From Nocardioides marmorisolisilvae (GTDB taxonomy: Bacteria; Actinomycetota; Actinomycetes; Propionibacteriales; Nocardioidaceae), in NCBI RefSeq assembly GCF_003725775.1, contig NZ_RJSG01000006.1:124001-188000 (forward strand): a DNA stretch of 64,000 bases, written 5' to 3'. Shown here piece after piece: positions 1 to 64,000 of this stretch; position 1 is the first letter of the stretch, and each line of letters opens with the position of its first letter. The position numbers and the translations under genes are program-made. The notes below the pieces were generated by a model that was given only the letters and a program-made list of their open reading frames with translations, did not search any database and had not been told where the DNA came from.

Positions 1-1119
1 CTTCAGGTAGAGCTGGAAGGCAGCGTAGATGGCCCGGTTCAGCGGCAGGTCCCACTCGCCGGCGTACTCGACCGCCTCGCCGCCGGTGCCGACCTTGAAC
101 TGGATCAGGCCCAGGTGGGGGTCGTCGGAGGCAAGGGTCTCGGTGATGCCGCGCAGGTCGTAGACCCCTGCTCCGGCGGCCAGCGCGTCGGTGATCATCC
201 GCCACTGGATCGCGTTCGAGCCGCGGACCTCGCGCTTCTCCGTCGAGGAGGCGCCGTAGGAGTACCAGGTGTGGGTCCCGACCCGGATCCAGATGGTCGA
301 GGCGACCAGGTCACCCTCGTGCTGGGCCAGGTAGAGCCGGATCCGGTCGGGGTCCTCGCCCTGCAGCGCGGCGTACATCGTCTGGAAGTAGCCCAGTGGC
401 CGCGGGGTGAAGTGGTCCCGCTCCGCGGTGTGCGCGTAGAGCGCGTGGAAGGCGGGCAGGTCCTCGGCAGTGCCGACAGTGACCTCGACCCCCTCCTTGG
501 CGGCCTTCTTGATGTTGCGGCGCCAGAGCTGGTTCATGCCCGCCAGGACGTCGTCCTCGGTGCGACCGGCGAGCGGGATCTGGAAGTTGTACTGGGGCTG
601 GCCCGCGGCGAACCCACCGGCCACCGACTGGCACTGCCAGCCGAGCTCCCGGAGCTGGGAGAGGACCGAGGCGCCGACCTGGCTGCGCTCGCCGGGCGGC
701 AGCTGCGTCAGGGTGGTGACGGCGTCATCAGCGATGCCGTCCTTGATCTGGGCGGCGTCCCAGCGGCGGGTGACGACCGGCGGCCCGATCCGGATGCCGA
801 AGGCGCCCTGCGACTTCAGGTGCGCGGCCATCGGGTTCAGCCAGCCACCGAGGTCCTCCGAGGCCCAGTCGATCACCGGGCCCTCGGGCAGGTAGGCGAG
901 GTAGCGCTTCACCTTCGGCAGCTGCCGGTACAGGACCAGGGCGGCACCGACCAGGGCGTCGCCGGAGAACCAGCCGATCGACTCGGCCTTCCACTCCGCC
1001 TTCACCTGCGCCCATGCCGGCGTCTGCAGGAAGCTGGCCGAGGACTGGCTGTTCAGGAACGCCAGGTGGTCGGCTGCGGAGATCGTCCGCACGGCGAGCG
1101 CGGCTTCAGTGACGGGCAC
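1..1119 (-). CDS. FemAB/FemX-type peptidoglycan aminoacyltransferase (C-terminus cut by window edge)
   Basis: 373 codons are visible from a GTG start and the reading frame is still open at the window edge, so the C-terminus is missing. The protein contains phrases typical of the FemABX/lipid II interpeptide-bridge family: a GNAT-like first half with LPEGPVIDW, the segment GMNQLWRRNIKKAAKEGVEV in the middle, and YSYGASS with RGSNAIQWRMI later on. Family members transfer amino acids from aminoacyl-tRNA to the peptidoglycan stem peptide or act on similar acceptors in the cytoplasm; the amino acid cannot be told from sequence. A TAGTCT hexamer lies 6 nt before the GTG, so a leaderless mRNA is likely and this supports the start. 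It may form a unit with a gene beyond the edge. Confidence 0.85.
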   Translation of the reverse strand, partial: MPVTEAALAVRTISAADHLAFLNSQSSASFLQTPAWAQVKAEWKAESIGWFSGDALVGAALVLYRQLPKVKRYLAYLPEGPVIDWASEDLGGWLNPMAAHLKSQGAFGIRIGPPVVTRRWDAAQIKDGIADDAVTTLTQLPPGERSQVGASVLSQLRELGWQCQSVAGGFAAGQPQYNFQIPLAGRTEDDVLAGMNQLWRRNIKKAAKEGVEVTVGTAEDLPAFHALYAHTAERDHFTPRPLGYFQTMYAALQGEDPDRIRLYLAQHEGDLVASTIWIRVGTHTWYSYGASSTEKREVRGSNAIQWRMITDALAAGAGVYDLRGITETLASDDPHLGLIQFKVGTGGEAVEYAGEWDLPLNRAIYAAFQLYLK

Positions 1120-1125
1120 GCACCG

Positions 1126-1131
1126 AGACTA
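1126..1131 (-). promoter_or_regulatory. -10 element TAGTCT for the FemAB-type gene
   Basis: On the minus strand TAGTCT is followed by 6 nt (CGGTGC) and then the GTG start, the arrangement expected for a leaderless transcript. Confidence 0.5.
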
Positions 1132-1185
1132 ACGAGACGTCGGTGCCCGGGTCTGCCCGCACCGCGGGGGTCGTGAGGATGACCA

Positions 1186-2055
1186 CTAATCGGTCCCCAG
1201 TCCCGCGAGCTTCGGCGAGGCCCGGTCGATCGACGCCCGCAGCGTCTTCCAGGCGTTGCTCGTCGGATCGATCAGGGCGAAGTGGTCTCCCGGTACCTCG
1301 ATGCGCTCGACCTGTGGACCGCGGTGCCGGGTCAGGTAGGCCGCGGCCTGGGAAGCCGGAACCACCTGGTCGTCGGCAGCGACGACGACGGTCACCGGCT
1401 TGCGTGGGTGCAGCACCAGAGGATCTGCTTCCCGGTAGCGCTCCGGCACCTCGTCCGGGAGGCCGCCGAGCAGCTGGGGCACCGCTGCTCCACCGATGCC
1501 GCGCCGGGCCGCCGTCCGGAGGTCCAGCACTCCGGCCAGGGAGAAGGCACGCTCGGGCAGGAACCGCGGCGGGCCGCCGGGGGTGGCTGCGGTGCGGCTC
1601 GCGGCCCACGCCACGAGCTGCCCACCGGCGGAGTGCCCGAGAGCGTGCCGGGGCAGACCGGGACGCAGACCGTTCACCTTGTCCGGGAGGCGCTCGACCA
1701 GGTCGAACGCCGCCGCGACATCGGTGAAGGTGGCAGGCCAGCCACCACCGTCGCCGAGGCGGCGGTACTCGATGTTCCAGGTCGCGTACCCGTGCTCGTG
1801 CAGGTCGTCGGCGAGCGGTTCCATCAGGTCCGCTCCGTAGCTGCTCGACCAGAAACCTCCGTGCACGAGGACGACGAGGCCGCGTGCGTTCCCACCGGGG
1901 GTGCGCAGGCGACCGAACTGGTCGGCGTGGTCGTTGCCGTAGCGGAAGGTGTTGCTCGCAGGAGCCGGGTTCCTGCTCGAGCAGCCGACGACGCCGACCG
2001 CTGCCGCGGCCAGCAGGCCGCGGCGGGTGATCGTCAGAGCCGGGCGCGCAGCCAC
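1186..2055 (-). CDS. Tat-exported lipoprotein, alpha/beta hydrolase (esterase-like)
   Basis: 289 aa. The N-terminus has a twin-arginine motif (TITRRGLLA) followed by a hydrophobic stretch and a lipobox ending at Cys25 (VVGC), so it is predicted to be folded in the cytoplasm, exported by Tat and lipid-anchored. The fold is alpha/beta hydrolase: oxyanion HGG near residue 65, nucleophile elbow GHSAGG with Ser142, Asp228/229 and His258 (GDHFALID) completing the triad. The HGG plus GHSAGG pattern resembles the hormone-sensitive-lipase/kynurenine-formamidase group; the substrate is unknown. The GTG start lies 22 nt inside the 3' end of nfo upstream, so the two are probably co-transcribed. Confidence 0.8.
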   Translation of the reverse strand: MAARPALTITRRGLLAAAAVGVVGCSSRNPAPASNTFRYGNDHADQFGRLRTPGGNARGLVVLVHGGFWSSSYGADLMEPLADDLHEHGYATWNIEYRRLGDGGGWPATFTDVAAAFDLVERLPDKVNGLRPGLPRHALGHSAGGQLVAWAASRTAATPGGPPRFLPERAFSLAGVLDLRTAARRGIGGAAVPQLLGGLPDEVPERYREADPLVLHPRKPVTVVVAADDQVVPASQAAAYLTRHRGPQVERIEVPGDHFALIDPTSNAWKTLRASIDRASPKLAGLGTD

Positions 2056-2843
2056 GCGAAGTCGTCGCTGTGCTCGGCGGCGCCGCCGGGCGTCTCGCAG
2101 ATCACCGGGGCGCCGGCGTCACGGACCACGCCGACGAACTCGTCCGCATCCAGCTGACCGTTCCCGAAGTTGGCGTGCCGGTCGGCACCGGAGTCGAAGG
2201 CGTCGCGGCTGTCGTTCGCGTGCACCAGGTCGATCCGGCCGGTGATCGCGTGCAGCTGCTCGACCGCGTCGGTGAGCTTGATGCCGCCGGCCCAGGCGTG
2301 GCAGGTGTCCAGGCAGAAGCCGACGTTCTCGGCCCCCTCCGCCTGCTGGATCGCGGCCCAGGTGCCGGCGATCCGGTCGAGCTGGCGAGCCATCGCGTTG
2401 TCGCCGCCCGCGGTGTTCTCCAGCAGCAGCGGGATCTTCAGGTCGGTCGCCTCGACCGCCTTGCGCCAGTTGTCGAAACCCTTCGCCGGGTCGTCCTCGG
2501 CGTTGACGTGGCCACCGTGCACGATGAGGCCCTTGGCGCCGATCTCCGCCGCCGCGTCGAGGTGCTGCTGAAGCAGCTTGCGGCTGGGGATCCGGATCCG
2601 GTTGTTCGTGGTCGCCACGTTCACGATGTACGGCGCGTGCACGTAGAGGTCGATCCCGGCCGCCTCGGCGTCGGCCTTGAGCCCGGCCGCGCCGCCGGCG
2701 TACCGGATCTCGGGGCCCTTGTAGCCCTGCGGGTCGCCGAGGAAGAACTGCACGAGGCTGGTCTCGCGCGCCTTGGCCTCGGCGATCGGGTCGGTCTGGT
2801 CGACGTGGGCTCCGATGCCCCAGGAGAACGACGTGCTGCTCAT
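2034..2843 (-). CDS. nfo: Deoxyribonuclease IV (AP endonuclease, endonuclease IV family)
   Basis: 269 aa, the normal size for endonuclease IV. It hydrolyses the phosphodiester 5' of abasic sites in base-excision repair and uses a three-metal zinc centre. Family motifs appear in order: HAPY near residue 67, LLLENTAG near 140, GFCLDTCHAWAG near 175, LVHANDS near 207, DRHANFGNG and ICETPGG at the end, supplying the metal-binding His, Asp and Glu residues. The ATG is preceded by GGAG and also by TAAGGT 6 nt upstream. It is divergent from the TetR gene, whose palindromic operator lies about 110 bp away, so shared control is possible but not shown. Confidence 0.92.
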   Translation of the reverse strand: MSSTSFSWGIGAHVDQTDPIAEAKARETSLVQFFLGDPQGYKGPEIRYAGGAAGLKADAEAAGIDLYVHAPYIVNVATTNNRIRIPSRKLLQQHLDAAAEIGAKGLIVHGGHVNAEDDPAKGFDNWRKAVEATDLKIPLLLENTAGGDNAMARQLDRIAGTWAAIQQAEGAENVGFCLDTCHAWAGGIKLTDAVEQLHAITGRIDLVHANDSRDAFDSGADRHANFGNGQLDADEFVGVVRDAGAPVICETPGGAAEHSDDFAWLRARL

Positions 2844-2849
2844 GACTCC

Positions 2850-2855
2850 ACCTTA
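2850..2855 (-). promoter_or_regulatory. -10 element TAAGGT for nfo
   Basis: TAAGGT on the minus strand, 6 nt before the ATG. The intervening GGAGTC is also Shine-Dalgarno-like, so the transcript may or may not be leaderless. Confidence 0.35.
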
Positions 2856-2954
2856 GGAGGGGTCACCGACGGCGTCGCCCGGCGGTCGCCAGCGCCGCCG
2901 CGCCCAGGCCGAGCTCCATCGCGAGCGTCCATGTCCGGAACGCTAGCCGCGATT

Positions 2955-2980
2955 GAGTATTTGAACATGTTCAAATACTC
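2955..2980. promoter_or_regulatory. Perfect 26-bp palindrome, predicted TetR operator
   Basis: The 26 bases are identical to their reverse complement; the core is TTTGAACATGTTCAAA. The right end overlaps the predicted -10 TACTCT of the downstream TetR gene. Palindromes with a TTGAAC..GTTCAA core are known operators of TetR-family repressors. Autorepression is inferred. Confidence 0.85.
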
Positions 2981-2981
2981 T
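2976..2981 (+). promoter_or_regulatory. -10 element TACTCT for the TetR gene
   Basis: TACTCT followed by CGGACC and the ATG. It overlaps the last five bases of the palindrome, so a bound repressor would block polymerase. Confidence 0.6.
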
Positions 2982-2987
2982 CGGACC

Positions 2988-3650
2988 ATGAGCCCTCGCC
3001 AGGACACCCGGCAGCTGATCCTCGACACCGCCCTGCGGCTCTTCGAGGAGCGTGGTTACGCCCGCACGACGATGCGGGCGATCGCCGAGGAAGCCGGCGT
3101 CACCCCGAGCAACGCCTACTACTGGTTCGCCAGCAAGGACGAGCTGGTCCAGGCCTTCTACCTGCGGATCCAGACCGAGCACGCCGAGAGAGCGGCGATG
3201 GCACTCGCCTCCGGGTTGCCGCTGACCGACCGGCTGCGGGCCGTCGAGCACGCCTTCCTCGACGTGATCGCCGACTACCACGGCTTCGGGAGCGCCTTCG
3301 TGGCGATCGCGATCTCCCCGGAGAGTCCGACCCACCCGCTGAGCGAGTCATCCGCGCCGGCACGTGAGCAGTCGATGGCGATCTACCGCGAGGTCGTCGC
3401 CGGCGCCGCTCCCCGCGTGCCCGACAAGGTCCGCGACATCCTCCCCGAGCTGCTCTGGCTCTGCCATCTCGGCGTGACGCTGTTCTGGGTCACCGACCGC
3501 AGCCCCGGCCAGGAACGGACCAGGCGGCTGGTGGACGCGACCGTCCCGCTGATCACGCCGATGCTGCGGGTCGCCCGGTTGCCGTGGGGCGGCGCAGTGG
3601 TCGACCAGGTCCGCGGCGCGTTGGCCGTGGCGATGGAGCGAGCCGGGTGA
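2988..3650 (+). CDS. TetR/AcrR-family transcriptional regulator
   Basis: 220 aa. The N-terminal helix-turn-helix is clear (residues about 8-55: ILDTALRLFEERGYARTTM, IAEEAGVTPSNAYYWFASKDEL), followed by an all-helical ligand domain with FWVTDRSPGQERTRRLVD near residue 165. The start chosen is the ATG just after the palindrome; the frame is open far upstream, but that part overlaps nfo on the other strand and has no family similarity. The effector is unknown. Divergent nfo and its lipoprotein partner are the nearest candidate targets besides the gene itself. Confidence 0.9.
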   Translation: MSPRQDTRQLILDTALRLFEERGYARTTMRAIAEEAGVTPSNAYYWFASKDELVQAFYLRIQTEHAERAAMALASGLPLTDRLRAVEHAFLDVIADYHGFGSAFVAIAISPESPTHPLSESSAPAREQSMAIYREVVAGAAPRVPDKVRDILPELLWLCHLGVTLFWVTDRSPGQERTRRLVDATVPLITPMLRVARLPWGGAVVDQVRGALAVAMERAG

Positions 3651-3717
3651 ACGTGTTCGGGCTGTGCTCGCGCCGGTAGGCCCGGTCTCCGATTCGCATC
3701 CCAGGGCCCGCTCCGGT

Positions 3718-3723
3718 TACTCT
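3718..3723 (+). promoter_or_regulatory. Candidate -10 (TACTCT) for the rpsF operon
   Basis: TACTCT about 95 bp before the rpsF start, giving a predicted 5' leader of roughly 90 nt. No convincing -35 was seen. Confidence 0.4.
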
Positions 3724-3733
3724 TTCCCGTCGC

Positions 3734-3750
3734 GCTCTCCCGATGAGAGC
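3734..3750 (+). promoter_or_regulatory. Hairpin in rpsF leader
   Basis: GCTCTC and GAGAGC form a 6-bp stem with a 5-nt loop just after the predicted transcription start. Confidence 0.3.
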
Positions 3751-3770
3751 CGGCAAACGCTAGCCCTCCT

Positions 3771-3789
3771 GCCACGGAAACGCCGTGGC
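3771..3789 (+). promoter_or_regulatory. Second hairpin in rpsF leader, possible ribosomal-protein autoregulation
   Basis: GCCACGG and CCGTGGC form a 7-bp stem around AAACG, ending 11 nt before the Shine-Dalgarno AAGGAGG. In other bacteria S6:S18 binds its own leader. Whether this hairpin does so is inference from position only. Confidence 0.35.
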
Positions 3790-3818
3790 CGCCAAGTCCG
3801 AAGGAGGTGGAGAACGCT

Positions 3819-4109
3819 ATGCGTGCCTATGAAGTCATGGTCATCCTCGACCCTGAGCTCGAAGAGCGGACGGTCGCCCCGTCGCTCGACACGTACCTGA
3901 ACGTCGTTCGCAACGACGGTGGTGTCGTCGAGAACGTCGACATCTGGGGTCGTCGTCGTCTCGCCTACGAGATCAACAAGAACGCCGAGGGCATCTACGC
4001 CGTCGTCACGCTGCAGGCCGAGCCGGCCACCGTGAAGGAACTCGACCGTCAGCTCACCCTGAATGAGTCGGTTCTTCGTACTAAGGTCCTTCGACCGGAC
4101 GCTCACTGA
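3819..4109 (+). CDS. rpsF: 30S ribosomal protein S6
   Basis: 96 aa. It begins [16 protein letters not shown] and carries [14 protein letters not shown] near residue 45, both S6 hallmarks; it binds 16S rRNA in the platform with S18. The ATG is chosen because AAGGAGG sits 11 nt upstream and the length fits the family; a GTG 12 nt earlier overlaps that ribosome-binding site. First gene of the rpsF-ssb-rpsR-rplI operon. Confidence 0.97.
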
Positions 4110-4142
4110 TAGCTCCGGACCCGAAATCCTAGGGAGAAACCC

Positions 4143-4706
4143 ATGGCAGGCGAGACCATCATCACCGTTGTCGGCAACCTGACGGGCGACCCGGAGCTCC
4201 GGTTCACCCCGTCGGGCGCGGCGGTCGCGAACTTCACGATCGCGTCCACCCCGCGGACCTTCGACCGTCAGTCCAACGAGTGGAAGGACGGCGACACGCT
4301 GTTCCTCAACTGCTCGGTGTGGCGCCAGGCGGCCGAGAACGTCGCGGAGTCGCTGCAGCGCGGCATGCGCGTCGTTGCGCAGGGTCGCCTGAAGGCTCGT
4401 TCGTACGAGACCCGTGAGGGCGAGAAGCGCACGGTGATGGAGATGGACGTCGAGGAAGTCGGCCCCAGCCTCAAGTACGCGACTGCCAAGGTCACCCGCG
4501 CCACCCGCAGCTCGGGCGGCGGCGGTGGCGGTTTCTCCGGTGGCGACGACCCGTGGGCGTCCCAGCCCGCTGCTCCTGCTGCACAGCAGGGTGGCGGCTC
4601 GTGGGGCGGCCAGCAGGGCGGAGCCCCGCAGGGCGGCAACGGTGGGCAGCAGCCCGCCGGCGACCCGTGGGCAGTGCCCGGCGGGTCCGAAGAGCCGCCG
4701 TTCTAA
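4143..4706 (+). CDS. ssb: Single-stranded DNA-binding protein
   Basis: 187 aa. It has an N-terminal OB fold (residues about 1-110, starting [20 protein letters not shown]), then a Gly/Gln/Pro-rich linker with a Gly run near 122 and several QQGG repeats, and the acidic tip EEPPF that recruits repair and replication proteins. It coats single-stranded DNA during replication, recombination and repair. The linker is long, as in other actinobacteria. The ribosome-binding site is AGGGAG. Its place between rpsF and rpsR is conserved across bacteria. Confidence 0.97.
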
Positions 4707-4731
4707 CCAACATCCAGCCAACCATTCCGGC

Positions 4732-4746
4732 GTGAGCCGGGCTCAC
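4732..4746 (+). other. Small hairpin between ssb and rpsR
   Basis: GTGAGC and GCTCAC form a 6-bp stem with a 3-nt loop just before the rpsR ribosome-binding site AAAGGGAG. It could tune rpsR translation or do nothing. Confidence 0.25.
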
Positions 4747-4763
4747 TGAAAGGGAGCACCACA

Positions 4764-5000
4764 ATGGCGAAGGCAGTGATTCGCAAGCCCAAGAAGAAGG
4801 TTTGCCAGTTCTGCAAGGACAAGTCGTCCGAGATCGATTACAAGGACACGAACCTGCTCCGCAAGTTCATCTCCGACCGCGGCAAGATCCGCGCCCGCCG
4901 GGTCACCGGCAACTGCGTCCAGCACCAGCGCGACGTGGCCACGGCCGTCAAGAACGCCCGTGAGGTCGCGCTGCTTCCGTACACGTCGGCAGCTCGCTGA
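4764..5000 (+). CDS. rpsR: 30S ribosomal protein S18 (Cys-containing form)
   Basis: 78 aa. S18 features are [13 protein letters not shown] at the N-terminus, [15 protein letters not shown] in the middle and [12 protein letters not shown]. The CxxC pair plus the later Cys and His are the zinc-ribbon set of the C+ form; many actinobacteria also keep a zinc-free C- paralogue repressed by Zur. S18 pairs with S6 in the 30S platform. The ribosome-binding site AAAGGGAG and operon position support the start. Confidence 0.96.
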
Positions 5001-5017
5001 GAAAGGGGACTGACGAC

Positions 5018-5461
5018 ATGAAGCTCATCCTGACGCAGGAAGTGACCGGTCTCGGCGCCCCGGGCGACGTGGTCGAGGTCAAGGACGGCTACGGCCGCAA
5101 CTACCTCATCCCCCGTGGTTTCGGCATCCGCTGGACCCGCGGTGGCGAGAAGACCATCGAGTCGATCAAGAAGGCTCGCGAGTCCCGTGCGGTCCGCGAC
5201 GCCGACCACGCGGCCGAGGTGAAGGCGACGCTCGAGGCGTCCGTCTTCCAGGTCAAGGTCCGTGCCGGTGAGGGTGGCCGCCTGTTCGGCGCCGTCACCA
5301 CCGCCGACATCGCCTCGGCGATCTCTGCCGCTGGCGGCGAGGTCGACAAGCGCACGATCGTGGTCGCGAACCCGATCAAGTCGCTCGGCGCGCACACGGT
5401 GACCGTGAAGGTGCACGACGACGTCGAGGCGAAGGTCAACCTGAACGTCGTTTCTGCCTGA
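5018..5461 (+). CDS. rplI: 50S ribosomal protein L9
   Basis: 147 aa. The N-terminal L9 domain ([34 protein letters not shown]) is joined by a charged helix to the C-terminal domain ([12 protein letters not shown], about 85-147). L9 binds 23S rRNA near the L1 stalk and affects translation fidelity. AAAGGGG precedes the ATG. Last gene of the operon, followed at once by a terminator-like hairpin. Confidence 0.97.
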
Positions 5462-5469
5462 TTCGTTCG

Positions 5470-5505
5470 AAGGCCGTCCCCCTCATTCCGAGGTGGGGCG
5501 GCCTT
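5470..5505. terminator. Bidirectional terminator-like hairpin after rplI
   Basis: AAGGCCGTCCCC and GGGGCGGCCTT pair with one bulged base around a loop of about 12 nt, followed by CGTCCTTCC. The stop codon of the convergent membrane-protein gene lies inside the loop, so one hairpin may serve both strands. Confidence 0.7.
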
Positions 5506-6121
5506 CGTCCTTCCTGGGCCTCGGGTGGATCAGGAGGGGACCGGGGCCGCCGAGCCACTCACGCCGGTGCACCCGGAAGAGGTAGTAGATCAGGACCGCC
5601 TGGACCAGCCCGACGCCGACGAGGGTCGGGGTGATCAGGTTCTCCACGTCGCCGCCGTACGCGATCGGCGGCAGCACGATGGCCGCGCCGATCCCCCACA
5701 GGAGTACTCCGAACCGGCCGGCCACGAACACGTCGCGGGGCTCCTGGGCGATGGCCTCCTGGCCGATCACCCGGACCAGCAGCAGCGACATCGCCGACTG
5801 CGGCAGTGCCAGCGCCCAGGCGATCGAGGCGGCCTTCGTGGCCTGGTCGAGCTCGGCCGCGGTGCGCAGGTGGTCGGGGATGTCGGGGAGCTGTTCGGTC
5901 AACTGCGGGAACCACAGCGGGATGCTCACCGCGAGCGCGACCCAGGCCAGCCAGTAGGCGACGTCGACGTCCAGGTGCTTGCGCAGAGCGCTCATCCCGG
6001 AGACCACCAGCACCCACCCCAGCGGATCGGGGAGTCCGTCGTACACGTGGTGCGCGATGTCGAAGTTCGCCGGCACGAAGATGATGACCAGACCCATCGC
6101 GATCTTCTGCAGCGGGCTCAC
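5483..6121 (-). CDS. Uncharacterised multi-pass membrane protein
   Basis: 212 aa from a GTG start. At least five hydrophobic segments are visible (around residues 5-20, 30-47, 55-75, 100-120, 132-155 and 165-185), and a basic tail (RPRKDEGRPTSE) follows. No family is recognised and no catalytic motif is visible. The gene starts 4 nt after the MATE gene ends, so the two are almost certainly co-transcribed and this may be an accessory of that exporter, but function is unknown. Confidence 0.7.
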   Translation of the reverse strand: MSPLQKIAMGLVIIFVPANFDIAHHVYDGLPDPLGWVLVVSGMSALRKHLDVDVAYWLAWVALAVSIPLWFPQLTEQLPDIPDHLRTAAELDQATKAASIAWALALPQSAMSLLLVRVIGQEAIAQEPRDVFVAGRFGVLLWGIGAAIVLPPIAYGGDVENLITPTLVGVGLVQAVLIYYLFRVHRREWLGGPGPLLIHPRPRKDEGRPTSE

Positions 6122-6125
6122 GCGC

Positions 6126-7436
6126 TCACCCTACGGTCATCCAGGCCTCGGTCCGCTCCCGCGCCAGCAGCACCACCGCGCGTCCGCCCATGAACGCCGC
6201 CCCGAACGCGACCCACAGCCAGACCAGCGTGCCGCCGAAGCTCACGGCGACCCACGCCGTCGGGGCGAAGACGACGAGGACGACGAGCCCCACCCACGCG
6301 AGGTAGCGGCCGTCCCCGGCGCCGATCAGGACGCCGTCGAGCACGAAGACCACCCCGGCCAGCGGCTGGGCCACGGCAGCGACCAGCAGCACCCCGGTGA
6401 GCAGGTCCTGGACGCGGTCGTCGGCGGTGAACAGCGGCCCGAGGAGCGGGGCGAGCGCCGCCAGCGCGATCCCGGTGACGATCCCGGAGAGCGCGCCCCA
6501 GCGCAGCATCCTGCGCGTGATCCTCCGCGTCCCGGCGCGGTCGCCGGCGCCGAGGTAGCGGCCGGTGATCGCCTGGGCGGCGATCGCGATGGCATCCAGC
6601 GTGAAGGCCAGGAAGGACCAGAGGGTCATCGCGATCTGCATGGCGGCCAGGTCGGTCTCGCCGAGGGAGGTCGCCCCGAAGGTCATCACCAGCAGCGAGG
6701 CCCGCAGGGTGATCGTGCGCAGGAGGAGCGGGACACCGGCGCGGCCGGCCAGGCGGACACCCTCAGGGCTCGGCCGGCGCGACACCCGGTGCCGCCGCGC
6801 CGCCCGGTCGACCACCACGAGCATCACCGCTGCGGAGCCGGTCTGGGCCAGCACGGTGCCGAGCGCGGAGCCTCGGATGCCCAGGTCCAGGCCGTAGACG
6901 AGCAGCAGGTTGAGGCCGACATTGGCCAGGTTGCCGCCGACGGCGACGACCAGCGGCGTGCGCGTGTCCTGGAGCCCGCGCAGGATCCCGGTCGCGGCGA
7001 GCATCACCAGCAGCGGGACGGCGCCCAGGAACCCGATGCGCAGGTACTGCTCTGCCTGGTCGGAGACCCGGTCCCCGGCGCCGAACGCCTCCACCAGCAC
7101 CGGTGTGCCGAGAGCGCCCAGAACGGTGATCACCGCTCCGATCACGACGGCCAGCCAGACGCCGTCGATCCCGCTGCGGATCGCCGCGGCCAGGTCTCCG
7201 GCACCGATCCGGCGGGCCACGGAGGCGGTGGTGCCGTACGCGAGGAAGATGCAGAGGCTGATCAGAGTGCTCAGCACGGCCCCGGCGATGCCCAGGCCGG
7301 CGAGCTGGGTGGTGCCCAGGTGGCCGACGATCGCGGAGTCCGCGAGGAGGAACAACGGCTCGGCGACCAGCGCCAGGAAGGCCGGTACGGCGAGACGGAG
7401 GATCTCGCGGTCCTCGCTCCCGCTGCTGGTGGCCAC
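6126..7436 (-). CDS. MATE-family multidrug/toxin efflux transporter
   Basis: 436 aa with about 12 hydrophobic helices in two halves. It begins EDREILRLAVPAFLALVAEPLFLLAD, the characteristic first helix of the DinF-like MATE branch, and later has QDTRTPLVVAVGGNLANVGLNLLLVYG, a recurring MATE phrase. Such proteins export organic cations or metabolites using H+ or Na+ gradients. The GTG start is supported by TAGCCT 7 nt upstream. It is divergent from dnaB across the DnaA-box-rich region. Confidence 0.88.
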   Translation of the reverse strand: MATSSGSEDREILRLAVPAFLALVAEPLFLLADSAIVGHLGTTQLAGLGIAGAVLSTLISLCIFLAYGTTASVARRIGAGDLAAAIRSGIDGVWLAVVIGAVITVLGALGTPVLVEAFGAGDRVSDQAEQYLRIGFLGAVPLLVMLAATGILRGLQDTRTPLVVAVGGNLANVGLNLLLVYGLDLGIRGSALGTVLAQTGSAAVMLVVVDRAARRHRVSRRPSPEGVRLAGRAGVPLLLRTITLRASLLVMTFGATSLGETDLAAMQIAMTLWSFLAFTLDAIAIAAQAITGRYLGAGDRAGTRRITRRMLRWGALSGIVTGIALAALAPLLGPLFTADDRVQDLLTGVLLVAAVAQPLAGVVFVLDGVLIGAGDGRYLAWVGLVVLVVFAPTAWVAVSFGGTLVWLWVAFGAAFMGGRAVVLLARERTEAWMTVG

Positions 7437-7443
7437 GGGCTGC

Positions 7444-7449
7444 AGGCTA
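7444..7449 (-). promoter_or_regulatory. -10 element TAGCCT for the MATE gene
   Basis: TAGCCT on the minus strand, 7 nt before the GTG. A leaderless transcript is predicted. Confidence 0.5.
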
Positions 7450-7465
7450 GGGGATGGGGAATGCC

Positions 7466-7733
7466 TGTTGATAACCGTCCTGGCCTGTGGGTAATTGAAT
7501 CGGTCAGCGGATAAGTCGACATAGCCACCGGCCCGTCCCAGATGACGAAACGGTTAACGGAATCAAGATCGAATTCTTTTTTCCACAACCCGTGGATCGA
7601 CGAAAGTGCAGGTCAGACGCCCTGTAAATACGAAACTCGTCTCCGGATCCACAGCGCGGTCACCATCCTGTGCACAGGATTCTCTGCGTGTTCCACACCG
7701 CCCACAGGGTTTTCCACAATCGCCTGTGGATTC
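7466..7733. promoter_or_regulatory. Cluster of DnaA-box-like 9-mers with an AT-rich patch upstream of dnaB
   Basis: Compared with TTATCCACA/TGTGGATAA, I see TGTTGATAA at 7466, TGTGGGTAA at 7486 (8/9), TTTTCCACA at 7579 and 7710 (8/9 each), GGATCCACA at 7645, TGTTCCACA at 7689 and TGTGGATTC at 7725 (7/9 each). A perfect 16-bp palindrome ATCCTGTGCACAGGAT lies at 7665-7680. Bases 7545-7585 are clearly AT-rich against a GC-rich background. The 456 bp between the MATE and dnaB starts hold no convincing gene. Confidence 0.55.
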
Positions 7734-7848
7734 CGGACTTGGCGAGTCTCGGAGCAGGACTTAGTGTCACGCAATCGCGGGTTCGCCGGTCTTGTCGGTG
7801 GGGGCACCTAGCGTCCTATCCAGCACCACGAGCACCACCAACACCAGG

Positions 7849-7884
7849 CCGACCAGAGGGCCGACCCGAGGGCCGATCAGAGGG
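7849..7884 (+). repeat. Three tandem 12-bp repeats just before dnaB
   Basis: CCGACCAGAGGG, CCGACCCGAGGG and CCGATCAGAGGG lie back to back, differing by one or two bases. The last copy supplies the AGAGGGGG that acts as the dnaB ribosome-binding site, so copy number could affect translation. Confidence 0.85.
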
Positions 7885-7892
7885 GGAATCTG

Positions 7893-9317
7893 ATGAGCAT
7901 GACCGAGTCCGCCGGCATCGGCGAGACCGCCTTCGGCGGCGGTTTCCCCGACGACGGGGCCGGCGCGGTCTTCGGTGGTGAGCACGGCAACCAGGAGCAC
8001 TGGGCCGGGCGGATGCCCCCGCAGGACGTCGACGCCGAGCAGAGCGTGCTCGGCTCGATGCTCATCTCCAAGGACGCGATCGCCGACGTGACCGAGACGG
8101 TCAAGGGCCACGACTTCTACCGGCCGGCCCACGAGACGATCTTCGACGCGATCCTCGACCTCTACGGCAAGGGCGAGCCGGCCGACCCGGTGACCGTCGC
8201 GGCCGAGCTGAACCGTCGCGGCGAGCTGGTACGCATCGGGGGCGCCCCCTACCTGCACACCCTCTCGGCGAGCGTCCCGATCGCGGCGAACGCCGGCTAC
8301 TACGCCGAGATCGTGCGCGAGAAGTCGATCCTGCGCCGGCTGGTCGACGCCGGTACCAAGATCGCCCAGCTCGGGTACGCCGGCGAGGGCCAGGTCGACG
8401 ACACCGTGGACCGCGCCCAGGCCGAGATCTACGCGATCACCGAGAAGCGGACCTCCGAGGACTACGTCCCGCTGAACGCGATCATGGAGAACACCCTCGA
8501 CGAGATCGAGGCCATCTCCAACCACGACGGGTCCCTGCGCGGGGTGCCGACCGGGCTCGCGGACCTCGACGAGCTCACCAACGGTCTTCAGGCCGGCCAG
8601 ATGATCATCGTCGCCGGTCGTCCCGGTAGCGGTAAGTCCACGCTCGGCTTGGACTTCTGCCGCGCCGCCTCGATCGCCAACGGCATGACCAGCGTCATTT
8701 TCAGCCTGGAGATGGGGCGTTCGGAGATCGCGATGCGGATGCTCAGCGCCGAGGCGCGGGTGCCGCTCGGTCACATCCGCAACGGCGGCATGAACGACGA
8801 CGACTGGGGCAAGCTCGCCCGCAAGATGGCCGAGGTCTCCAGCGCCCCGTTGTTCATCGACGACAGCCCCAACATGACGATGATGGAGATCCGGGCGAAG
8901 GCCCGGCGCCTCAAGCAGCGCCACGACCTGAAGCTGATCGTCATCGACTACATCCAGCTGATGAGCTCGGGTCGCAAGGTCGAGTCCCGCCAGGTCGAGG
9001 TCTCGGAGTTCTCCCGTCAGATCAAGCTGCTCGCCAAGGAGCTCGAGGTCCCGATCGTGGCGCTGGCCCAGCTGAACCGTGGTTCGGAGCAGCGCGCGGA
9101 CAAGAAGCCGATGGTCTCCGACCTGCGTGAGTCCGGCTCGCTCGAGCAGGACGCCGACATCGTCATGCTCGTGCACCGCGAGGACATGTACGAGAAGGAG
9201 TCACCGCGCGCCGGCGAGGCCGACATCATCGTCGGCAAGCACCGCAACGGCCCGACCCGCGACGTGACCGCACTCTTCCAGGGCCACTACTCGCGCTTCG
9301 TCGACATCTCGCACTAA
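7893..9317 (+). CDS. dnaB: Replicative DNA helicase DnaB, intein-free
   Basis: 474 aa. The N-terminal collar domain (MPPQDVDAEQSVLGSMLISKDAI, from about residue 40) is followed by a RecA-like motor with Walker A GRPGSGKST (Lys248), Walker B LIVIDYIQLM near 353, and DLRESGSLEQDADIVMLVHRE near 410. It unwinds DNA at the replication fork as a hexamer. The first 40 residues are an unusual Gly/Asp-rich extension. The ATG follows AGAGGGGG; a second in-frame ATG lies two codons later. No intein is present, unlike several mycobacterial dnaB genes. Confidence 0.97.
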   Translation: MSMTESAGIGETAFGGGFPDDGAGAVFGGEHGNQEHWAGRMPPQDVDAEQSVLGSMLISKDAIADVTETVKGHDFYRPAHETIFDAILDLYGKGEPADPVTVAAELNRRGELVRIGGAPYLHTLSASVPIAANAGYYAEIVREKSILRRLVDAGTKIAQLGYAGEGQVDDTVDRAQAEIYAITEKRTSEDYVPLNAIMENTLDEIEAISNHDGSLRGVPTGLADLDELTNGLQAGQMIIVAGRPGSGKSTLGLDFCRAASIANGMTSVIFSLEMGRSEIAMRMLSAEARVPLGHIRNGGMNDDDWGKLARKMAEVSSAPLFIDDSPNMTMMEIRAKARRLKQRHDLKLIVIDYIQLMSSGRKVESRQVEVSEFSRQIKLLAKELEVPIVALAQLNRGSEQRADKKPMVSDLRESGSLEQDADIVMLVHREDMYEKESPRAGEADIIVGKHRNGPTRDVTALFQGHYSRFVDISH

Positions 9318-9321
9318 CGGG

Positions 9322-9525
9322 TTAGTCGCCGGCGAGGCTCCCGGCCGGGCGTGCGCCCGGGAGAAGGTCGATGACCGAGGCCAAGTAGTCGATCGGGTCC
9401 GACGCATCGGCATCCCAGATCGGGATCGGGGCACCGTCCGGTGCCTTGAGCGAGTCCGGCAGCGCGGCCTCACGGTCCGGCTCGCGCGCGTGCCGACGCT
9501 CCGCGCGCCTGGTGGCGTAGTTCAT
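9322..9525 (-). CDS. Small uncharacterised protein
   Basis: 67 aa starting MNYATRRAERRHAREPDREAA and ending DLLPGARPAGSLAGD. It has a basic N-terminus and an acidic middle (PIPIWDADASDPIDYLASVIDLL), with no membrane segment. A strong Shine-Dalgarno GGAGG lies 4 nt before the ATG, which is the main evidence that it is translated. It is convergent with dnaB, only 4 nt between stop codons. No family recognised. Confidence 0.6.
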   Translation of the reverse strand: MNYATRRAERRHAREPDREAALPDSLKAPDGAPIPIWDADASDPIDYLASVIDLLPGARPAGSLAGD

Positions 9526-9602
9526 GGGTCCTCCGCATTGCCCGAGTTGAGGAGAGCTGGTGAGGGATACCCACCCGAGCCGCGAATCATGCCATTCCGC
9601 CC

Positions 9603-9608
9603 TACGCT
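9603..9608 (+). promoter_or_regulatory. -10 element TACGCT for the NTF2-like gene
   Basis: TACGCT is followed by 7 nt and the ATG, indicating a leaderless transcript. Confidence 0.5.
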
Positions 9609-9615
9609 CGTTTCC

Positions 9616-10062
9616 ATGACCTCCCCTGACGACGCCGTCCGCTGGCTGGCGACCGACGAACCGCACCCGGCTCGGCAGGCGCAGCGCAACGCCCTGGCGA
9701 CGGCCTGCGCCGGCGACAAGGAGGGCTGGCTGGCGCTGTGGGCCGAGGACTGCGAGATCTTCGACCCCGTCGGCCCCTCGATCTTCGACGCGGAGGGGCA
9801 CGGCCACCACGGACTTGCGGGCATCGAGCACTTCTGGGACGTGGCGATCGCCCCGGTCGAGCAGTTCGAGGTGGAGATCCATTCCTCCTTCGCGTGCGGG
9901 GACTCCTCGGCGCAGGAGGGCACCTTCCGGACCTGGTTCGCCGACGGCTCGGGCGCAGAGATCGACCTGGTCACCGTCTACCGCGTGGACGCCGACGGAC
10001 TGATCACCTCGATGCGCGCGTACTGGGAGCTGGACAAGGTCCGGACTACTACCAGGGTCTGA
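9616..10062 (+). CDS. NTF2/SnoaL-like protein
   Basis: 148 aa. A single SnoaL-like fold is suggested by NALATACAGDKEGWLALWAEDCEIFDPVGPS at residues about 24-54, AGIEHFWDVAIAPVEQFE in the middle and the alternating strands EIDLVTVYRVDADGLITSMRAYW at the end. Members include polyketide cyclases, ketosteroid isomerases and many of unknown role. The ATG is placed by the -10 element 7 nt upstream; the frame extends further but without an initiation signal. It is a single-gene unit with no informative neighbours. Confidence 0.75.
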   Translation: MTSPDDAVRWLATDEPHPARQAQRNALATACAGDKEGWLALWAEDCEIFDPVGPSIFDAEGHGHHGLAGIEHFWDVAIAPVEQFEVEIHSSFACGDSSAQEGTFRTWFADGSGAEIDLVTVYRVDADGLITSMRAYWELDKVRTTTRV

Positions 10063-10087
10063 TTTTTTACGGTCCTGGCGCGTCTCG

Positions 10088-10093
10088 TAGTCT
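10088..10093 (+). promoter_or_regulatory. Candidate -10 (TAGTCT) for the MCE gene
   Basis: TAGTCT about 58 bp before the GTG start, giving a leader of about 50 nt that carries the purine-rich ribosome-binding site GGAGGAGGAGG. Confidence 0.45.
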
Positions 10094-10150
10094 TCATCTG
10101 CGATCCTGTCCCGCGGGAACGTATCGGGCCGAACCGGAGGAGGAGGGGAC

Positions 10151-11422
10151 GTGCTCACCACCCGCACCAAGCGGCAGCTGCTCGTCTTCGTCTTCATCAC
10201 CCTCCTGGGCATCTCCTACACCGGCGCCCGGTACGCGCGCCTGGACAAGCTGGTGTTCAACACCTCGTACACCGTCAACGCCCAGTTCCCGCAGTCCGGC
10301 GGAATCTTCACCGGCGCGGAGGTCACCTACCGGGGTGTCCGGATCGGCCAGGTCAGCGACATGGAGCTGATCAACAACGGTGTCGACGTGAAGCTGAGCA
10401 TCGACAACAAGTACGACAACATCCCGGCCGACACCTTGGCGCTGGTGGGCAACAAGTCGGCCGTCGGTGAGCAGTACGTCGAGCTCGACCCGCGCACCGA
10501 CAAGGGCCCGTACCTCAAGGACGGCTCGGTCATCGAGCCGAAGGACACCGCGATCCCGGTCTCCACCACCGAGATCCTCACGAACCTCGACCAGCTCGTC
10601 CGCTCCGTCCCCCAGGACCAGCTGCGCACCGTGGTCGACGAGCTCGGCGCCGGCTTCGAGGGCACCGGCCAGGACCTGGCCCAGATCATCGACACCTCGA
10701 ACGCGTTCATCAAGACGGCTGACGACAACTTCGACGTCACCACCGCCCTGATCCGGGACGCGAACACGGTCCTGCGCACCCAGGCCGACAAGGGCTCGGC
10801 GATCAGGAGCTTCGCCCGAGACCTGGCGCTGTTCAGCGGAACGCTCGCCGACAACGACACGTCGCTGCGTGCGCTGATCGACAACGGCTCGGCGACCGCG
10901 AACGAGCTGCGCACCTTCCTGGAGACCAACAAGGTCGACCTCGGCGGGCTCATCAACAACCTGGTCACCACGGGCAGGGTGATCAGCCACCACCTGCCCG
11001 GCATCCGGCAGATCCTGGTCGTCTACCCCTACGAGGTGGCCAGCGGGTTCACCGTGGTCGCGAAGAACCCGGACGGCTACGACGCGCGGTTCGGCTTCAT
11101 CATCAACCCGATCCCCGCGGTCTGCGAGAAGGGCTACGACCCGAACGAGCGGCGCTCGCCGACCGACGGCAGCAACAAGCCGATGGACATGGACGCCCAC
11201 TGCTCCGAGCCGGCGTCGAAGACGAACGCGCGCGGGTCCCAGAACGCCCCGCGTGCCGGCGCTCTCGAGGGCAAGGCGCCGATCGCGACGTACGACATGG
11301 CCTCGCACCGGCTGATCTGGAGCGACCAGCCCGGCGCCTCGAACGTCGTGTACGACGGCGGTGCCCAGCGGCTCTACGGCGACGACTCCTGGAAGAGCCT
11401 GCTGCTCCAGCCGGCGTACTGA
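10151..11422 (+). CDS. MCE/MlaD-domain protein (orphan)
   Basis: 423 aa. An N-terminal membrane anchor (RQLLVFVFITLLGISYTGARYA, residues about 7-28) is followed by the MCE domain (FPQSGGIFTGAEVTYRGVRIGQV, about 42-65), a long coiled helical region and a Pro-rich, low-complexity C-terminus. MCE proteins form lipid-transport tunnels, usually encoded in operons of six mce genes with two yrbE permeases. Here no yrbE or second mce lies nearby, so it may serve a distant system. The GTG follows an exceptionally strong GGAGGAGGAGG. Confidence 0.85.
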   Translation: MLTTRTKRQLLVFVFITLLGISYTGARYARLDKLVFNTSYTVNAQFPQSGGIFTGAEVTYRGVRIGQVSDMELINNGVDVKLSIDNKYDNIPADTLALVGNKSAVGEQYVELDPRTDKGPYLKDGSVIEPKDTAIPVSTTEILTNLDQLVRSVPQDQLRTVVDELGAGFEGTGQDLAQIIDTSNAFIKTADDNFDVTTALIRDANTVLRTQADKGSAIRSFARDLALFSGTLADNDTSLRALIDNGSATANELRTFLETNKVDLGGLINNLVTTGRVISHHLPGIRQILVVYPYEVASGFTVVAKNPDGYDARFGFIINPIPAVCEKGYDPNERRSPTDGSNKPMDMDAHCSEPASKTNARGSQNAPRAGALEGKAPIATYDMASHRLIWSDQPGASNVVYDGGAQRLYGDDSWKSLLLQPAY

Positions 11423-11470
11423 TCGCACTACTCCCTGGTGGTCCACCCCGTGCGCGGGTATGCATGGGAC

Positions 11471-12127
11471 ATGAGCACAGAGAAGCTGACCGGCCAGCAG
11501 ATCGCCGACCTCGACCTCGGTGGCTGGGCCAACCTCGTCGGCGGGCTGCAGACGCGGATCAGGACCGGTGACTTCGCGACCGGTCTCCAGGTCCTGAACG
11601 CGATCGGCGCGGCGGCTGAGGAGATGAACCACCACCCGGACCTCGACCTGCGCTACTCCCGGATCGACGTCCGGCTGAGCAGCCACGACGCTGGGGGTAT
11701 CACCGACCGCGACGTGGCGCTGGCCCGGCGGATCGAGGAGATCGCGACGGCGGCCGGAGCGACGCTCGACCGCACCGGACTCTCGCTCGTCGAGCTGGGT
11801 CTGGACAGTCCGGACGGCCGTGCCATCGCGCCGTTCTGGGCCGCGGTGCTCGACGTCGAGCACCTCTCGGGCGAGGGCTGGGACGACGTCGCCGACAAGA
11901 ACGGGGTGCACCCGCTGATCTGGTTCCAGTCCTCGGGTTCTGAGGAGACTCGTCAGCGCTGGCACCCGGACGTCTGGGTCGAGGCGGACCAGGTGCAGTC
12001 CCGGATCCTCGCCGCGGTCGCGGCCGGGGGTCGCCTGGTCAGCGACGAGCGCGCCCCCCGTTTCTGGGTGCTGGCCGACGCTGAGGGCAACCGGGTCTGC
12101 CTGTGCACCTGGCAGGGTCGCGACTGA
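11471..12127 (+). CDS. Pterin-4a-carbinolamine dehydratase-like / VOC fusion protein
   Basis: 218 aa with two domains. Residues about 5-95 resemble 4a-hydroxytetrahydrobiopterin dehydratase: EEMNHHPDLDLRYSRIDVRL contains the conserved HHP, followed by ITDRDVALARRIEEIA. Residues about 100-218 look like a glyoxalase/VOC domain (LVELGLDSPDGRAIAPFWAAVLD, ending DAEGNRVCLCTWQGRD). The dehydratase recycles pterin cofactor after aromatic hydroxylation; no hydroxylase is nearby. A GTG 33 nt upstream is an alternative start. Confidence 0.75.
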   Translation: MSTEKLTGQQIADLDLGGWANLVGGLQTRIRTGDFATGLQVLNAIGAAAEEMNHHPDLDLRYSRIDVRLSSHDAGGITDRDVALARRIEEIATAAGATLDRTGLSLVELGLDSPDGRAIAPFWAAVLDVEHLSGEGWDDVADKNGVHPLIWFQSSGSEETRQRWHPDVWVEADQVQSRILAAVAAGGRLVSDERAPRFWVLADAEGNRVCLCTWQGRD

Positions 12128-12139
12128 CCACCGGACCGA

Positions 12140-13255
12140 CTACCTCTTCAGGGACGCCAGCGTGATGTCGTCGCGGGCGACGTAGACGTTGATCGTGCCG
12201 GTGTTGTCGGCGGCCGCCGCGTCGGTGTACTTGAAGTAGAGCCGCTGCGTGGCCGGCGGCGTGAACCAGGCTTCGTAGGTGTGGTTCACCGCGCAGCCGC
12301 CCTCCCAGCGCAGGGCCCGGGCGAAGGTCAGGCCCTGGGTCGTCGGCAGTGGTAGCGCGTACGGACTCGGAGTGCGGTCGTTGTTCCACGGATCGATGGG
12401 AACGGTCGGGTCCGGCAGGCCGAGCAACGGCCCGCGATCGGCGAGCAGGAAACCGAGCAGGCCGGTGCGGACGCAGTTCGCGTCCGCCACGGTGTCCGCG
12501 GCCGAGCGGATGGTCCCGGTCGCGACGATGCGGTAGGTCACCCCGGCGCGGAGCAGGAACGGCGAGGGCGTCAGCGCGCCGTTGGCCGGCACGGTGAACC
12601 CGGTGACGGCGGTGTCCTGCGGGTCGAGCTCCTTGGTGCCCGGGAAGAACACCGGCTGGGAGGTCACGTTCCGCTCGCGGTACCACGACGTCTGCGCCGC
12701 AGCGCCGGCGAAGCCCAGCGAGATGTGCACGTGGTCGAGGTGGCGCAGGGTGCGCGAGCACTTCGCGCGCGAGCTGCAGGCCTCGTTGAGGTACGGCCGC
12801 GGAGCGAAGTCCCGGTACGACGCCCAGATGGTGTCGTTGTAGATGATGTACATGATCCCGAGCTGGCGGGCGAGCGCGTGCGGGTTGCCGGCCGAGTCGG
12901 TGGCGAGGGCCTTGTTGATGAAGTCGTAGGCGGCCTTCTTGGTGGCGGCGTGCGCGACGTCGGCGCCCCAGTCGAATGCGCGGCCGTCCTTGTGCTCGCT
13001 GCGCGCACCCTGGGAGCAGGCCCGCATCATGCCCATCGACCGGGTGACCGGGTAGGTGCGCAGCAGGTACTTCGCCAGGGCGACGGTTCCGGGACGCGGT
13101 CCCTTGGTGCAGGTGGTCTGGGCGTCGTACGACGAGGGGGCGTCCACGTCGGGCGAGACCCCGAGCGCGTCAGCCCGCGGAGAGGAAGAAGCCTGCAGCA
13201 TCGTGGCGAGCAGGGCGGCGGCAGCGAGGAGGGCGAGCAACGGTTTCGTGCGCAC
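12140..13255 (-). CDS. Secreted protein with M15-like peptidase domain
   Basis: 371 aa. It has a signal peptide (MRTKPLLALLAAAALLATMLQ) and, at residues about 85-190, SEHKDGRAFDWG followed later by LDHVHISL. The SxHxxGxAxD plus HxH pattern matches zinc D,D/L,D-carboxypeptidase-like domains of the M15 type, which cleave peptidoglycan peptides. The C-terminal half is a beta-rich region with paired Cys residues. The frame is open upstream, but the GTG chosen gives a proper signal peptide. A paralogous domain occurs in the gene at about 50.4-51.2 kb. Confidence 0.7.
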   Translation of the reverse strand: MRTKPLLALLAAAALLATMLQASSSPRADALGVSPDVDAPSSYDAQTTCTKGPRPGTVALAKYLLRTYPVTRSMGMMRACSQGARSEHKDGRAFDWGADVAHAATKKAAYDFINKALATDSAGNPHALARQLGIMYIIYNDTIWASYRDFAPRPYLNEACSSRAKCSRTLRHLDHVHISLGFAGAAAQTSWYRERNVTSQPVFFPGTKELDPQDTAVTGFTVPANGALTPSPFLLRAGVTYRIVATGTIRSAADTVADANCVRTGLLGFLLADRGPLLGLPDPTVPIDPWNNDRTPSPYALPLPTTQGLTFARALRWEGGCAVNHTYEAWFTPPATQRLYFKYTDAAAADNTGTINVYVARDDITLASLKR

Positions 13256-13311
13256 GGGCGTACATATCGGCCGGTTGGTGGCAGACCTGAGGACTTTGGG
13301 CCCGGGTGGGC

Positions 13312-13674
13312 TCAGCGGAAGGTCAGGTAGAGCCCGACGCACGCCGGGACGACTCCGAGCAGCAGCCAGACGCTGACCGGCCGCTTGTGGTGGATCACGC
13401 GGGCGCCGGCGATCCCGGCGATGAGCAGGATCGCGCCGATGGCGTTGAGGCCGATCCGCGCGGCCACCTTGTCGTCGTCCATGAAGATCGCGGCGATGGA
13501 GAGTCCCACTGAGAGGTGGAAGACGGTGGTCACGGCGAGCGCCGAGGTGACCCACTCCCGCACCCGGTTCAACCGCGCCTGCTCGAGGCGGCGCTCCTCC
13601 CCGGTCGGACGGGGGCGCGGGTTCGAGGGGTCGATGAGGTGCTTGGCCCGTCGTACTGGCTGCAGCTCGCTCAC
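13312..13674 (-). CDS. Small membrane protein
   Basis: 120 aa. A charged N-terminus (ELQPVRRAKHLIDPSNPRPRPTGEERRLEQARLNRVREW) is followed by three hydrophobic segments (about 42-60, 72-90, 97-117). No family recognised. The GTG is supported by TACGAT 6 nt upstream; a longer frame exists but overlaps the divergent DinB gene. Function unknown. Confidence 0.6.
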   Translation of the reverse strand: MSELQPVRRAKHLIDPSNPRPRPTGEERRLEQARLNRVREWVTSALAVTTVFHLSVGLSIAAIFMDDDKVAARIGLNAIGAILLIAGIAGARVIHHKRPVSVWLLLGVVPACVGLYLTFR

Positions 13675-13680
13675 CGTTCC

Positions 13681-13686
13681 ATCGTA
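13681..13686 (-). promoter_or_regulatory. -10 element TACGAT for the small membrane protein
   Basis: TACGAT on the minus strand with 6 nt to the GTG. Confidence 0.45.
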
Positions 13687-13735
13687 GGCAGGCCCCGAGG
13701 TGTCGCCGTGCCACCTGGGCGGTGATGATCGGCAC

Positions 13736-14287
13736 ATGGCATCCGAGCGACGTGCAGACATGTTCTTCCAACCGGGCGAGGACCCGCGCGACATCGGCGC
13801 GACCACGCTGGGCAACGAGAAGGAGACGCTGGTCGAGTACCTGCGCTACCAGCGCCTGACCCTGGAGGCGAAGTGCTCGGGCCTCGACGCCGAGCAGCTG
13901 GCGCGCCGCGCGGTGGGGCCCTCGACCCTTTCCCTGCTGGGCCTGGTCCGGCACCTGGCCGAGGTCGAGCGCGGCTGGTTCCAGCAGATCCTCGCCGGGC
14001 TCGACGTCCCGCGGATCTACCGCACCGAGGACGACCCGGACGCCGACTTCAACGGCGCGATCGGCGAGGAGGCCGTGGTGGCCGAGGCCTGGGAGCGGTT
14101 GCACGCCGAGCAGGCGTTCACGGACCGCTTCGTCGCGGGCGAGGACAACCTGGGCAAGATCACCGAGTACCACCACGGACGGATCTCGCTGCGCGAGGTG
14201 CTGGTGCACATGATCGAGGAGTACGCCCGGCACAACGGGCACGCCGACCTGCTCCGGGAGTGCATCGACGGCCGCTTGGGGGAGTGA
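13736..14287 (+). CDS. DinB/DUF664 family protein
   Basis: 183 aa. It reads as a four-helix DinB-like bundle: KETLVEYLRYQRLTLEAKCSGL, then TLSLLGLVRHLAEVERGWFQQI with the first metal His, and a C-terminal ISLREVLVHMIEEYARHNGHADLLRE with further His residues. The group includes thiol-dependent S-transferases and many proteins of unknown role; mycothiol would be the actinobacterial thiol. The ATG at MASERR is chosen over an upstream start for length. Confidence 0.85.
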   Translation: MASERRADMFFQPGEDPRDIGATTLGNEKETLVEYLRYQRLTLEAKCSGLDAEQLARRAVGPSTLSLLGLVRHLAEVERGWFQQILAGLDVPRIYRTEDDPDADFNGAIGEEAVVAEAWERLHAEQAFTDRFVAGEDNLGKITEYHHGRISLREVLVHMIEEYARHNGHADLLRECIDGRLGE

Positions 14288-14318
14288 CCTAGCCTTGTTG
14301 AACAAACGTCAATAAGAT

Positions 14319-14333
14319 GTAACTCACAGTTAC
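14319..14333. promoter_or_regulatory. Inverted repeat upstream of the BVMO-like operon
   Basis: GTAACT and AGTTAC flank CAC. The site overlaps where the -35 should lie for the TAGTCT -10 downstream, so it may be an operator for a dimeric regulator. A weaker repeat TTGTTGAACAA lies at 14295. Confidence 0.5.
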
Positions 14334-14352
14334 GAGCGGCCCTGTTCGCGGC

Positions 14353-14358
14353 TAGTCT
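14353..14358 (+). promoter_or_regulatory. Candidate -10 (TAGTCT) for the BVMO-like operon
   Basis: TAGTCT about 50 bp before the ATG. GAGGAGAA lies in the predicted leader as ribosome-binding site. Confidence 0.45.
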
Positions 14359-14407
14359 CGAAAGCGGTCCGCCCCCCGGACCGGCGAGCACGAGGAGAAC
14401 CGAGAAG

Positions 14408-15901
14408 ATGAGCACAGGCACGAGCACGGTCGACTACGACGTCCTGGTCGTCGGCGCAGGCCTCTCCGGCATCGGCGCCGGCTACCGGCTGCAGACCGAG
14501 TGCCCCGGCAAGACCTACGCGATCCTCGAGGCGCGGGAGTCGATCGGAGGCACCTGGGACCTCTTCCGCTACCCGGGCATCCGTTCGGACTCCGACATGT
14601 TCACGCTGAGCTTCCCGTTCCGGCCGTGGACCGACGAGAACTCGATCGCCGACGGTCCGTCGATCCTCTCCTACATCAAGGAGACCGCCGCCGAGTACGG
14701 CATCGACGAGCACATCCAGTTCCGCACCAAGGTGACCGGCGCGAACTGGAACTCCGACACCTCGACCTGGACCGTCAGCGTCGAGGACCGCAGCGGCGAG
14801 CGCAAGGTGAAGCGCACCATCACCTGCTCGTTCCTCTACGCCTGCTCCGGCTACTACGACTACAACCAGGGTCACGAGCCGGAGTTCCCCGGCCTCGACG
14901 ACTTCGCCGGCCTGGTGGTCAAGCCGCAGTTCTGGCCCGAGAACCTCGACTACTCCGGCAAGAAGGTCGTCATCATCGGCAGCGGCGCGACCGCGATCAC
15001 CCTGGCCCCGTCGATGGCCGAGGACGCCGCGCACGTGACCATGCTGCAGCGCTCGCCCACCTGGGTCGGCGTGGTACCCAAGCAGGACAAGGTCGCCAAC
15101 CGGCTGCGCTCGGTGCTGCCGGCCGGGATGGCCCACCAGATCATCCGCAACAAGAACGCGGCCTTCAGCATCGGCGTCTACGAGCTCAGCCAGCGCCAGC
15201 CGAAACTGATGAAGCAGATCTTCCGCAGCATGGCGATGCGGGGGATCAAGGACGAGGCCCTGGTGGCCGAGCACTTCACCCCGAGCTACAACCCCTGGGA
15301 CCAGCGGCTGTGCGCGATCCCGAACGGCGACCTGTTCAAGAAGATCCGCAACGGCCGGGTCGACGTCGTCACCGACCACATCGACACCTTCCTCCCCGAG
15401 GGCATCCGGCTGAAGAGCGGCAAGGTGCTCGAGGCCGACATCGTGGTGCCGGCCACCGGTCTGAAGATCCAGCTCTTCGGCGGTGTCCAGCCGACCGTCG
15501 ACGGGGAGGCGGTCAACCTGCACGAGAACTTCGTGTGGCAGGGCTGCATGCTCACCGGCCTGCCGAACTTCGCCCTCTGCGTCGGGTACACCAACGCCTC
15601 CTGGACGTTGCGCGGCGACCTGACCTCGCGCCTGGTCTGCAAGGTCATCAACGAGATGGACAAGGTCGGTGCGGCCACGGTGATCCCGGTGCCGGACGGC
15701 CCGCTCGAGGGACGGCCGCTGCTCGACCTGTCCTCCGGCTACATCCAGCGCGCGCTCGGCGAGCTGCCCCAGCAGGGCCACCGCGGTGCCTGGCGGGTGC
15801 GGCAGAACTACTTCATCGACGCCGCCACAACCCTTCGCCGCGACCTGCACAAGACGCTGAAGTTCAGCCCGGCCAAGGTGCCGGCCAAGGCCTCCGCGTG
15901 A
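14408..15901 (+). CDS. EthA-like flavin monooxygenase (Baeyer-Villiger type) with altered fingerprint
   Basis: 497 aa, the EthA size class. FAD motif GAGLSGIGAG (residues 16-25), then IGGTWDLFRYPGIRSDSDMFTLSF typical of EthA, and NADPH motif GSGATA near 195. EthA-type enzymes insert oxygen next to ketones to form esters, or oxidise thioamides. Oddity: the BVMO fingerprint FxGxxxHxxxW reads FAGLVVKPQFW, with Lys172 in place of the conserved His. Its stop overlaps the start of a hydrolase that could cleave an ester product. Confidence 0.9.
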   Translation: MSTGTSTVDYDVLVVGAGLSGIGAGYRLQTECPGKTYAILEARESIGGTWDLFRYPGIRSDSDMFTLSFPFRPWTDENSIADGPSILSYIKETAAEYGIDEHIQFRTKVTGANWNSDTSTWTVSVEDRSGERKVKRTITCSFLYACSGYYDYNQGHEPEFPGLDDFAGLVVKPQFWPENLDYSGKKVVIIGSGATAITLAPSMAEDAAHVTMLQRSPTWVGVVPKQDKVANRLRSVLPAGMAHQIIRNKNAAFSIGVYELSQRQPKLMKQIFRSMAMRGIKDEALVAEHFTPSYNPWDQRLCAIPNGDLFKKIRNGRVDVVTDHIDTFLPEGIRLKSGKVLEADIVVPATGLKIQLFGGVQPTVDGEAVNLHENFVWQGCMLTGLPNFALCVGYTNASWTLRGDLTSRLVCKVINEMDKVGAATVIPVPDGPLEGRPLLDLSSGYIQRALGELPQQGHRGAWRVRQNYFIDAATTLRRDLHKTLKFSPAKVPAKASA

Positions 15902-16791
15902 CGACTGGGGGGTCCGCGGAGGGAACCTCCGAGCTCGAGGTCGGCGGCGTGCCGCTGCGGGTCCGGATCAGCGGACCCGCGGACGGCGTACCGGTGCTGC
16001 TCATCCACGGCATCGCGCGCAGCCTCGAGGACTGGACCGAGGCCCAGGACCTGCTCGCTGCCTCGGGTCACCGGGTGATCAGCACCGACCTGCCCGGGTT
16101 CGGCTTCAGCCGTCGCGGCAAGGAGCGCCCGGGCCTTCCCGCGTTCGGTCGTGCGATGGCCGCCCTGCTCGAGGCGGCCGGCGTCACCCGTCCGGCCCAT
16201 GTGGTGGGCAACTCCCTCGGCGGCGGTGTCGCGATGACGCTGGCCGTCGACCACCCGGGCACGGTCGTCAGCCTGACCCTGGTCAACAGCATCGGCTTCG
16301 GCAGCGACCAGCACGTCTCGCTGGCGCCGATGGCGTACGCCGCCCTGGCCGGACTCCCGGGTCTGGAGAAGACCTTCCGCCCGAAGACGAGCGAGGCCGG
16401 CATCGCCCTGATGCAGGCCAACTTCTTCGACCCCTCCTTCGCGACGCCGGAGCGGTTGCGCGAGGCCGGGCGACTCGCCAAGCAGCGTGACTACCAAGCA
16501 ACCTTCCTCGGCACCGCCGCGACCCTGGGCGCACCGATCGTCGGCATCCGGGCCGGATGGCGGCGCGCCCTGCTCGCCCGGGTCCGGGAGAGCGGTATCC
16601 CGGTGCTGGTCATCTGGGGCGACGCCGACAAGATCCTGCCGCCCACGCACTACGAAGCGGCCCGAGCCGAGCTGCCGGACGCGCAGGGCCACCTGTTCGC
16701 GGACACCGGTCACATGCCGCAGATCGAGAAGACGGCCGAGTTCGTCGACGTGGTCACGGAGTTCATCGCCAAGCTGGAAGCGACGCGCTGA
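15898..16791 (+). CDS. Alpha/beta hydrolase
   Basis: 297 aa from a GTG overlapping the previous stop by 4 nt (GTGA), implying translational coupling. Motifs: [13 protein letters not shown] (oxyanion region, 35-47), nucleophile elbow VGNSLGGG with Ser106, the acid in [14 protein letters not shown] and the His in [10 protein letters not shown] near the end. The fold fits an esterase or lipase. Position after a Baeyer-Villiger-like enzyme suggests hydrolysis of the ester formed; this is inference. Confidence 0.85.
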
Positions 16792-16793
16792 CG

Positions 16794-17069
16794 GTGGAGC
16801 CCCTGGTCGAGTTCGACGCCGAGGTCGTCAAGAGTCCGAAACCCGGCGGCTGGTCCTACGTCGTCTGGCCCGAGTCGGCCGCGTTCTTCGGCACCCACGG
16901 CCTGGTGAAGGTTCGCGGCACCGTCGACGGCGAGCCGTTCGAGAGCTCGTTCATGGCGCTCGGCGACGGCAACCACAAGCTCCCGGTGAAGCAGGCGATC
17001 CGGGTGCGGATCGGCAAGGATGCCGGCGACACCGTCCACGTCGTCATCCACGAGAGGATCGAGCGTTGA
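16794..17069 (+). CDS. DUF1905 domain protein
   Basis: 91 aa starting [23 protein letters not shown]. It matches the DUF1905 pattern: an F-x-A-x-V strand, [16 protein letters not shown], then [28 protein letters not shown] and a final [17 protein letters not shown] strand. These proteins form a small beta-barrel of unknown role, often fused to YdeI-type domains. GTG lies 2 nt after the hydrolase stop and the stop overlaps the crotonase start, so it is embedded in the operon. Confidence 0.75.
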
Positions 17070-17851
17070 GCGAAGCCGTCCTGACCGAGCTGCGGGACAA
17101 TGTCCTGCTGGTCACGCTGAACCGCCCCGAGGCGCGCAACGCCGTCAACGGCGACCTGACGCTCGGCCTCGGCAACGCCCTCGAGCGCGCCGAGAACGAG
17201 CTGGAGATCCGCGTGGTGGTGCTCACCGGCGCCGGGGACCAGACGTTCTGCGCGGGCGCCGACCTGAAGGCGATCTCGCGCGGCGAGGGCCTCAACCCGC
17301 CCGGAACCGAGACCTGGGGCTTCGCCGGGATGGTGCAGCACCCGATCAGCAAGCCGGTGATCGCGGCGGTGAACGGGACCGCGCTGGGCGGCGGCACCGA
17401 GCTGGTGCTGGCCTCCGACCTCGCGGTCGTGGCCGAGCACGCCACCTTCGGCCTGCCCGAGGTGAAGCGCGGCCTGATCGCCGCGGCCGGTGGCGTCTTC
17501 CGGCTGCCCGAGCAGCTACCCCGGAAGCTGGCGATGCAGGTGATCCTGACCGGCGACCCGATCGACGCGGAGACGGCCCTGAGGTGGGGGCTGGTCAACG
17601 AGGTCGTGCCGGCCGCCGAGGTGCTTCCGCGGGCGCTGGAGCTGGCCGGGCGGATCGTCGAGAACGCTCCGCTCTCGGTGCAGGCCAGCAAGCGGGTCGC
17701 GCTCGGCCTGCGCGACGGGACCCTGCCCGGCGAGGCCGAGTCCTGGGCGGCCAGCGACGCGGCGATGATGCAGGTGTTCACCAGTGAGGACGCGATGGAG
17801 GGCCCGATCGCCTTCGCCGAGAAGCGACCCCCGGTCTGGAAGGGTCGCTGA
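17066..17851 (+). CDS. Enoyl-CoA hydratase/isomerase (crotonase) family
   Basis: 261 aa from a TTG that overlaps the preceding stop (TTGA), with GAGAGGA upstream. Crotonase features: [11 protein letters not shown] near 18-28, oxyanion-hole CAGADLKAI near 65, [16 protein letters not shown] near 103-118, and the acid region [16 protein letters not shown]. It likely hydrates or isomerises an enoyl-CoA. Last gene of the four-gene overlapping operon, suggesting a ketone-to-acyl-CoA degradation route. Confidence 0.9.
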
Positions 17852-17909
17852 CTCCTAGACCGGTTGCTACTCGGGCGTAACCGGAACCGCCCGGGACCGT
17901 TGAGGGGTC

Positions 17910-20330
17910 ATGGTGACCTCACACACCCGTCTGCTGTCCTGCGCCGCCGCAGGAGCCCTCGTCATCGCCGGCCTCGCCGCCACCGTCGGTTCGTCCGCCT
18001 CTGCGGTGGTGCCGACCTACAGCGCGACCATCACGCGCACCGCGCACGGCATCCCGCACATCACCGCGGCCAACTTCGGCTCGCTCGGCTTCGGTTCCGG
18101 GTACGCCGCCGCGCAGACCACGGGCTGCACCCTGGCCGACGTGCTGCTCACCGCGCGGGCGCAGCGGTCGCGCTACCTCGGCCCGGACGGGAAGTTCGAC
18201 GACGAGGTCGCCATGAACGGCACCAACCTCCAGGTCGACGCCCTGGTCACCGACCTGCACAACCGGCACGTGGTCGAGGGCCTGCTCGCCGACCCGAAGG
18301 CCGGACCCGGCGCGGAGGCGCGGCAGATGGTGGACGGCTACGCCGCCGGCATCAACAAGTACCTCAACGACATCGGGGGCTCGTCCGGAATCACCGACCC
18401 GGCCTGCAAGAACGCCCCGTGGATCCACGCCGACGTCACCCCGCTCGATGTCTGGTACGGCGTCTACCTGGCCAACATCCTGGCCTCGACCGGCAACTTC
18501 CTGAAGGAGATCGTCGACGCGACGCCGCCGTCGATCACCGACCCGGGTCTGCCGAGCCTGGCCACCTTCGGCATCGTCCCGCCGACCCTGCCGACCCCGG
18601 CCGCCCTCAAGGCCGCCCTCGGCAAGGACCCGGCCGCGCCGTTCGGTTCCAACGCCACCGCGATCGGCAAGACCGACACCTCGACCGCGCGCGGCATGCT
18701 GCTCGGCAACCCGCACTTCCCGTGGAACGGCCGCTACCGGTTCTCCCAGCAGCAGCTGACGATCCCCGGCCAGTACAACGTCGCGGGCGCCAGCCTGATC
18801 GGCTCGCCGGTCGTCAACATCGGCTGGAACAACAACGTCGCCTGGAGCCACACCGTCTCCACGGCGTACCGGTTCACGCCGTACGAGTACCGCACCGTCG
18901 GCTCGCCGTTCACCTACCTCTCCGCGAACGGCGTCTTCAAGAAGCTCGAGAAGCGCACTGTCGACGTCACCGTGAAGAACCCCGACGGCTCGCTCGGCAC
19001 CGTGACGAAGACCTTCTACCGGACGCCGCAGGGCTACGTCATCGACGCCCCGAGCAGCCTGATGGGCTGGACGCCGCTGAGCTTCTTCGCGATCCGCGAC
19101 GCCAACGGCGAGCAGCTGCGCACGATCGACACCTTCCTGAACATGGGCAAGGCCGTCAACGTGCGCGACCTGATCGCCAAGCAGGACGCCGGCGGCGGCA
19201 TGCCGTGGGTCAACACGACCGCGGCCGACCGCAACGGCGACGTCGTGTACGCCGACCACTCGGTCGTCCCGAACGTCCCGAACTCGATGGCCAACGTCTG
19301 CATGACGCCGATCGGCCGGGTGCTCCAGCAGATCGCCGGGCTCCCGGGGCTGGACGGCACCCTCGCCGACAGTGCCTGCAAGTGGAAGACCGACCTGGAC
19401 GCCGAACGTCCGGGCATCTTCGGGCCCAGCCATCTGCCGGTCAGCTACCGGACCGACTGGGTGATGAACGCGAACGACTCCTACTGGACGCCGAACAACA
19501 CCGTCCGGCTGACCGGCTTCGCGAAGATCATCGGCTGCGAGAACTGCATGCGGACCTTCCGCACCAAGATGGTCCAGCAGTACGTGCTCGACCAACTGAA
19601 GACCGCCAAGGTGACGCCGGAGGCTCTGCGCGGGTTCGAGCACCAGAACCGGGTGTTCGGCGCGGAGATCATGGGTACCGACGCGCTCGTGAAGGTCTGC
19701 CAGGCCGCCGACGGCGGCGACGCGTGCCCGGTGCTCCAGGCCTGGGACAAGCACTCGAACATCGACTCCCGCGGCAACCAGATCTTCGAGGAGTTCGTGA
19801 AGCGGTTGCCGGCCGACGGGCTGCTCGGGGGTGAGCTCTACTGGAAGACGCCGTTCAACAGCGCCGACCCGATGCACACCCCGCGCGACCTCGACACCAC
19901 CAACGGCAAGGTGATCAAGGCGATGAAGGACGCGATCGCCTACCTGCGCTCGAAGAACATCCCGATGAACGCGACCTGGGGCGAGGTCCAGGTGGCGGGC
20001 GATCGCGGCGCTCCCGCGATCCCGCTGGGTGGTGGTCTGGGCGACCAGGCCGGCAACGCGAACGCGCTGGCGACCAAGCTCCCGGCCGACAACTCCGGGT
20101 TCCTCAAGCCGATCACCTACGGCTCGTCCCACATCCAGGCGATCTCGTTCCTGCCGGCCGGGGCACTGGACGCGAAGACGATCCTGACCTACGGGCAGTC
20201 CGACGACCCGACCTCGCCGTGGTCCTACGACCAGACCCAGCTGTTCAGCCAGAAGCAGTGGGTCTCGTTCCCGTGGACGCCGGCCCAGATCGGTGCCGAC
20301 GCCATCTCGACCATCACGGTCACCAGCTAG
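17910..20330 (+). CDS. Secreted penicillin-acylase-family Ntn hydrolase
   Basis: 806 aa. A signal peptide (LLSCAAAGALVIAGLAATVGSSASA) is followed by an alpha-chain region and the processing point GSNATAIG, where Ser247 would become the N-terminal nucleophile after autocleavage. Later phrases GNPHFPWNGRYRF and VNIGWNNNVAWSHTVS are typical of aculeacin-type and acyl-homoserine-lactone acylases. It cleaves an acyl amide outside the cell; substrate candidates are lipopeptides, acyl-homoserine lactones or beta-lactams. The start follows GAGGGG. Confidence 0.88.
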   Translation: MVTSHTRLLSCAAAGALVIAGLAATVGSSASAVVPTYSATITRTAHGIPHITAANFGSLGFGSGYAAAQTTGCTLADVLLTARAQRSRYLGPDGKFDDEVAMNGTNLQVDALVTDLHNRHVVEGLLADPKAGPGAEARQMVDGYAAGINKYLNDIGGSSGITDPACKNAPWIHADVTPLDVWYGVYLANILASTGNFLKEIVDATPPSITDPGLPSLATFGIVPPTLPTPAALKAALGKDPAAPFGSNATAIGKTDTSTARGMLLGNPHFPWNGRYRFSQQQLTIPGQYNVAGASLIGSPVVNIGWNNNVAWSHTVSTAYRFTPYEYRTVGSPFTYLSANGVFKKLEKRTVDVTVKNPDGSLGTVTKTFYRTPQGYVIDAPSSLMGWTPLSFFAIRDANGEQLRTIDTFLNMGKAVNVRDLIAKQDAGGGMPWVNTTAADRNGDVVYADHSVVPNVPNSMANVCMTPIGRVLQQIAGLPGLDGTLADSACKWKTDLDAERPGIFGPSHLPVSYRTDWVMNANDSYWTPNNTVRLTGFAKIIGCENCMRTFRTKMVQQYVLDQLKTAKVTPEALRGFEHQNRVFGAEIMGTDALVKVCQAADGGDACPVLQAWDKHSNIDSRGNQIFEEFVKRLPADGLLGGELYWKTPFNSADPMHTPRDLDTTNGKVIKAMKDAIAYLRSKNIPMNATWGEVQVAGDRGAPAIPLGGGLGDQAGNANALATKLPADNSGFLKPITYGSSHIQAISFLPAGALDAKTILTYGQSDDPTSPWSYDQTQLFSQKQWVSFPWTPAQIGADAISTITVTS

Positions 20331-20342
20331 GCCGGGGAGGGC

Positions 20343-21290
20343 TTGGCGAGCACGCGGAGGCTCTGGGGCTCGGTCGCGGTCGCGGTGGTCGTCCTGACCG
20401 GGTGCGCGTCCGTGGAACCGACGGCCCCTGCGCCGACCGCAGCCAGGACGACCGCGAAGCCGAGTCCGAGTCCGAGGCCGACCCCGAGGCCGACCCCGCA
20501 CCCGGCGCGCGGCACCGCCCTCGCCGCCCTGGCGACCCTGCCCGTCAAGGGGCGCGCCCCGATGACGGGCTACGACCGCGTCGAGTTCGGCCAGGCCTGG
20601 TTGGACGCGGACCGCAACGGGTGCGACACCCGCAACGACATCCTCGGACGCGACCTGCTGCACCCGACGTTCAAGCCCGGAACCCGTGACTGCGTCGCCC
20701 TGACCGGAACACTGCCGGATCCGTACACCCACACCGAGGTGCCGTTCGCGCGCGGCGCGGGCGACCAGGTCGACATCGACCACGTGGTCGCCCTCGGCAA
20801 CGCCTGGGTCACCGGGGCCTTCCGCCGGTCGATCAAGGTGCGGGCCGCGCTGGCCAACGACCCGCTGAACCTGCTCGCCGTCGACGCCCACAACAACCGG
20901 TCGAAGGGGGACGGCGACGCGGCGACCTGGCTGCCGCCGTACAAGGCCTTCCGGTGTGCCTACGTGGCTCGGCAGATCGCGGTGAAGAAGAAGTACCGGC
21001 TCTGGGTCACCCGCCCCGAGCACGACGCGATGGTCCGGGTGCTCAGCCGCTGTCCCGGCGAGCTGCTGCCGCGTGACGTCAGCCACCTGCCTACCGCCGT
21101 CGACCAGAACATCACCGACCCGACCGCGCGCCCGAGCTCCGGTGCGCGGTCACTGGTCGGTACCGGTAGCAGCGTCTACTACAAGAACTGCGACGCGGTC
21201 CGGGCCGCCGGCAAGGCACCGATCCGGCGCGGCGACCCGGGCTATGCCCGGCACCTCGACCGGGACGGCGACGGCATCGGCTGCGAGTAG
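20343..21290 (+). CDS. Secreted nuclease lipoprotein: DUF1524 HNH plus excalibur domain
   Basis: 315 aa from a TTG with GGGGAGG upstream. Lipobox VVLTGC near residue 22, a Pro/Thr-rich linker, then a DUF1524-type HNH nuclease: DIDHVVALGNAW around residue 142 and NDPLNLLAVDAHNNRSKGD around 175. The C-terminus is an excalibur calcium-binding motif (YYKNCDAVR ... HLDRDGDGIGCE). It probably cuts extracellular DNA for nutrition or defence. It starts 12 nt after the acylase stop. Confidence 0.88.
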   Translation: MASTRRLWGSVAVAVVVLTGCASVEPTAPAPTAARTTAKPSPSPRPTPRPTPHPARGTALAALATLPVKGRAPMTGYDRVEFGQAWLDADRNGCDTRNDILGRDLLHPTFKPGTRDCVALTGTLPDPYTHTEVPFARGAGDQVDIDHVVALGNAWVTGAFRRSIKVRAALANDPLNLLAVDAHNNRSKGDGDAATWLPPYKAFRCAYVARQIAVKKKYRLWVTRPEHDAMVRVLSRCPGELLPRDVSHLPTAVDQNITDPTARPSSGARSLVGTGSSVYYKNCDAVRAAGKAPIRRGDPGYARHLDRDGDGIGCE

Positions 21291-21293
21291 CTC

Positions 21294-22568
21294 CTACTCC
21301 GACGGCGCGAGCCGGTAGCGGATGAACCCCGGTACGGCGATCGCGGCGACGATCACCAGCACGACGACCAGCACCCCGCCGCCGGCTGCCGCAGGCGAGG
21401 GTCCGACGAGGGCCGCGGCTCCACCGTGCGCGACGTCCGCGATACGGGGACCACCGGCAACCACCACGATGAAGACGCCCTGCAACCGTCCACGCACCGC
21501 GTCGGAGGCCGAGGCCTGCAGCATGCTCATCCGGAAGGCGGCCGAGGCCATGTCGGCGGACCCGCCGATCACCAGCATCAGGACGGCGATGCCGAGCATC
21601 AGCGACCGCGAGGTGTTGTCGGCCAGCCCGACCGCGAGCCCGAAGCCGGTGATCGCCAGGCCCCAGACGACGATCGAGGCGACGACCGCGAGCCCCTGGC
21701 GCTGCACCCGGGAGACCCAGCCGGAGAAGACCCCGCCGAGGACGGAGCCCGCCGGGATCGCCGCGAACAGCAGCGCGAAGGCCAGGCCACCGTCCGAGGG
21801 CCCGTGGAAGTTCAGGTGCGCGATCTGCGGGAACAGGGCGCGTGGCATCCCGAAGATCATCGCGATCAGGTCGACGACGAAGGACATCAGCAGCACCGGG
21901 TGCCCGCGCAGGTAGCCGAGGCCGTCGATCACCGCACGCAAGCCGGGCGTCCCCGCGGCCCCCTCGACGGGAAGCTTCGGCAGCCGCACCACCGCGCTCA
22001 GCGTTGCGAACAACGTGATCGTGTCGATGAGGTACAGCAGCGAGAAGCCGGTCACCGGGATCAGCGCGCCACCGACCATCGGGCCGGCGATGGCACCGGC
22101 CATCATCACCGTCATGTTGAGCGAGTTCGCGGCCGGCAGGTCCTTGGGCTCGAGCAGCTTGGGCAGGACTGCGCTGCGGGTCGGTTGGTTGACGGCGAAG
22201 AACGCCTGTTGCACCGAGAAGATCGAGAGCAGGAGCCAGACGTTGCCGAGCCCGAGTGCGGCCTGCGCCCAGAACGCCGCACTGGTGAGGATGAGTCCGG
22301 TCGTGGTCCCGATCAGGATGGTGCGTCGGTCCATCACGTCGGCCAGCGCGCCGCCCCACAAGCCGAAGACGATCAGGGGCACCAGGCCGAACAGGCCGGT
22401 CAGACCGACGTACGCCGAGGAGTGGGTCTCGGCGTAGATCTGGGCCGGGACCGCGACGACCGTGAGCTGGGCACCGATGACCGTGATGATGTTCGCGGTC
22501 CAGAGACGACGGAAGTGCTCGTTCCGCAGCGGCGCGGTGTCCGCGAGCATTCCCCTCAGTTGCACCAC
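21294..22568 (-). CDS. MFS transporter (EntS-like)
   Basis: 424 aa with 12 predicted membrane helices. MFS hallmarks: LFGLVPLIVFGLWGGALADVMDRRTIL (motif A, residues about 60-86) and the second-half repeat GSVLGGVFSGWVSRVQRQ. NEHFRRLWTANIITVIGAQ at the N-terminus resembles enterobactin exporter EntS and macrolide exporters. Substrate unknown. Two adjacent GTG codons can start it; the second, at 22565, has the best spacing to TAGCCT. It is divergent from the penicillin-binding protein. Confidence 0.85.
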   Translation of the reverse strand: MVQLRGMLADTAPLRNEHFRRLWTANIITVIGAQLTVVAVPAQIYAETHSSAYVGLTGLFGLVPLIVFGLWGGALADVMDRRTILIGTTTGLILTSAAFWAQAALGLGNVWLLLSIFSVQQAFFAVNQPTRSAVLPKLLEPKDLPAANSLNMTVMMAGAIAGPMVGGALIPVTGFSLLYLIDTITLFATLSAVVRLPKLPVEGAAGTPGLRAVIDGLGYLRGHPVLLMSFVVDLIAMIFGMPRALFPQIAHLNFHGPSDGGLAFALLFAAIPAGSVLGGVFSGWVSRVQRQGLAVVASIVVWGLAITGFGLAVGLADNTSRSLMLGIAVLMLVIGGSADMASAAFRMSMLQASASDAVRGRLQGVFIVVVAGGPRIADVAHGGAAALVGPSPAAAGGGVLVVVLVIVAAIAVPGFIRYRLAPSE

Positions 22569-22571
22569 GCG

Positions 22572-22577
22572 AGGCTA
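22572..22577 (-). promoter_or_regulatory. -10 element TAGCCT for the MFS gene
   Basis: TAGCCT on the minus strand, 6 nt before the GTG at 22565 and 3 nt before the one at 22568. Confidence 0.45.
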
Positions 22578-22594
22578 ACTGGTCGGATCGACGC

Positions 22595-24472
22595 ATGACC
22601 TCTCGGCGTCTGTTGCTCCCTCTCCTCCTCGTGCTCGGGCTGAGTGCCTGCGGTCCCTTCGGTGGAAACGGGGACCACGACGCGATCGAGGCGGCCGCCA
22701 AGAAGTTGGCGGCGTCGATGGTGGACCACCAGGTCGTCGCTGCCGAGGTGAGCGATCCCGCGGCCGTCGCAGCCGCGAGCCAGCTCCTGGAGCCGCTGAC
22801 CGACATCGCGTCCATCCAGGTCGGAGACGTGAAGCAAGCCGGCAACACCGGCACCGCCGTGCTGACCTGGAAGGTCACGGTCGACGGCCACGACTGGGCG
22901 CACGCCACCAAGCTGTCGCTGGTCAAGCGCGCCTCGGGCTGGAAGGCCGTGTGGAAGCCGACCGTGGTCGAGTCCTCGCTCAAGGCGGACGAGACCCTGG
23001 CGGTCACCGGCCTCAAGGCCGACCGCGGCAACATCGTTGGCGCGGGCGACAAGCCGATCGTCGAGCCGCGGCGCGTGGTCCGGTTCGGGATCGACAAGGC
23101 GAACACGCCGACGGGCTCGGTCGCCAGCTCTGCGCGGCGCCTGGCCGCCCTCGTCGGCATCGAGGCTGCGCCGTACCAGAAGCTCGTGGCCAAGGCCGGC
23201 CCGAAGGCGTTCGTGCAGGCGATCGTGCTGCGGCGCAGCGACGTCTCCAGCGGCCTCCTCGCCAAGGTGGCCGCGATCCGGGGCGCGCTCGCGGTGTCGG
23301 ATCACCAGCCGCTGGCCCCGGCCAAGGACTTCGCCGCGGAGCTGCTCGGGACCGTCGGCCCGGTCACCGCCGAGATCGTGAAGAAGAGCAACGGGCGCCT
23401 GCGCGCCGGCGACGACGCGGGTCTGTCCGGGCTTCAGCTCCGGTACGACGCACAGCTCGGCGGCACCTCCGGGGTCCGGGTGAGCGCAGTGCCGAAGGAT
23501 CCGAACCGGTTGCGCCGGACCTTGTTCGAGGTGGAGGCGAAGAACGGCACTGACCTCAAGCTCACGATGGACGTCGCGATGCAGACCGAGGCGCAGAAGC
23601 TGCTCCGCCGCTACGGTCCGGCCAGTGCCCTGGTCGCCATCCGGCCTTCGACCGGCGCGATCCTGGCGGCCGCCAGCGGTCCGGGTTCGAAGGGGTACAA
23701 CACCGCGACCTTCGGCCAGTACGCGCCGGGATCGACGTTCAAGATCGTCAGCTCGCTGGCACTGCTGCGGGCCGGGCTCAAGCCGACCACGACCGTGCCG
23801 TGCCCGGCCTCGGTCGACGTGTTCGGCAAGAAGTTCAAGAACTACTCCGACTACCCGAGCAACCGGCTCGGTCGGATCACCCTGAAGCAGGCCGTCGCGA
23901 ACTCGTGCAACACCGCCTTCATCTCGGAGCGGTCCAAGGTGACCGGTACGGCGTTGGCCGACGCGGCCGCGGCCCTGGGTTTCGGGGTCGACCACGACAC
24001 CGGCTTCCCCGCGTACTTCGGCCAGGTGCCGCCGCCGTCGGGGAAGACCGAGGCCGCCGCCGACCTGATCGGCCAGGGCAAGGTGCTCGCCTCGCCGATG
24101 GCGATGGCGACCGTTGTCGCGAGCGTGGTGAAGGGCTCCACGGTGCTGCCGTTCCTGATCCCATCGGTGAAGCCGGAAGCGACCAAGCCCGCCAAGCCGC
24201 TGACCTCGGCCGAGGCGGCGAGCCTGCGTTCGCTGATGCGCGCGGTCGTCACCGAGGGCTCGGGCATCCGGTTGCGTTCTCTGGGCAACAACCCGCCGGT
24301 CTACGCCAAGACGGGCACGGCCGAGTTCGGGACGAAGGCGCCGTTGCAGACCCACACCTGGATGGTCGGCGCTCGCGGCGACCTCGCGGTCGCGGTGTTC
24401 GTCGACGTCGGCCAGTCCGGGTCGCAGACCGCCGGGCCGGTGCTAGAGGCGTTCCTGCGCGCCGTGGGCTAG
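22595..24472 (+). CDS. Penicillin-binding transpeptidase lipoprotein (MecA/PBP-like)
   Basis: 625 aa. Lipobox LSAC near residue 20, then an NTF2-like MecA N-terminal domain (about 30-140), a dimerisation region, and a transpeptidase domain with the three active-site motifs: STFK (Ser380), SCN (Ser437) and KTGTAE (Lys572). It cross-links peptidoglycan peptides outside the membrane. The MecA-type N-domain is common in actinobacterial class B enzymes. It stands alone, divergent from an exporter. Confidence 0.92.
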   Translation: MTSRRLLLPLLLVLGLSACGPFGGNGDHDAIEAAAKKLAASMVDHQVVAAEVSDPAAVAAASQLLEPLTDIASIQVGDVKQAGNTGTAVLTWKVTVDGHDWAHATKLSLVKRASGWKAVWKPTVVESSLKADETLAVTGLKADRGNIVGAGDKPIVEPRRVVRFGIDKANTPTGSVASSARRLAALVGIEAAPYQKLVAKAGPKAFVQAIVLRRSDVSSGLLAKVAAIRGALAVSDHQPLAPAKDFAAELLGTVGPVTAEIVKKSNGRLRAGDDAGLSGLQLRYDAQLGGTSGVRVSAVPKDPNRLRRTLFEVEAKNGTDLKLTMDVAMQTEAQKLLRRYGPASALVAIRPSTGAILAAASGPGSKGYNTATFGQYAPGSTFKIVSSLALLRAGLKPTTTVPCPASVDVFGKKFKNYSDYPSNRLGRITLKQAVANSCNTAFISERSKVTGTALADAAAALGFGVDHDTGFPAYFGQVPPPSGKTEAAADLIGQGKVLASPMAMATVVASVVKGSTVLPFLIPSVKPEATKPAKPLTSAEAASLRSLMRAVVTEGSGIRLRSLGNNPPVYAKTGTAEFGTKAPLQTHTWMVGARGDLAVAVFVDVGQSGSQTAGPVLEAFLRAVG

Positions 24473-24488
24473 TTCGGCAGTGAATCGC

Positions 24489-24515
24489 TCATCGCGGCAG
24501 GACCGTGCACTGGCC
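24489..24515. repeat. Imperfect direct repeat, copy 1
   Basis: TCATCGCGGCAGGACCGTGC and what follows matches copy 2 at 24981-25005 at 22 of 25 positions after a 2-bp gap. The two copies bracket the DUF6924 gene. Confidence 0.6.
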
Positions 24516-24522
24516 GGGACCG

Positions 24523-24948
24523 TCAGAACCCCCGGAAGATTCCGTCCGGGTCGGCGTGGTCCGCAAAGGTTGCGAAGTCCATGTTCGCGATCGTGAGGTT
24601 CGCGACGATGGGCTCCACCTCTGTTGGAATCGACCGGAAGGTACGACCGACCGGCTCGTCGAGTTCGTTCAGGTTCAGGAACAAGACAGTCTGGTCGCGC
24701 ATGGTCTGTGAATCGGCTACCGCGATCAGACTGACGTAGCTCGCACGCGGGAGCGATAGCAGGTCCTCTGGGCCGAGGTTCGCCAGAGCGGAAGACTCGA
24801 CTGGTTGCACGAGCGCCCCGATGCGGTCGTAATCGTCTTCCTCATAGACAGCGGTCGCGGCTGAGAGCGCGGCCCCCCAGGCTTCGTTATCTGAGTAATC
24901 GGTACGTACGAGCAGCACACCGAGATCCGGTGCCTCCGGCAGCATCAC
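24523..24948 (-). CDS. DUF6924-like protein
   Basis: 141 aa from a GTG supported by TAGGCT 6 nt upstream. The beginning LPEAPDLGVLLVRTDYSDNEAW and the pattern SYVSLIAVADSQTMRDQTVLFLNLNE resemble the small actinobacterial DUF6924 proteins; no enzymatic motif is visible. It is acidic, soluble and has no signal peptide. Its base composition looks less GC-rich than that of its neighbours, and it sits between two imperfect direct repeats, so recent acquisition is possible. Confidence 0.65.
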   Translation of the reverse strand: MMLPEAPDLGVLLVRTDYSDNEAWGAALSAATAVYEEDDYDRIGALVQPVESSALANLGPEDLLSLPRASYVSLIAVADSQTMRDQTVLFLNLNELDEPVGRTFRSIPTEVEPIVANLTIANMDFATFADHADPDGIFRGF

Positions 24949-24954
24949 GTGGGG

Positions 24955-24960
24955 AGCCTA
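24955..24960 (-). promoter_or_regulatory. -10 element TAGGCT for the DUF6924 gene
   Basis: TAGGCT on the minus strand, 6 nt before the GTG. Confidence 0.45.
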
Positions 24961-24980
24961 GGCACGTCGGACAGGTTCTG

Positions 24981-25005
24981 TCATCGGCAGAACCGCGCAC
25001 CGGCC
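24981..25005. repeat. Imperfect direct repeat, copy 2
   Basis: TCATCGGCAGAACCGCGCAC and what follows pairs with copy 1 about 490 bp upstream. Confidence 0.6.
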
Positions 25006-25034
25006 CGCGAGATCGAGTGCCCCGGCCCTTGGTT

Positions 25035-25053
25035 CCGCCTCCTGGGGAGGCGG
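25035..25053. other. Hairpin 1 upstream of the 13E12 HNH gene
   Basis: CCGCCTCC and GGAGGCGG are perfect 8-bp arms around TGG. Confidence 0.6.
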
Positions 25054-25080
25054 GTTCAACACCGTGGTGTTGAACCGCCA
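25050..25080. other. Hairpin 2 upstream of the 13E12 HNH gene
   Basis: GTTCAACACC and GGTGTTGAAC are perfect 10-bp arms around GT, with GGCGG/CCGCC extending the stem after one bulge. It overlaps the 3' arm of hairpin 1, so the two cannot form fully together. A related sequence, TTCAACACCGCGGT, recurs inside the start of the HNH gene at 25173. Confidence 0.6.
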
Positions 25081-25163
25081 CGGCCACCCGGCAATGTCGG
25101 TGCTCGGTGGGACGCTGGAGCTACCTGGGGGACACGAGGCAACTACTCGTGAGGGAGCACCAG

Positions 25164-26363
25164 ATGGACGAATTCAACACCGCGGTACTGAATGATCACG
25201 ACCTGCTTCTCGGCGGGGTGGTCGACCTCGTTGCCGAGAACCAAGCGAGTGCGCGGCGATGGGCACGCATGGTGGAGCTGCATCGTCGGCACCCGGACAC
25301 CGACGGCAACTTCTCGTTGAGCGCCGCGAGCTGGGTCGCCGCGGACACCAGTGAGGCGTGGGCGATGGGTGATCAGTTCGCGCGGTCCCAGCTGAACACG
25401 GCGTTGTTCTTGTCCCGACACCTCCCCGAGGTGTGGGACCTGTGCCTTCAGGGTTCGTTGGACCGTTTCCGGGCCACGACGATCGCCGACGTCATCCGCA
25501 AGCGACTTGACGACCCGGCGGACTGGATGCGGGTTGCGGCGAAGATCGTGCCGTTCCTTCGCAAGCACGTGCGGCGCTTCGCCGAGTTCAACATCGAAGT
25601 GGTGAACTGCACGATCACCCAGCTGCGGAACAAGCTGAACTACGAGACCCGCGTCCTCGCGCCCGCGGACGAGGAGTTCGTTCGCAGGTTCGCCGACCGG
25701 AGTGTTGCGGTCTGGGAGGACGAGGACGGGACGGCGTCGCTGTCGATCAGCACCTCGGTAGACGAAGCGCGTCTGGCCAAGCACCGGCTCTGGCTCTCGG
25801 CCAAGGCCAAGCGCGATGCTGGCGATCCGCGCACGGTCTCGCAACTGATGTCCGACCTCGCCCTGGACCTGATCATCGGACGGGCCGAAGGTCTTCCGGT
25901 ACCGAACTTCGCGCGACCGATCGTCAACGTGACGGTGTCGCTCGAGACACTGGCTGGGCTCAACGACGATCCGGCCACCCTGTCGGGCGGGACGGTCATT
26001 CCCGCTGACCTGGCCCGAGCGATCGCGACGAAGGAAGGCGCGACCTGGTACCGGCTGCTGACGGACGCGCAGGGCGAGCCGGTGAGCCTGTCGACCACGT
26101 CGTACACGCCGACGCCGCCGATCTGGAGGTACGTCGTGGCCACGCGGACGACCTGCTCACACGAAGGTTGCGACCGACCGGCGGTCGAGTGCGAGCTCGA
26201 CCACGACAAGCCTTACCCCCTGGGGGAGACCAGTACTGAGAACCTGAACCCGCTCTGCCGGAGGCATCACCGCCTCAAGCACGCGCGGGCCGAGCGCCCG
26301 GACCTGCACTGGGAGTACGACCCGGTGGGAGCGTTCCTCCACACCCTGCGGACGGCCGCCTAG
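25164..26363 (+). CDS. 13E12-repeat (DUF222) HNH endonuclease-like protein
   Basis: 399 aa. The DUF222 region occupies about residues 1-300 and the C-terminal HNH centre reads CSHEGCDRPAVECELDHDKPY followed by ENLNPLCRRHHRLKH. Genes of this family are repeated in actinobacterial genomes (REP13E12 in M. tuberculosis, an attachment target for phage phiRv1). The true nuclease role is unproven. The ATG follows GAGGGAG; the frame is open upstream but without such a signal. Confidence 0.85.
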   Translation: MDEFNTAVLNDHDLLLGGVVDLVAENQASARRWARMVELHRRHPDTDGNFSLSAASWVAADTSEAWAMGDQFARSQLNTALFLSRHLPEVWDLCLQGSLDRFRATTIADVIRKRLDDPADWMRVAAKIVPFLRKHVRRFAEFNIEVVNCTITQLRNKLNYETRVLAPADEEFVRRFADRSVAVWEDEDGTASLSISTSVDEARLAKHRLWLSAKAKRDAGDPRTVSQLMSDLALDLIIGRAEGLPVPNFARPIVNVTVSLETLAGLNDDPATLSGGTVIPADLARAIATKEGATWYRLLTDAQGEPVSLSTTSYTPTPPIWRYVVATRTTCSHEGCDRPAVECELDHDKPYPLGETSTENLNPLCRRHHRLKHARAERPDLHWEYDPVGAFLHTLRTAA

Positions 26364-26614
26364 GGCACGCAGGGCGGGGAGGGACAGCGCCGCGGCGCCG
26401 GGCGAGCGGTCAGCACAGTGCCGGGAAGCGGACCTCCCGTGCTCGTGGCCGAGGGGACTTCCGTCGGTGCGGGGGTGGGAGTCGGAGTCGCCGCGACCGT
26501 GGGGGCGGCGGAGTGGTCCTCGGACGAGAGCCGGGACAGCACCGAGGTGCCGTTCAGTGCCAGCGCGACGGCGAGCGCGATCCCGACCGCTGCCAGCAGG
26601 ACGACCTTGCGCAC
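26360..26614 (-). CDS. Small secreted or membrane-anchored protein
   Basis: 84 aa. A signal anchor (VVLLAAVGIALAVALALNG, residues 4-22) is followed by a Pro/Thr-rich low-complexity stretch (PTVAATPTPTPAPTEVPSA). No family recognised. The GTG is supported by TAGCCT 6 nt upstream. Its last 4 nt overlap the stop of the convergent HNH gene. Confidence 0.5.
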   Translation of the reverse strand: MRKVVLLAAVGIALAVALALNGTSVLSRLSSEDHSAAPTVAATPTPTPAPTEVPSATSTGGPLPGTVLTARPAPRRCPSPPCVP

Positions 26615-26620
26615 GCCCCG

Positions 26621-26626
26621 AGGCTA
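26621..26626 (-). promoter_or_regulatory. -10 element TAGCCT for the small secreted protein
   Basis: TAGCCT on the minus strand, 6 nt before the GTG; overlaps the stop codon of the nickel transporter gene. Confidence 0.4.
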
Positions 26627-27679
26627 GCGGGAGAGGTGGGCCGACCAGCGCTCTTCGATGCGGCCGAACCGCCAGACTGCCACCGAGACGGCCCAGGCCA
26701 GCACGAACATCGCGACGATGCCGTACCCGACCTGCTCCAGGTCGACCGCGGCGAGCCAGGCCAGGGGTCCGCCGGTGACGTCGAGCTTCTCGGCCAGCAT
26801 CCCGCCGAGGGTCACCACGCCGATGATCATCGCTACGGCAACGGAGAGCCCGGTGATCACGATGTTGTAGTAGATCTTGCGGACCGGTCGCTCGAAGGCC
26901 CAGGCGTAGGCGACGTTCATGAACGCGCCGTCGATGGTGTCGAGCAGCGACATCCCGGCTGCGAACAGCACGGGCAGGGTGATCACCGCCCACCACGGCA
27001 GGCTCGCCGCGACCGCACCTCCGGCGATGACCAGCAGCCCGATCTCGGTGACGGTGTCGAAGCCGAGGCCGAACAGGAATCCGACCGGGTACATGTGCCA
27101 CGGCTTGCGGACGGCCTTGTTCACGGTGCCCAGCACGCGGTTGAGGAAGCCACGGCTGTTCAGGTGGTGCTCCAGCTCGGCCTCGTCGTACTGGCCGTGC
27201 CGCAGGTTGCGGAAGACCCGCAGGATGCCGGCCAGCGCCATCAGGTTCAGGATGCCGATCGCGACCAGGAACAGGCCGCTGATCGAGGGGCCCCAGACGC
27301 CGGCGACCTGGTGCAGCGTGGAGCCCTCGTTGTCGACGCCGTCGGCGAGCGCCCGGACGCCGAGGGCGATGCCCATCACCATCACGAAGACGACCGAGCT
27401 GTGGCCGAGGCTGAACCAGAAACCGACGCTCATCGGGCGGTCACCGTCGGAGATGAGCTTGCGGGTCGTGTTGTCGATCGCAGCGATGTGGTCGGCGTCG
27501 AAGGCGTGCCGCATGCCGAGCATGTACGCCGTCAGGCCGAGCCCGACACCGAGGACCTTGCCGCCGACCTCGAAGTGCTGCGGAGCCACGACGCCGATCA
27601 GCAGTCCCCAGCCGACCAGGTGCAGGAAGGCGACGAACGCCAGGCACCGCCACAGGGCCGCCTTCTGGGAGTTCGTCAC
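26624..27679 (-). CDS. NiCoT-family nickel/cobalt transporter (HoxN/NixA)
   Basis: 351 aa with about eight membrane segments. The signature HX4DH appears as RHAFDADHIAAIDN (His58, His64), followed by FSLGHSSVVF near 90 and GFLFGLGFDTVTEIG near 198. These residues bind and pass Ni2+ or Co2+ through the membrane. A Nur-box-like operator overlaps the promoter, which points to nickel. The GTG start has TAGGGT 6 nt upstream. Confidence 0.93.
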   Translation of the reverse strand: MTNSQKAALWRCLAFVAFLHLVGWGLLIGVVAPQHFEVGGKVLGVGLGLTAYMLGMRHAFDADHIAAIDNTTRKLISDGDRPMSVGFWFSLGHSSVVFVMVMGIALGVRALADGVDNEGSTLHQVAGVWGPSISGLFLVAIGILNLMALAGILRVFRNLRHGQYDEAELEHHLNSRGFLNRVLGTVNKAVRKPWHMYPVGFLFGLGFDTVTEIGLLVIAGGAVAASLPWWAVITLPVLFAAGMSLLDTIDGAFMNVAYAWAFERPVRKIYYNIVITGLSVAVAMIIGVVTLGGMLAEKLDVTGGPLAWLAAVDLEQVGYGIVAMFVLAWAVSVAVWRFGRIEERWSAHLSR

Positions 27680-27685
27680 CCTGTG

Positions 27686-27691
27686 ACCCTA
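27686..27691 (-). promoter_or_regulatory. -10 element TAGGGT for the nickel transporter
   Basis: TAGGGT on the minus strand, 6 nt before the GTG. Confidence 0.5.
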
Positions 27692-27709
27692 GGACGGTCC
27701 GACGGCTAG

Positions 27710-27726
27710 TTGCAAATGATTCGCAA
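27710..27726. promoter_or_regulatory. Nur box (nickel-responsive operator)
   Basis: TTGCAA-ATGAT-TCGCAA matches the Streptomyces Nur consensus TTGCAA-N5-TTGCAA at 11 of 12 fixed positions. It overlaps the expected -35 of the nickel transporter promoter, so nickel-bound Nur should shut the gene off. Confidence 0.75.
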
Positions 27727-27770
27727 CAGGTGGGAGTTGGCCGTTCGGACCGTCCCGGGGTGAGGACCGG

Positions 27771-28124
27771 TCAGGCGGAGACGGGAGTGTCCTCCACCGG
27801 CCGGGCGACGGAGAGGGAGCCCCGTCGCTGGTTCGGGATGCGCGCGCCGGCGGCCTCGTGGTTGCGCAGCAACCGGATGACGCCCGCGTTGCGCTCGAAC
27901 AGGCGGAGCCGCTGCTCCTCCATCACGGTCTCGCTCATGTGCGTGTCCAGCTGGGCGTCGTGGGTCAGCTTCAGGCGGTAGCGGAGCGCTGCGGCCAGGG
28001 TGTCGCGGTCGCCGAAGATCTCGGCGTACTCGGTGTTCCAGGGCAGCTCGGCGCAGCCTGCGCTGGCCAGCGCCTCGATCTCCTGCAGTGCCTGCCAGCG
28101 GCGGTGGGTCTCGGTCCAGCTCAT
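27771..28124 (-). CDS. Uncharacterised soluble protein
   Basis: 117 aa beginning MSWTETHRRWQALQEIEALASAG. Mostly helical and charged; FGDRDTLAAALRYRLKLTHDAQLDTHMSETVMEEQRLRLFERN is the most conserved-looking part. No family recognised. AAGGGG lies 7 nt before the ATG; a GTG three codons earlier is less well placed. It is divergent from a sensor kinase gene across 172 bp. Confidence 0.65.
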   Translation of the reverse strand: MSWTETHRRWQALQEIEALASAGCAELPWNTEYAEIFGDRDTLAAALRYRLKLTHDAQLDTHMSETVMEEQRLRLFERNAGVIRLLRNHEAAGARIPNQRRGSLSVARPVEDTPVSA

Positions 28125-28283
28125 GGGGATCACCCCTTGCTCGTCGTGGGGAAAGATTCGGTAGCAACGAAACTACGGAGCCGCGCGCGTCCGGACATCG
28201 CTCCGCGGGACCCATTCGGCCTACGACCCAGGTAGGAGGCGTGGTGACACCGTGGATGGATGCCGCGAGCGGCTCGCGCTGCC

Positions 28284-28289
28284 TACTCT
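28284..28289 (+). promoter_or_regulatory. -10 element TACTCT for the histidine kinase
   Basis: TACTCT followed by 7 nt and the GTG start; leaderless transcript predicted. Confidence 0.5.
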
Positions 28290-28296
28290 TGGATCC

Positions 28297-29574
28297 GTGC
28301 GCGCTGACATCGACCCCGGAACCCGAGTCCTCTCGGCGTTCCTGGCTCCCGCAGAAGCGCTCAAGGCCCGCATCGAGGAGACCATCGCCGAGCACGGGCT
28401 CAGCTACCCGTGGTGGATCCCGATCCTCTCCGGGGTCGGTCAGCTGGGCGCGGTGATCGCCGCTCTGAGCCTGCGGGACGCCCTGCTGCCGCCGAACCTG
28501 CTCGCCGTCGCGGTGCTGTTCCTGGTCGTGGTCCCCGCGGCGATGATGATCGTCGGGAAGAAGCACCTGCCGCACTGGGCCGAGACCCTCGCAGCGCTGG
28601 TCGCGGCGTGGCTCCTGCTGGCCAATCACGTCACGGGCGACCGCACGTTCGACGTGGCGCCGGCTCTGCTCGCCGTGGTGACGGCCGAGGTGGTCGCCCG
28701 GGACGGGGTCCGCAACGGGCTGATCGTTGCCTGCGTGTCCGAGGCGATGCTGGTCGCCACCGAGATCGGACCGGGGCTGGCCGGTCTCCCGGTGCACATC
28801 GTCGACATCTGGCTCGGCTTCGTCATCGGGTACACGCTGCGCTGGCAGATGCGAGCGTTGGAGGCCGAGCGGGCCGCACGCGAGGGCGAGTACGCGCGCG
28901 CCACTCTGGCCGAGCGCGAGCGGATCGCGCGCGAGATCCACGACCTGGTCGCCCACTCGCTGAGCGTGACCCTGCTGCAGATCACCGGTGCCCGCCACGC
29001 GCTGCGCGACCTGGACGCCAACGTGCCCGGCGACATCGCCGATGTCGACGACGCCCTGGCTGATGCCGAACGGGTGGGCCGCCAGGCGATGGCCGACATC
29101 CGGCAGACGGTGAGCACGCTCGCCGACGGTCCCGAGCCGACCGAGGCGCTGCCGGGTGGCGCGGACATCGGATCGCTGGTCGCGCAGATGAAGGGCGCCG
29201 GTCTCTCGGTGCAGTACGCCGAGGCCGGTGACCCGCACCGGCTCGCACAGGCGACCGGGCTCGGGCTCTACCGGATCGCCCAGGAGTCGCTGGCCAACAT
29301 CGCCAAGCACGCGCCGACCAGCACGGCCCGGGTGCAGTTCGAGGTGACGAACCAGCAGGCCCACCTGGTGGTCCGCAACGCCCTGCCGGTCGGTGTCGTG
29401 ACCGACGGCCGCGGCTCGGGTCTGGCGGGGATGAGCGCGCGCGCCGAGCAGCTCGGCGCGACGCTGGCCGCGGAAGCCGTCGACGGCGACTGGCTGGTCG
29501 ACGTACGGGTTCCGCTGCGGGAGCGCAACGGCCTGCTGTCCTGCCCGCTGAAGGTGAGGAAGCTGGCGTGGTGA
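28297..29574 (+). CDS. Sensor histidine kinase (NarL-type partner)
   Basis: 425 aa. Four to six membrane helices (about 35-190) without a large external domain, then a coiled segment, the HisKA_3 motif EREREIHDLVAHSLS-like IAREIHDLVAHSLSV with His215, and a C-terminal HATPase (LGLYRIAQESLANIAKHA, then GRGSGLAGMSARAEQLGA). It probably senses a membrane or envelope signal and phosphorylates the regulator encoded next, whose start overlaps its end. Confidence 0.9.
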   Translation: MRADIDPGTRVLSAFLAPAEALKARIEETIAEHGLSYPWWIPILSGVGQLGAVIAALSLRDALLPPNLLAVAVLFLVVVPAAMMIVGKKHLPHWAETLAALVAAWLLLANHVTGDRTFDVAPALLAVVTAEVVARDGVRNGLIVACVSEAMLVATEIGPGLAGLPVHIVDIWLGFVIGYTLRWQMRALEAERAAREGEYARATLAERERIAREIHDLVAHSLSVTLLQITGARHALRDLDANVPGDIADVDDALADAERVGRQAMADIRQTVSTLADGPEPTEALPGGADIGSLVAQMKGAGLSVQYAEAGDPHRLAQATGLGLYRIAQESLANIAKHAPTSTARVQFEVTNQQAHLVVRNALPVGVVTDGRGSGLAGMSARAEQLGATLAAEAVDGDWLVDVRVPLRERNGLLSCPLKVRKLAW

Positions 29575-30254
29575 GCGACGACGAACGCGCGGAGACGCGC
29601 GTGGTGCTGGTCGACGACCAGGAGCTGGTGCGCTCGGGTCTGCGCCGGATCCTGCGGCGGCGCGACGGCTTCGAGATCGTCGCCGAGTGCGGCGACGGGT
29701 CCGAGCTGCCCGCAGCGCTGGACGCGGCCGGCGAGGTCGACGTGGTGCTGATGGACCTGCGGATGCGCGAGGTCGACGGGATCACCGCGACCAGCCGACT
29801 GGCGGCCCGCGAGGACGCCCCGCCGGTCCTGGTGCTGACCACCTTCGACGACGACGAGCGCCTGTCCGGTGCTCTGCGTGCCGGTGCCGCCGGCTTCCTG
29901 CTCAAGGACTCCTCGGCCGACGACCTGATCCGCGCGGTCCGTGCCGTGGCGGCCGGGGACTCGTGGCTCGACCCGGCGGTGACCGGTCGGGTGCTCAGCA
30001 GCTACCGGCAGAGCGCGGCCGTTCCGGTGGCGTCAGGCGATCAGCACGAGGTGCTCACTGCTCGCGAGCTCGAGGTGCTCTGCGCGATGGCGGCCGGGCA
30101 GTCGAACGCGGAGATCGCCTCGACCCTGTTCATCTCCGAGCTCACCGTGAAGAGCCACATCGGGCGGATCTTCACCAAGCTCGAGCTGCGCGACCGGCCC
30201 GCAGCGATCGTCTACGCCTACGACCACGGGCTGGTCAGCCCCGGCTCGTCCTGA
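29568..30254 (+). CDS. LuxR/NarL-family response regulator
   Basis: 228 aa. Receiver domain with phospho-acceptor Asp63 (VVLMDLRMREVDG) and Lys in FLLKDSS, then a C-terminal LuxR helix-turn-helix (LTARELEVLCAMAAGQSNAEIASTLFISELTVKSHI split across residues about 165-205). Two adjacent GTG codons can start it; the second overlaps the kinase stop. Target genes are unknown. Its last 20 nt overlap the convergent glpD gene. Confidence 0.92.
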   Translation: MVSDDERAETRVVLVDDQELVRSGLRRILRRRDGFEIVAECGDGSELPAALDAAGEVDVVLMDLRMREVDGITATSRLAAREDAPPVLVLTTFDDDERLSGALRAGAAGFLLKDSSADDLIRAVRAVAAGDSWLDPAVTGRVLSSYRQSAAVPVASGDQHEVLTARELEVLCAMAAGQSNAEIASTLFISELTVKSHIGRIFTKLELRDRPAAIVYAYDHGLVSPGSS

Positions 30255-31767
30255 CGATCTCGAACGCACGCTCGGCCAGGGGTACCGCCGCTGCGCGGTC
30301 GGCGGGCACCAGCCCGATCCGGGTACGCCGGTCCAGCAGGTCGTCGACGTCGGCCGCACCCTCGTGGGTGATCCCGAAGACGAGCTCGGCCAGCGTCGCC
30401 GGAACGCTCGGGCTGACCGGCGTCATCGCTTCGGCCTCGGTGAGGCCGCGGGCGACTGCGTTGGCCAGGACGGCCGGCGCTTCGGTTCCGAACCGACGGA
30501 CCAGCCGTGGCGGTGCGTCGATGCCGGCCAGCGTCGTCGCGTCGGCGGCGCCGAGGAGCGGGTAGGCCTTGGTGGCGCACGGCTTCGCGGTGATGCCGGC
30601 GTGCTCGAGGGCGGCGTCGACCGCGTCCTGGGCCATCCGCCGGTAGGTGGTCAGCTTGCCGCCCACGATCGTCACGACGCCGGTCTTCGAGATCAGGACC
30701 GCGTGCTTGCGGGAGAGATCGGCGGTCGAGCCCTCGCTCTTGAGCAGCGGGCGCAGGCCGGCGTAGGAGCCGACGACATCAGCGCGGGTGACCGGCCGCT
30801 CGAGGACGCGGGAGATCACGTCGAGCAGGAAGGTGACGTCCTCCTCGGGCACCGCGGGGACGTCGGGGATCTCGCCGTCGACCTCCTCGTCGGTGAGGCC
30901 GACGTAGAAGGTGCCGTCCGGCTGGGGGAGTGCGAAGACGAACCGGTTGGAGGCGTTCGGGACCGGCGCCATGATCGCGCAGCGCACACCGGGGAGGGTC
31001 TCGGCCCGCAGCACCAGGTGGGTGCCACGGCTCGGCTTGAGGGTGATGCCCTCGACCAGCTGGCCGGACCAGACGCCGGCGGCACTGATCACGACCTTCG
31101 CGGTGATGCGGCGTTCCTCGCCGGTGAGCTCGTCACGCAGGAGCGCACCGGTGCCGGTGACCTCGAGGACCCGGGTGCGGGTGTGCACCTTCGCCCCGGC
31201 CGCGGCTGCGGTGCGGGCGATGCCGGTGACCAGTCGCGCGTCGTCCTCGAGCTGGCCGTCCCAGGACAGCACTCCGCCGCGGACGTCGTGGCGGGTGACC
31301 GGGGCCAGGGCCTTGGTCTCGGTGGCGTTGATGCGGCGCGGCTTGGGCAACGTGGTCCGCTTGGTGCGCGCGACCCGGCGGAGCAGGTCACCGGCACCGA
31401 CGCCACGACGGGCGAGGAACGCGTCGAACGCGGAGAGGTCCGAGGTCAGCGGGATCACCATCGGCAGCGCGTGCACCAGGTGCGGCGCGGTCGATTCCAT
31501 CAGGATGCCGCGCTCGACGGCGCTCTCGTGGGCGATGCCGACCTGACCGCTGGCCAGGTAACGCAGGCCGCCGTGCACCAGCTTGGAGCTGAACCGGGAG
31601 GTGCCCCACGCAAGGTCCCACGCATCGACGGCGACGACGTCGAGGCCGCGGGTGGCCGCGTCGAGCGCGACGCCGGCGCCGGTGACGCCGAGGCCGATCA
31701 CCAGGACGTCGGTGGTCTCCGGGATGCCGGCGGAGCCGGCGACGATCCGTCCGTCATCGGTCCTCAC
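30235..31767 (-). CDS. glpD: Aerobic glycerol-3-phosphate dehydrogenase
   Basis: 510 aa. FAD motif GLGVTGAGVALDAATRGL near residue 25 and the GlpD block GTSRFSSKLVHGGLRYL near 54-70, followed by SAAGVWSGQL, RGTHLVLRAE and VGGKLTTYRRMAQD. It oxidises glycerol 3-phosphate to dihydroxyacetone phosphate at the membrane. The start overlaps the TetR stop by 4 nt, so both are one operon. Dihydroxyacetone phosphate is the precursor used by the enzyme family encoded divergently. Confidence 0.95.
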   Translation of the reverse strand: MRTDDGRIVAGSAGIPETTDVLVIGLGVTGAGVALDAATRGLDVVAVDAWDLAWGTSRFSSKLVHGGLRYLASGQVGIAHESAVERGILMESTAPHLVHALPMVIPLTSDLSAFDAFLARRGVGAGDLLRRVARTKRTTLPKPRRINATETKALAPVTRHDVRGGVLSWDGQLEDDARLVTGIARTAAAAGAKVHTRTRVLEVTGTGALLRDELTGEERRITAKVVISAAGVWSGQLVEGITLKPSRGTHLVLRAETLPGVRCAIMAPVPNASNRFVFALPQPDGTFYVGLTDEEVDGEIPDVPAVPEEDVTFLLDVISRVLERPVTRADVVGSYAGLRPLLKSEGSTADLSRKHAVLISKTGVVTIVGGKLTTYRRMAQDAVDAALEHAGITAKPCATKAYPLLGAADATTLAGIDAPPRLVRRFGTEAPAVLANAVARGLTEAEAMTPVSPSVPATLAELVFGITHEGAADVDDLLDRRTRIGLVPADRAAAVPLAERAFEIVRTSRG

Positions 31768-32354
31768 GGCGCCAGGTACCTCTCGACGAGCTGGGTCAGC
31801 TCGTGGTCGAAGGCGGCGTCGTCCGAGGACTCGCTGGTCATGGTCTGCACCGAGAGGGTGAAGCCGTGGGAGGCGAGCAGGAGCGAGCGCGCGAGCAGTG
31901 CCGGGTCGCCCTCGCGGATCTCGCCGGCCTCCTGGCCGGCCCTGATCTCGGAGACCAGCAGCTCGAGCACGAGCTCCTGGGAGCGGCCGGCGCGACGCAG
32001 CAGGTAGGGCAGCAGCATCTCGGGGTCGAGCTCGACGATGCGGTTGAACAGCTCGTTACCGCGCAGCGCCCGCACCGTACCGACGATGCCGGCGACGAGG
32101 CGCTCGCGGTGGTTGGCGCTCCGCGGGCCCAGGTCGACCAGGCTCGCCCACTCGCGGGTCATCAGGTCACCCAGGAGCGCGTTCATCTCGGGCCAGCGGC
32201 GGTAGAGCGTCATCCGCGACAGACCGGCGCGACGCGCGATCTCGGTGAGCGTGGTCCGGCTCCAACCAACGTTCAGGATGGACTCGCGCGCAGCGTCCAA
32301 CGCCAGGTCCTCAGAAGTCTTCTGAGCCTCGGGGTTGTTACGAAGTGACGTCAT
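31764..32354 (-). CDS. TetR-family regulator of the glpD/AGPS-like locus
   Basis: 196 aa. The helix-turn-helix is ARESILNVGWSRTTLTEIA then RAGLSRMTLYRRWPEMNAL (residues about 23-60). C-terminal helices follow, with LARSLLLASHGFTLSVQ. The start codon itself sits inside a 29-bp palindrome and TACAGT lies 7 nt upstream, so the gene is probably leaderless and autorepressed. Its divergent target is the FAD oxidase and its operon partner is glpD. Confidence 0.9.
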   Translation of the reverse strand: MTSLRNNPEAQKTSEDLALDAARESILNVGWSRTTLTEIARRAGLSRMTLYRRWPEMNALLGDLMTREWASLVDLGPRSANHRERLVAGIVGTVRALRGNELFNRIVELDPEMLLPYLLRRAGRSQELVLELLVSEIRAGQEAGEIREGDPALLARSLLLASHGFTLSVQTMTSESSDDAAFDHELTQLVERYLAP

Positions 32355-32377
32355 GTGTCACACTGTAACACATGACG
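32349..32377. promoter_or_regulatory. 29-bp operator spanning two divergent start codons
   Basis: CGTCATGTGT and ACACATGACG are perfect 10-bp arms around CACACTGTA. The left arm holds the ATG of the TetR gene (minus strand), the right arm the ATG of the oxidase gene, 17 bp apart. It should be the TetR operator controlling both directions. Confidence 0.85.
32362..32367 (-). promoter_or_regulatory. -10 element TACAGT for the TetR-glpD operon
   Basis: TACAGT on the minus strand with 7 nt to the ATG; lies in the palindrome spacer. The opposite strand has only the weak CACACT at the equivalent place. Confidence 0.55.
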
Positions 32378-33979
32378 AGGACGAACCCGAGCCCGATCTC
32401 CGACAAGACCTCTGCCGAGATGCACTGGTCCCGCTGGGGCGACCCGGCCCACGCCGGCCCGCTCGCCGAGAGCGCGCACACGCTGGTGGACACGTTCATC
32501 GGGACCTCGGACACCCCGGCTGTCGACCCGGCGGACGTCCGGCTGTCCGCTCCGCTCGCTCCCGAGCTCCTGGCGGAGCTCGAGGCGATTGTGGGTTCCG
32601 GCCATGTCCTCACGGACCACGAGTCGCGGCTGCTGCGCACCCGCGGCAAGTCGACCCCCGACCTGCTCCGGCTGCGCGCCGGTGACGGCTCGGACTCGCC
32701 GGACGCCGTGGTCCGCCCGAGCACCCACGACGAGGTCGTGGCGCTCATCGACTGGGCCGTCCGTCGCCACGTCGCCGTCGTTCCCTTCGGTGGCGGTACG
32801 TCGGTCGTCGGGGGCCTCGCCGCGAAGCGCGACGGCTATGCCGGCGTGATCTCCCTGGACCTCCAGCGCTTCGACAAGCTGGTCGAGGTCGACCGCACGT
32901 CGATGACAGCGGTCCTCGAGCCCGGCCTGCGCGGCCCGGCCGCTGAGGCGCTGCTGGCCGCGGAGGGTCTGACGCTGGGCCACTTCCCGCAGTCCTTCCA
33001 GTACGCCTCGATCGGTGGCTTCGCGGTCACCCGGTCCTCCGGGCAGTCCTCGGCCGGCTACGGCCGCTTCGACTCCCTGGTGGTCGGCCTCAAGGTCGCC
33101 ACCCCGCAGGGCACCCTCGAGCTGGGCAACTCCCCCGCGAACGCGGCCGGCCCCGACCTGCGCGAGGTCATCATGGGCTCCGAGGGCGCGTTCGGTGTCG
33201 TCACCGCGGTCCGGGTGCGGGTCCGTCCGCTGCCCGAGGTCCGCACCTACGAGGCCTGGCGCTGGGGCTCGTTCACCGAGGGCGCTGCCGCGATGCGCAC
33301 CCTCGCCCAGGCCGGCGTCATGCCGACCGTGCTGCGGCTCTCGGACGAGAACGAGACCGCGATCAACCTGGCCAAGCCCAGCGAGGTCGGGGGCGAGAGC
33401 GCCGGTGGCTGCCTGATGATCACCGGCTACGAGGGCACGCCCGCCGCCGTCGAGGCCAAGCGGCTTGCCGTCACCGCGATCCTCGGGGGACTCGGCGGGG
33501 AGAACCAAGGTGCGGACTCGGGCCAGGCGTGGTCGGACGGTCGCTTCCACGGTCCGTACCTCCGCGACTCGCTCCTCGACGTCGGCGTTCTGGTCGAGAC
33601 GATGGAGACCGTCACCTTCTGGTCCAACCTCGACCACGTCTACACCTCGGTGAAGGACGCCCTGGTCGGAGCGCTCGGCGAGGCGACGCTGGTGCTCTGC
33701 CACATCTCGCACGTCTACGAGACCGGCGCCTCGCTCTACTTCACGGTGGCGACCAAGGCTTCCGACGAGCCGCTCCCGCAGTGGCTCGCCGCGAAGGCCG
33801 CCGCGTCGGACGCGATGGTGCACAACGGCGCCTCGATCACCCACCACCACGCGGTCGGTCAGGACCACAAGCCGTGGCTGGCCGAGGAGATCGGTCCGGT
33901 CGGGGTGCAGATCCTGCGCGCGGTCAAGGCCGAGCTCGACCCGACCGGTGTGCTGAACCCCGGCGTGCTGATCCCGTAG
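32372..33979 (+). CDS. Alkylglycerone-phosphate-synthase-like FAD oxidase
   Basis: 535 aa. It has a PCMH-type FAD domain with VPFGGGTSVVGG near 133-144 and SIGGFAVTRSSGQSSAGYGRF near 210-230, and a C-terminal cap with ASITHHHAVGQDH near 485. The triple-His patch is the signature of alkyl-DHAP synthase (AGPS), which swaps an acyl for an alkyl group on DHAP to form ether lipids; bacterial homologues are mostly untested. An in-frame ATG at 32420 is an alternative start. TetR and glpD are divergent. Confidence 0.85.
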   Translation: MTRTNPSPISDKTSAEMHWSRWGDPAHAGPLAESAHTLVDTFIGTSDTPAVDPADVRLSAPLAPELLAELEAIVGSGHVLTDHESRLLRTRGKSTPDLLRLRAGDGSDSPDAVVRPSTHDEVVALIDWAVRRHVAVVPFGGGTSVVGGLAAKRDGYAGVISLDLQRFDKLVEVDRTSMTAVLEPGLRGPAAEALLAAEGLTLGHFPQSFQYASIGGFAVTRSSGQSSAGYGRFDSLVVGLKVATPQGTLELGNSPANAAGPDLREVIMGSEGAFGVVTAVRVRVRPLPEVRTYEAWRWGSFTEGAAAMRTLAQAGVMPTVLRLSDENETAINLAKPSEVGGESAGGCLMITGYEGTPAAVEAKRLAVTAILGGLGGENQGADSGQAWSDGRFHGPYLRDSLLDVGVLVETMETVTFWSNLDHVYTSVKDALVGALGEATLVLCHISHVYETGASLYFTVATKASDEPLPQWLAAKAAASDAMVHNGASITHHHAVGQDHKPWLAEEIGPVGVQILRAVKAELDPTGVLNPGVLIP

Positions 33980-33982
33980 GGA

Positions 33983-34750
33983 TCAGGCGCTGGCGGGCAT
34001 CAGCTCGTTGCGGACGAAGAACCCGTCGCACTGGAGCATCCGGCCGGTGCGCGGGTCGCTGAAGCCACCCTCGAGCGCGAAGATGCCGAAACCGGCGTCG
34101 CGCATCCGCTGGACCAGGTCGTCGAAGAGCGGCGCCCCGTCGTACAGGGGCACCATCGAGAGCTCGAGCTGGACGGCGGCGAACTCGGTGAGCCGGTCAC
34201 CGGCTCCGTCGAGGACGGCGCCCTCGTAGCCCTGGGTGTCGATCTTCAGCAGTGCGGAGGCAGGGTCGACCTTCTGGCCGGCGAGGATCTCGGCGACCGT
34301 GGTCATCGCGACCTTCTCCGAGCGGACGTACTCCGAACCCGGCGCCGCGGAGCTGTGCGCGTTCGTCATCGGCAGGATCGAGGACGAGTAGGAGTTGCCG
34401 GAGACGTTGATCTCGATCTCGCCGGGCTCGGTGCCGACGGCGGTGTTCAGGGCGGTCCAGGAGGAGTCGCCCGAGGCACGCTTGGCCAGGTGCGGGTAGG
34501 CGTCGCTCAGCGGCTCGCAGGAGATGATCCGGCCGGTGAAGCCGCTGGCCCGCAGCGCTGCGCCGTACTGACCGATGTTGGCGCCGATGTCGAGCGCGGT
34601 GCCGAGCCGCAGGGTCTTCATCGCGGTCGCGACCTGCACTGGGAACGGGTTGCGGACCAGGTCGAGGTTGCGCTTGTGCAGCGCCGAGCGGAAGGCGACC
34701 TTCGCGTGCTCTGCCAGCCGGCGGGAGCCGCCTGCGGTCGGGGTGTTCAC
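33983..34750 (-). CDS. FkbM-family methyltransferase
   Basis: 255 aa from a GTG with AGGAG upstream. SAM-binding motif LDIGANIGQYG near residue 53, then ISCEPLSDAYPHL, and the FkbM phrase LLKIDTQGYEGAVLDGAGD near 167-185. Members O-methylate sugars, lipids or natural products. No biosynthetic cluster is nearby, so the substrate is open. Stop is 4 nt from the oxidase stop on the other strand. Confidence 0.87.
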   Translation of the reverse strand: MNTPTAGGSRRLAEHAKVAFRSALHKRNLDLVRNPFPVQVATAMKTLRLGTALDIGANIGQYGAALRASGFTGRIISCEPLSDAYPHLAKRASGDSSWTALNTAVGTEPGEIEINVSGNSYSSSILPMTNAHSSAAPGSEYVRSEKVAMTTVAEILAGQKVDPASALLKIDTQGYEGAVLDGAGDRLTEFAAVQLELSMVPLYDGAPLFDDLVQRMRDAGFGIFALEGGFSDPRTGRMLQCDGFFVRNELMPASA

Positions 34751-34807
34751 TGCTGTTCTCCTAGGTCGCTGAGTGCTGCGGCGAACGATACCGGCGAAGC
34801 CGCGGGC

Positions 34808-35470
34808 TCATACCCCGAAGGCCCATACCGCGACCGGTCCTGGCTCGAGGACCTCCAGCGTCCGCGGGTCGGTCCCGTTCAGCAGGGCACTGTCGCCGGC
34901 TGCCAGGTCTGCGCCGGCGAGACGGAAACGGCCGTCGACGACGAACAGGTGCAGCGCCGGTGCGTCGGGGAGCTCGGCGGATCGCGTCGGGGTTCCGAGG
35001 AGCAGCCGGGCTCTGGCCGTGCCCAGGTCTCCGGGTGAGACCACCTCGCTCAGGTCGGCATCCGGCGCTCCGCGGTCCAGCCCGTACGACGGCACGCGAC
35101 CGGCCTCGTCGGGACGGAGCCACGTCTGCAGGAAGCGGGTCTCGACGCCGGGCTCGGTGATCTCCGCATGCACGATGCCGGTCCCGGTGCTGATCCGCTG
35201 GACGTCACCGGGCAGCAGCACTCCGCTTCGTCCGCCCGAGTCGGTGTGCCGCAGAGCCCCGGTGAGCACCCAGGTGACGATCTCGAGCTCGCTGTGCGGG
35301 TGCTCGGGGTAGCCGGTGCCGGGCGGGAGGGTCTCGTCGTTGTGCGCGACCATGGCAGCGAACCCGAGGCGGCTCGGGTCGTAGTGCGCACCGAAGGAGA
35401 ACAGGTGCCGGGTGCTGCGGCCCTCGGCCTCGGTGAGGAAGCGGTTGCCGGCCCGGACGATCGAGCTCAC
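34808..35470 (-). CDS. Pirin-family protein
   Basis: 220 aa bicupin. SFGAHYDPSRLGF near residue 26, EHPHSELEIVTWVLTGALRHTDS with the metal-binding His residues near 56-78, and GIVHAEITEP near 98. Pirins bind iron; some oxidise quercetin and others affect transcription. Its GTG overlaps the stop of the 2H-phosphoesterase gene (GTGA), so the two are co-translated. Confidence 0.87.
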   Translation of the reverse strand: MSSIVRAGNRFLTEAEGRSTRHLFSFGAHYDPSRLGFAAMVAHNDETLPPGTGYPEHPHSELEIVTWVLTGALRHTDSGGRSGVLLPGDVQRISTGTGIVHAEITEPGVETRFLQTWLRPDEAGRVPSYGLDRGAPDADLSEVVSPGDLGTARARLLLGTPTRSAELPDAPALHLFVVDGRFRLAGADLAAGDSALLNGTDPRTLEVLEPGPVAVWAFGV

Positions 35471-35997
35471 GCCGCCGAGTTCCCGAACGGCAGCGTGCCG
35501 AGGACCCGGGTGCCGTCCTCGTCGGTGACGAAGACGGCCGCTGCCGAGGCGTGCACGGCCAGCGGCAGTCCCGGCGTGAGGGCTGTGGTGAGGGCTGCCA
35601 TGTTCTCGCCTTCGGCCAGCGGCACCGTCAGGTGGGGGACGATCTCGTCGAACGCGCCCCCGTACGGCGGGAACTCCGGGAACAGCTTGTGGAGCTCCTG
35701 AGTCAGCCGTCGGAAGGTCCCGGCCGGCTCGGGTGAGAGGTAGGTGACGCCGCCGGGGAACTCGCAGACGTCGGTCAGCTCGAAGCCGAACGGGGTCACG
35801 TCGTCGAAGAACGCCCCGAGCGCCTCCCAGGTCGCGTCGTCGAGCTCCTCCTCGGGCAGGAACGGCGCGAGCAGCGTGATGTGCGCCGGGACGGTGCCGA
35901 AGCCGGGCAGGCGCCGTGGTCCCCCGGAGGCGGATTGCACGAACCGGTCGGCCTCGGCGACCGGGATCACGATCCCGGTGATCGGCAGCTCCTCCAC
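35467..35997 (-). CDS. 2'-5' RNA ligase-like 2H phosphoesterase
   Basis: 176 aa. The two HxT motifs of the 2H superfamily appear as VPAHITLLAPF near residue 42 and EIVPHLTVPLAE near 125. Members cleave cyclic phosphodiesters in RNA or small nucleotides or ligate RNA. The GTG is chosen because TACCGT lies 6 nt upstream; longer frames overlap the divergent CDF gene. First gene of a two-gene operon with pirin. Confidence 0.82.
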   Translation of the reverse strand: MEELPITGIVIPVAEADRFVQSASGGPRRLPGFGTVPAHITLLAPFLPEEELDDATWEALGAFFDDVTPFGFELTDVCEFPGGVTYLSPEPAGTFRRLTQELHKLFPEFPPYGGAFDEIVPHLTVPLAEGENMAALTTALTPGLPLAVHASAAAVFVTDEDGTRVLGTLPFGNSAA

Positions 35998-36003
35998 GCG
36001 CCA

Positions 36004-36009
36004 ACGGTA
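36004..36009 (-). promoter_or_regulatory. -10 element TACCGT for the 2H-pirin operon
   Basis: TACCGT on the minus strand, 6 nt before the GTG. Confidence 0.45.
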
Positions 36010-36023
36010 GTCCCGTTCGTCAC

Positions 36024-36029
36024 TAAGGT
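36024..36029 (+). promoter_or_regulatory. -10 element TAAGGT for the CDF exporter
   Basis: TAAGGT followed by 7 nt and the ATG. The two divergent -10 hexamers are only 14 bp apart, so the promoters must compete. Confidence 0.5.
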
Positions 36030-36036
36030 TGACCGC

Positions 36037-36960
36037 ATGGGCGCAGGGCATTCGCACGACCACGGCCACGCCGCCGGTCGCGCTGAGGACCGGCGTCGCC
36101 TGCTGCTCGTCCTCGGCCTCACCTCGACGGTGGTGGTCGTCGAGGCCCTCGGCGCGTGGTGGAGCGGGTCGCTGGCACTGCTTGCCGACGCCGGCCACAT
36201 GCTCACCGACGCCGCCGGGATCGTGATCGCGCTCTCGGCCTCGCTGATCGCGACGCGGCCCCCCAGCCCGAAGCGGACCTTCGGGTACCACCGCGTGGAG
36301 ATCCTCGCGGCGCTGCTGAACGCCGTCGTCCTGATCGGCCTCTGCGGCTACCTCGCGTACGCCGGCATCAGCCGGCTCATCGATCCCGCTGACGTCGAGG
36401 CCGGCAAGATGCTCGTCTTCGCGGTCGTCGGTCTGGCAGCGAACCTGGTGTCGGTGGCAGTGCTGACCGGGCGCAGGGACAGCTCGCTGAACATGAAGGG
36501 CGCCTACCTCGAGGTGCTCAGCGACGCATTCGGCTCGCTCGCCGCGATCGTCGCCGGTGTCCTGGTGCTGACCACCGACTTCCTGCGCGCCGACTCGATC
36601 GCGTCGTTGCTGATCGCGGTGCTGGTGCTGCCGCGCGCATGGGCGTTGCTCGCCGAGGTGCTCGGGGTGCTGCTCGAGGCGACACCTGCCGGCCTCGATG
36701 TCGAGGAGATCCGGCACCACCTCGGTCATGCCGAAGGCGTGGTCGACGTGCATGACCTGCACGCCTGGACCATCACCAGCGGGATGCCGGCGCTCTCCGC
36801 ACACGTGACGGTCACCGACGAGGCGTTGCGGACCCGGGGCGTCGGTCAGATCCTCGACGACCTGACGCACTGCGTCGCCGAGGACTTCGGGATCGACCAC
36901 GCGACCTTCCAGGTCGAACCCGAGTCGCACCGCGACCACGAGCTCGAGCAGCACCCGTAG
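36037..36960 (+). CDS. Cation diffusion facilitator (zinc/cobalt exporter)
   Basis: 307 aa. A His-rich N-terminus (GAGHSHDHGHAAG), six membrane helices with the metal site in ALLADAGHMLTDAAG (about 45-60) and EVLSDAFGSLAAI (about 165-178), and a cytoplasmic C-terminal domain with VHDLHAWTITSGMPALSAHV and a His-rich tail. This is the CzcD-like branch exporting Zn2+ and similar ions by proton antiport. Confidence 0.93.
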   Translation: MGAGHSHDHGHAAGRAEDRRRLLLVLGLTSTVVVVEALGAWWSGSLALLADAGHMLTDAAGIVIALSASLIATRPPSPKRTFGYHRVEILAALLNAVVLIGLCGYLAYAGISRLIDPADVEAGKMLVFAVVGLAANLVSVAVLTGRRDSSLNMKGAYLEVLSDAFGSLAAIVAGVLVLTTDFLRADSIASLLIAVLVLPRAWALLAEVLGVLLEATPAGLDVEEIRHHLGHAEGVVDVHDLHAWTITSGMPALSAHVTVTDEALRTRGVGQILDDLTHCVAEDFGIDHATFQVEPESHRDHELEQHP

Positions 36961-36969
36961 ATCGGGCCC

Positions 36970-37353
36970 TCAGCTCGTCTGGTCGATCGCTCCCACGTCG
37001 GCGATCTCCCACGCCTCGCGGACCTTGCCGTCCTCGAGGTGGCAGATGACGGCCTGGTCCATCCGGAACGGGACCCCGTTGGCGGCGACACCGCCGAACT
37101 CCTGATGGAGCGTCCCGCTGACGACGACGCGCGCCATCTCGACGTCCCCGTCGCGCACGACCTCCTGGACCTCGTGGCGCAGGTCGGGCATGGCGGCGAC
37201 CGCCTCGCGCCAGACCTGCTTCTCGGCCTCGAGGCTGGAGGTCGACAAGCCGCGTGGTGCGTGCACGACGACGTCGTCGTGCAGCAGGGCGTCGAACGCG
37301 TCGACGTCGCCGGCATCCCCGGCGCGCAGCCAGCGGACGATGAGGGACTCCAT
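36970..37353 (-). CDS. NTF2/SnoaL-like protein
   Basis: 127 aa. MESLIVRWLRAGDAGDVDAFDALLHDDVVVHAPRG is a standard SnoaL-like beginning and GVPFRMDQAVICHLEDGKVREAWEIAD a standard end. Function unknown. It begins 3 nt after the stop of the dienoyl-CoA-reductase-like gene, so it is the third gene of the PadR operon and may help the same pathway, for example as an isomerase. Confidence 0.8.
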   Translation of the reverse strand: MESLIVRWLRAGDAGDVDAFDALLHDDVVVHAPRGLSTSSLEAEKQVWREAVAAMPDLRHEVQEVVRDGDVEMARVVVSGTLHQEFGGVAANGVPFRMDQAVICHLEDGKVREAWEIADVGAIDQTS

Positions 37354-37356
37354 GGC

Positions 37357-39363
37357 CTAGGAACCCGTCCGTGCGGCCAGCCGGACGCCTTGCTCGATGG
37401 CGCGCTTCGCGTCGAGCTCGGCCGCAACGTCCGCGCCACCGATGATCGTCACCGGACGGCCGGCCGCGACCAGCTCGTCGTACAGACCGCGCACCGACTC
37501 CTGGCCAGCGCAGATGACCACGTGGTCGACGTCGAGGACCTGCGGGACACCGTCGACGGTCACGTGCAGACCGTCGTCGTCGATCAGGTCGTAGGTGGCA
37601 CCGCTGATCTGCTTGACGCCGGACTGCTTGAGCACCGAGCGGTGCGCCCAACCTGAGGTCTTGCCGAGGTCCTTGCCGATCATCGAGGTCTTGCGCTGGA
37701 TCAGCGTCACCGCGCGGGCCGCTGTCCGAGGCTCGGGGTAGGTCAGGCCGCCGCGGAAGGAATCCGGGTCACCGACGCCCCAGTGCTCCAGCCACTCCTC
37801 GAGCGACTCCTCCTCGTGCGTCAGGAACACCGAGACGTCCACGCCGATGCCGCCGGCTCCGATGACCGCGACCTTCTTGCCGGGGATCACAGATCCGGAC
37901 AGCACGTCCGAGTACAGGACGGCCTTGGGGTGGTCGATGCCCGGGATCGCCGGGACGCGCGGCTCGACGCCGGTGGCGATCACGACCTCGTCGAAGCCGG
38001 CCAGCGTGGCGACCTCGGCGGTCGTCCCGGTTTTCACGGAGACTCCGAGCACCTCGAGGCGACGGGTGAAGTAGCGCAGCGTCTCGGAGAAGTCCTCCTT
38101 GCCGGGTACCTGCATCGCGAGCCGGAACTGGCCGCCGAGGTCGGCGTTCTTCTCGAACAGCGTCACCTTGTTGCCGGTCTCGGCCAGCGACACCGCCGCC
38201 GAGAGTCCCGCCGGTCCGGCGCCGACGACCGCGACCTCGCGCGGACGGCGTACCGGGGTCAGCACGATCTCGGTCTCGTGGCAGGCGCGCGGGTTCACCA
38301 GGCACGAGGCCTTCTTGTTGGCGAACACGTGGTCCAGGCAGGCCTGGTTGCAGGCGATGCAGGTGTTGATCTCGTCGGTGCGCTGCTGCGCGACCTTGTT
38401 CATGAACTCGGGGTCGGCCAGCAGCGGGCGGGCCATCGAGATCAGGTCGGCCTCGCCGTCGGCCAGGATCTGCTCGGCCAGCTCGGGGGTGTTGATCCGG
38501 TTGGAGGCGCAGACCGGGATCGCGACCTCCTTCTTGAGCCGGGCGGTCGCCCAGGTCCAGGCGCCACGCGGCACCTGGGTGATGATCGTGGGCACCCGGG
38601 CCTCGTGCCAGCCGATGCCGGTGTTCAGCACGGTGGCGCCGGCGTCCTCGATGAGGAAGGCGAGCTCGAGGACCTCGTCCCAGGTCTGGCCGCCCTCGAC
38701 CAGGTCGAGCAGCGAGATCCGGTAGATGATCGGGAAGCCGTCGCCGACGGCCTCCCGGGTCCGGCGGACGATCTCGACCGGGAACTTCATCCGGCGGGCC
38801 GCTGTGCCGCCCCACTCGTCGGTGCGCTCGTTGGTGCGCTCGGCCAGGAACTGGTTGATGAGGTAACCCTCGGAGCCCATGATCTCGACGGCGTCGTACC
38901 CGGCCTTCTTGGCCAGGGCCGCGGAGCGGGCGAAGTCGCTGGCGGTCTGGTCGACGCCCTTGGTCGAGAGTGCGGTCGGCTTGAACGGGTTGATCGGCGC
39001 CTTCTTGGCGGACGCGGAGACCGACCACGGGACGTAGGAGTAGCGCCCCGCGTGCAGGATCTGCATCGCGATCGCACCGCCGGCTTCGTGCACCGCGTCG
39101 GTGACCTGGCGGTGCCGCTGCGCCTGGAGCCGGTTGGTCATCTCGCTGGCCAGGGGCTTCAGCCAGCCACGCTTGTTGGGCGCGTAGCCGCCGGTGATGA
39201 TCAGCCCGACCCCGCCGGCCGAACGCTCGGCGAAGTACGCCGACAGCTTCGGCATGTCCCAGAAGAAGTCCTCCAGGCCGGTGTGCATCGAACCCATCAC
39301 CGCGCGGTTACGCAGGGTCAGGTCGCCGATGGTCAGCGGGCTGAGCAAGTGGTCGTAGGTCAT
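37357..39363 (-). CDS. 2,4-dienoyl-CoA reductase-like NADH:flavin oxidoreductase (FadH type)
   Basis: 668 aa, the FadH size. Residues about 1-330 form an FMN-binding old-yellow-enzyme barrel (MQILHAGRYSY, then GSEGYLINQFLAERTNERTDEWGG in pieces), then a 4Fe-4S cluster site CIACNQACLDHVFANKKASC, and a FAD/NADH half with VVGAGPAGLSAA and VIGAGGIGVDV. It reduces conjugated dienoyl-CoA or similar enones. The ATG overlaps the PadR stop (ATGA). Confidence 0.9.
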   Translation of the reverse strand: MTYDHLLSPLTIGDLTLRNRAVMGSMHTGLEDFFWDMPKLSAYFAERSAGGVGLIITGGYAPNKRGWLKPLASEMTNRLQAQRHRQVTDAVHEAGGAIAMQILHAGRYSYVPWSVSASAKKAPINPFKPTALSTKGVDQTASDFARSAALAKKAGYDAVEIMGSEGYLINQFLAERTNERTDEWGGTAARRMKFPVEIVRRTREAVGDGFPIIYRISLLDLVEGGQTWDEVLELAFLIEDAGATVLNTGIGWHEARVPTIITQVPRGAWTWATARLKKEVAIPVCASNRINTPELAEQILADGEADLISMARPLLADPEFMNKVAQQRTDEINTCIACNQACLDHVFANKKASCLVNPRACHETEIVLTPVRRPREVAVVGAGPAGLSAAVSLAETGNKVTLFEKNADLGGQFRLAMQVPGKEDFSETLRYFTRRLEVLGVSVKTGTTAEVATLAGFDEVVIATGVEPRVPAIPGIDHPKAVLYSDVLSGSVIPGKKVAVIGAGGIGVDVSVFLTHEEESLEEWLEHWGVGDPDSFRGGLTYPEPRTAARAVTLIQRKTSMIGKDLGKTSGWAHRSVLKQSGVKQISGATYDLIDDDGLHVTVDGVPQVLDVDHVVICAGQESVRGLYDELVAAGRPVTIIGGADVAAELDAKRAIEQGVRLAARTGS

Positions 39364-39890
39364 GCGTGTGCCTCCAGGTACTCGGTGATCCAGGCGATCC
39401 AGAAGGTCTCCTGGAGGATGCCGCCGCGCAGGACCAGGTAGGTGTCGAGCTCCTGGCCCTCGAGGCGGGTGGGTTCGGGGTAGTCGCGGGCGGCCATGCC
39501 CTCGTAGTGGGCGAGCCGGGTGCGGTGGTCGTCGACGAGCTCGCGCAGATTGGCCTCGAGAGCCGTGCGGTCGCCGTACGAGGCGGCTCGCATCTTCACC
39601 GCGATCTCGCTGCGGAAGCCGGCGCGGGGAGTGGTGGTCGCGATCCAGTCGGCCAGGGCCTTGGTACCGACGTCGGTGACCGTGTAGACGCGCTTGTCGG
39701 GGGCCGCGGTCTGGGCCTGGACCTCCGCGGTCACCCAGCCGTCGTCCTCCATCCGGCGCAGCACCTTGTAGATCTGCTGGTGGGTGGCGCTCCAGAAGAA
39801 GCCGATCGAGCGGTCGAAGCGGCGCGCGAGCTCGAGCCCGGCAGCAGGACGTTCGCTGAGGGCGACCAGGAGCGCGTGTTCGAGGGCCAC
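39360..39890 (-). CDS. PadR-family transcriptional regulator
   Basis: 176 aa from the chosen GTG. PadR winged helix: VALEHALLVALSERPAAG, LARRFDRSIGFFWSATHQQIYKVLRRME (about 20-47), DGWVTAEVQ, then the dimerising C-terminal helices. Several earlier in-frame starts exist (39905 and 39926), but the family usually begins at this ALEHALL stretch. A perfect palindrome abuts its -10. It leads the operon with the FadH-like gene and is probably its repressor. Confidence 0.87.
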   Translation of the reverse strand: MALEHALLVALSERPAAGLELARRFDRSIGFFWSATHQQIYKVLRRMEDDGWVTAEVQAQTAAPDKRVYTVTDVGTKALADWIATTTPRAGFRSEIAVKMRAASYGDRTALEANLRELVDDHRTRLAHYEGMAARDYPEPTRLEGQELDTYLVLRGGILQETFWIAWITEYLEAHA

Positions 39891-39915
39891 AGCGTCACTC
39901 TGCACCCTGAGCAGC

Positions 39916-39921
39916 ACCCTA
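39916..39921 (-). promoter_or_regulatory. Candidate -10 (TAGGGT) for the PadR operon
   Basis: TAGGGT on the minus strand, directly beside the palindrome. Confidence 0.4.
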
Positions 39922-39935
39922 TGCAACTAGTTGCA
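39922..39935. promoter_or_regulatory. Perfect 14-bp palindrome, predicted PadR operator
   Basis: TGCAACTAGTTGCA equals its reverse complement and abuts the -10 of the PadR operon. Confidence 0.7.
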
Positions 39936-40004
39936 GAGGTGGCCTGCCTCACGCGGGATAGTCCAGTTGTCCGGTCGACATTGGTCCTGGAGGGTCGCCG
40001 GTCC

Positions 40005-40010
40005 TACGAT
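40005..40010 (+). promoter_or_regulatory. -10 element TACGAT for the amino-acid ABC operon
   Basis: TACGAT followed by 6 nt and the ATG. Confidence 0.5.
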
Positions 40011-40016
40011 GCCGCC

Positions 40017-40871
40017 ATGCGTCTGCGCCCTGTAGCCCTTGCCGTCCTCCCGCTCGTCCTCGCCTTCACCGCTGGTTGTGGTGAGAAGAAGGACGACACC
40101 ACCGGTTCCGCCGCGCCCTCGAAGTGCGCGGTCGCGGACCTGCCGCTGCACACCGCCGGCAAGCTGACAATCGGCACCGACTCCCCGGCGTACGACCCTT
40201 GGTTCTCCGACAACGACCCGACGAACGGCAAGGGCTACGAGTCCGCTGTGGCCTACGCGGTTGCCGATGAGCTCGGGTTCGCCAAGAGCGACGTCAGCTG
40301 GGTGAAGGTGCCGTTCAACAACTCCTACGCGCCGGGCGCCAAGAAGTTCGACTTCGACATCAACCAGATCTCGATCACTCCGGCCCGAGCGAAGGTCGTC
40401 GACTTCTCCGACGGCTACTACTCCGCGGCCCAGGCCGTGATCGTGCTCGACAAGGAGAACGTGAAGGCCGGTTCGTTGGCCGACCTGAAGAAGCTGAAGC
40501 TCGGCGCCCAGACCGGCACCACCAGCCTCACCGCGATCCGGGACCAGATCAAGCCGGACGCCGACCCGCTGGTGTTCACGAACACGAACGTCGCCAAGCA
40601 GGCGCTGCTCAACGGCCAGGTCGACGCGATCGTGGCGGACCTGCCCACCGCCTTCTACATCACGGCTGCTGAGATCGAGGGCTCCTCGATCCTCGGGCAG
40701 TTCCAGCCGGAGGCCGGTCAGCAGGAGCAGTTCGGAATGCTCTTCCAGAAGGGCAGCGGACTGGTCGGCTGCGTCAACCAGGCGCTAAAGAAGCTGAAGG
40801 ATGACGGCACCCTGGCCGGCATCGAGAAGCAGTGGCTCTCCGACACGGTCAACGTCCCCGTTCTTCAGTGA
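40017..40871 (+). CDS. Amino-acid ABC transporter, substrate-binding lipoprotein
   Basis: 284 aa. Signal peptide with lipobox ending FTAGC (Cys21), then the SBP_bac_3 fold: KLTIGTDSPAYDPWFSDND near 50, GYESAVAYAVADELGF near 72, FDINQISITPARAKVVDFSDGYY near 110, and DLKKLKLGAQTGTTSL near 155. It captures a polar amino acid or similar solute outside the membrane. First of three overlapping genes forming a complete importer. Confidence 0.92.
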   Translation: MRLRPVALAVLPLVLAFTAGCGEKKDDTTGSAAPSKCAVADLPLHTAGKLTIGTDSPAYDPWFSDNDPTNGKGYESAVAYAVADELGFAKSDVSWVKVPFNNSYAPGAKKFDFDINQISITPARAKVVDFSDGYYSAAQAVIVLDKENVKAGSLADLKKLKLGAQTGTTSLTAIRDQIKPDADPLVFTNTNVAKQALLNGQVDAIVADLPTAFYITAAEIEGSSILGQFQPEAGQQEQFGMLFQKGSGLVGCVNQALKKLKDDGTLAGIEKQWLSDTVNVPVLQ

Positions 40872-41722
40872 CCGCGAGCACCTCGGACTGGACGCCGAGC
40901 CCGCGCGAGCTCCAGCGACAGGCGCTCCGGCGGGCGCTGGCCCGCCGGCGACGCCTGCTCGCCCTGGTCATCACGGTCGTTGCGCTCGCGGTGCTCGTGC
41001 TCGTCACGATCACCTCGCCCGGCTGGGACCGGTTCCAGCAGACCTTTCTCTCCTGGCACCACGCGAAGGCTGCCTTCCCTGATGTCGCGAAGGGCTTCTG
41101 GACGAACATCAAGATGTTCGTGATCGCGGAGCCGATCATCCTGGCGATCGGGGTGCTGGTCGCGGTCACGCGGAACTCGGTCACCCCGTGGCTCACGCCG
41201 GCGCGCCTGCTCGCCGTTGCCTACACCGACGTCTTCCGCGGGCTGCCGACGCTGCTCGTCGTGTTCGTCGCCTGCCTCGGTATCCCGGCGCTCAACCTGA
41301 CCGGCGTGCCCACGTCGCTGACGGTCCTCGGCACCGTGGCGCTCGTCCTCTGCTACGGCGCGTACGTCGCCGAGGTGATCCGATCCGGTATCGACTCGAT
41401 CCACCCCTCGCAGATCGCCAGTGCTGAGGCGCTCGCCCTGAGCCGCGGGCAGACGACCCGGTACGTGGTGCTCCCGCAGGCGATCCGCCGGGTCGGTCCG
41501 CCGCTGCTCAACGACTTCGTGTCGTTGCAGAAGGACACCTCGTTGGTCGCCTCGGTCGGTGTGGCCGAGACGCTGCTCGCAGCCTCGGACTACGGCAACT
41601 ACAACTTCAACTACACACCGCTGCTCGTCAGCGGCCTGTTCTTCCTGGCGCTGACGATCCCGCTGGCACGGTTGACCGACTGGCTCGGCCACCGCGCCCT
41701 GGTCCGGGAGCGTGGCCGATGA
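40868..41722 (+). CDS. Amino-acid ABC transporter permease
   Basis: 284 aa from a GTG overlapping the previous stop (GTGA). About five membrane helices; the HisM/GlnP-type loop reads EVIRSGIDSIHPSQIASAEALALSRGQTTRYVVLPQAIRRVGPP in sections around residues 180-225, which contacts the ATPase. The N-terminus is a basic cytoplasmic stretch of about 40 residues, longer than usual. Confidence 0.92.
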   Translation: MTASTSDWTPSPRELQRQALRRALARRRRLLALVITVVALAVLVLVTITSPGWDRFQQTFLSWHHAKAAFPDVAKGFWTNIKMFVIAEPIILAIGVLVAVTRNSVTPWLTPARLLAVAYTDVFRGLPTLLVVFVACLGIPALNLTGVPTSLTVLGTVALVLCYGAYVAEVIRSGIDSIHPSQIASAEALALSRGQTTRYVVLPQAIRRVGPPLLNDFVSLQKDTSLVASVGVAETLLAASDYGNYNFNYTPLLVSGLFFLALTIPLARLTDWLGHRALVRERGR

Positions 41723-42447
41723 GCCTCCTGGAGATCCGCGGCCTGCGCAAGGCGTACGGGGACAAGGTCGTGCTCTCCGGGATCGACCTCGACGTCGCGC
41801 AGCACGACGTGGTCTGCCTCATCGGGTCCTCGGGTTCCGGGAAGTCCACGCTGCTGCGGTGTCTCAACCTGCTCGAGCAGATCCAGGACGGCACCATCGT
41901 GCTGGACGGCACCGAGATCTCCGATCCGTTGGTCGACGTACGCGCCGTGCGCCGTCGGATCGGGATGGTCTTCCAGGCCTACAACCTGTTCCCGCACCTG
42001 AGCGTGCTCCAGAACTGCTCGCTCGCGCCGGTGAAGGTCTCCGGGATCTCCAAGGCGGAGGCCGCCGAGCTCGCCCGCACGCTGCTGGCCCGGTTCGGCC
42101 TCGGTGACAAGGAGAACGCCTACCCCGACCAGCTCTCCGGTGGTCAGCAGCAGCGGGTCGCGCTGGTCCGGGCGCTGTGCACCCAGCCCGACGTGCTGCT
42201 CCTCGACGAGATCACCGCGGCGCTCGACCCTGAGCTCGTCGGCGAGGTGCTCGACATCGTCCGCAGCGAGGCCGAGGCCGGGATGACGATGCTGCTCGCC
42301 ACGCACGAGATGGGTTTCGCCCGCGAGGTGGCGACGAAGGTCTGCTTCCTCGACCAGGGCCGGATCCTCGAGCAGGGCCCACCGGAGCAGGTGCTGGTCG
42401 ACCCGACCCAGGAGCGCACCCGTGAGTTCTTGCGCCGGGTGCTCTAG
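41719..42447 (+). CDS. Amino-acid ABC transporter ATP-binding protein
   Basis: 242 aa from an ATG overlapping the permease stop (ATGA). Walker A GSSGSGKST with Lys42, Q-loop MVFQAYNLFPHLSVL near 85, signature LSGGQQQRVALVRAL near 138, Walker B VLLLDEITAALDPE and the switch His in LLATHEMGFARE. It powers the importer; this is the GlnQ/ArtP group. Confidence 0.95.
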   Translation: MSLLEIRGLRKAYGDKVVLSGIDLDVAQHDVVCLIGSSGSGKSTLLRCLNLLEQIQDGTIVLDGTEISDPLVDVRAVRRRIGMVFQAYNLFPHLSVLQNCSLAPVKVSGISKAEAAELARTLLARFGLGDKENAYPDQLSGGQQQRVALVRALCTQPDVLLLDEITAALDPELVGEVLDIVRSEAEAGMTMLLATHEMGFAREVATKVCFLDQGRILEQGPPEQVLVDPTQERTREFLRRVL

Positions 42448-42962
42448 TAGGACTGATTGATCCGCTGGAACAGCAGGTGGTCCTGCCACTGCCCGGCGAT
42501 CTGCAGGTACCGCGGCGCCATCCCGAACTGCTCGAAGCCGTTGTTGGCGAGCACCTTCTGCGAGCGCAGGTTGTCGACGAGCGTGCCTGCCTCGACGCGG
42601 TGCAGGCCGAACTCACCGAAGGCGTACTCCACGATCAACCGGCACGCCTCCGACGCGATGCCGCGACCCCCGCGGGCACCGTCGACCCAGTAACCGATCG
42701 ACGCCGACTGGAACGGTCCGCGGACGATGTTGTTCAGGGTGGTGCGCCCCGCGATGGAGCCGTCGTCGTCGATCACGAACGGCATCGTCAGACCGGCGTT
42801 CCGGGCGTCCACCAGCCCGGCGGTGACGGCCCGCACGGCAGGCTCGGTGAAGTACTCCGGCGGCCGAACCGGTTCCCAGGGCTCCAGGAACTCGCGGTTC
42901 GCCTGCATCAGGTCGGTCAGCTCGGGGACATCGGACATCTCGAGGGGTCGAAGGCTGATCAC
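42444..42962 (-). CDS. GNAT N-acetyltransferase (RimJ/RimL-like)
   Basis: 172 aa from a GTG. ISLRPLEMSDVPELTDLMQANREFLEPWEP is the usual RimJ/RimL opening, and the acetyl-CoA loop reads GYWVDGARGGRGIASEACRLIVEYAF near 95-120, followed by VEAGTLVDNLRSQKVLANNGF. It would acetylate a protein N-terminus or a small amine. It overlaps the convergent ATPase stop by 4 nt. Confidence 0.87.
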   Translation of the reverse strand: MISLRPLEMSDVPELTDLMQANREFLEPWEPVRPPEYFTEPAVRAVTAGLVDARNAGLTMPFVIDDDGSIAGRTTLNNIVRGPFQSASIGYWVDGARGGRGIASEACRLIVEYAFGEFGLHRVEAGTLVDNLRSQKVLANNGFEQFGMAPRYLQIAGQWQDHLLFQRINQSY

Positions 42963-42995
42963 CGGTCCATCCCAGCACGGCAGGTCCGCCGGGAG

Positions 42996-43001
42996 TAGCG
43001 T
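42996..43001 (+). promoter_or_regulatory. -10 element TAGCGT for the OsmC gene
   Basis: TAGCGT followed by 6 nt and the ATG. Confidence 0.5.
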
Positions 43002-43007
43002 CGCGCC

Positions 43008-43511
43008 ATGGATGCTGCCGAGCTGCGCGCCCTGCAGGCGCCGCTGAAGGAGCGCTACCGGGACGACCCGGCCAGCGCGCTGACCCCGCTGAACGCCTCG
43101 GGTCGGATCGGCTCCCCCGGGGTCACGTTCGACGTCGAGCAGTTCGCGGGCACGAGTCGTGCCGGCCTGCACCGGGCAACCGGCGGCGACGGCTCCGACG
43201 CCTGCTCCGGTGACATGCTGCTCGAGGCGCTGCTCGCCTGCGCCGGCGTGACGCTGCACTCGGTCGCCACGTCGATGGGTCTCGAGCTCCGCTCGGTGAG
43301 TGGTGCGGTGACCGGGGCGTTCGACGCCCGCGGAACGCTCGGCCTGGACCGGTCCGTCCCGGTCGGGGTCCAGGACGTGGTGGTGTCGTTCACCGTGGAC
43401 AGCGACGCCGACGACACCGCGCTGGAACGGCTCGCGACCGCGACCGAGCGCTACTGCGTGGTCGGGCAGTCGCTGGCGCAGCCGCCGCGGATCGTGGTCG
43501 CCCGCGCCTGA
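43008..43511 (+). CDS. OsmC-family protein
   Basis: 167 aa. The OsmC fold is indicated by the acceptor-Cys region SDACSGDMLLEALLACAGVTLHSVATSMGL (Cys residues near 65 and 77) and VGVQDVVVSFTVDSDADDTALERLATATERYCVVGQSL with the second Cys. OsmC proteins reduce organic hydroperoxides through a Cys pair. It stands alone. Confidence 0.8.
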   Translation: MDAAELRALQAPLKERYRDDPASALTPLNASGRIGSPGVTFDVEQFAGTSRAGLHRATGGDGSDACSGDMLLEALLACAGVTLHSVATSMGLELRSVSGAVTGAFDARGTLGLDRSVPVGVQDVVVSFTVDSDADDTALERLATATERYCVVGQSLAQPPRIVVARA

Positions 43512-43513
43512 CG

Positions 43514-44266
43514 TCAGTCCGTGATCGAGCCGGTGCTCCGGCCGACGCTGATGGCGATGCAGGAGTAGTGGTGGTCACCCCTGCTCCAGGCGTCCTTCTC
43601 GGGGTAGATCCAGATGACCCCGACGTCGCGGTTGGCGTAGTGCTTCGGAGCCACCTGCTGGAGCTTGTCCTTGCACGGAGTCTCGCCGCTGCGCTGCAGG
43701 CTCTCAGGGCCCGGGTACGAGGCCTCGTTGATGGGCGCCTCGGCGTAGACCTCGCCCTGGTGGAGCTTGCTGCACGGGACGCCGTCCAGCGTGAAGATGG
43801 TGTCGCCCATCTTCACGTTGTCGAGTCCGTTGAAGCAGTCGCCGACCTTGAGGTCGAAGACCGAGACCTTGCCGCTCTTGGTGATGGTGCCGGTCGAGTC
43901 GCGGTCGGCGTTGTCCAGGCTGCTCACGACGGCGATGGTGACGCCGGCGACCAGCCAGATCACGTTCAGCACGATGCCGGCGATCGCGAGCCCCTTGCCC
44001 TTCTGGCCGGACTTGCCGGTCTGCACGAGCGCGACGATGCCGAAGATCAGGCCGAGGAAGCAGATCGGGATGATGCCGAAGATCAGTGCGGCGATCGCGA
44101 ACCCGTTTGTCCCCGACTTCGGCGCCTGCGGCTGCTCGTAGGGCGAGCCGTACTGCGGCCAGGGTGCACCCGGTGCGGGCTGCACGGGCCACTGCTGCTC
44201 GTACGACGGCGGCGGGGTCTGGTCACCGGGAGGCGGCGGCGTCGGGTCCTCGGGAGGCTGGGTCAC
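43514..44266 (-). CDS. DUF4190 plus Septum_form membrane protein (copy 1)
   Basis: 250 aa. A Pro/Gln-rich cytoplasmic N-terminus (about 1-50), two DUF4190 helices (FAIAALIFGIIPICFLGLIFGIVALVQ and GLAIAGIVLNVIWLVAGVTIAVV) and an external Septum_form domain with VGDCFNGLDNVKMGD and CSKLHQGEVYAEAP. The GDC and HxGEV pattern recurs in the two following genes. The role is unknown beyond a reported link of the family to septation. TAGCAT lies 6 nt before the GTG. Confidence 0.8.
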   Translation of the reverse strand: MTQPPEDPTPPPPGDQTPPPSYEQQWPVQPAPGAPWPQYGSPYEQPQAPKSGTNGFAIAALIFGIIPICFLGLIFGIVALVQTGKSGQKGKGLAIAGIVLNVIWLVAGVTIAVVSSLDNADRDSTGTITKSGKVSVFDLKVGDCFNGLDNVKMGDTIFTLDGVPCSKLHQGEVYAEAPINEASYPGPESLQRSGETPCKDKLQQVAPKHYANRDVGVIWIYPEKDAWSRGDHHYSCIAISVGRSTGSITD

Positions 44267-44272
44267 CCCGCG

Positions 44273-44278
44273 ATGCTA
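44273..44278 (-). promoter_or_regulatory. -10 element TAGCAT, Septum_form copy 1
   Basis: TAGCAT on the minus strand, 6 nt before the GTG; identical hexamers precede the other two copies. Confidence 0.55.
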
Positions 44279-44311
44279 AGTCCACCCCACCTCGTTGCGG
44301 ACCTGTTCGGG

Positions 44312-45037
44312 TCAGCCGCCGGTGAGGTAGGCGTCGTCGATCGAGCCGGCCCGCCGGGTGTCGTACTCGACGAGGCAGGTCAGCTCACGGTCCCCGTGGT
44401 CCCACGAGCGTTGGGACGGGTAGACGTAGTCGACGCTCACCCGTTTGTCGTCGTAGGCCTGCGGGTGGTCCTCCTCGAGGCGCCGGAAGCAGTCGGTGTC
44501 GGCGCGCTTCCTGACCTGGGTGATACCGGGGTAGCGGCCGCTGGGCAGGTCGATCACGGCGAAGACCTCGCCCTCGTGCGCCAGGGCACAGGCGACCGGT
44601 TCGATGGATTCCGCCTTCAGCTCGCCCACCAGTCCGTTGACGCACTGGCCGACCTTGAGCCCGAAGCTCGCGTGTCGGCTCGGGCTCGGCTGGCTCACAT
44701 CGCTGCCGTCGCTCGAGCTGATCAGCGCGACGGTGAACCCACCGATCAGCCAGACGACGTTCAGCACGATCCCGGCGATCGCGAGCCCCTTGCCCTTCTC
44801 GCCGGACTTGGAGGCCTGCACCAGGCCGACGATCCCGAAGATGATGCCGAGGAAGCAGATCGGGATGATGCCGAAGACGAGTGCGGCGATCGTGAAACCG
44901 TTCGTGCCGGACTTCGGCTGCTCGTACGGGGACCCCGCCGGTGGCCAGGGCGGGTACTGCCACGGCGGCGGCGGTGGAGGAGGCGCCGGCCACTGGTGCC
45001 CGTACGGGGGCGGCGGGTCGACCGGCGGCTGGCTCAC
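44312..45037 (-). CDS. DUF4190 plus Septum_form membrane protein (copy 2)
   Basis: 241 aa. Same layout as copy 1: Pro-rich start (PPPPYGHQWPAPPPPPPPW), nearly identical DUF4190 helices (FTIAALVFGIIPICFLGIIFGIVGLVQ), and an external domain with VGQCVNGLVGELKAESIEPVACALAHEGEVFAV in parts and ending RSWDHGDRELTCLV. The external domain is much more diverged than the helices. Tandem duplication is evident. Confidence 0.8.
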   Translation of the reverse strand: MSQPPVDPPPPYGHQWPAPPPPPPPWQYPPWPPAGSPYEQPKSGTNGFTIAALVFGIIPICFLGIIFGIVGLVQASKSGEKGKGLAIAGIVLNVVWLIGGFTVALISSSDGSDVSQPSPSRHASFGLKVGQCVNGLVGELKAESIEPVACALAHEGEVFAVIDLPSGRYPGITQVRKRADTDCFRRLEEDHPQAYDDKRVSVDYVYPSQRSWDHGDRELTCLVEYDTRRAGSIDDAYLTGG

Positions 45038-45043
45038 GCGGCG

Positions 45044-45049
45044 ATGCTA
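45044..45049 (-). promoter_or_regulatory. -10 element TAGCAT, Septum_form copy 2
   Basis: TAGCAT on the minus strand, 6 nt before the GTG. Confidence 0.55.
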
Positions 45050-45066
45050 GATGTTCGGGGCAGCCC

Positions 45067-45543
45067 TCAGCGGGTGAAGGAGAGTTTCTGCGGCGACGTC
45101 GCCGCCAGGAGGCAGACCACGCGCCGGTCGCCCTTGTTCCAGGCCTTCTCCTCCGGGCGCACGAACCAGCGCTGGTAGGTCGCCGTCGCCGGCGGCAGGT
45201 CGTGGACACCGCACGCGGTCCGCGCCAGATCGTTGACCCCGCCGACGCCGGGGTAGGGAACGCCGACCGGTTGCGGGATCCGGGTGAGCAGGTAGACCTC
45301 CGAGGAGTGCTCGTGCGTGCACGGCACGGCGTGCACGGCGGTGTTCTTCGCGCCGAAGACGAACGGGTCGGTGATGCAGTCCCCGACCCGGAGGTCGTGC
45401 ACCAGAGCCCGACCAGCCCGGACGACGGAGCCGCTGGCGTCACGTTCCGGCGGGCGGAACTTGACGTAGACGACCCCCACGGCGACGAGCACACTCACGA
45501 CGCAGAAGGCGGCGAGCCCGATCAGGCGGTTCCGAGACCTCAC
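45067..45543 (-). CDS. Septum_form protein without DUF4190 (copy 3)
   Basis: 158 aa. One N-terminal anchor (LIGLAAFCVVSVLVAVGVVYV) replaces the DUF4190 pair, then the external domain with VGDCITDPFVFGAKN, VPCTHEHSSEVYLLT and a C-terminal KAWNKGDRRVVCLLA that matches the SRGDHHYSC and DHGDRELTC ends of copies 1 and 2. The shared Cys pattern suggests the same disulphides. Confidence 0.75.
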   Translation of the reverse strand: MRSRNRLIGLAAFCVVSVLVAVGVVYVKFRPPERDASGSVVRAGRALVHDLRVGDCITDPFVFGAKNTAVHAVPCTHEHSSEVYLLTRIPQPVGVPYPGVGGVNDLARTACGVHDLPPATATYQRWFVRPEEKAWNKGDRRVVCLLAATSPQKLSFTR

Positions 45544-45550
45544 CGGCGTG

Positions 45551-45556
45551 ATGCTA
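45551..45556 (-). promoter_or_regulatory. -10 element TAGCAT, Septum_form copy 3
   Basis: TAGCAT on the minus strand, 7 nt before the GTG. Confidence 0.5.
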
Positions 45557-45593
45557 GGCGTGATCGGTCCGGTTCATGGGCGGATCGCAACCG

Positions 45594-45610
45594 TGACAGT
45601 AAATCTGTCA
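45594..45610. promoter_or_regulatory. TGACAG-N5-CTGTCA operator, site A (racemase)
   Basis: TGACAGTAAATCTGTCA: perfect 6-bp arms around TAAAT, ending 11 bp before the ATG at 45622. The same motif occurs at 51306 and 60198. Confidence 0.75.
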
Positions 45611-45621
45611 TGATCCCCAGC

Positions 45622-46779
45622 ATGGCTATCGAACTGGGACAGGGCACCGGCCCGCTCAAGGGCATCAAGGTCGTCGAGATCGCGGGCATCGGCCCGAGCC
45701 CGCACGCCTGCACGCTGCTCGCCGACCTCGGCGCTGACGTCATCCGGGTCGAGCGCCCGGGCGGCCAGATGCTCACCGGCGGCAGCCACGACTTCCTGAA
45801 CCGCGGCCGGCCCAGCGTCGCGCTGAACCTCAAGGACCCGGCCGCGGTCGAGACCGTGCTCCAGCTCGTCGAGGACGCGGACGTGCTCGTCGAGGGCATG
45901 CGCCCCGGAGTCACCGAGCGGATGGGCCTCGGCCCGGACGACTGCTTCGCGCGCAACCCGCGCCTCGTCTACGGCCGGATGACTGGCTGGGGCCAGACCG
46001 GTGAGTGGTCGCAGGCCGCCGGTCACGACATGAACTACATCGCGATCACCGGGACGTTGTTCGGTCTCGGCCAGACCAAGGACCGTCCCCAGTTCCCGAC
46101 CAATCTCGTCGGCGACTTCGGCGGCGGCTCGATGTACCTCGTCGTCGGCATCCTCGCGGCGCTGCTCGAGGCCCGGGTCAGCGGCCAGGGCCAGGTCGTC
46201 GACGCCGCCATCGTCGACGGCACCGCGCACCTCAACGCGATGACCGCTGCCTTCCTCGAGGGCGGCAACTACCGGGAGGAGCGCGCCGCGAACCTGCTGG
46301 ACGGCGGTGCGCCGTACTACGACATCTACGAGACCGCCGACGGCAAGCACATGTCGGTCGGCTCGCTGGAACCGCAGTTCTACGAGATCCTGATCGACCT
46401 GCTCGGGGTGCGGGACACGGCTCCCGACCGGTTCGACTTCGCCAAGGTCGACGAGCTCCGCGCGGTGTTCACGGCGAAGTTCGCCGAGAAGACCCAGGCC
46501 GAGTGGTGCGCCGTCTTCGACGGCACCGACGCCTGCGTGGCGCCGATCATCCCGCTCACCGAGGCGTTCGAGCACCCGCACATGAAGAGCCGCGAGGTCT
46601 TCGTGAAGCACCACGGCCGGATGCAGCCGGCACCGGCGCCGCGGTTCTCCCGGACCGGCGCGACCCTGGGCCTGCCGCCGGCCGGAGGGGCCGGGGAGCA
46701 CACCCGCGAGGCGCTGGCTGCCTGGGGCATCGACAACGTCGACGCGCTCATCGGTTCGGGCGCCGCCGTCCAGATCTAG
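45622..46779 (+). CDS. Alpha-methylacyl-CoA racemase-like family III CoA transferase
   Basis: 385 aa. CaiB/BaiF fold: LKGIKVVEIAGIGPSPHACTLLADLGADVI-type beginning, then the racemase pair His135 (AAGHDMNYIAITG) and Asp165 (LVGDFGGGSMYLV), spaced 30 residues as in the M. tuberculosis racemase MCR. It would epimerise 2-methylacyl-CoA esters so that beta-oxidation can handle sterol side chains or branched acids. An in-frame ATG at 45610 is an alternative start overlapping the operator. Confidence 0.88.
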   Translation: MAIELGQGTGPLKGIKVVEIAGIGPSPHACTLLADLGADVIRVERPGGQMLTGGSHDFLNRGRPSVALNLKDPAAVETVLQLVEDADVLVEGMRPGVTERMGLGPDDCFARNPRLVYGRMTGWGQTGEWSQAAGHDMNYIAITGTLFGLGQTKDRPQFPTNLVGDFGGGSMYLVVGILAALLEARVSGQGQVVDAAIVDGTAHLNAMTAAFLEGGNYREERAANLLDGGAPYYDIYETADGKHMSVGSLEPQFYEILIDLLGVRDTAPDRFDFAKVDELRAVFTAKFAEKTQAEWCAVFDGTDACVAPIIPLTEAFEHPHMKSREVFVKHHGRMQPAPAPRFSRTGATLGLPPAGGAGEHTREALAAWGIDNVDALIGSGAAVQI

Positions 46780-46790
46780 CCCGGACCGGC

Positions 46791-47951
46791 TCAGGCCAGC
46801 GCGATCACCGCGTCGCGGACGAATTCGGGATCGGTCAGCCGGTCGCCGTACAGGTCGCGGAGCTGGCCGACCCGGTAGCGCACGGTCTGCGGGTGCACGA
46901 ACAACGCCGCGGCGACCTCGTCGCGCCGGCCCTGGTGCAGCAACCATGCCCGCAGGGTCTGCTCGAGCTTCTCCTGGGCAGCTGGCCGGACGGCGTCCAA
47001 CGGTGCGAGGACGCGCGTCCGGAGGTCCGCCCGGGCGTCCGGCGCCGCCGTGACCACGAGGTCCGCGAGGTGCTGGTCGGTGTCGCCGAACAGGCTCAGC
47101 CGGTAGGCGTGCAGGGCGCGCAGGTACGACGTACGGACGGACGTCCACGGAACCGCCGGCCCGACGATCGCCTCGGTGTCCGCCGCGGCGCGCAGGACCG
47201 CGGCGCGGGCCCGGTCGGTGGGCATCGGGACCAGCACGACGTTCCAACCCGAGTCGAGCTCGTCCACCTCGTCGGCCAGATACAGGCTGCGGCTGTCGAG
47301 CTGGGCACGCGCGCCCCGGATCCGTGCCTCGGGGGCGACGAGGGCCGCCAGCCGCGTCGGCGGATTCCAGTCGGCCCGCTCGGCTGCGGAGACCAGCTCC
47401 TCCTCCGGCGCGCCGTCGAGGAGCCGGACCGTGAGCCGGTCGAGCCGCCGCTGACGGAGCCGGCCCGAGGTCGCGAGCTCGTCGGCATGACCGCTGACGC
47501 TGGCGTCGGAGAGCTCGTCGATGTAGGCGAAGACCAGCTCGGCGAGTCGGGCCAGCATCGGGGCGGACAGTCCGGCCGAGACCGCCGAGGTGCTCATCTC
47601 GCGCCAGGCGACCCGGGCCCCGACCCGGTAGGCCTGGGCGAGCGCGTCCATGGTCCGACCGCTGCGAGCCTCGCCACGGCCGAGTGCGTAGGCCGCCTCG
47701 AGCACCGCCTCGATCTGCTCGCCGGCGTCGATGCCCTCCCGGCGGCTGGCCAGGTCGAGGAATCCGTCCAGGGCGGTCTTCACCGCGATCTCGATGTTGC
47801 GGCCCATCTGCCCGCGGAACGGGTCCCGGTAGCTGGGCACCTCGCTGATCACCGCGGCGATCACCTGCTCGGCGACCTGGGCGATGTCGGTGCGCATCAC
47901 CGCGGCGACATCGGGAGGTAGCCGTAACGCCATCTGAGAGCGGTCGCTCAT
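46791..47951 (-). CDS. PucR/CdaR-family transcriptional regulator
   Basis: 386 aa. A helical N-terminal region, a central GGDEF-like domain and the C-terminal PucR helix-turn-helix: LEQTLRAWLLHQGRRDEVAAALFVHPQTVRYRVGQL in parts, near 325-365. The ATG giving MSDRSQMALRLPPD is chosen over one eight codons upstream. It is divergent from the ferredoxin-reductase/desaturase pair by 89 bp and is the obvious candidate to regulate it. Confidence 0.87.
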   Translation of the reverse strand: MSDRSQMALRLPPDVAAVMRTDIAQVAEQVIAAVISEVPSYRDPFRGQMGRNIEIAVKTALDGFLDLASRREGIDAGEQIEAVLEAAYALGRGEARSGRTMDALAQAYRVGARVAWREMSTSAVSAGLSAPMLARLAELVFAYIDELSDASVSGHADELATSGRLRQRRLDRLTVRLLDGAPEEELVSAAERADWNPPTRLAALVAPEARIRGARAQLDSRSLYLADEVDELDSGWNVVLVPMPTDRARAAVLRAAADTEAIVGPAVPWTSVRTSYLRALHAYRLSLFGDTDQHLADLVVTAAPDARADLRTRVLAPLDAVRPAAQEKLEQTLRAWLLHQGRRDEVAAALFVHPQTVRYRVGQLRDLYGDRLTDPEFVRDAVIALA

Positions 47952-48040
47952 GACTTCTTTATACGCTACGAACAAAAGAGAGCGCTAGATTCACTTGGCC
48001 AGGTCATGAGTTTGATCCGTGCGGACGTCATGCTTGCACC

Positions 48041-49183
48041 ATGACCGACACACTCCTGCGCCCGAGCGAGGACCGCGCCACCCTGCGCGGTCGCCTGGTG
48101 CAGCTCGCCGAGGCGGCCACCACGCCGTTGATGCCGGCCGACTACCTCGACCTGATCGCTCCGCTGCGCCGCGGCACCGACCTGCGCGGTCGGATCGTCT
48201 CGGTGCACCCGGAGACCCGGGACGCGGCGACCATCGTGCTGCGGCCCGGCGTCGACTGGGCCGGTCACGTGCCGGGCCAGTACCTGCGGATCGGTATCGA
48301 CGTGGACGGTGTCCGCGAGTGGCGGGCGTACTCGCTCACCCACGGACCGCGGGCCGACGGCTGCATCTCGATCACGGTCAAGGCCGTGCCGGACGGCAAG
48401 GTGTCGAACCACTTGGTGCACGCCGCGAAGCCCGGGACGCTGGTGCACCTGGAGCAGGCGGCCGGGGACTTCGTGCTCCCGTCCTCGCGGGGTGAGCTCG
48501 TCGAGACCAAGCTCCTCTTCGTCACGGCCGGGTCGGGGGTCACGCCGGTCATCGGGATGCTGCGCAACCTCTTCCCGGTGACGGACTCCGGCGTCGTGGA
48601 CCTGCCGCGCAGCGCCGACCTCGACATCGTGGTGGTGCACGTCGCGCCGAGCGAGCCGGACTCGATCTTCCTCGACAACCTGCGCGAGCTCGATGCCCAC
48701 GGCGCCGTCCGCCTGGTCCCCCGGTACGACGACGTGCACGGCGTCCTCGACGTCGCGGAGCTCTCCTCGCTGGTGCCCGACCTCGCCGAGCGCACCACCT
48801 ACGCGTGCGGGCCGAGCGGTCTGCTGGACGCGCTCACCGCGCACCACGAGGCGGCCGGCCTACCGCTGTTCACCGAGCAGTTCCGCGCCGGGTTCGTCGA
48901 GGCGGGTGAGGGCGGAACCCTGACACTGGCCGACGGCCGCACCGTCGAGGCGGACGGTGCGACGCCGCTGCTCGACGTGGCCGAGGCCGCCGGCGCGCTG
49001 ATGCCGAGCGGCTGCCGGATGGGCGTCTGCTTCGGCTGCGTCGTCCCCCTGAAGGAAGGCGCCGTGCGCGACCTGCGCAACGGCGCGATCACCACCGTCG
49101 ACCCGATCAGCTCCGCCGCCGGCGGCGTACCGATCCAGACCTGCATCAGCGCCGCAGCCGGCGCCTGCCACATCGAGCGATAG
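48041..49183 (+). CDS. Ferredoxin reductase-type electron transfer protein for the desaturase
   Basis: 380 aa. An FNR-like FAD/NAD(P)H module (PGQYLRIGIDVDGV and RAYSLTH near 90-110; TAGSGVTPVIGML near 165) with a C-terminal plant-type 2Fe-2S domain binding iron through Cys325, Cys330, Cys333 and Cys368. It matches the Rv3230c-type partner of the stearoyl-CoA desaturase DesA3. It passes electrons from NAD(P)H to the desaturase gene 8 nt downstream. Confidence 0.92.
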   Translation: MTDTLLRPSEDRATLRGRLVQLAEAATTPLMPADYLDLIAPLRRGTDLRGRIVSVHPETRDAATIVLRPGVDWAGHVPGQYLRIGIDVDGVREWRAYSLTHGPRADGCISITVKAVPDGKVSNHLVHAAKPGTLVHLEQAAGDFVLPSSRGELVETKLLFVTAGSGVTPVIGMLRNLFPVTDSGVVDLPRSADLDIVVVHVAPSEPDSIFLDNLRELDAHGAVRLVPRYDDVHGVLDVAELSSLVPDLAERTTYACGPSGLLDALTAHHEAAGLPLFTEQFRAGFVEAGEGGTLTLADGRTVEADGATPLLDVAEAAGALMPSGCRMGVCFGCVVPLKEGAVRDLRNGAITTVDPISSAAGGVPIQTCISAAAGACHIER

Positions 49184-49191
49184 GCCACGAG

Positions 49192-50427
49192 ATGACCACC
49201 ATCCAGAAGAAGAACGTCGACCCGACCGCGCACCTGACGCCCGAGGACATCGAGCAGCTCGGCATCGAGCTCGACGCCATCCGCCAGTCCGTGCTCGACG
49301 TGCGCGGCGAGGCCGACGCGAAGTACATCCGCAACGTCATCAAGACCCAGCGCGGTCTCGAGGCGGGCAGCCGCGCGGTGCTGCTGTTCTCGATCTTCCC
49401 GCCGGCCTGGCTGCTCGGCACCGCCGGCCTGAGCGTCGCGAAGATCCTGGAGAACATGGAGATCGGGCACAACATCCTGCACGGCCAGTGGGACTGGATG
49501 CGCGACCCGAAGATCCACTCCACCACCTGGGAGTGGGACATGGCGACGCCCGCCAAGCAGTGGCAGCACTCGCACAACGAGCTGCACCACACCTACACGA
49601 ACGTCGTCGGCAAGGACAACGACCTCGGCTACGGGATCATGCGGGTCGACGAGGAGCAGCGCTGGCACCCGTTCTTCCTGGCCCAGCCGTTCTGGAACTT
49701 CATCAACGCCTGCTTCTTCGAGTACGGCATCGCTGCCTACGACCTGGAGCTCGGCAAGAACCTGAAGATCAAGAAGGAGAACCGCAGCGAGGAGTTCCAG
49801 GCCAACGTCAAGGGCGTGCTGGCCAAGATCCGCAAGCAGGCGACCAAGGACTACCTGGTGCACCCGGCGCTCTCGCTGCCGACCGGCTCGTTCCTGCCGA
49901 CCCTGGCCGCGAACTTCACCGCCAACGTGGTCCGCAACCTGTGGAGCCACTCGGTGATCATGTGCGGTCACTTCCCCGAGGGGGTCGAGACCTTCGAGAA
50001 GAAGTCGATCGACGGTGAGACCCGCGGCGAGTGGTACCTGCGCCAGATGCTCGGCTCGGCCAACATCTCCGGCGGCCCGGCGATCCACATGATGACCGGC
50101 AACCTGAGCTTCCAGATCGAGCACCACCTGTTCCCCGACCTGAACAGCAACCGGTACGCCGAGATCGCTCCGCAGGTGCAGGCGCTCTTCGAGAAGTACG
50201 GCCTGAACTACCACACGGCCCCGTTCCCCCAGCAGGTGTACTCGGCGTGGCACAAGATCGTGCGGCTCTCGCTGCCGAACGGCTGGCTCGACGAGACCAA
50301 CGCGAAGAACCTGCCGACCCAGCTGGTCAAGCTCTACAAGCTGACCACCGGCGGTCCGAAGGTGCGCCGGATGATCGAGCTGGCCGACCGTCGCGCTGCG
50401 AACGACAAGAAGCTCGCCGCCGCCTGA
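49192..50427 (+). CDS. Membrane fatty-acid (acyl-CoA) desaturase, DesA3-like
   Basis: 411 aa. Three His boxes of the di-iron desaturases: HNILH from His93, HSHNELHH (His126-133), and IEHHLFPDL (His311, His312), with hydrophobic segments between. It introduces a cis double bond, probably Delta9, into stearoyl-CoA. It is co-transcribed with its reductase, as in mycobacteria. A divergent PucR regulator is the likely control. Confidence 0.93.
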   Translation: MTTIQKKNVDPTAHLTPEDIEQLGIELDAIRQSVLDVRGEADAKYIRNVIKTQRGLEAGSRAVLLFSIFPPAWLLGTAGLSVAKILENMEIGHNILHGQWDWMRDPKIHSTTWEWDMATPAKQWQHSHNELHHTYTNVVGKDNDLGYGIMRVDEEQRWHPFFLAQPFWNFINACFFEYGIAAYDLELGKNLKIKKENRSEEFQANVKGVLAKIRKQATKDYLVHPALSLPTGSFLPTLAANFTANVVRNLWSHSVIMCGHFPEGVETFEKKSIDGETRGEWYLRQMLGSANISGGPAIHMMTGNLSFQIEHHLFPDLNSNRYAEIAPQVQALFEKYGLNYHTAPFPQQVYSAWHKIVRLSLPNGWLDETNAKNLPTQLVKLYKLTTGGPKVRRMIELADRRAANDKKLAAA

Positions 50428-50434
50428 CCAGGCG

Positions 50435-51214
50435 TCAGTCGGTCACGTCGTAGTGCACGTGGTCGCGGTGCTCGAGGATCGCGCGCTCCGCAGCGTTGTG
50501 CGCGTTCTGCGGGTCGGGCACGACGTAGTGCCGCCAGCCGTCGCGTCCCCGTGAGGCCGTCCAGATCCGGTCGTCGAAGATCACCGTCTCGATGGCCAGC
50601 CGGGACGCGTTCGCGACGAGGTACTGCGCGAGCTGCCAGCCGCGGTTCTTGTTCGCCGCGGTGATCGGGCGGAAGAACGTGTCGACGGCGCGGCCCTCGT
50701 AGTGGGCCGACCCCGGCATGTGCCCGGTGTGCACGCCGCCCGGGGCGTAGCCGCCGAGCGGGAGGTCCCCGAACCGCTTCAGCACGTCCTGCCGGACCCG
50801 CTCGGCCCGGGCTGTCAGGCCACGGCTGTCGAGGGTGTCCGGCTCCGACGTACCGGCTCCGCCGCTGCGGCAGGAGAGTGCCGCGTGCAGCCGGCCGGTG
50901 ACGGCCTTCGCGACCAGGGCCGCGTCGTCGGGGGCGAGACCGGGTGCGGCCCGGTGCACGAGGGTCTTCGCCGCGGGGCCGCTCGGGCGCACCTGCGGCG
51001 CCAGCGCGGTGGTCACGGCCTCGGCCTGGTCGCTGCTGAGGTCGACCGTCCGTCCGCCCGCGGTGACCGTGCACGCCGGCCCGCTGAGCATCCGGGTGAA
51101 GATCACCACCGAGCCGGCGAGCAGCAGCAGAACGGCGGTGCCAACGACGATCCGACCGCGCCGGGTCAGGCTTCCACGAGTGCTCACGAGTCCCAGTCTT
51201 CCCAGCAGGCGCAC
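50435..51214 (-). CDS. Membrane-anchored protein with M15-like domain
   Basis: 259 aa. One N-terminal anchor (GRIVVGTAVLLLLAGSVVIF), a linker with a Cys pair, and a C-terminal domain with HMPGSAHYEGRAVDTFF and HRDHVHYDVTD, the SxHxxGxAxD plus HxH pattern of M15-type peptidases. It is paralogous to the domain in the secreted protein at 12.1-13.3 kb. The GTG at 51214 has GAGG upstream; one at 51187 is an alternative. Confidence 0.68.
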   Translation of the reverse strand: MRLLGRLGLVSTRGSLTRRGRIVVGTAVLLLLAGSVVIFTRMLSGPACTVTAGGRTVDLSSDQAEAVTTALAPQVRPSGPAAKTLVHRAAPGLAPDDAALVAKAVTGRLHAALSCRSGGAGTSEPDTLDSRGLTARAERVRQDVLKRFGDLPLGGYAPGGVHTGHMPGSAHYEGRAVDTFFRPITAANKNRGWQLAQYLVANASRLAIETVIFDDRIWTASRGRDGWRHYVVPDPQNAHNAAERAILEHRDHVHYDVTD

Positions 51215-51305
51215 CGTGTACCTCGTCCGCAGGTACCGACCTGCGGGCCCTGGGGAGGAGCCGCTCCGTCCGTGACGTGGACCACAGGCACCCGGCCATT
51301 GACCT

Positions 51306-51322
51306 TGACAGTATTACTGTCA
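51306..51322. promoter_or_regulatory. TGACAG-N5-CTGTCA operator, site B (fadAB)
   Basis: TGACAGTATTACTGTCA is a perfect palindrome with 8-bp arms around one T. It contains the -10 TACTGT. Confidence 0.8.
51315..51320 (+). promoter_or_regulatory. -10 element TACTGT for fadA-fadB
   Basis: TACTGT within site B; the predicted leader to the fadA ATG is about 55 nt. Confidence 0.5.
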
Positions 51323-51381
51323 CAATGGCTGAGGCGCTCCTTCCCTGCGCGCCTTCACTTCGACATTGAGTTGGGACGGTC

Positions 51382-52596
51382 ATGGCACAACCCGAAGCTT
51401 TTGTGTACGACGCCATCCGCACGCCGCGCGGCAAGGGCAAGAAGGACGGATCGCTGCACGCGACGAAGCCCGTCGACCTGGTCGTCGGTCTGATCGACGC
51501 GATCCAGGAGCGCAACCCGAACCTGGACCCGAACCGCGTCGACGACGTCGTCCTCGGTGTCGTCTCCCCGATCGGTGACCAGGGCGGCGACATCGCCAAG
51601 ACCGCCGCGCTCGCCGCGGGTCTGCCCGAGACCGTCGCCGGCGTCCAGCTCAACCGCTTCTGCGCCTCCGGCCTGGAGGCCGTCAACCAGGCCGCCGGCC
51701 GGGTCCGCTCCGGCTTCGAGGACCTGATCCTCGCCGGTGGTGTCGAGTCGATGTCCCGCGTCGCGATGGGCTCCGACGGTGGCGCCTGGGCGGCCGACCC
51801 GCACACTGCGTTCCAGACCTCCTTCGTCCCCCAGGGCATCGGCGCCGACCTGATCGCCACCCTCGAGGGCTGGAGCCGCGAGGACGTCGACACCTACGCC
51901 TCGCAGTCGCAGGACCGGGCCGCCAAGGCCCAGGCCAACGGCTACTTCGACAAGTCCGTCGTGCCGGTCAAGGACCTCAACGGCCTGACCGTGCTCGGCC
52001 GGGACGAGTTCATCAAGCCGGGCACCACGCCGGAGAAGCTCGCCGGACTGAAGCCGTCCTTCCAGATGCACGGTGACCTCGGCTTCGACGACGTCGCGCT
52101 GCAGAAGTACCACTGGGTGGAGAAGATCAACCACGTCCACCACGCCGGCAACAGCTCCGGCATCGTCGACGGTGCGGCCCTGGTCGCGATCGGCACCGAG
52201 CAGGTCGGCAAGGACCTCGGTCTGGCCCCGCGGGCCCGGATCATCTCCGCCGCCGTCTCCGGCGCCGACCCGACGATCATGCTCACCGGTCCGGCTCCGG
52301 CTGCCCGCAAGGCGCTGGCCAAGGCCGGTCTGGAGGTCGAGGACATCGACCTGTTCGAGATCAACGAGGCGTTCGCCGCGGTCGCGATGCGGTTCATGCG
52401 CGACATGGGCATCTCCGACGAGATCACCAACGTCAACGGCGGCGCGATCGCCATGGGTCACCCGCTCGGCGCGACCGGCGCGATGATCCTCGGCACCCTG
52501 ATCGACGAGCTCGAGCGTCGCGACCAGAAGCGCGGCCTGGCCACGCTCTGCGTCGGCGGCGGCATGGGCATCGCCACCATCGTCGAGCTCGTCTGA
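51382..52596 (+). CDS. fadA: Acetyl-CoA acyltransferase (3-ketoacyl-CoA thiolase)
   Basis: 404 aa. Thiolase active-site residues: Cys94 in [13 protein letters not shown], His360 in [16 protein letters not shown] and Cys390 in LCVGGGMG. It cleaves 3-ketoacyl-CoA to acetyl-CoA plus a shortened acyl-CoA, the last step of beta-oxidation. It lies 31 nt upstream of fadB, forming the trifunctional pair. Transcription should be controlled from the palindrome upstream. Confidence 0.95.
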
Positions 52597-52627
52597 GCTC
52601 CCCACTCCGAGTCTTCAAGGAATACGC

Positions 52628-54811
52628 ATGTCTGAATCCGCTGTGAAGTACGAGAAGGACGCCGACGGCATCGTCGTCCTGACGCTGGACGACCCGACCG
52701 CCAGCGCGAACACCATGAACGAGCTGTACGGCCGTTCGATGGACGAGGCCGTCACCCGGCTCGAGGCCGAGAAGGACTCGATCACCGGTGTGGTGATCAC
52801 CTCCGCGAAGAAGACCTTCTTCGCCGGCGGCAACCTGAGCGACCTGATCAAGGTCGGTCCGGACCAGGCCGACGAGATCTTCGAGAAGGGCCAGGCCGTC
52901 AAGGCCCAGCTGCGCCGCATCGAGCTCCTCGGCGTTCCGACCGTCGCCGCGATCAACGGCGCCGCCCTCGGCGGTGGCCTCGAGATCGCGCTGGCGTTCA
53001 ACCACCGGATCGCGGCGGACACCCGCCTCGAGATCGGTCTGCCGGAGGCCACCCTCGGCCTGCTGCCCGGCGGTGGCGGTGTCACCCGCACCGTGCGTCT
53101 GCTCGGCATCCAGTCCGCGCTGCTCGACGTCCTCCTCCAGGGCACCCGGTACCAGCCGGCCGCCGCGCTGGCCAAGGGCCTGATCCACGAGATCGTCCCG
53201 GCCGACCAGCTCGTCGACGCCGCGAAGAAGTGGGTCCTGGACAACAAGGACAACGACGAGGCCAAGAGCCAGCCGTGGGACCGCCCGGGTTACAAGATGC
53301 CCGGTGGCACCCCGTCGAGCCCCTCGCTGGCCGGCATGCTGCCTGCCTTCCCGGCCACCCTGCGCAAGCAGCTCAAGGGCGTCCGGATGCCGGCTCCCGA
53401 GGCGATCATGGCGGCGGCCGTCGAGGGCGCCCAGGTCGACTTCGACAACGCGGCCACCATCGAGTCGCGCTACTTCGCCTCGCTCGTCGTCGGTCAGACC
53501 GCGAAGAACATGATCCAGGCGTTCTTCTTCGACCTGCAGCAGATCAACTCGGGCGCGCTGCGTCCGCAGGGCGTGGAGAAGTTCCAGCCGACCAAGGTGA
53601 TCGTGCTGGGCGCCGGGATGATGGGCGCGGGCATCGCCTACGTCTGCGCCCGGGCCGGCCTGGAGGTCGTGCTCAAGGACGTCTCGCTCGAGGCGGCCGA
53701 GAAGGGCAAGTCCTACACGGCCAAGCTGAACGAGAAGGCCGTGTCCCGCGGCAAGCTCACCCAGGAGAAGTCGGACGAGCTGCTCGGCCGGATCCTGGCG
53801 ACCGACAACCCGGCCGACGCCAAGGGCTGCGACCTGGTCATCGAGGCCGTCTTCGAGGACCCTGCGCTGAAGAACAAGGTCTTCGCCGAGATCGCCGAGC
53901 ACATCAACAGCGACGCGCTGCTGTGCTCGAACACCTCGACGCTGCCGATCACCGAGCTGGCCGCCGGTGTCGACCGTCCGGCCGACTTCATCGGTCTGCA
54001 CTTCTTCTCGCCGGTCGACAAGATGCCGCTGGTGGAGATCATCCGCGGTGCGGAGACCACCGACGAGACGACCGCCAAGGCGATCGACATCGTCCAGCTC
54101 ATCAAGAAGACGCCGATCGTCGTCAGCGACAGCCGCGGCTTCTACACCTCGCGCGTCATCGGCACCCAGATCAACGAGGGCATCTCGATGCTCGCCGAGG
54201 GCGTGCACCCGATGAGCATCGACCGGGCGACCACCATGGCCGGCTACCCGGTCGGCCCGCTGCAGATCAGCGACGAGCTGAACATGGAACTGATGTACAA
54301 GATCCGCAAGGCGTCGATCGAGGCGACCGAGCGCGACGGCGGCACCTGGGTGGCGCACCCGTCGGAGGTCGTCATCGACAAGATGATCGAGCTGGGTCGC
54401 TCCAGCAAGCTCGTCGGCAAGGGCTTCTACGAGTACGACGAGAACGGCAACCGGACCGGCCTGTGGCCCGGGCTGGCCGAGGCGTTCCCGGTCGCTGCCG
54501 AGCAGATCCCGCTCGAGGACATCCAGGACCGCCAGCTGGTCGTCGAGGCCATCGAGACCGTCAAGTGCTTCGACGAGGGTGTGCTGCACTCCGCCGCCGA
54601 GGCCAACATCGGCTCGATCTTCGGCATCGGCTTCCCGGCGGTCAAGGGTGGCGCGATCCAGTACATCAACGGCTTCGAGGGCGAGGCGGGCCGTGGCCCG
54701 GCCGGCTTCGTCGCCCGGGCCCGCGAGCTCGCCGCGAAGTACGGCGAGCGCTTCGAGCCGCCGACCAGCCTGGTCGCGGTCGCGGAGAGCGGCGGCACCT
54801 TCCCCGCCTGA
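52628..54811 (+). CDS. fadB: Enoyl-CoA hydratase / 3-hydroxyacyl-CoA dehydrogenase
   Basis: 727 aa. An N-terminal crotonase domain with [10 protein letters not shown] near 60 and [19 protein letters not shown] near 111-130, and a dehydrogenase domain starting with the NAD motif [13 protein letters not shown] near 327, then [15 protein letters not shown] near 458 with the catalytic His, followed by two C-terminal HCDH domains. It hydrates trans-2-enoyl-CoA and oxidises the product. Paired with fadA. Confidence 0.95.
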
Positions 54812-54823
54812 TCGACACCTGAG

Positions 54824-54858
54824 CCGAAGCCCCCGACTGGTCTGGTCGGGGGCTTCGG
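54824..54858 (+). terminator. Strong hairpin terminator after fadB
   Basis: CCGAAGCCCCCGAC and GTCGGGGGCTTCGG are perfect 14-bp arms around a 7-nt loop, followed by TCATTTCGGG with only a short T run. Confidence 0.85.
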
Positions 54859-54910
54859 TCATTTCGGGCATTCTTCGCCGCGGTCAGGACGAGTCTTGGA
54901 GAATGCCTGG

Positions 54911-55636
54911 GTGAGCAGCTCAGGGGGGAACGAGATCGAGCGCATCCACATCCGCGGGCTGTGGGTGCGCTTCGGCTCGGTGGAGGCCGTGCGCGGGATC
55001 GACATCTCGGCGTACGCCGGACGCGCGACCGCCCTCCTCGGGCGCAACGGGGCCGGCAAGTCGACCACGATGCGGGTGCTCGCCGGCGTGATCCCGCCGA
55101 CCGAGGGGGAGGTGGTCGTCGACGGTGTCGACGTCCGCCACGACCCGCTGACCGTGAAGCGCTCCACCGGCTTCTGCCCGGACGTCGGCGGGCTGGTCCC
55201 GCGGGCGACGCCGTGGGAGCACCTCCAGCTGGCCGCCCGGTTGCGCCGGATGCAGGGCTGGGAGCTGCGCGCCCAGGACCTGCTCGAACGCTTCGACCTC
55301 GGCGCCGCGGCGCACCGGGTCACCGGCGGGTTCAGCCACGGCATGGGTCGTCGGCTCTCGGTGGTGCTGGCTGCCTTCCACGAGCCGTCGGTGCTGCTGC
55401 TCGACGAGCCGTTCGATGGCGTCGACCCGCTCGGGGTCGAGGCCACCCAGCGGGTGATCTCGGACGCGAAGGACCGCGGTGCCGCCGTGCTCGTCTCCAC
55501 CCACCTGCGCGACCTGGCGATGGAGGCCTGCGAGGACGCCCTGGTCCTGCGCGGCGGCTCGGCGGTCGCGGCACTCGGGTCCGAGGACCTGGTCGGGGAG
55601 GACGGCGCTCGTGCCTACCGAGCACTCCTGGACTGA
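54911..55636 (+). CDS. ABC transporter ATP-binding protein
   Basis: 241 aa from a GTG with GGAG 9 nt upstream. Walker A GRNGAGKST (Lys50), GGFSHGMGRRLSVVLAAF in place of the canonical LSGGQ signature near 138, Walker B VLLLDEPFDGVDP and switch His in LVSTHLRDLAM. The altered signature is typical of ABC-2 exporters of the CcmA-like group. Its end overlaps the permease start by 26 nt. Confidence 0.88.
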   Translation: MSSSGGNEIERIHIRGLWVRFGSVEAVRGIDISAYAGRATALLGRNGAGKSTTMRVLAGVIPPTEGEVVVDGVDVRHDPLTVKRSTGFCPDVGGLVPRATPWEHLQLAARLRRMQGWELRAQDLLERFDLGAAAHRVTGGFSHGMGRRLSVVLAAFHEPSVLLLDEPFDGVDPLGVEATQRVISDAKDRGAAVLVSTHLRDLAMEACEDALVLRGGSAVAALGSEDLVGEDGARAYRALLD

Positions 55637-57143
55637 GCTCCGCCGCGGCGCCGAGGACCTGCGCGCCCTGCTGGCGTTCCGTCGCAGCGGCCTGACCCCG
55701 GTCTCGCGCAAGCGGCTGCGGATCGGCGGCGGCCTCGTCATCACGCTCACCGTCGCGGCGATTGCGCTGCCGGCGTACCTGAAGGAGCCGCTGGGGCGCA
55801 ACGTCGGCGACCTGGTCGCGATCATGCCGACCTTCTACCTCGGCTTCCTCGTGCTCTCCGTGCTCGCGGCGGTCAGCTCCGGCGGTGGGCGCGAGCTCGT
55901 CCCGCGCGACCAGGCCGTCGCCTACCCGGTCTCGACGGTCACCGAGCACCTCGGCGCCCTGCTGCTCGCCCCGCTCAACGTCGCCTGGCTGATCCAGGCC
56001 TGGGCGCTGCTCGGCAGCACGACCTACATCTTCGGACCGCACTACCTCCCCGCCCAGGTGACGCCGGTCCTGCTCTGGATCGTGCTCTCCACCGCGGTGG
56101 GTCAGGTCGTCGGGTGGGCCTTCGAGGGCATCCGTCGCGGCCCGCACGGGACCTGGGTCGCGCGGGGCATCACGACCGCTTTCGGGGCCGGCGTCCTCGC
56201 CCTGGTCCTGACCCACACGCTGACCAACGTGCTCGACCACAGCCCGACGGTGCGCATCTACCTGGCTGCCAGCTACGGCGGTGGTGCCGACTGGGGACGG
56301 TGGAGTGCGTACGTCGCGGTTCTACTGGCGATGATCGCCGCCGCCGTGCTGATCGGGCTGCTGCCGGCGCGGTGGGCCCTGCAGCGCCCGCAGCGGGAGG
56401 AGCTGCGACTGGAGTCCGGCCACCACGAACCTCCGCCGAACCCGCGCTCGGACCTGGTCGCGATGGTCCGGCTGGACCGGGCCTCGGTCTGGCGCTCGGT
56501 TCCGCTGCGCCGCGGCCTGCTCGTGCTCGGGATGATGCCCGGGGTGGTGGCCCTGGGCGGTGCGCTGACCTGGGACCTCGTCACGATCCTGCCGGGCTTG
56601 GTGGCTTCTGGCGGCGCGCTGCTGTTCGGGGTCAACGCCTGGTGCCTGGACGGTCGCGGCGCGCTCTGGCGCGACAGCCTGCCGACCTCGCCACGGATCT
56701 CCTACCTGGCCAAGGTGGTCGTGCTCTTCGAGGTGCTGCTCGTGACGGGCCTGATCACGATCGCACTGGCGGCGTTCCGCGCGGGTCGCCCGACGGCGGC
56801 CGAGCTGGTCTCGGTGCTCGCGGCCCTGGTGGTGGTGGCCGCCCAGGTGGTGGCGACCTCGATGCGCTGGTCGGTGACCCGGCCCTACGCCTCGGACATG
56901 CGCAGCGCCCGGGCGACGCCCGCACCGCCGGTGGTGATGGCCGGCTACTCGGCCCGTCTGGCCGTGAAGACCACGGTCGTCGGGCTGGTGTTCTCGGCGA
57001 CCGCGATCGCGAGCACCTGGCTGGTGCCGTTCCTGGTCGCGGTGCCGATGCTGCTCTGGTCGGCGTACCGCCTGGCGCGCACCGAGTCGGCCTGGGCCGA
57101 ACCTCTGGTGCGCGCCAGGGTGGTCGCCGTGGTCGCGAGCTAG
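55611..57143 (+). CDS. ABC transporter permease (large, uncharacterised)
   Basis: 510 aa from a GTG inside the ATPase gene. About ten to twelve hydrophobic segments; the first reads IGGGLVITLTVAAIALPAYL. AFEGIRRGPHGTWVARGITT in the middle may be a coupling region. No substrate-specific motif. It forms a two-gene exporter with the ATPase. Confidence 0.8.
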   Translation: MPTEHSWTELRRGAEDLRALLAFRRSGLTPVSRKRLRIGGGLVITLTVAAIALPAYLKEPLGRNVGDLVAIMPTFYLGFLVLSVLAAVSSGGGRELVPRDQAVAYPVSTVTEHLGALLLAPLNVAWLIQAWALLGSTTYIFGPHYLPAQVTPVLLWIVLSTAVGQVVGWAFEGIRRGPHGTWVARGITTAFGAGVLALVLTHTLTNVLDHSPTVRIYLAASYGGGADWGRWSAYVAVLLAMIAAAVLIGLLPARWALQRPQREELRLESGHHEPPPNPRSDLVAMVRLDRASVWRSVPLRRGLLVLGMMPGVVALGGALTWDLVTILPGLVASGGALLFGVNAWCLDGRGALWRDSLPTSPRISYLAKVVVLFEVLLVTGLITIALAAFRAGRPTAAELVSVLAALVVVAAQVVATSMRWSVTRPYASDMRSARATPAPPVVMAGYSARLAVKTTVVGLVFSATAIASTWLVPFLVAVPMLLWSAYRLARTESAWAEPLVRARVVAVVAS

Positions 57144-57155
57144 CGCCCCGGGGCG
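57144..57155. other. 12-bp GC palindrome between convergent stops
   Basis: CGCCCCGGGGCG sits exactly between the two convergent stop codons. It may serve as a minimal terminator, but with no loop or T run this is weak. Confidence 0.35.
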
Positions 57156-57156
57156 A

Positions 57157-57921
57157 CTACTTCTTCGAGGACTTCGCGCAGGCCGAGGCCTTCTTGTCGC
57201 TGGCCGCGTTCAGCGCGGTCGCGTCGGAGGACTGGGTCTGGTTGGCCACGATCAGCTTCTTGATGTCGGAGATCGGCATCGTCCGCTTGAAGCACGCCTC
57301 GAGCTTGGCGGCGTCGATCGTCTTGTCGCTCTTGGCGACCTGCTGGGCCTGGACCTTCTGGTAGTCGACGCAGCCGAGGAACGCGTCCGCGTAGTTGCCG
57401 GAGGTCTTCGCGTCGAGGTCGGCGCCCGCGGTGTTGAACTCACCGGTGTCGGTGATCACCTGGGAGGAGAGCAGCCGCTGCACCCCGGCAGTCTTGACGA
57501 ACTTGCTCGCGAAGCACGTGACGTCGCTGTCGTCCAGCACGCCGGTGGTCGACTTCTCGAACGCCGTGGTGACGGTCTTGTCGTAGGCCTTGAGGGCGTC
57601 CTTCTCGTTGATGCAGTCGAGCAGCGCCTTCGAGAACGCGTTCGACGTCTTCTTGTCGACGTTCGCGCCGTTGGTGTTGTAGCTGTCGTCAGCGGCGACC
57701 GCCTTGGCGGACTTCAGCTTCTTCTCGCCCACGTCCCCGACGAACTTGTCCGCGACGCAGGTCGCGTCCTTCTTGGACAACAGCGCGTCGTCCGGCTTGG
57801 AGATCGCCGTGGCGATCGTCTTGGAGATCTTCTGCTCCGTCTTGGTGAGCTTCACGCCGCCGCAGGCGGTCGCGAGGAGCAGGACAAGGACACCGAGGGC
57901 AGCCGGAAGGGCCTTCTTCAT
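57157..57921 (-). CDS. Lipoprotein with internally duplicated domain
   Basis: 254 aa. Lipobox LLATAC near residue 20. Two tandem repeats of about 65-70 residues: CVADKFVGDVGEKKLKSAK ... ALLDCI and CFASKFVKTAGVQRLLSSQ ... AFLGCV, each with a Cys pair, and a third partial copy (CFKRTMPISDIKKLIV) near the end. Lys-rich and Ala-rich; no known family. GGAGAAACC precedes the ATG. Confidence 0.72.
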   Translation of the reverse strand: MKKALPAALGVLVLLLATACGGVKLTKTEQKISKTIATAISKPDDALLSKKDATCVADKFVGDVGEKKLKSAKAVAADDSYNTNGANVDKKTSNAFSKALLDCINEKDALKAYDKTVTTAFEKSTTGVLDDSDVTCFASKFVKTAGVQRLLSSQVITDTGEFNTAGADLDAKTSGNYADAFLGCVDYQKVQAQQVAKSDKTIDAAKLEACFKRTMPISDIKKLIVANQTQSSDATALNAASDKKASACAKSSKK

Positions 57922-58135
57922 GGTTTCTCCGAATGTCGAACGAGGCGCAGAGCGCGCGCGGAATCGGGTCCACCCTGCCCTATCGACCTGTGAAGGAGCC
58001 AAACGCGTCTCAGCCCGAGGTCGGGACCCTCGGATACGTAACCTCGCGTCAGGTTTCTCGTTGAGCCGAGTGATCGTGCCAAAGGATCCGGGGGGAGCCT
58101 TTGGGATTCATGGCGTCGTTCTGGGAGACCGAAGC

Positions 58136-58399
58136 ATGAAAAAGTACGGGTATGTCTTGCTTGTGGCTATTGTCGCGCTGCTCGTGAGCGTGGGCTTGGC
58201 GACCTCCGCCGATGCGAAGGCTGATGCGAAGTCCCGGTCGACCACGACCCAGCAGGTCGGCGCGAGCCAGCCGACCCCTGCCGGCCCGGACCGAATCGTG
58301 CTGCTCAGCGGCCTGGTGCTGCTGCTCGCGGGTGCCACCGCCGTGACCGTCGCGCGACGCAACGCGGAGGAAGTCGAGCTTCCTGGTCAGACCGCCTAG
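58136..58399 (+). CDS. Small membrane protein with signal peptide and C-terminal helix
   Basis: 87 aa. Signal sequence (YGYVLLVAIVALLVSVGLATSADA), a Ser/Thr-rich spacer and a second helix (IVLLSGLVLLLAGATAVTVARR), ending in an acidic tail. GGGAG lies 10 nt before the ATG. It ends 9 nt before the DUF4012 gene and may be functionally linked with it. Confidence 0.65.
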   Translation: MKKYGYVLLVAIVALLVSVGLATSADAKADAKSRSTTTQQVGASQPTPAGPDRIVLLSGLVLLLAGATAVTVARRNAEEVELPGQTA

Positions 58400-58402
58400 T
58401 CT
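58397..58402 (+). promoter_or_regulatory. -10 element TAGTCT for the DUF4012 gene
   Basis: TAGTCT overlaps the stop of the small membrane protein; 6 nt to the GTG. Confidence 0.45.
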
Positions 58403-58408
58403 TCCCCC

Positions 58409-60175
58409 GTGGTGATCTCGCCTGGGTTCAAGCTGTCGCGCCGTCACGTGGTTGTGGGGCTGAGCCTGATCGGGTTCTTCATCGTCGGGATCTTCGCCTG
58501 GCAGGCCTGGACGGCATCGCGAGCGCTCCTCGACGCCCGCACCCACGCCGAGACCGTGCAGAAGCGGATCAAGGCGGGCGACTTCGACGGAGCCAACCGA
58601 GCGCTGGCCGAGCTGCGCTCGAACACCAGCAAGGCGCACGACTCGACCGACGGCCTGCTCTGGGACCTCGGCAAGCACATCCCGTACTTCGGTCGGAACG
58701 TGGGCGCGGTGCAGACCGTCTCCGAGGTGCTGGACACCGCCACCCAGGTGAACGCGCCGATCGCGCTCGAGCTCAGCCGGGCTGTCGACGCCGGGGTGTT
58801 CCGACCGGACAAGGGCCAGCTCAACCTGACCGAGATCCAGAAGCTGACGCCGAAGGTGAATCGCGCCGCCGCCTCGATCGAGAAGGCCAGCCGCGACCTC
58901 GACGGGATCCGCAGCGGCAAGCTGGTCTTCCCGTTCAACGACCTCGTCGGTGACCTCAAGGACGAGGTCGAACGCGCCCGGTCCGCCTCGACCGCGACCG
59001 CCACGGCCTTCGACCTGATGCCGCAGATGCTCGGCGCCGACCAGCCGCGCGACTACCTGCTCATCATCCAGAACCCCGCCGAGCTGCGCGCCACCGGAGG
59101 TCTGCCCGGATCGCTGGCGGTCCTGCACGCGGACAAGGGCCGGATCACCATGGGGTGGCAGGGCTCCGCCGGGGACGTGAACCCGTTCAGCGGGCCCGTG
59201 GTGACGCTTCCCAAGGACACCCTCCAGCAGTACGGGCCGACGATGGCCACCGACTTCCGCGACATCAACTTCACCCCGGACTTCCCCCAGGCCGCCCAGA
59301 TCGCCAAGGCGATGCTGGCCCAGAAGCTGAAGATCCACGTCGACGGCGTGGTCTCGGTCGACCCGCTCGCCCTGGCCGGTCTGATGCAGGGCACCGGGCC
59401 GATCAACGCCGGCCACGGCGTGGTGCTGACCGCGAGCAACGTGGTGCCGGTGCTGCTGAACCAGACCTACCAGTCGATCCAGGACGCCGCCGCTCAGGAC
59501 ACCTTCTTCGAGAACGTCGCCCGGAAGATCTTCGACGCGGTCACCACCGGCCAGGGCAACCAGCAGCTCGCCATCACCGGGCTCGCCAACGCGACCAACC
59601 AGCACCGGGTGCAGCTGTGGTCGGACCGCGATGACGAGGAGTCCCGCCTGGCCGGGACCGCGGTCGGCGGTGCTCTCGGCGGGAAGTCGGGGAGGACGCC
59701 CCAGGTCGGGATGTACATCAACGACTCGACCGCCGGGAAGATGGACTACTACCTGCAGTACCGCAGCTCGGTCTCCGCGGTCGACTGCCGCCGGCACGGT
59801 GCCCAGGACCTGCGGGCCTCGGTCTCCTTCGTCTCCACGATGCCGAAGGACTACCAGCGGCTCTCCGAGTTCATCACCGGGACCGGTGCCTACGCGCCCA
59901 AGGGGACGATCGCGTTCAACCTGCGCTTCTACGCCCCGTACGGCGGGGAGATCGTCGGCCTGACCGTGAACGGCAAGCCGAACTCGGCGACCGCGGACCT
60001 GCACCACGGCCGCCAGGTGGCGTTCCTCCCGGTCGCGCTCAAGCCCCAGGAGCAGGTCATCGTGACCGCCGACATCCGCACCGCCCCCGGCCAGGACGGC
60101 GACGGCGTCTTCAGCTTCACCCCCGGGATGATCCCGGCGCCGAACGGGGTCACGTTCACCTCGGCCTGTGACTGA
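58409..60175 (+). CDS. DUF4012 domain protein
   Basis: 588 aa. One N-terminal anchor (HVVVGLSLIGFFIVGIFAWQAW), a coiled-coil region (about 35-170), and the DUF4012 domain with LLIIQNPAELRATGGLPGSLAVL near 210-235 and DFRDINFTPDFPQAAQIAKAM near 280. These proteins occur beside exopolysaccharide genes and are predicted to be extracellular with a LytR-like role, but no function is proven. Two adjacent GTG codons can start it. Confidence 0.85.
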   Translation: MVISPGFKLSRRHVVVGLSLIGFFIVGIFAWQAWTASRALLDARTHAETVQKRIKAGDFDGANRALAELRSNTSKAHDSTDGLLWDLGKHIPYFGRNVGAVQTVSEVLDTATQVNAPIALELSRAVDAGVFRPDKGQLNLTEIQKLTPKVNRAAASIEKASRDLDGIRSGKLVFPFNDLVGDLKDEVERARSASTATATAFDLMPQMLGADQPRDYLLIIQNPAELRATGGLPGSLAVLHADKGRITMGWQGSAGDVNPFSGPVVTLPKDTLQQYGPTMATDFRDINFTPDFPQAAQIAKAMLAQKLKIHVDGVVSVDPLALAGLMQGTGPINAGHGVVLTASNVVPVLLNQTYQSIQDAAAQDTFFENVARKIFDAVTTGQGNQQLAITGLANATNQHRVQLWSDRDDEESRLAGTAVGGALGGKSGRTPQVGMYINDSTAGKMDYYLQYRSSVSAVDCRRHGAQDLRASVSFVSTMPKDYQRLSEFITGTGAYAPKGTIAFNLRFYAPYGGEIVGLTVNGKPNSATADLHHGRQVAFLPVALKPQEQVIVTADIRTAPGQDGDGVFSFTPGMIPAPNGVTFTSACD

Positions 60176-60197
60176 CCTCGCTGTTCCGACGGAACCG

Positions 60198-60214
60198 TGA
60201 CAGCGCTACTGTCA
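60198..60214. promoter_or_regulatory. TGACAG-N5-CTGTCA operator, site C (ACAD operon)
   Basis: TGACAGCGCTACTGTCA: perfect 6-bp arms around CGCTA. It contains the -10 TACTGT and ends 5 bp before the ATG. Confidence 0.78.
60207..60212 (+). promoter_or_regulatory. -10 element TACTGT for the ACAD operon
   Basis: TACTGT inside site C, 7 nt before the ATG; leaderless transcript predicted. Confidence 0.55.
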
Positions 60215-60219
60215 TCGTC

Positions 60220-61467
60220 ATGGATTTCTCTCCCTCGCCGCGCGCTGCCGAGCTGACCGCGCTGGTCTCCGCATTCGTCCGTGACGAGATCGAGCCGCGG
60301 ATGGCCGAGTACCACCACGACGTCTCCGCCGCGCGGGAGTCGGGCACCTGGGCGGAGTCGCCGATCATGGCCGAGCTCCGCACCAAGGCGCGGGCCCAGG
60401 GGCTCTGGAACCTCTTCCTGCCGGTCGGCCACGACCAGCCGTACGCCGAGCAGTTCGGCACCCACGGCGGGGCCGGCCTGAGCAACACCGACTACGCGCC
60501 GCTGGCCGAGCTGATGGGGCGGGCGACCTTCCTGGCGCCGTACGTCTTCAACTGCAACGCACCCGACACCGGCAACATGGAGGTGCTGCTCAAGTACGGC
60601 ACCGACGAGCAGAAGAAGCAGTGGCTCGAGCCGTTGCTCGACGGGCAGATCCGCTCGGCGTTCGGGATGACCGAGCCGGGCGTCGCGTCCTCCGACGCCA
60701 CCAACATGGCGGCCACCGCGGTCGTCGACGGCGACGAGGTCGTGGTCAACGGTCGCAAGTGGTTCTCGACCGGCGTCGGACACCCGGACTGCAAGATCAT
60801 GATCTTCATGGGGCTCTCGGATCCCGACGCCGACCGCCACCACCGGCACACCATGGTGCTGGTGCCGCTGGACAGCCCGGGCGTGAAGATCGAGCGGATG
60901 CTCTCGACGATGAACGTGTACGACGAGCCTGTCGGCCACGGCGAGGTCTCGTTCGACAACGTCCGGGTGCCGAAGGACAACATCCTGCTCGGCGAGGGAC
61001 GCGCGTTCGAGATCGCCCAGGGCCGTCTCGGTCCGGGCCGCATCCACCACTGCATGCGCCTGATCGGCCAGGCCGAGGTCGCCCTCGAGCTCGCCATCAA
61101 GCGTGGCACCTCGCGGACCGCGTTCGGCAAGCCGCTGGTCAAGCTCGGCGGCAACCAGGAGCGCATCGCGGACGCCCGGATCGCCATCGACCAGGCCCGG
61201 CTGCTGGTCCTGAACGCGGCCTGGAAGCTCGACGTCGGCGGCCCGCTGAACGCGCTGTCCGAGGTCAGCCAGATCAAGGTGATCGTGCCGAACGTCGCTC
61301 AGCAGGTCATCGACATGTCCATCCAGGTGCACGGGGGTGGCGGACTCGCCCAGGACTCGATGCTCTCGGCGATGTGGACCAACGCGCGCGCCCTGCGGCT
61401 GGCCGACGGACCTGACGAGGTGCACCGCGGCGTGGTCGCCCGGCTGGAGATCGGCAAGCACCTCTGA
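60220..61467 (+). CDS. Acyl-CoA dehydrogenase of the ACAD10/11 type
   Basis: 415 aa. ACAD fold with AFGMTEPGVASSDATNM near 147 and GRKWFSTGVGHPDC. The phrase QGRLGPGRIHHCMRLIGQAE near 267-286 and ALRLADGPDEVH near 393 match the C-terminal half of human ACAD10/ACAD11. Asp396 stands where ordinary ACADs have catalytic Glu (YEGT). In ACAD11 this module acts after a kinase module phosphorylates 4-hydroxyacyl-CoA. The kinase-like protein is encoded two genes downstream. Confidence 0.9.
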   Translation: MDFSPSPRAAELTALVSAFVRDEIEPRMAEYHHDVSAARESGTWAESPIMAELRTKARAQGLWNLFLPVGHDQPYAEQFGTHGGAGLSNTDYAPLAELMGRATFLAPYVFNCNAPDTGNMEVLLKYGTDEQKKQWLEPLLDGQIRSAFGMTEPGVASSDATNMAATAVVDGDEVVVNGRKWFSTGVGHPDCKIMIFMGLSDPDADRHHRHTMVLVPLDSPGVKIERMLSTMNVYDEPVGHGEVSFDNVRVPKDNILLGEGRAFEIAQGRLGPGRIHHCMRLIGQAEVALELAIKRGTSRTAFGKPLVKLGGNQERIADARIAIDQARLLVLNAAWKLDVGGPLNALSEVSQIKVIVPNVAQQVIDMSIQVHGGGGLAQDSMLSAMWTNARALRLADGPDEVHRGVVARLEIGKHL

Positions 61468-62240
61468 TGCGTGCGCTCGTGACGGGCGGGGCTTCCGGGC
61501 TGGGTGCTGCGCTGTGCCGGGCCCTGGTCGCCCGCGGTGACGAGGTGCTGAGCGCCGACGTGAACCCGCCCGCCGAGCCGCTCGACGGGGTCGAGTACCT
61601 GACCCTCGACGTCCGCTCCGACGACGACTGGGCCGCGGCGCACGCGCGGGTCCTGGAGAAGTGGGGCGAGCTCGACCTGCTCTTCAACAACGCCGGCGTC
61701 GCCGGTGGCGGCCGGGTCGACGTGGCCGGGATGGACGAGTGGGAGTGGATCACCCAGATCAACCTGTTCGGCGTCGTCCGCGGTACTCGTGCCTTCGTCC
61801 CGCTGATGAAGGCCCAGGGCAGCGGCACCATCGTGAACACCGCCTCGCTCGCGGGTCTCGTGCACCCGGCCGGGATGGGCTCCTACAACGCGGTGAAGGC
61901 CGCGGTGGTCGCGTTCTCGGAGACCATGGGGCACGAGCTCGCCGAGTTCGGGATCAAGGTCAGCGTGGTCTGCCCGTCGTACTTCCGCACGCCGCTCATC
62001 GACAACATGCAGGGGACCGACGTCGCGATCGGCTCGGTGATCGGGGCGCTCGTCGCGAACTCACCGACGAGCGCCGACGACATCGCCGCGGCGGTGCTCG
62101 CCGGGATCGAGGCCGGCGACGAGGTGATCCTTCCCGACGAGGCAGCGCGCGCGGCGTACGGGCTCAAGGTCGCGGACCGCGACGGCTACAACCAGGTGAT
62201 GCGGCACCAAGCCGCCCGGCTGAACGCGATGGGGTCATGA
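61467..62240 (+). CDS. Short-chain dehydrogenase/reductase
   Basis: 257 aa. Cofactor motif TGGASGLGAAL (residues 6-16), NNAG near 78 and catalytic Ser/Tyr/Lys in SLAGLVHPAGMGSYNAVK (Tyr and Lys separated by three). The acidic residue after strand two (SADVN) suggests NAD(H). It overlaps the ACAD stop by 1 nt and the kinase start by 4 nt. It may oxidise a hydroxyacyl or alcohol intermediate in the same pathway. Confidence 0.9.
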   Translation: MRALVTGGASGLGAALCRALVARGDEVLSADVNPPAEPLDGVEYLTLDVRSDDDWAAAHARVLEKWGELDLLFNNAGVAGGGRVDVAGMDEWEWITQINLFGVVRGTRAFVPLMKAQGSGTIVNTASLAGLVHPAGMGSYNAVKAAVVAFSETMGHELAEFGIKVSVVCPSYFRTPLIDNMQGTDVAIGSVIGALVANSPTSADDIAAAVLAGIEAGDEVILPDEAARAAYGLKVADRDGYNQVMRHQAARLNAMGS

Positions 62241-63316
62241 CGCAGATCGAAGGAGCATCCGCAGTCCGTTCCGAGGACGCCTTCGACCTCGAGGCGGTCC
62301 GGGCATGGCTCGCCGGGCACGGGGTCGACCTCGCGGGCGAGGTCGAGATCCAGCAGTTCGGCGGCGGCGCCTCGAACCTGACCTACTCCCTGCGCACCGC
62401 GGACCAGGACCTGATCCTGCGCCGGCCGCCGGTCGGCAAGAAGGCAGCGGGCGCGCACGACATGGGGCGCGAGTTCCGGGTGCAGTCGGCGCTGAAGGCG
62501 CCCTTCGGGCTGGTGCCGGACATGGTCGCCTTCTGCGACGACGAGTCCGTCCTCGGCTCGGACTTCTACGTGATGCAGCGGCTCGACGGCGTCATCCCGC
62601 GTCGCGACCTGCCGCCCGGTCTCGAGCTCGACGAGGGTGCTGCGCGGGCGCTCTGCACCACCTTCGCCGACACCCTGATCCAGCTGCACCGGGTGGACAC
62701 CTCGATCCCGGAGGTCGCGGCGATCGGCAAGGGCAGCGGGTACGTCGAGCGGCAGATCACCGGCTGGTCGACCCGCTACCGCAACGCGATCACCTCGGAC
62801 GCCCCGAGCTTCGAGGGCGTGATGAGCTGGCTGGCCGAGACGATGCCGGCCGACGTGGCGAACTGCGTGATCCACAACGACTTCCGCTTCGACAACGCGG
62901 TGCTCGACAAGGGCATCCTCGACGGCGAGCCGGCGCGGATCATCGGCGTCCTGGACTGGGAGATGGCCACCCTCGGTGACCCGCTGATGGACCTCGGCGG
63001 CAACCTCGCCTACTGGGTGACGCCCGAGGACGACGAGGGCTTCCAGCTGGTACGCCGCCAGCCCAGCAACCTGCCCGGCATGTTCAGCCGCGCGGAGTTC
63101 GTGGAGTACTACTGCGCGCAGATGGGCTACTCGGTCACCCCCGAGCAGTGGAAGTTCTACGAGGTCTACGGGCTGTTCCGCTTCGCCGTGATCGCCCAGC
63201 AGATCTACTACCGCTACTTCCACGGCCAGACCACCAACCCGATGTACGCCGCGTTCGGCCAGGCCATGCCCTACTACGAGGACCGCTGCCTGCGGATCAT
63301 CGGCGGAGGCGCCTGA
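62237..63316 (+). CDS. APH-type phosphotransferase (ACAD10/11 kinase-module-like)
   Basis: 359 aa. Aminoglycoside-phosphotransferase fold: GGGASNLTYSLRT near 41-53 (nucleotide loop), LILRRPP with the ATP Lys replaced locally by Arg, catalytic VIHNDFRFDNAVLD near 214-227 (HxDxxxxN) and GVLDWEMATLGDPLMDLG near 236-253. It is like the kinase half of ACAD11 and LvaA-type enzymes that phosphorylate 4-hydroxyacyl-CoA. Start ATGA overlaps the SDR stop. Confidence 0.88.
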   Translation: MTQIEGASAVRSEDAFDLEAVRAWLAGHGVDLAGEVEIQQFGGGASNLTYSLRTADQDLILRRPPVGKKAAGAHDMGREFRVQSALKAPFGLVPDMVAFCDDESVLGSDFYVMQRLDGVIPRRDLPPGLELDEGAARALCTTFADTLIQLHRVDTSIPEVAAIGKGSGYVERQITGWSTRYRNAITSDAPSFEGVMSWLAETMPADVANCVIHNDFRFDNAVLDKGILDGEPARIIGVLDWEMATLGDPLMDLGGNLAYWVTPEDDEGFQLVRRQPSNLPGMFSRAEFVEYYCAQMGYSVTPEQWKFYEVYGLFRFAVIAQQIYYRYFHGQTTNPMYAAFGQAMPYYEDRCLRIIGGGA

Positions 63317-63318
63317 GC

Positions 63319-63969
63319 GTGGGTCAGATCCTGCTGGTCCGGCACGGCCAGGCGTCGTTCGGCTCGGCCGACTACGACGCGCTCTCGCCGCTCGGCTTCG
63401 AGCAGTCCCGGATGCTCGGCGAGGCACTAGGGGCGCGCGGGATCGTCGCTGACGCGGTGGTGCACGGGACGATGCGGCGGCACCGCGAGACGGCCGAGAC
63501 CTGCGCCGCCGCGGCCGGGTGGTCCGCGGCTGCGACGGTCGATCCGGGCTGGGACGAGTTCGACTTCCTCTCAGTCCTGGCGGTGCACCCGCACGAGTAC
63601 GGCCCGGAGCCGACCAAGGCCCAGTTCCAGCTGATCTTCGAGGAGGCGACCGGTGCTTGGATCGCCGGCGCAGACCGCGAGTACGCCGAGACCTTCACCG
63701 GCTTCAGCGCCCGGGTGCACGAGGCGCTCGAGCGGGTGCGCTTGTTCGACGGGACCGTGGCCGTCTTCACCTCGGGGGGACCGATCGGCTGGGCTGTCTC
63801 CGAGGTCCTCGCCGAGGGCGGGAGCGCCGATCTCTGGACGCGGCTGAACCGGATGGCCGTGAACTCGGCGCTGACCCGGCTGGTGTCGGGCTCGCGCGGC
63901 CTGAACCTGCTGACCTACAACGACCAGTCCCACCTCGACGGCGTCGCGGGCGCCGTCACCTACCGATAG
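63319..63969 (+). CDS. Histidine phosphatase family protein
   Basis: 216 aa from a GTG 2 nt after the kinase stop. Catalytic RHG motif at the N-terminus (QILLVRHGQASFG), second Arg in HGTMRRHRETAETCA near 50-64 and the second His motif region VAVFTSGGPIGWAV, where the usual GH is replaced by SGG. It is the fourth gene of the ACAD operon. It might act on a phosphorylated intermediate or another small molecule. Confidence 0.85.
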   Translation: MGQILLVRHGQASFGSADYDALSPLGFEQSRMLGEALGARGIVADAVVHGTMRRHRETAETCAAAAGWSAAATVDPGWDEFDFLSVLAVHPHEYGPEPTKAQFQLIFEEATGAWIAGADREYAETFTGFSARVHEALERVRLFDGTVAVFTSGGPIGWAVSEVLAEGGSADLWTRLNRMAVNSALTRLVSGSRGLNLLTYNDQSHLDGVAGAVTYR

Positions 63970-63977
63970 GCGACCCC

Positions 63978-64000
63978 ATGTCACAGCACAGTTCAAGCAG
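63978..64000 (+). CDS. Start of a further gene (cut by window edge)
   Basis: An ATG 8 nt after the phosphatase stop opens MSQHSSS and runs off the window. Tight spacing suggests it belongs to the same operon; nothing can be said about function. Confidence 0.3.

Follow-up and report, generated by a model that had tools for sequence, protein, structure and literature searches.

A probable palindromic operator before acyl-CoA catabolism genes and a candidate MerR-family repressor in Nocardioidaceae

Background

In the well-known cases, fatty-acid breakdown is regulated mostly by proteins of the TetR or GntR families. Members of the TetR family often recognise short palindromes of odd length and regulate acyl-CoA genes. 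The GlnR/TnrA branch of MerR repressors serves nitrogen control, and to our knowledge its members do not have the C-terminal domain found in the Nocardioides MerR protein described below.

LiuR, of the MerR family, is described as regulating the degradation of branched-chain amino acids in Proteobacteria (PMC5343134, in the available part of the article). The Nocardioidaceae have been studied for steroid degradation, and work there names KR76_27330, a MerR gene that is induced and has an 'Acin3' site (PMC7807495, available part). Among the matches listed, neither TGACAG-N5-CTGTCA nor a MerR protein regulating beta-oxidation in Actinobacteria was found in the titles and abstract openings of the open-licence literature, which is weak evidence of absence.

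Here we describe three copies of this palindrome in a Nocardioides genome, show that relatives have them ahead of orthologous genes, and point to a gene that probably encodes the protein binding them.

Operator sites in the window and its genome

The window (the whole stretch of 64,000 nucleotides analysed, G000:C2:124001-188000 of its own genome) contains exactly three copies of TGACAG-N5-CTGTCA. They stand at 45594, 51306 and 60198, letter for letter as in the original prediction, which also held that no other pair of arms with 5-nt spacing exists in the window. This is correct, and copies with one or two mismatches were not found in the window either. When three mismatches are tolerated, 10 further matches appear, giving 13 against a shuffle mean of 23, so the informative copies in the window are the exact ones only. 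All window features given below lie on the plus strand.

Operator site A, TGACAGTAAATCTGTCA (45594..45610), is an exact match, and relatives have orthologous sites ahead of the same cluster of genes. It overlaps a possible ATG (45610) by its final base; another ATG follows at 45622. The gene behind it (45610..46779) encodes an AMACR-like CoA-transferase family III protein (Pfam CoA_transf_3, PF02515, E 1.4e-79), a family common to AMACR and CoA-transferases that does not tell the two apart here. No NCBIfam model scored above its cut-off on this protein.

Operator site B, TGACAGTATTACTGTCA (51306..51322), is an exact match ahead of fadA, an acetyl-CoA C-acetyltransferase (thiolase) gene at 51382..52596 (NCBIfam PRK08242, 690 bits, cut-off 514). 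It is followed by a fadB/fadJ-type enoyl-CoA hydratase/3-hydroxyacyl-CoA dehydrogenase gene at 52628..54811 (NCBIfam, Pfam).

Operator site C, TGACAGCGCTACTGTCA (60198..60214), is likewise exact and lies 5 nt upstream of a start codon; the same site precedes the orthologue in two relatives (L122, L124). The first gene of operon C encodes an acyl-CoA dehydrogenase (60220..61467; NCBIfam, Pfam) and is followed by genes for a short-chain dehydrogenase (SDR; 61467..62240; NCBIfam, Pfam) and an APH-type kinase-like protein (62237..63316; Pfam APH, E 1.3e-44). A histidine phosphatase superfamily gene (63319..63969; Pfam His_Phos_1, E 1.8e-16) is possibly the last gene of the operon, judging by spacing. 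The expectation that each site stands ahead of a lipid-CoA unit therefore holds: CoA-transferase family III at A, thiolase with FadB/FadJ-type at B, and acyl-CoA dehydrogenase-SDR-APH-type kinase at C.

Between sites A and B, the segment 46791-50427 holds a gene for a PucR-type regulator (HTH_30, Pfam) facing two genes, which were labelled by reading only as ferredoxin reductase-like and fatty acid desaturase-like. The motif scan of the window found no operator copies within this segment.

The 3.83 Mb genome (3,828,516 bases, 6 contigs) has four exact copies in all; the reversed control pattern does not occur. The fourth, at G000:C4:159113, is 5 nt upstream of an F420-dependent Rv3520c subfamily gene (NCBIfam F420_Rv3520c, 434 bits, cut-off 335), so the set of sites exceeds the three first noticed. 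Tolerating one mismatch raises the count to 7, where the reversed control gives 1; only three have exactly one mismatch (control 1), and one of these lies in the promoter region of a MerR gene. The regulon in this genome has at least five loci, not three.

A separate one-mismatch site at G000:C4:1326815 (L131, 1501-1517) lies 23 nt upstream of an enoyl-CoA hydratase-like gene, possibly an extra member of the regulon. At the one-mismatch site at G000:C4:795139 the target is not obvious.

Conservation and targets in relatives

Exact sites occur in 22 of 24 genomes of the genus (this one included) at 1-7 per genome, with the reversed control in 1/24. In the family sample they occur in 157 of 197 genomes, with the control in 6/197. 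A sample of the class separates the family from its surroundings. Exact sites are present in 19 of its 23 family members (control 0/23) but in 17 of the 223 genomes outside the family, which equals the control (17/223) and is background. The exact motif therefore belongs to the Nocardioidaceae.

The targets were surveyed in 95 distinct site contexts from among the matches listed, with genes called by a simple codon-bias caller. This set leaves out the copies of the window sites (L001-L003), the TetR loci (L056-L085) and repeated contexts. Spacer bases, counted on both strands of the 95 sites, refine the motif to TGACAG-YRNYR-CTGTCA. With a margin of 20 nt, no site (0/95) lies inside a called gene. 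In 87 of the 95 a gene from a labelled cluster starts no more than 200 bp beyond the site, at a median distance of 38 nt, and these are mostly lipid-CoA genes. The cluster labels were chosen after the clusters were seen; those of the AMACR-like, fadA, LLM, dehydrogenase and MpaB clusters come from Pfam/NCBIfam on one member each and the others from reading. The targets are an MpaB-type oxygenase (19), fadA (16), an LLM oxidoreductase (11), AMACR-like genes (11), AMACR-like genes with a divergent alpha/beta hydrolase (11), an acyl-CoA synthetase (4), an acyl-CoA dehydrogenase with a divergent MerR gene (3), an acyl-CoA dehydrogenase of the type found at site C (3), and smaller groups (9). Of the remaining contexts, three are before another gene and five before none.

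The original prediction proposed a scan of the whole genome and of relatives for the 17-mer, and conservation before orthologous genes as its touchstone. Both came out in its favour, with sites before lipid-CoA genes and outside called genes across most of the family. There is a real family-wide regulon that is larger than three sites.

The eight exact sites without a recognised lipid target are L009, L023, L024, L037, L044, L101, L105 and L114. Two of them have the same glycosyltransferase-like gene downstream.

A MerR-family gene that carries the site

The clue to the regulator came from three genomes in which an acyl-CoA dehydrogenase gene and a MerR-family gene are divergent, with a site between them. 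The genome studied here has one strong homologue of that MerR protein, at C4:175391, with 72% identity over 95 aa; the second-best match has 35% identity over 80 aa. A homologue in Nocardioides marmoriginsengisoli (L202) is 87% identical to the protein of this genome. The gene (G000:C4:175364-176098, plus strand, 244 aa) is on a contig other than that of the window and is divergent from an acyl-CoA dehydrogenase gene. The shared promoter has three variants of the site: TTACAGCAATACTGTCA, with one mismatch, and two copies with two mismatches, one of them overlapping TTACAGCAATACTGTCA. The claim that a single regulator encoded outside the window controls all three units gains support from this gene and from the conservation of the sites.

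In this promoter (L126, 1344-1374) the two overlapping operator copies are offset by 14 bp, a layout that recurs in many relatives. Such overlapping copies may allow cooperative binding.

Most homologues of the gene have a site of their own. In the family set, 70 MerR-homologue loci were collected, 68 with a MerR call, and 62 of the 68 have a site with at most two mismatches within 350 bp upstream; by this measure it is absent at L148, L169, L171, L179, L180 and L184. In the named set (the best 80 of 372 relatives) 78 of 80 homologues have a site with at most two mismatches within 400 bp upstream, 47 of them exact, 19 with one mismatch and 12 with two, and it is absent at L214 and L277. The two sets have species in common and are therefore not independent. 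Control windows elsewhere in the same loci reach 2.3% with up to two mismatches and 1.7% with up to one (n = 4000).

The divergent partner varies. It may be the acyl-CoA dehydrogenase, an LLM oxidoreductase (L186, L194, L198, L199), a fadA thiolase or others, and the site is retained where the MerR gene is divergent from other genes (L156, L157, L191, L192, L200, L201). That the site is kept while the neighbour changes matches the prediction of autoregulation. In a more distant MerR group (about 38-44% identical) the divergent neighbour is a fadA-type thiolase gene, often with the variant TGACAC-N5-CTGTCA, which ties the fadA of the window to such regulators. The MerR-dehydrogenase pairs of Actinomadura and relatives (L270-L281) have TAACAC-N5-CTGTCA in 11 of 12 cases.

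Motif and MerR gene also co-occur. With homologues counted at E <=1e-30, the 197 family genomes divide into 130 with both, 27 with the motif only, 15 with the MerR gene only and 25 with neither (Fisher p 5e-8, kinship ignored). A profile search at E <=1e-15 found the protein in 24 of the 27 motif-only genomes, which brings the total to 154 of 157 motif-bearing genomes; by this search it is absent from G015, G065 and G089, which are assemblies of 200-330 contigs. Eleven of the 25 genomes with neither were retested by profile search and none (0/11) had it. A MerR homologue is nevertheless present in 15 of the 40 genomes without an exact site, so either the exact pattern misses variants or some regulators differ. 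Of the loci added by the profile search, 23/26 have an upstream site and 3/26 do not (L305 and L329 being one place).

At L305/L329 (G066:C1:4284384-4285104) the match to MerR runs over two frames, which may reflect a frameshift or sequencing error, and was searched in pieces. In several genomes of genus g6 (L306-L326) the match skips about residues 106-147, as though a small subdomain were absent.

Promoter architecture and the sign of control

The fadA promoter of the window, as read from its sequence, has a putative -35 box TTGACC (51299..51304) and a putative -10 box CACAAT (51321..51326) that overlaps the operator end. These are 16 bp apart with the palindrome between them. Among fadA promoters a TTG-type box stands just upstream of the palindrome in 14/16 and CAAT directly after it in 11/16. 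AMACR-like promoters have the TTG-type box in 6/22 and CAAT in 11/22, and such boxes were not found at the LLM, MpaB, FadD and operon C sites. As read, this promoter layout is clear at fadA alone and partial at AMACR. The original prediction had taken TACTGT, within the right arm of sites B and C, as the -10. A TACTGT-like string does occur in the arms, but the conserved boxes at fadA are the two named above, and TACTGT stands as a tentative -10 only.

Of 16 fadA promoters, 13 have a CRP-like box ahead of the operator (11 of them at 33-36 bp), as do 2 of the 62 other targets counted. Its conservation before fadA suggests added activation. In the window the box read at 51271..51286, CGTGACGTGGACCACA, is 35 bp upstream of operator B; it differs in its first base from the stricter pattern and is outside the 13.

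From the computed sites, the way they are conserved ahead of orthologous genes and their link with the MerR gene, we infer binding and repression. TGACAG-YRNYR-CTGTCA is very probably the operator of the MerR-family regulator encoded outside the window, which would repress a small acyl-CoA catabolism regulon together with its own gene. A MerR dimer would occupy the 17-bp palindrome, within or beside the core promoter. At fadA the bound protein would sit between the -35 and -10 boxes and block RNA polymerase. A spacer of normal length (16 bp) is what leads to this expectation, unlike the case of classical MerR activators. The sites that abut the start codon, at AMACR-like, LLM and operon C genes, also suit repression. 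A lipid-derived ligand, acting through the C-terminal domain, would release the protein from the operator, and MerR would repress its own gene.

Since many MerR proteins activate transcription, control here could be of the opposite sign. An activator or dual regulator that binds the same sites and bends the promoter like classical MerR proteins is unlikely, though it is the strongest of the alternatives. In classical MerR promoters too the operator is placed between the boxes, as at fadA, but the spacers of classical activators are 19-20 bp (PMC5045206, available part), a trait that the fadA boxes, 16 bp apart as read, do not share.

Less probable still is a TetR-family repressor encoded elsewhere that binds the sites, with the MerR gene merely one of its targets. 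The original prediction leaned to the TetR type and suggested looking for an autoregulated TetR gene with the site. This genome has 67 TetR_N matches, and the general habits of the family, odd-length palindromes and control of acyl-CoA genes, would suit the role. However, none of 30 TetR loci in the genome (two of the 30 being one fused gene) has an upstream site with up to two mismatches. Sites with at most one mismatch keep a distance of about 10.7 kb or more from all 67 matches, by coordinates compared by eye, which was the only check for the other 37, and no TetR neighbour was recognised among the matches listed beside the site-flanking genes. TetR was therefore rejected as the regulator, and the MerR gene fits instead.

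That the motif is a promoter element or a chance palindrome has next to no probability, for although its arms include TTGACA-like and TACTGT-like strings, this reading fails against the class sample, unless the family has another bias, and against the absence of sites from called genes.

Domains and candidate ligand of the MerR protein

The protein begins with a MerR winged-helix DNA-binding domain (PF13411, 74.1 bits, cut-off 21.6), which was matched in all 44 homologues (E <=10). Its C-terminal part has no Pfam match at cut-off. An AF2 model from 44 sequences (mean pLDDT 80.6, pTM 0.50) has the winged helix and a C-terminal part; a fold from the single sequence was poorer (mean pLDDT 68.2).

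Foldseek searches of the PDB with the model gave no match at E <=0.001. After MerR structures came the regulatory domain of adenylyl cyclase Rv1264, a weak match (E 0.018-0.034, TMq 0.36-0.40; for 2ev1_A, TMq 0.40, TMt 0.49, 190 columns, E 0.03). Oleic acid is present in an Rv1264 structure (PMC12505454, available part). The link between the C-terminal part and Rv1264N has no support from sequence, the profile score of 16.3 being equal to that of the reversed control (16.3). PF16701 (Ad_Cy_reg) is absent among the Pfam matches listed for the protein and its homologues, and Rv1264N is absent among the 50 VIA-align matches listed, which fall mainly over residues 12-94. An Rv1264N-like lipid sensor in the modelled C-terminal domain is thus a lead only. 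Two adenylyl cyclase-like proteins of this genome with PF16701 matches (L282, L283) have an N-terminal part that weakly resembles the MerR helix-turn-helix (profile alignment, probability 22%).

The most likely ligand would be a fatty acid or acyl-CoA; the original prediction had suggested acyl-CoA. It is conceivable, but doubtful, that the MerR protein serves throughout the Nocardioidaceae as the chief repressor of fatty-acid, branched-chain and 4-hydroxyacyl-CoA catabolism, with a DNA-linked C-terminal domain related to the lipid-binding fold of Rv1264N. The same sensor fold would then report fatty acids to cAMP synthesis and also directly to beta-oxidation promoters, and fadA would combine both through its CRP-like box and MerR operator.

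Comparison with known systems

In Nocardioidaceae a MerR-type protein seems to take the place of the TetR and GntR regulators of fatty-acid breakdown. The regulon links little-known genes to acyl-CoA metabolism, namely the F420-dependent oxidoreductase, the MpaB-type oxygenase and the acyl-CoA dehydrogenase-kinase operon. The operator and the gene are defined precisely enough to be put to a simple binding assay.

In operon C (60220-63316) an acyl-CoA dehydrogenase stands together with an APH-type kinase, the same pairing as in LvaC/LvaA and ACAD10/11; the likeness is one of gene pairing alone. Those proteins are described as acting on 4-hydroxyacyl-CoA (PMC11342911, available part).

At sequence level the 17-bp palindrome is a dyad-symmetric operator in the promoter region, a trait of the MerR family. 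The metal regulators CadR, CueR and MerR are the best structural and sequence matches to the N-terminal domain, yet the targets here are lipid genes, and the best score among the metal-responsive MerR models of NCBIfam is 32.7 bits against a cut-off of 150.85. KstR, KstR2, SRTF1 and further TetR regulators of Nocardioides simplex also control acyl-CoA or steroid catabolism and belong to the same family of bacteria, but they are TetR-family proteins, and the motifs named for them in the available part of PMC7807495 are other than TGACAG-N5-CTGTCA. LiuR resembles the Nocardioides regulator by description, as a MerR-family protein in control of acyl-CoA catabolism reconstructed by comparative genomics (PMC5343134, available part), but it is found in another phylum, the Proteobacteria.
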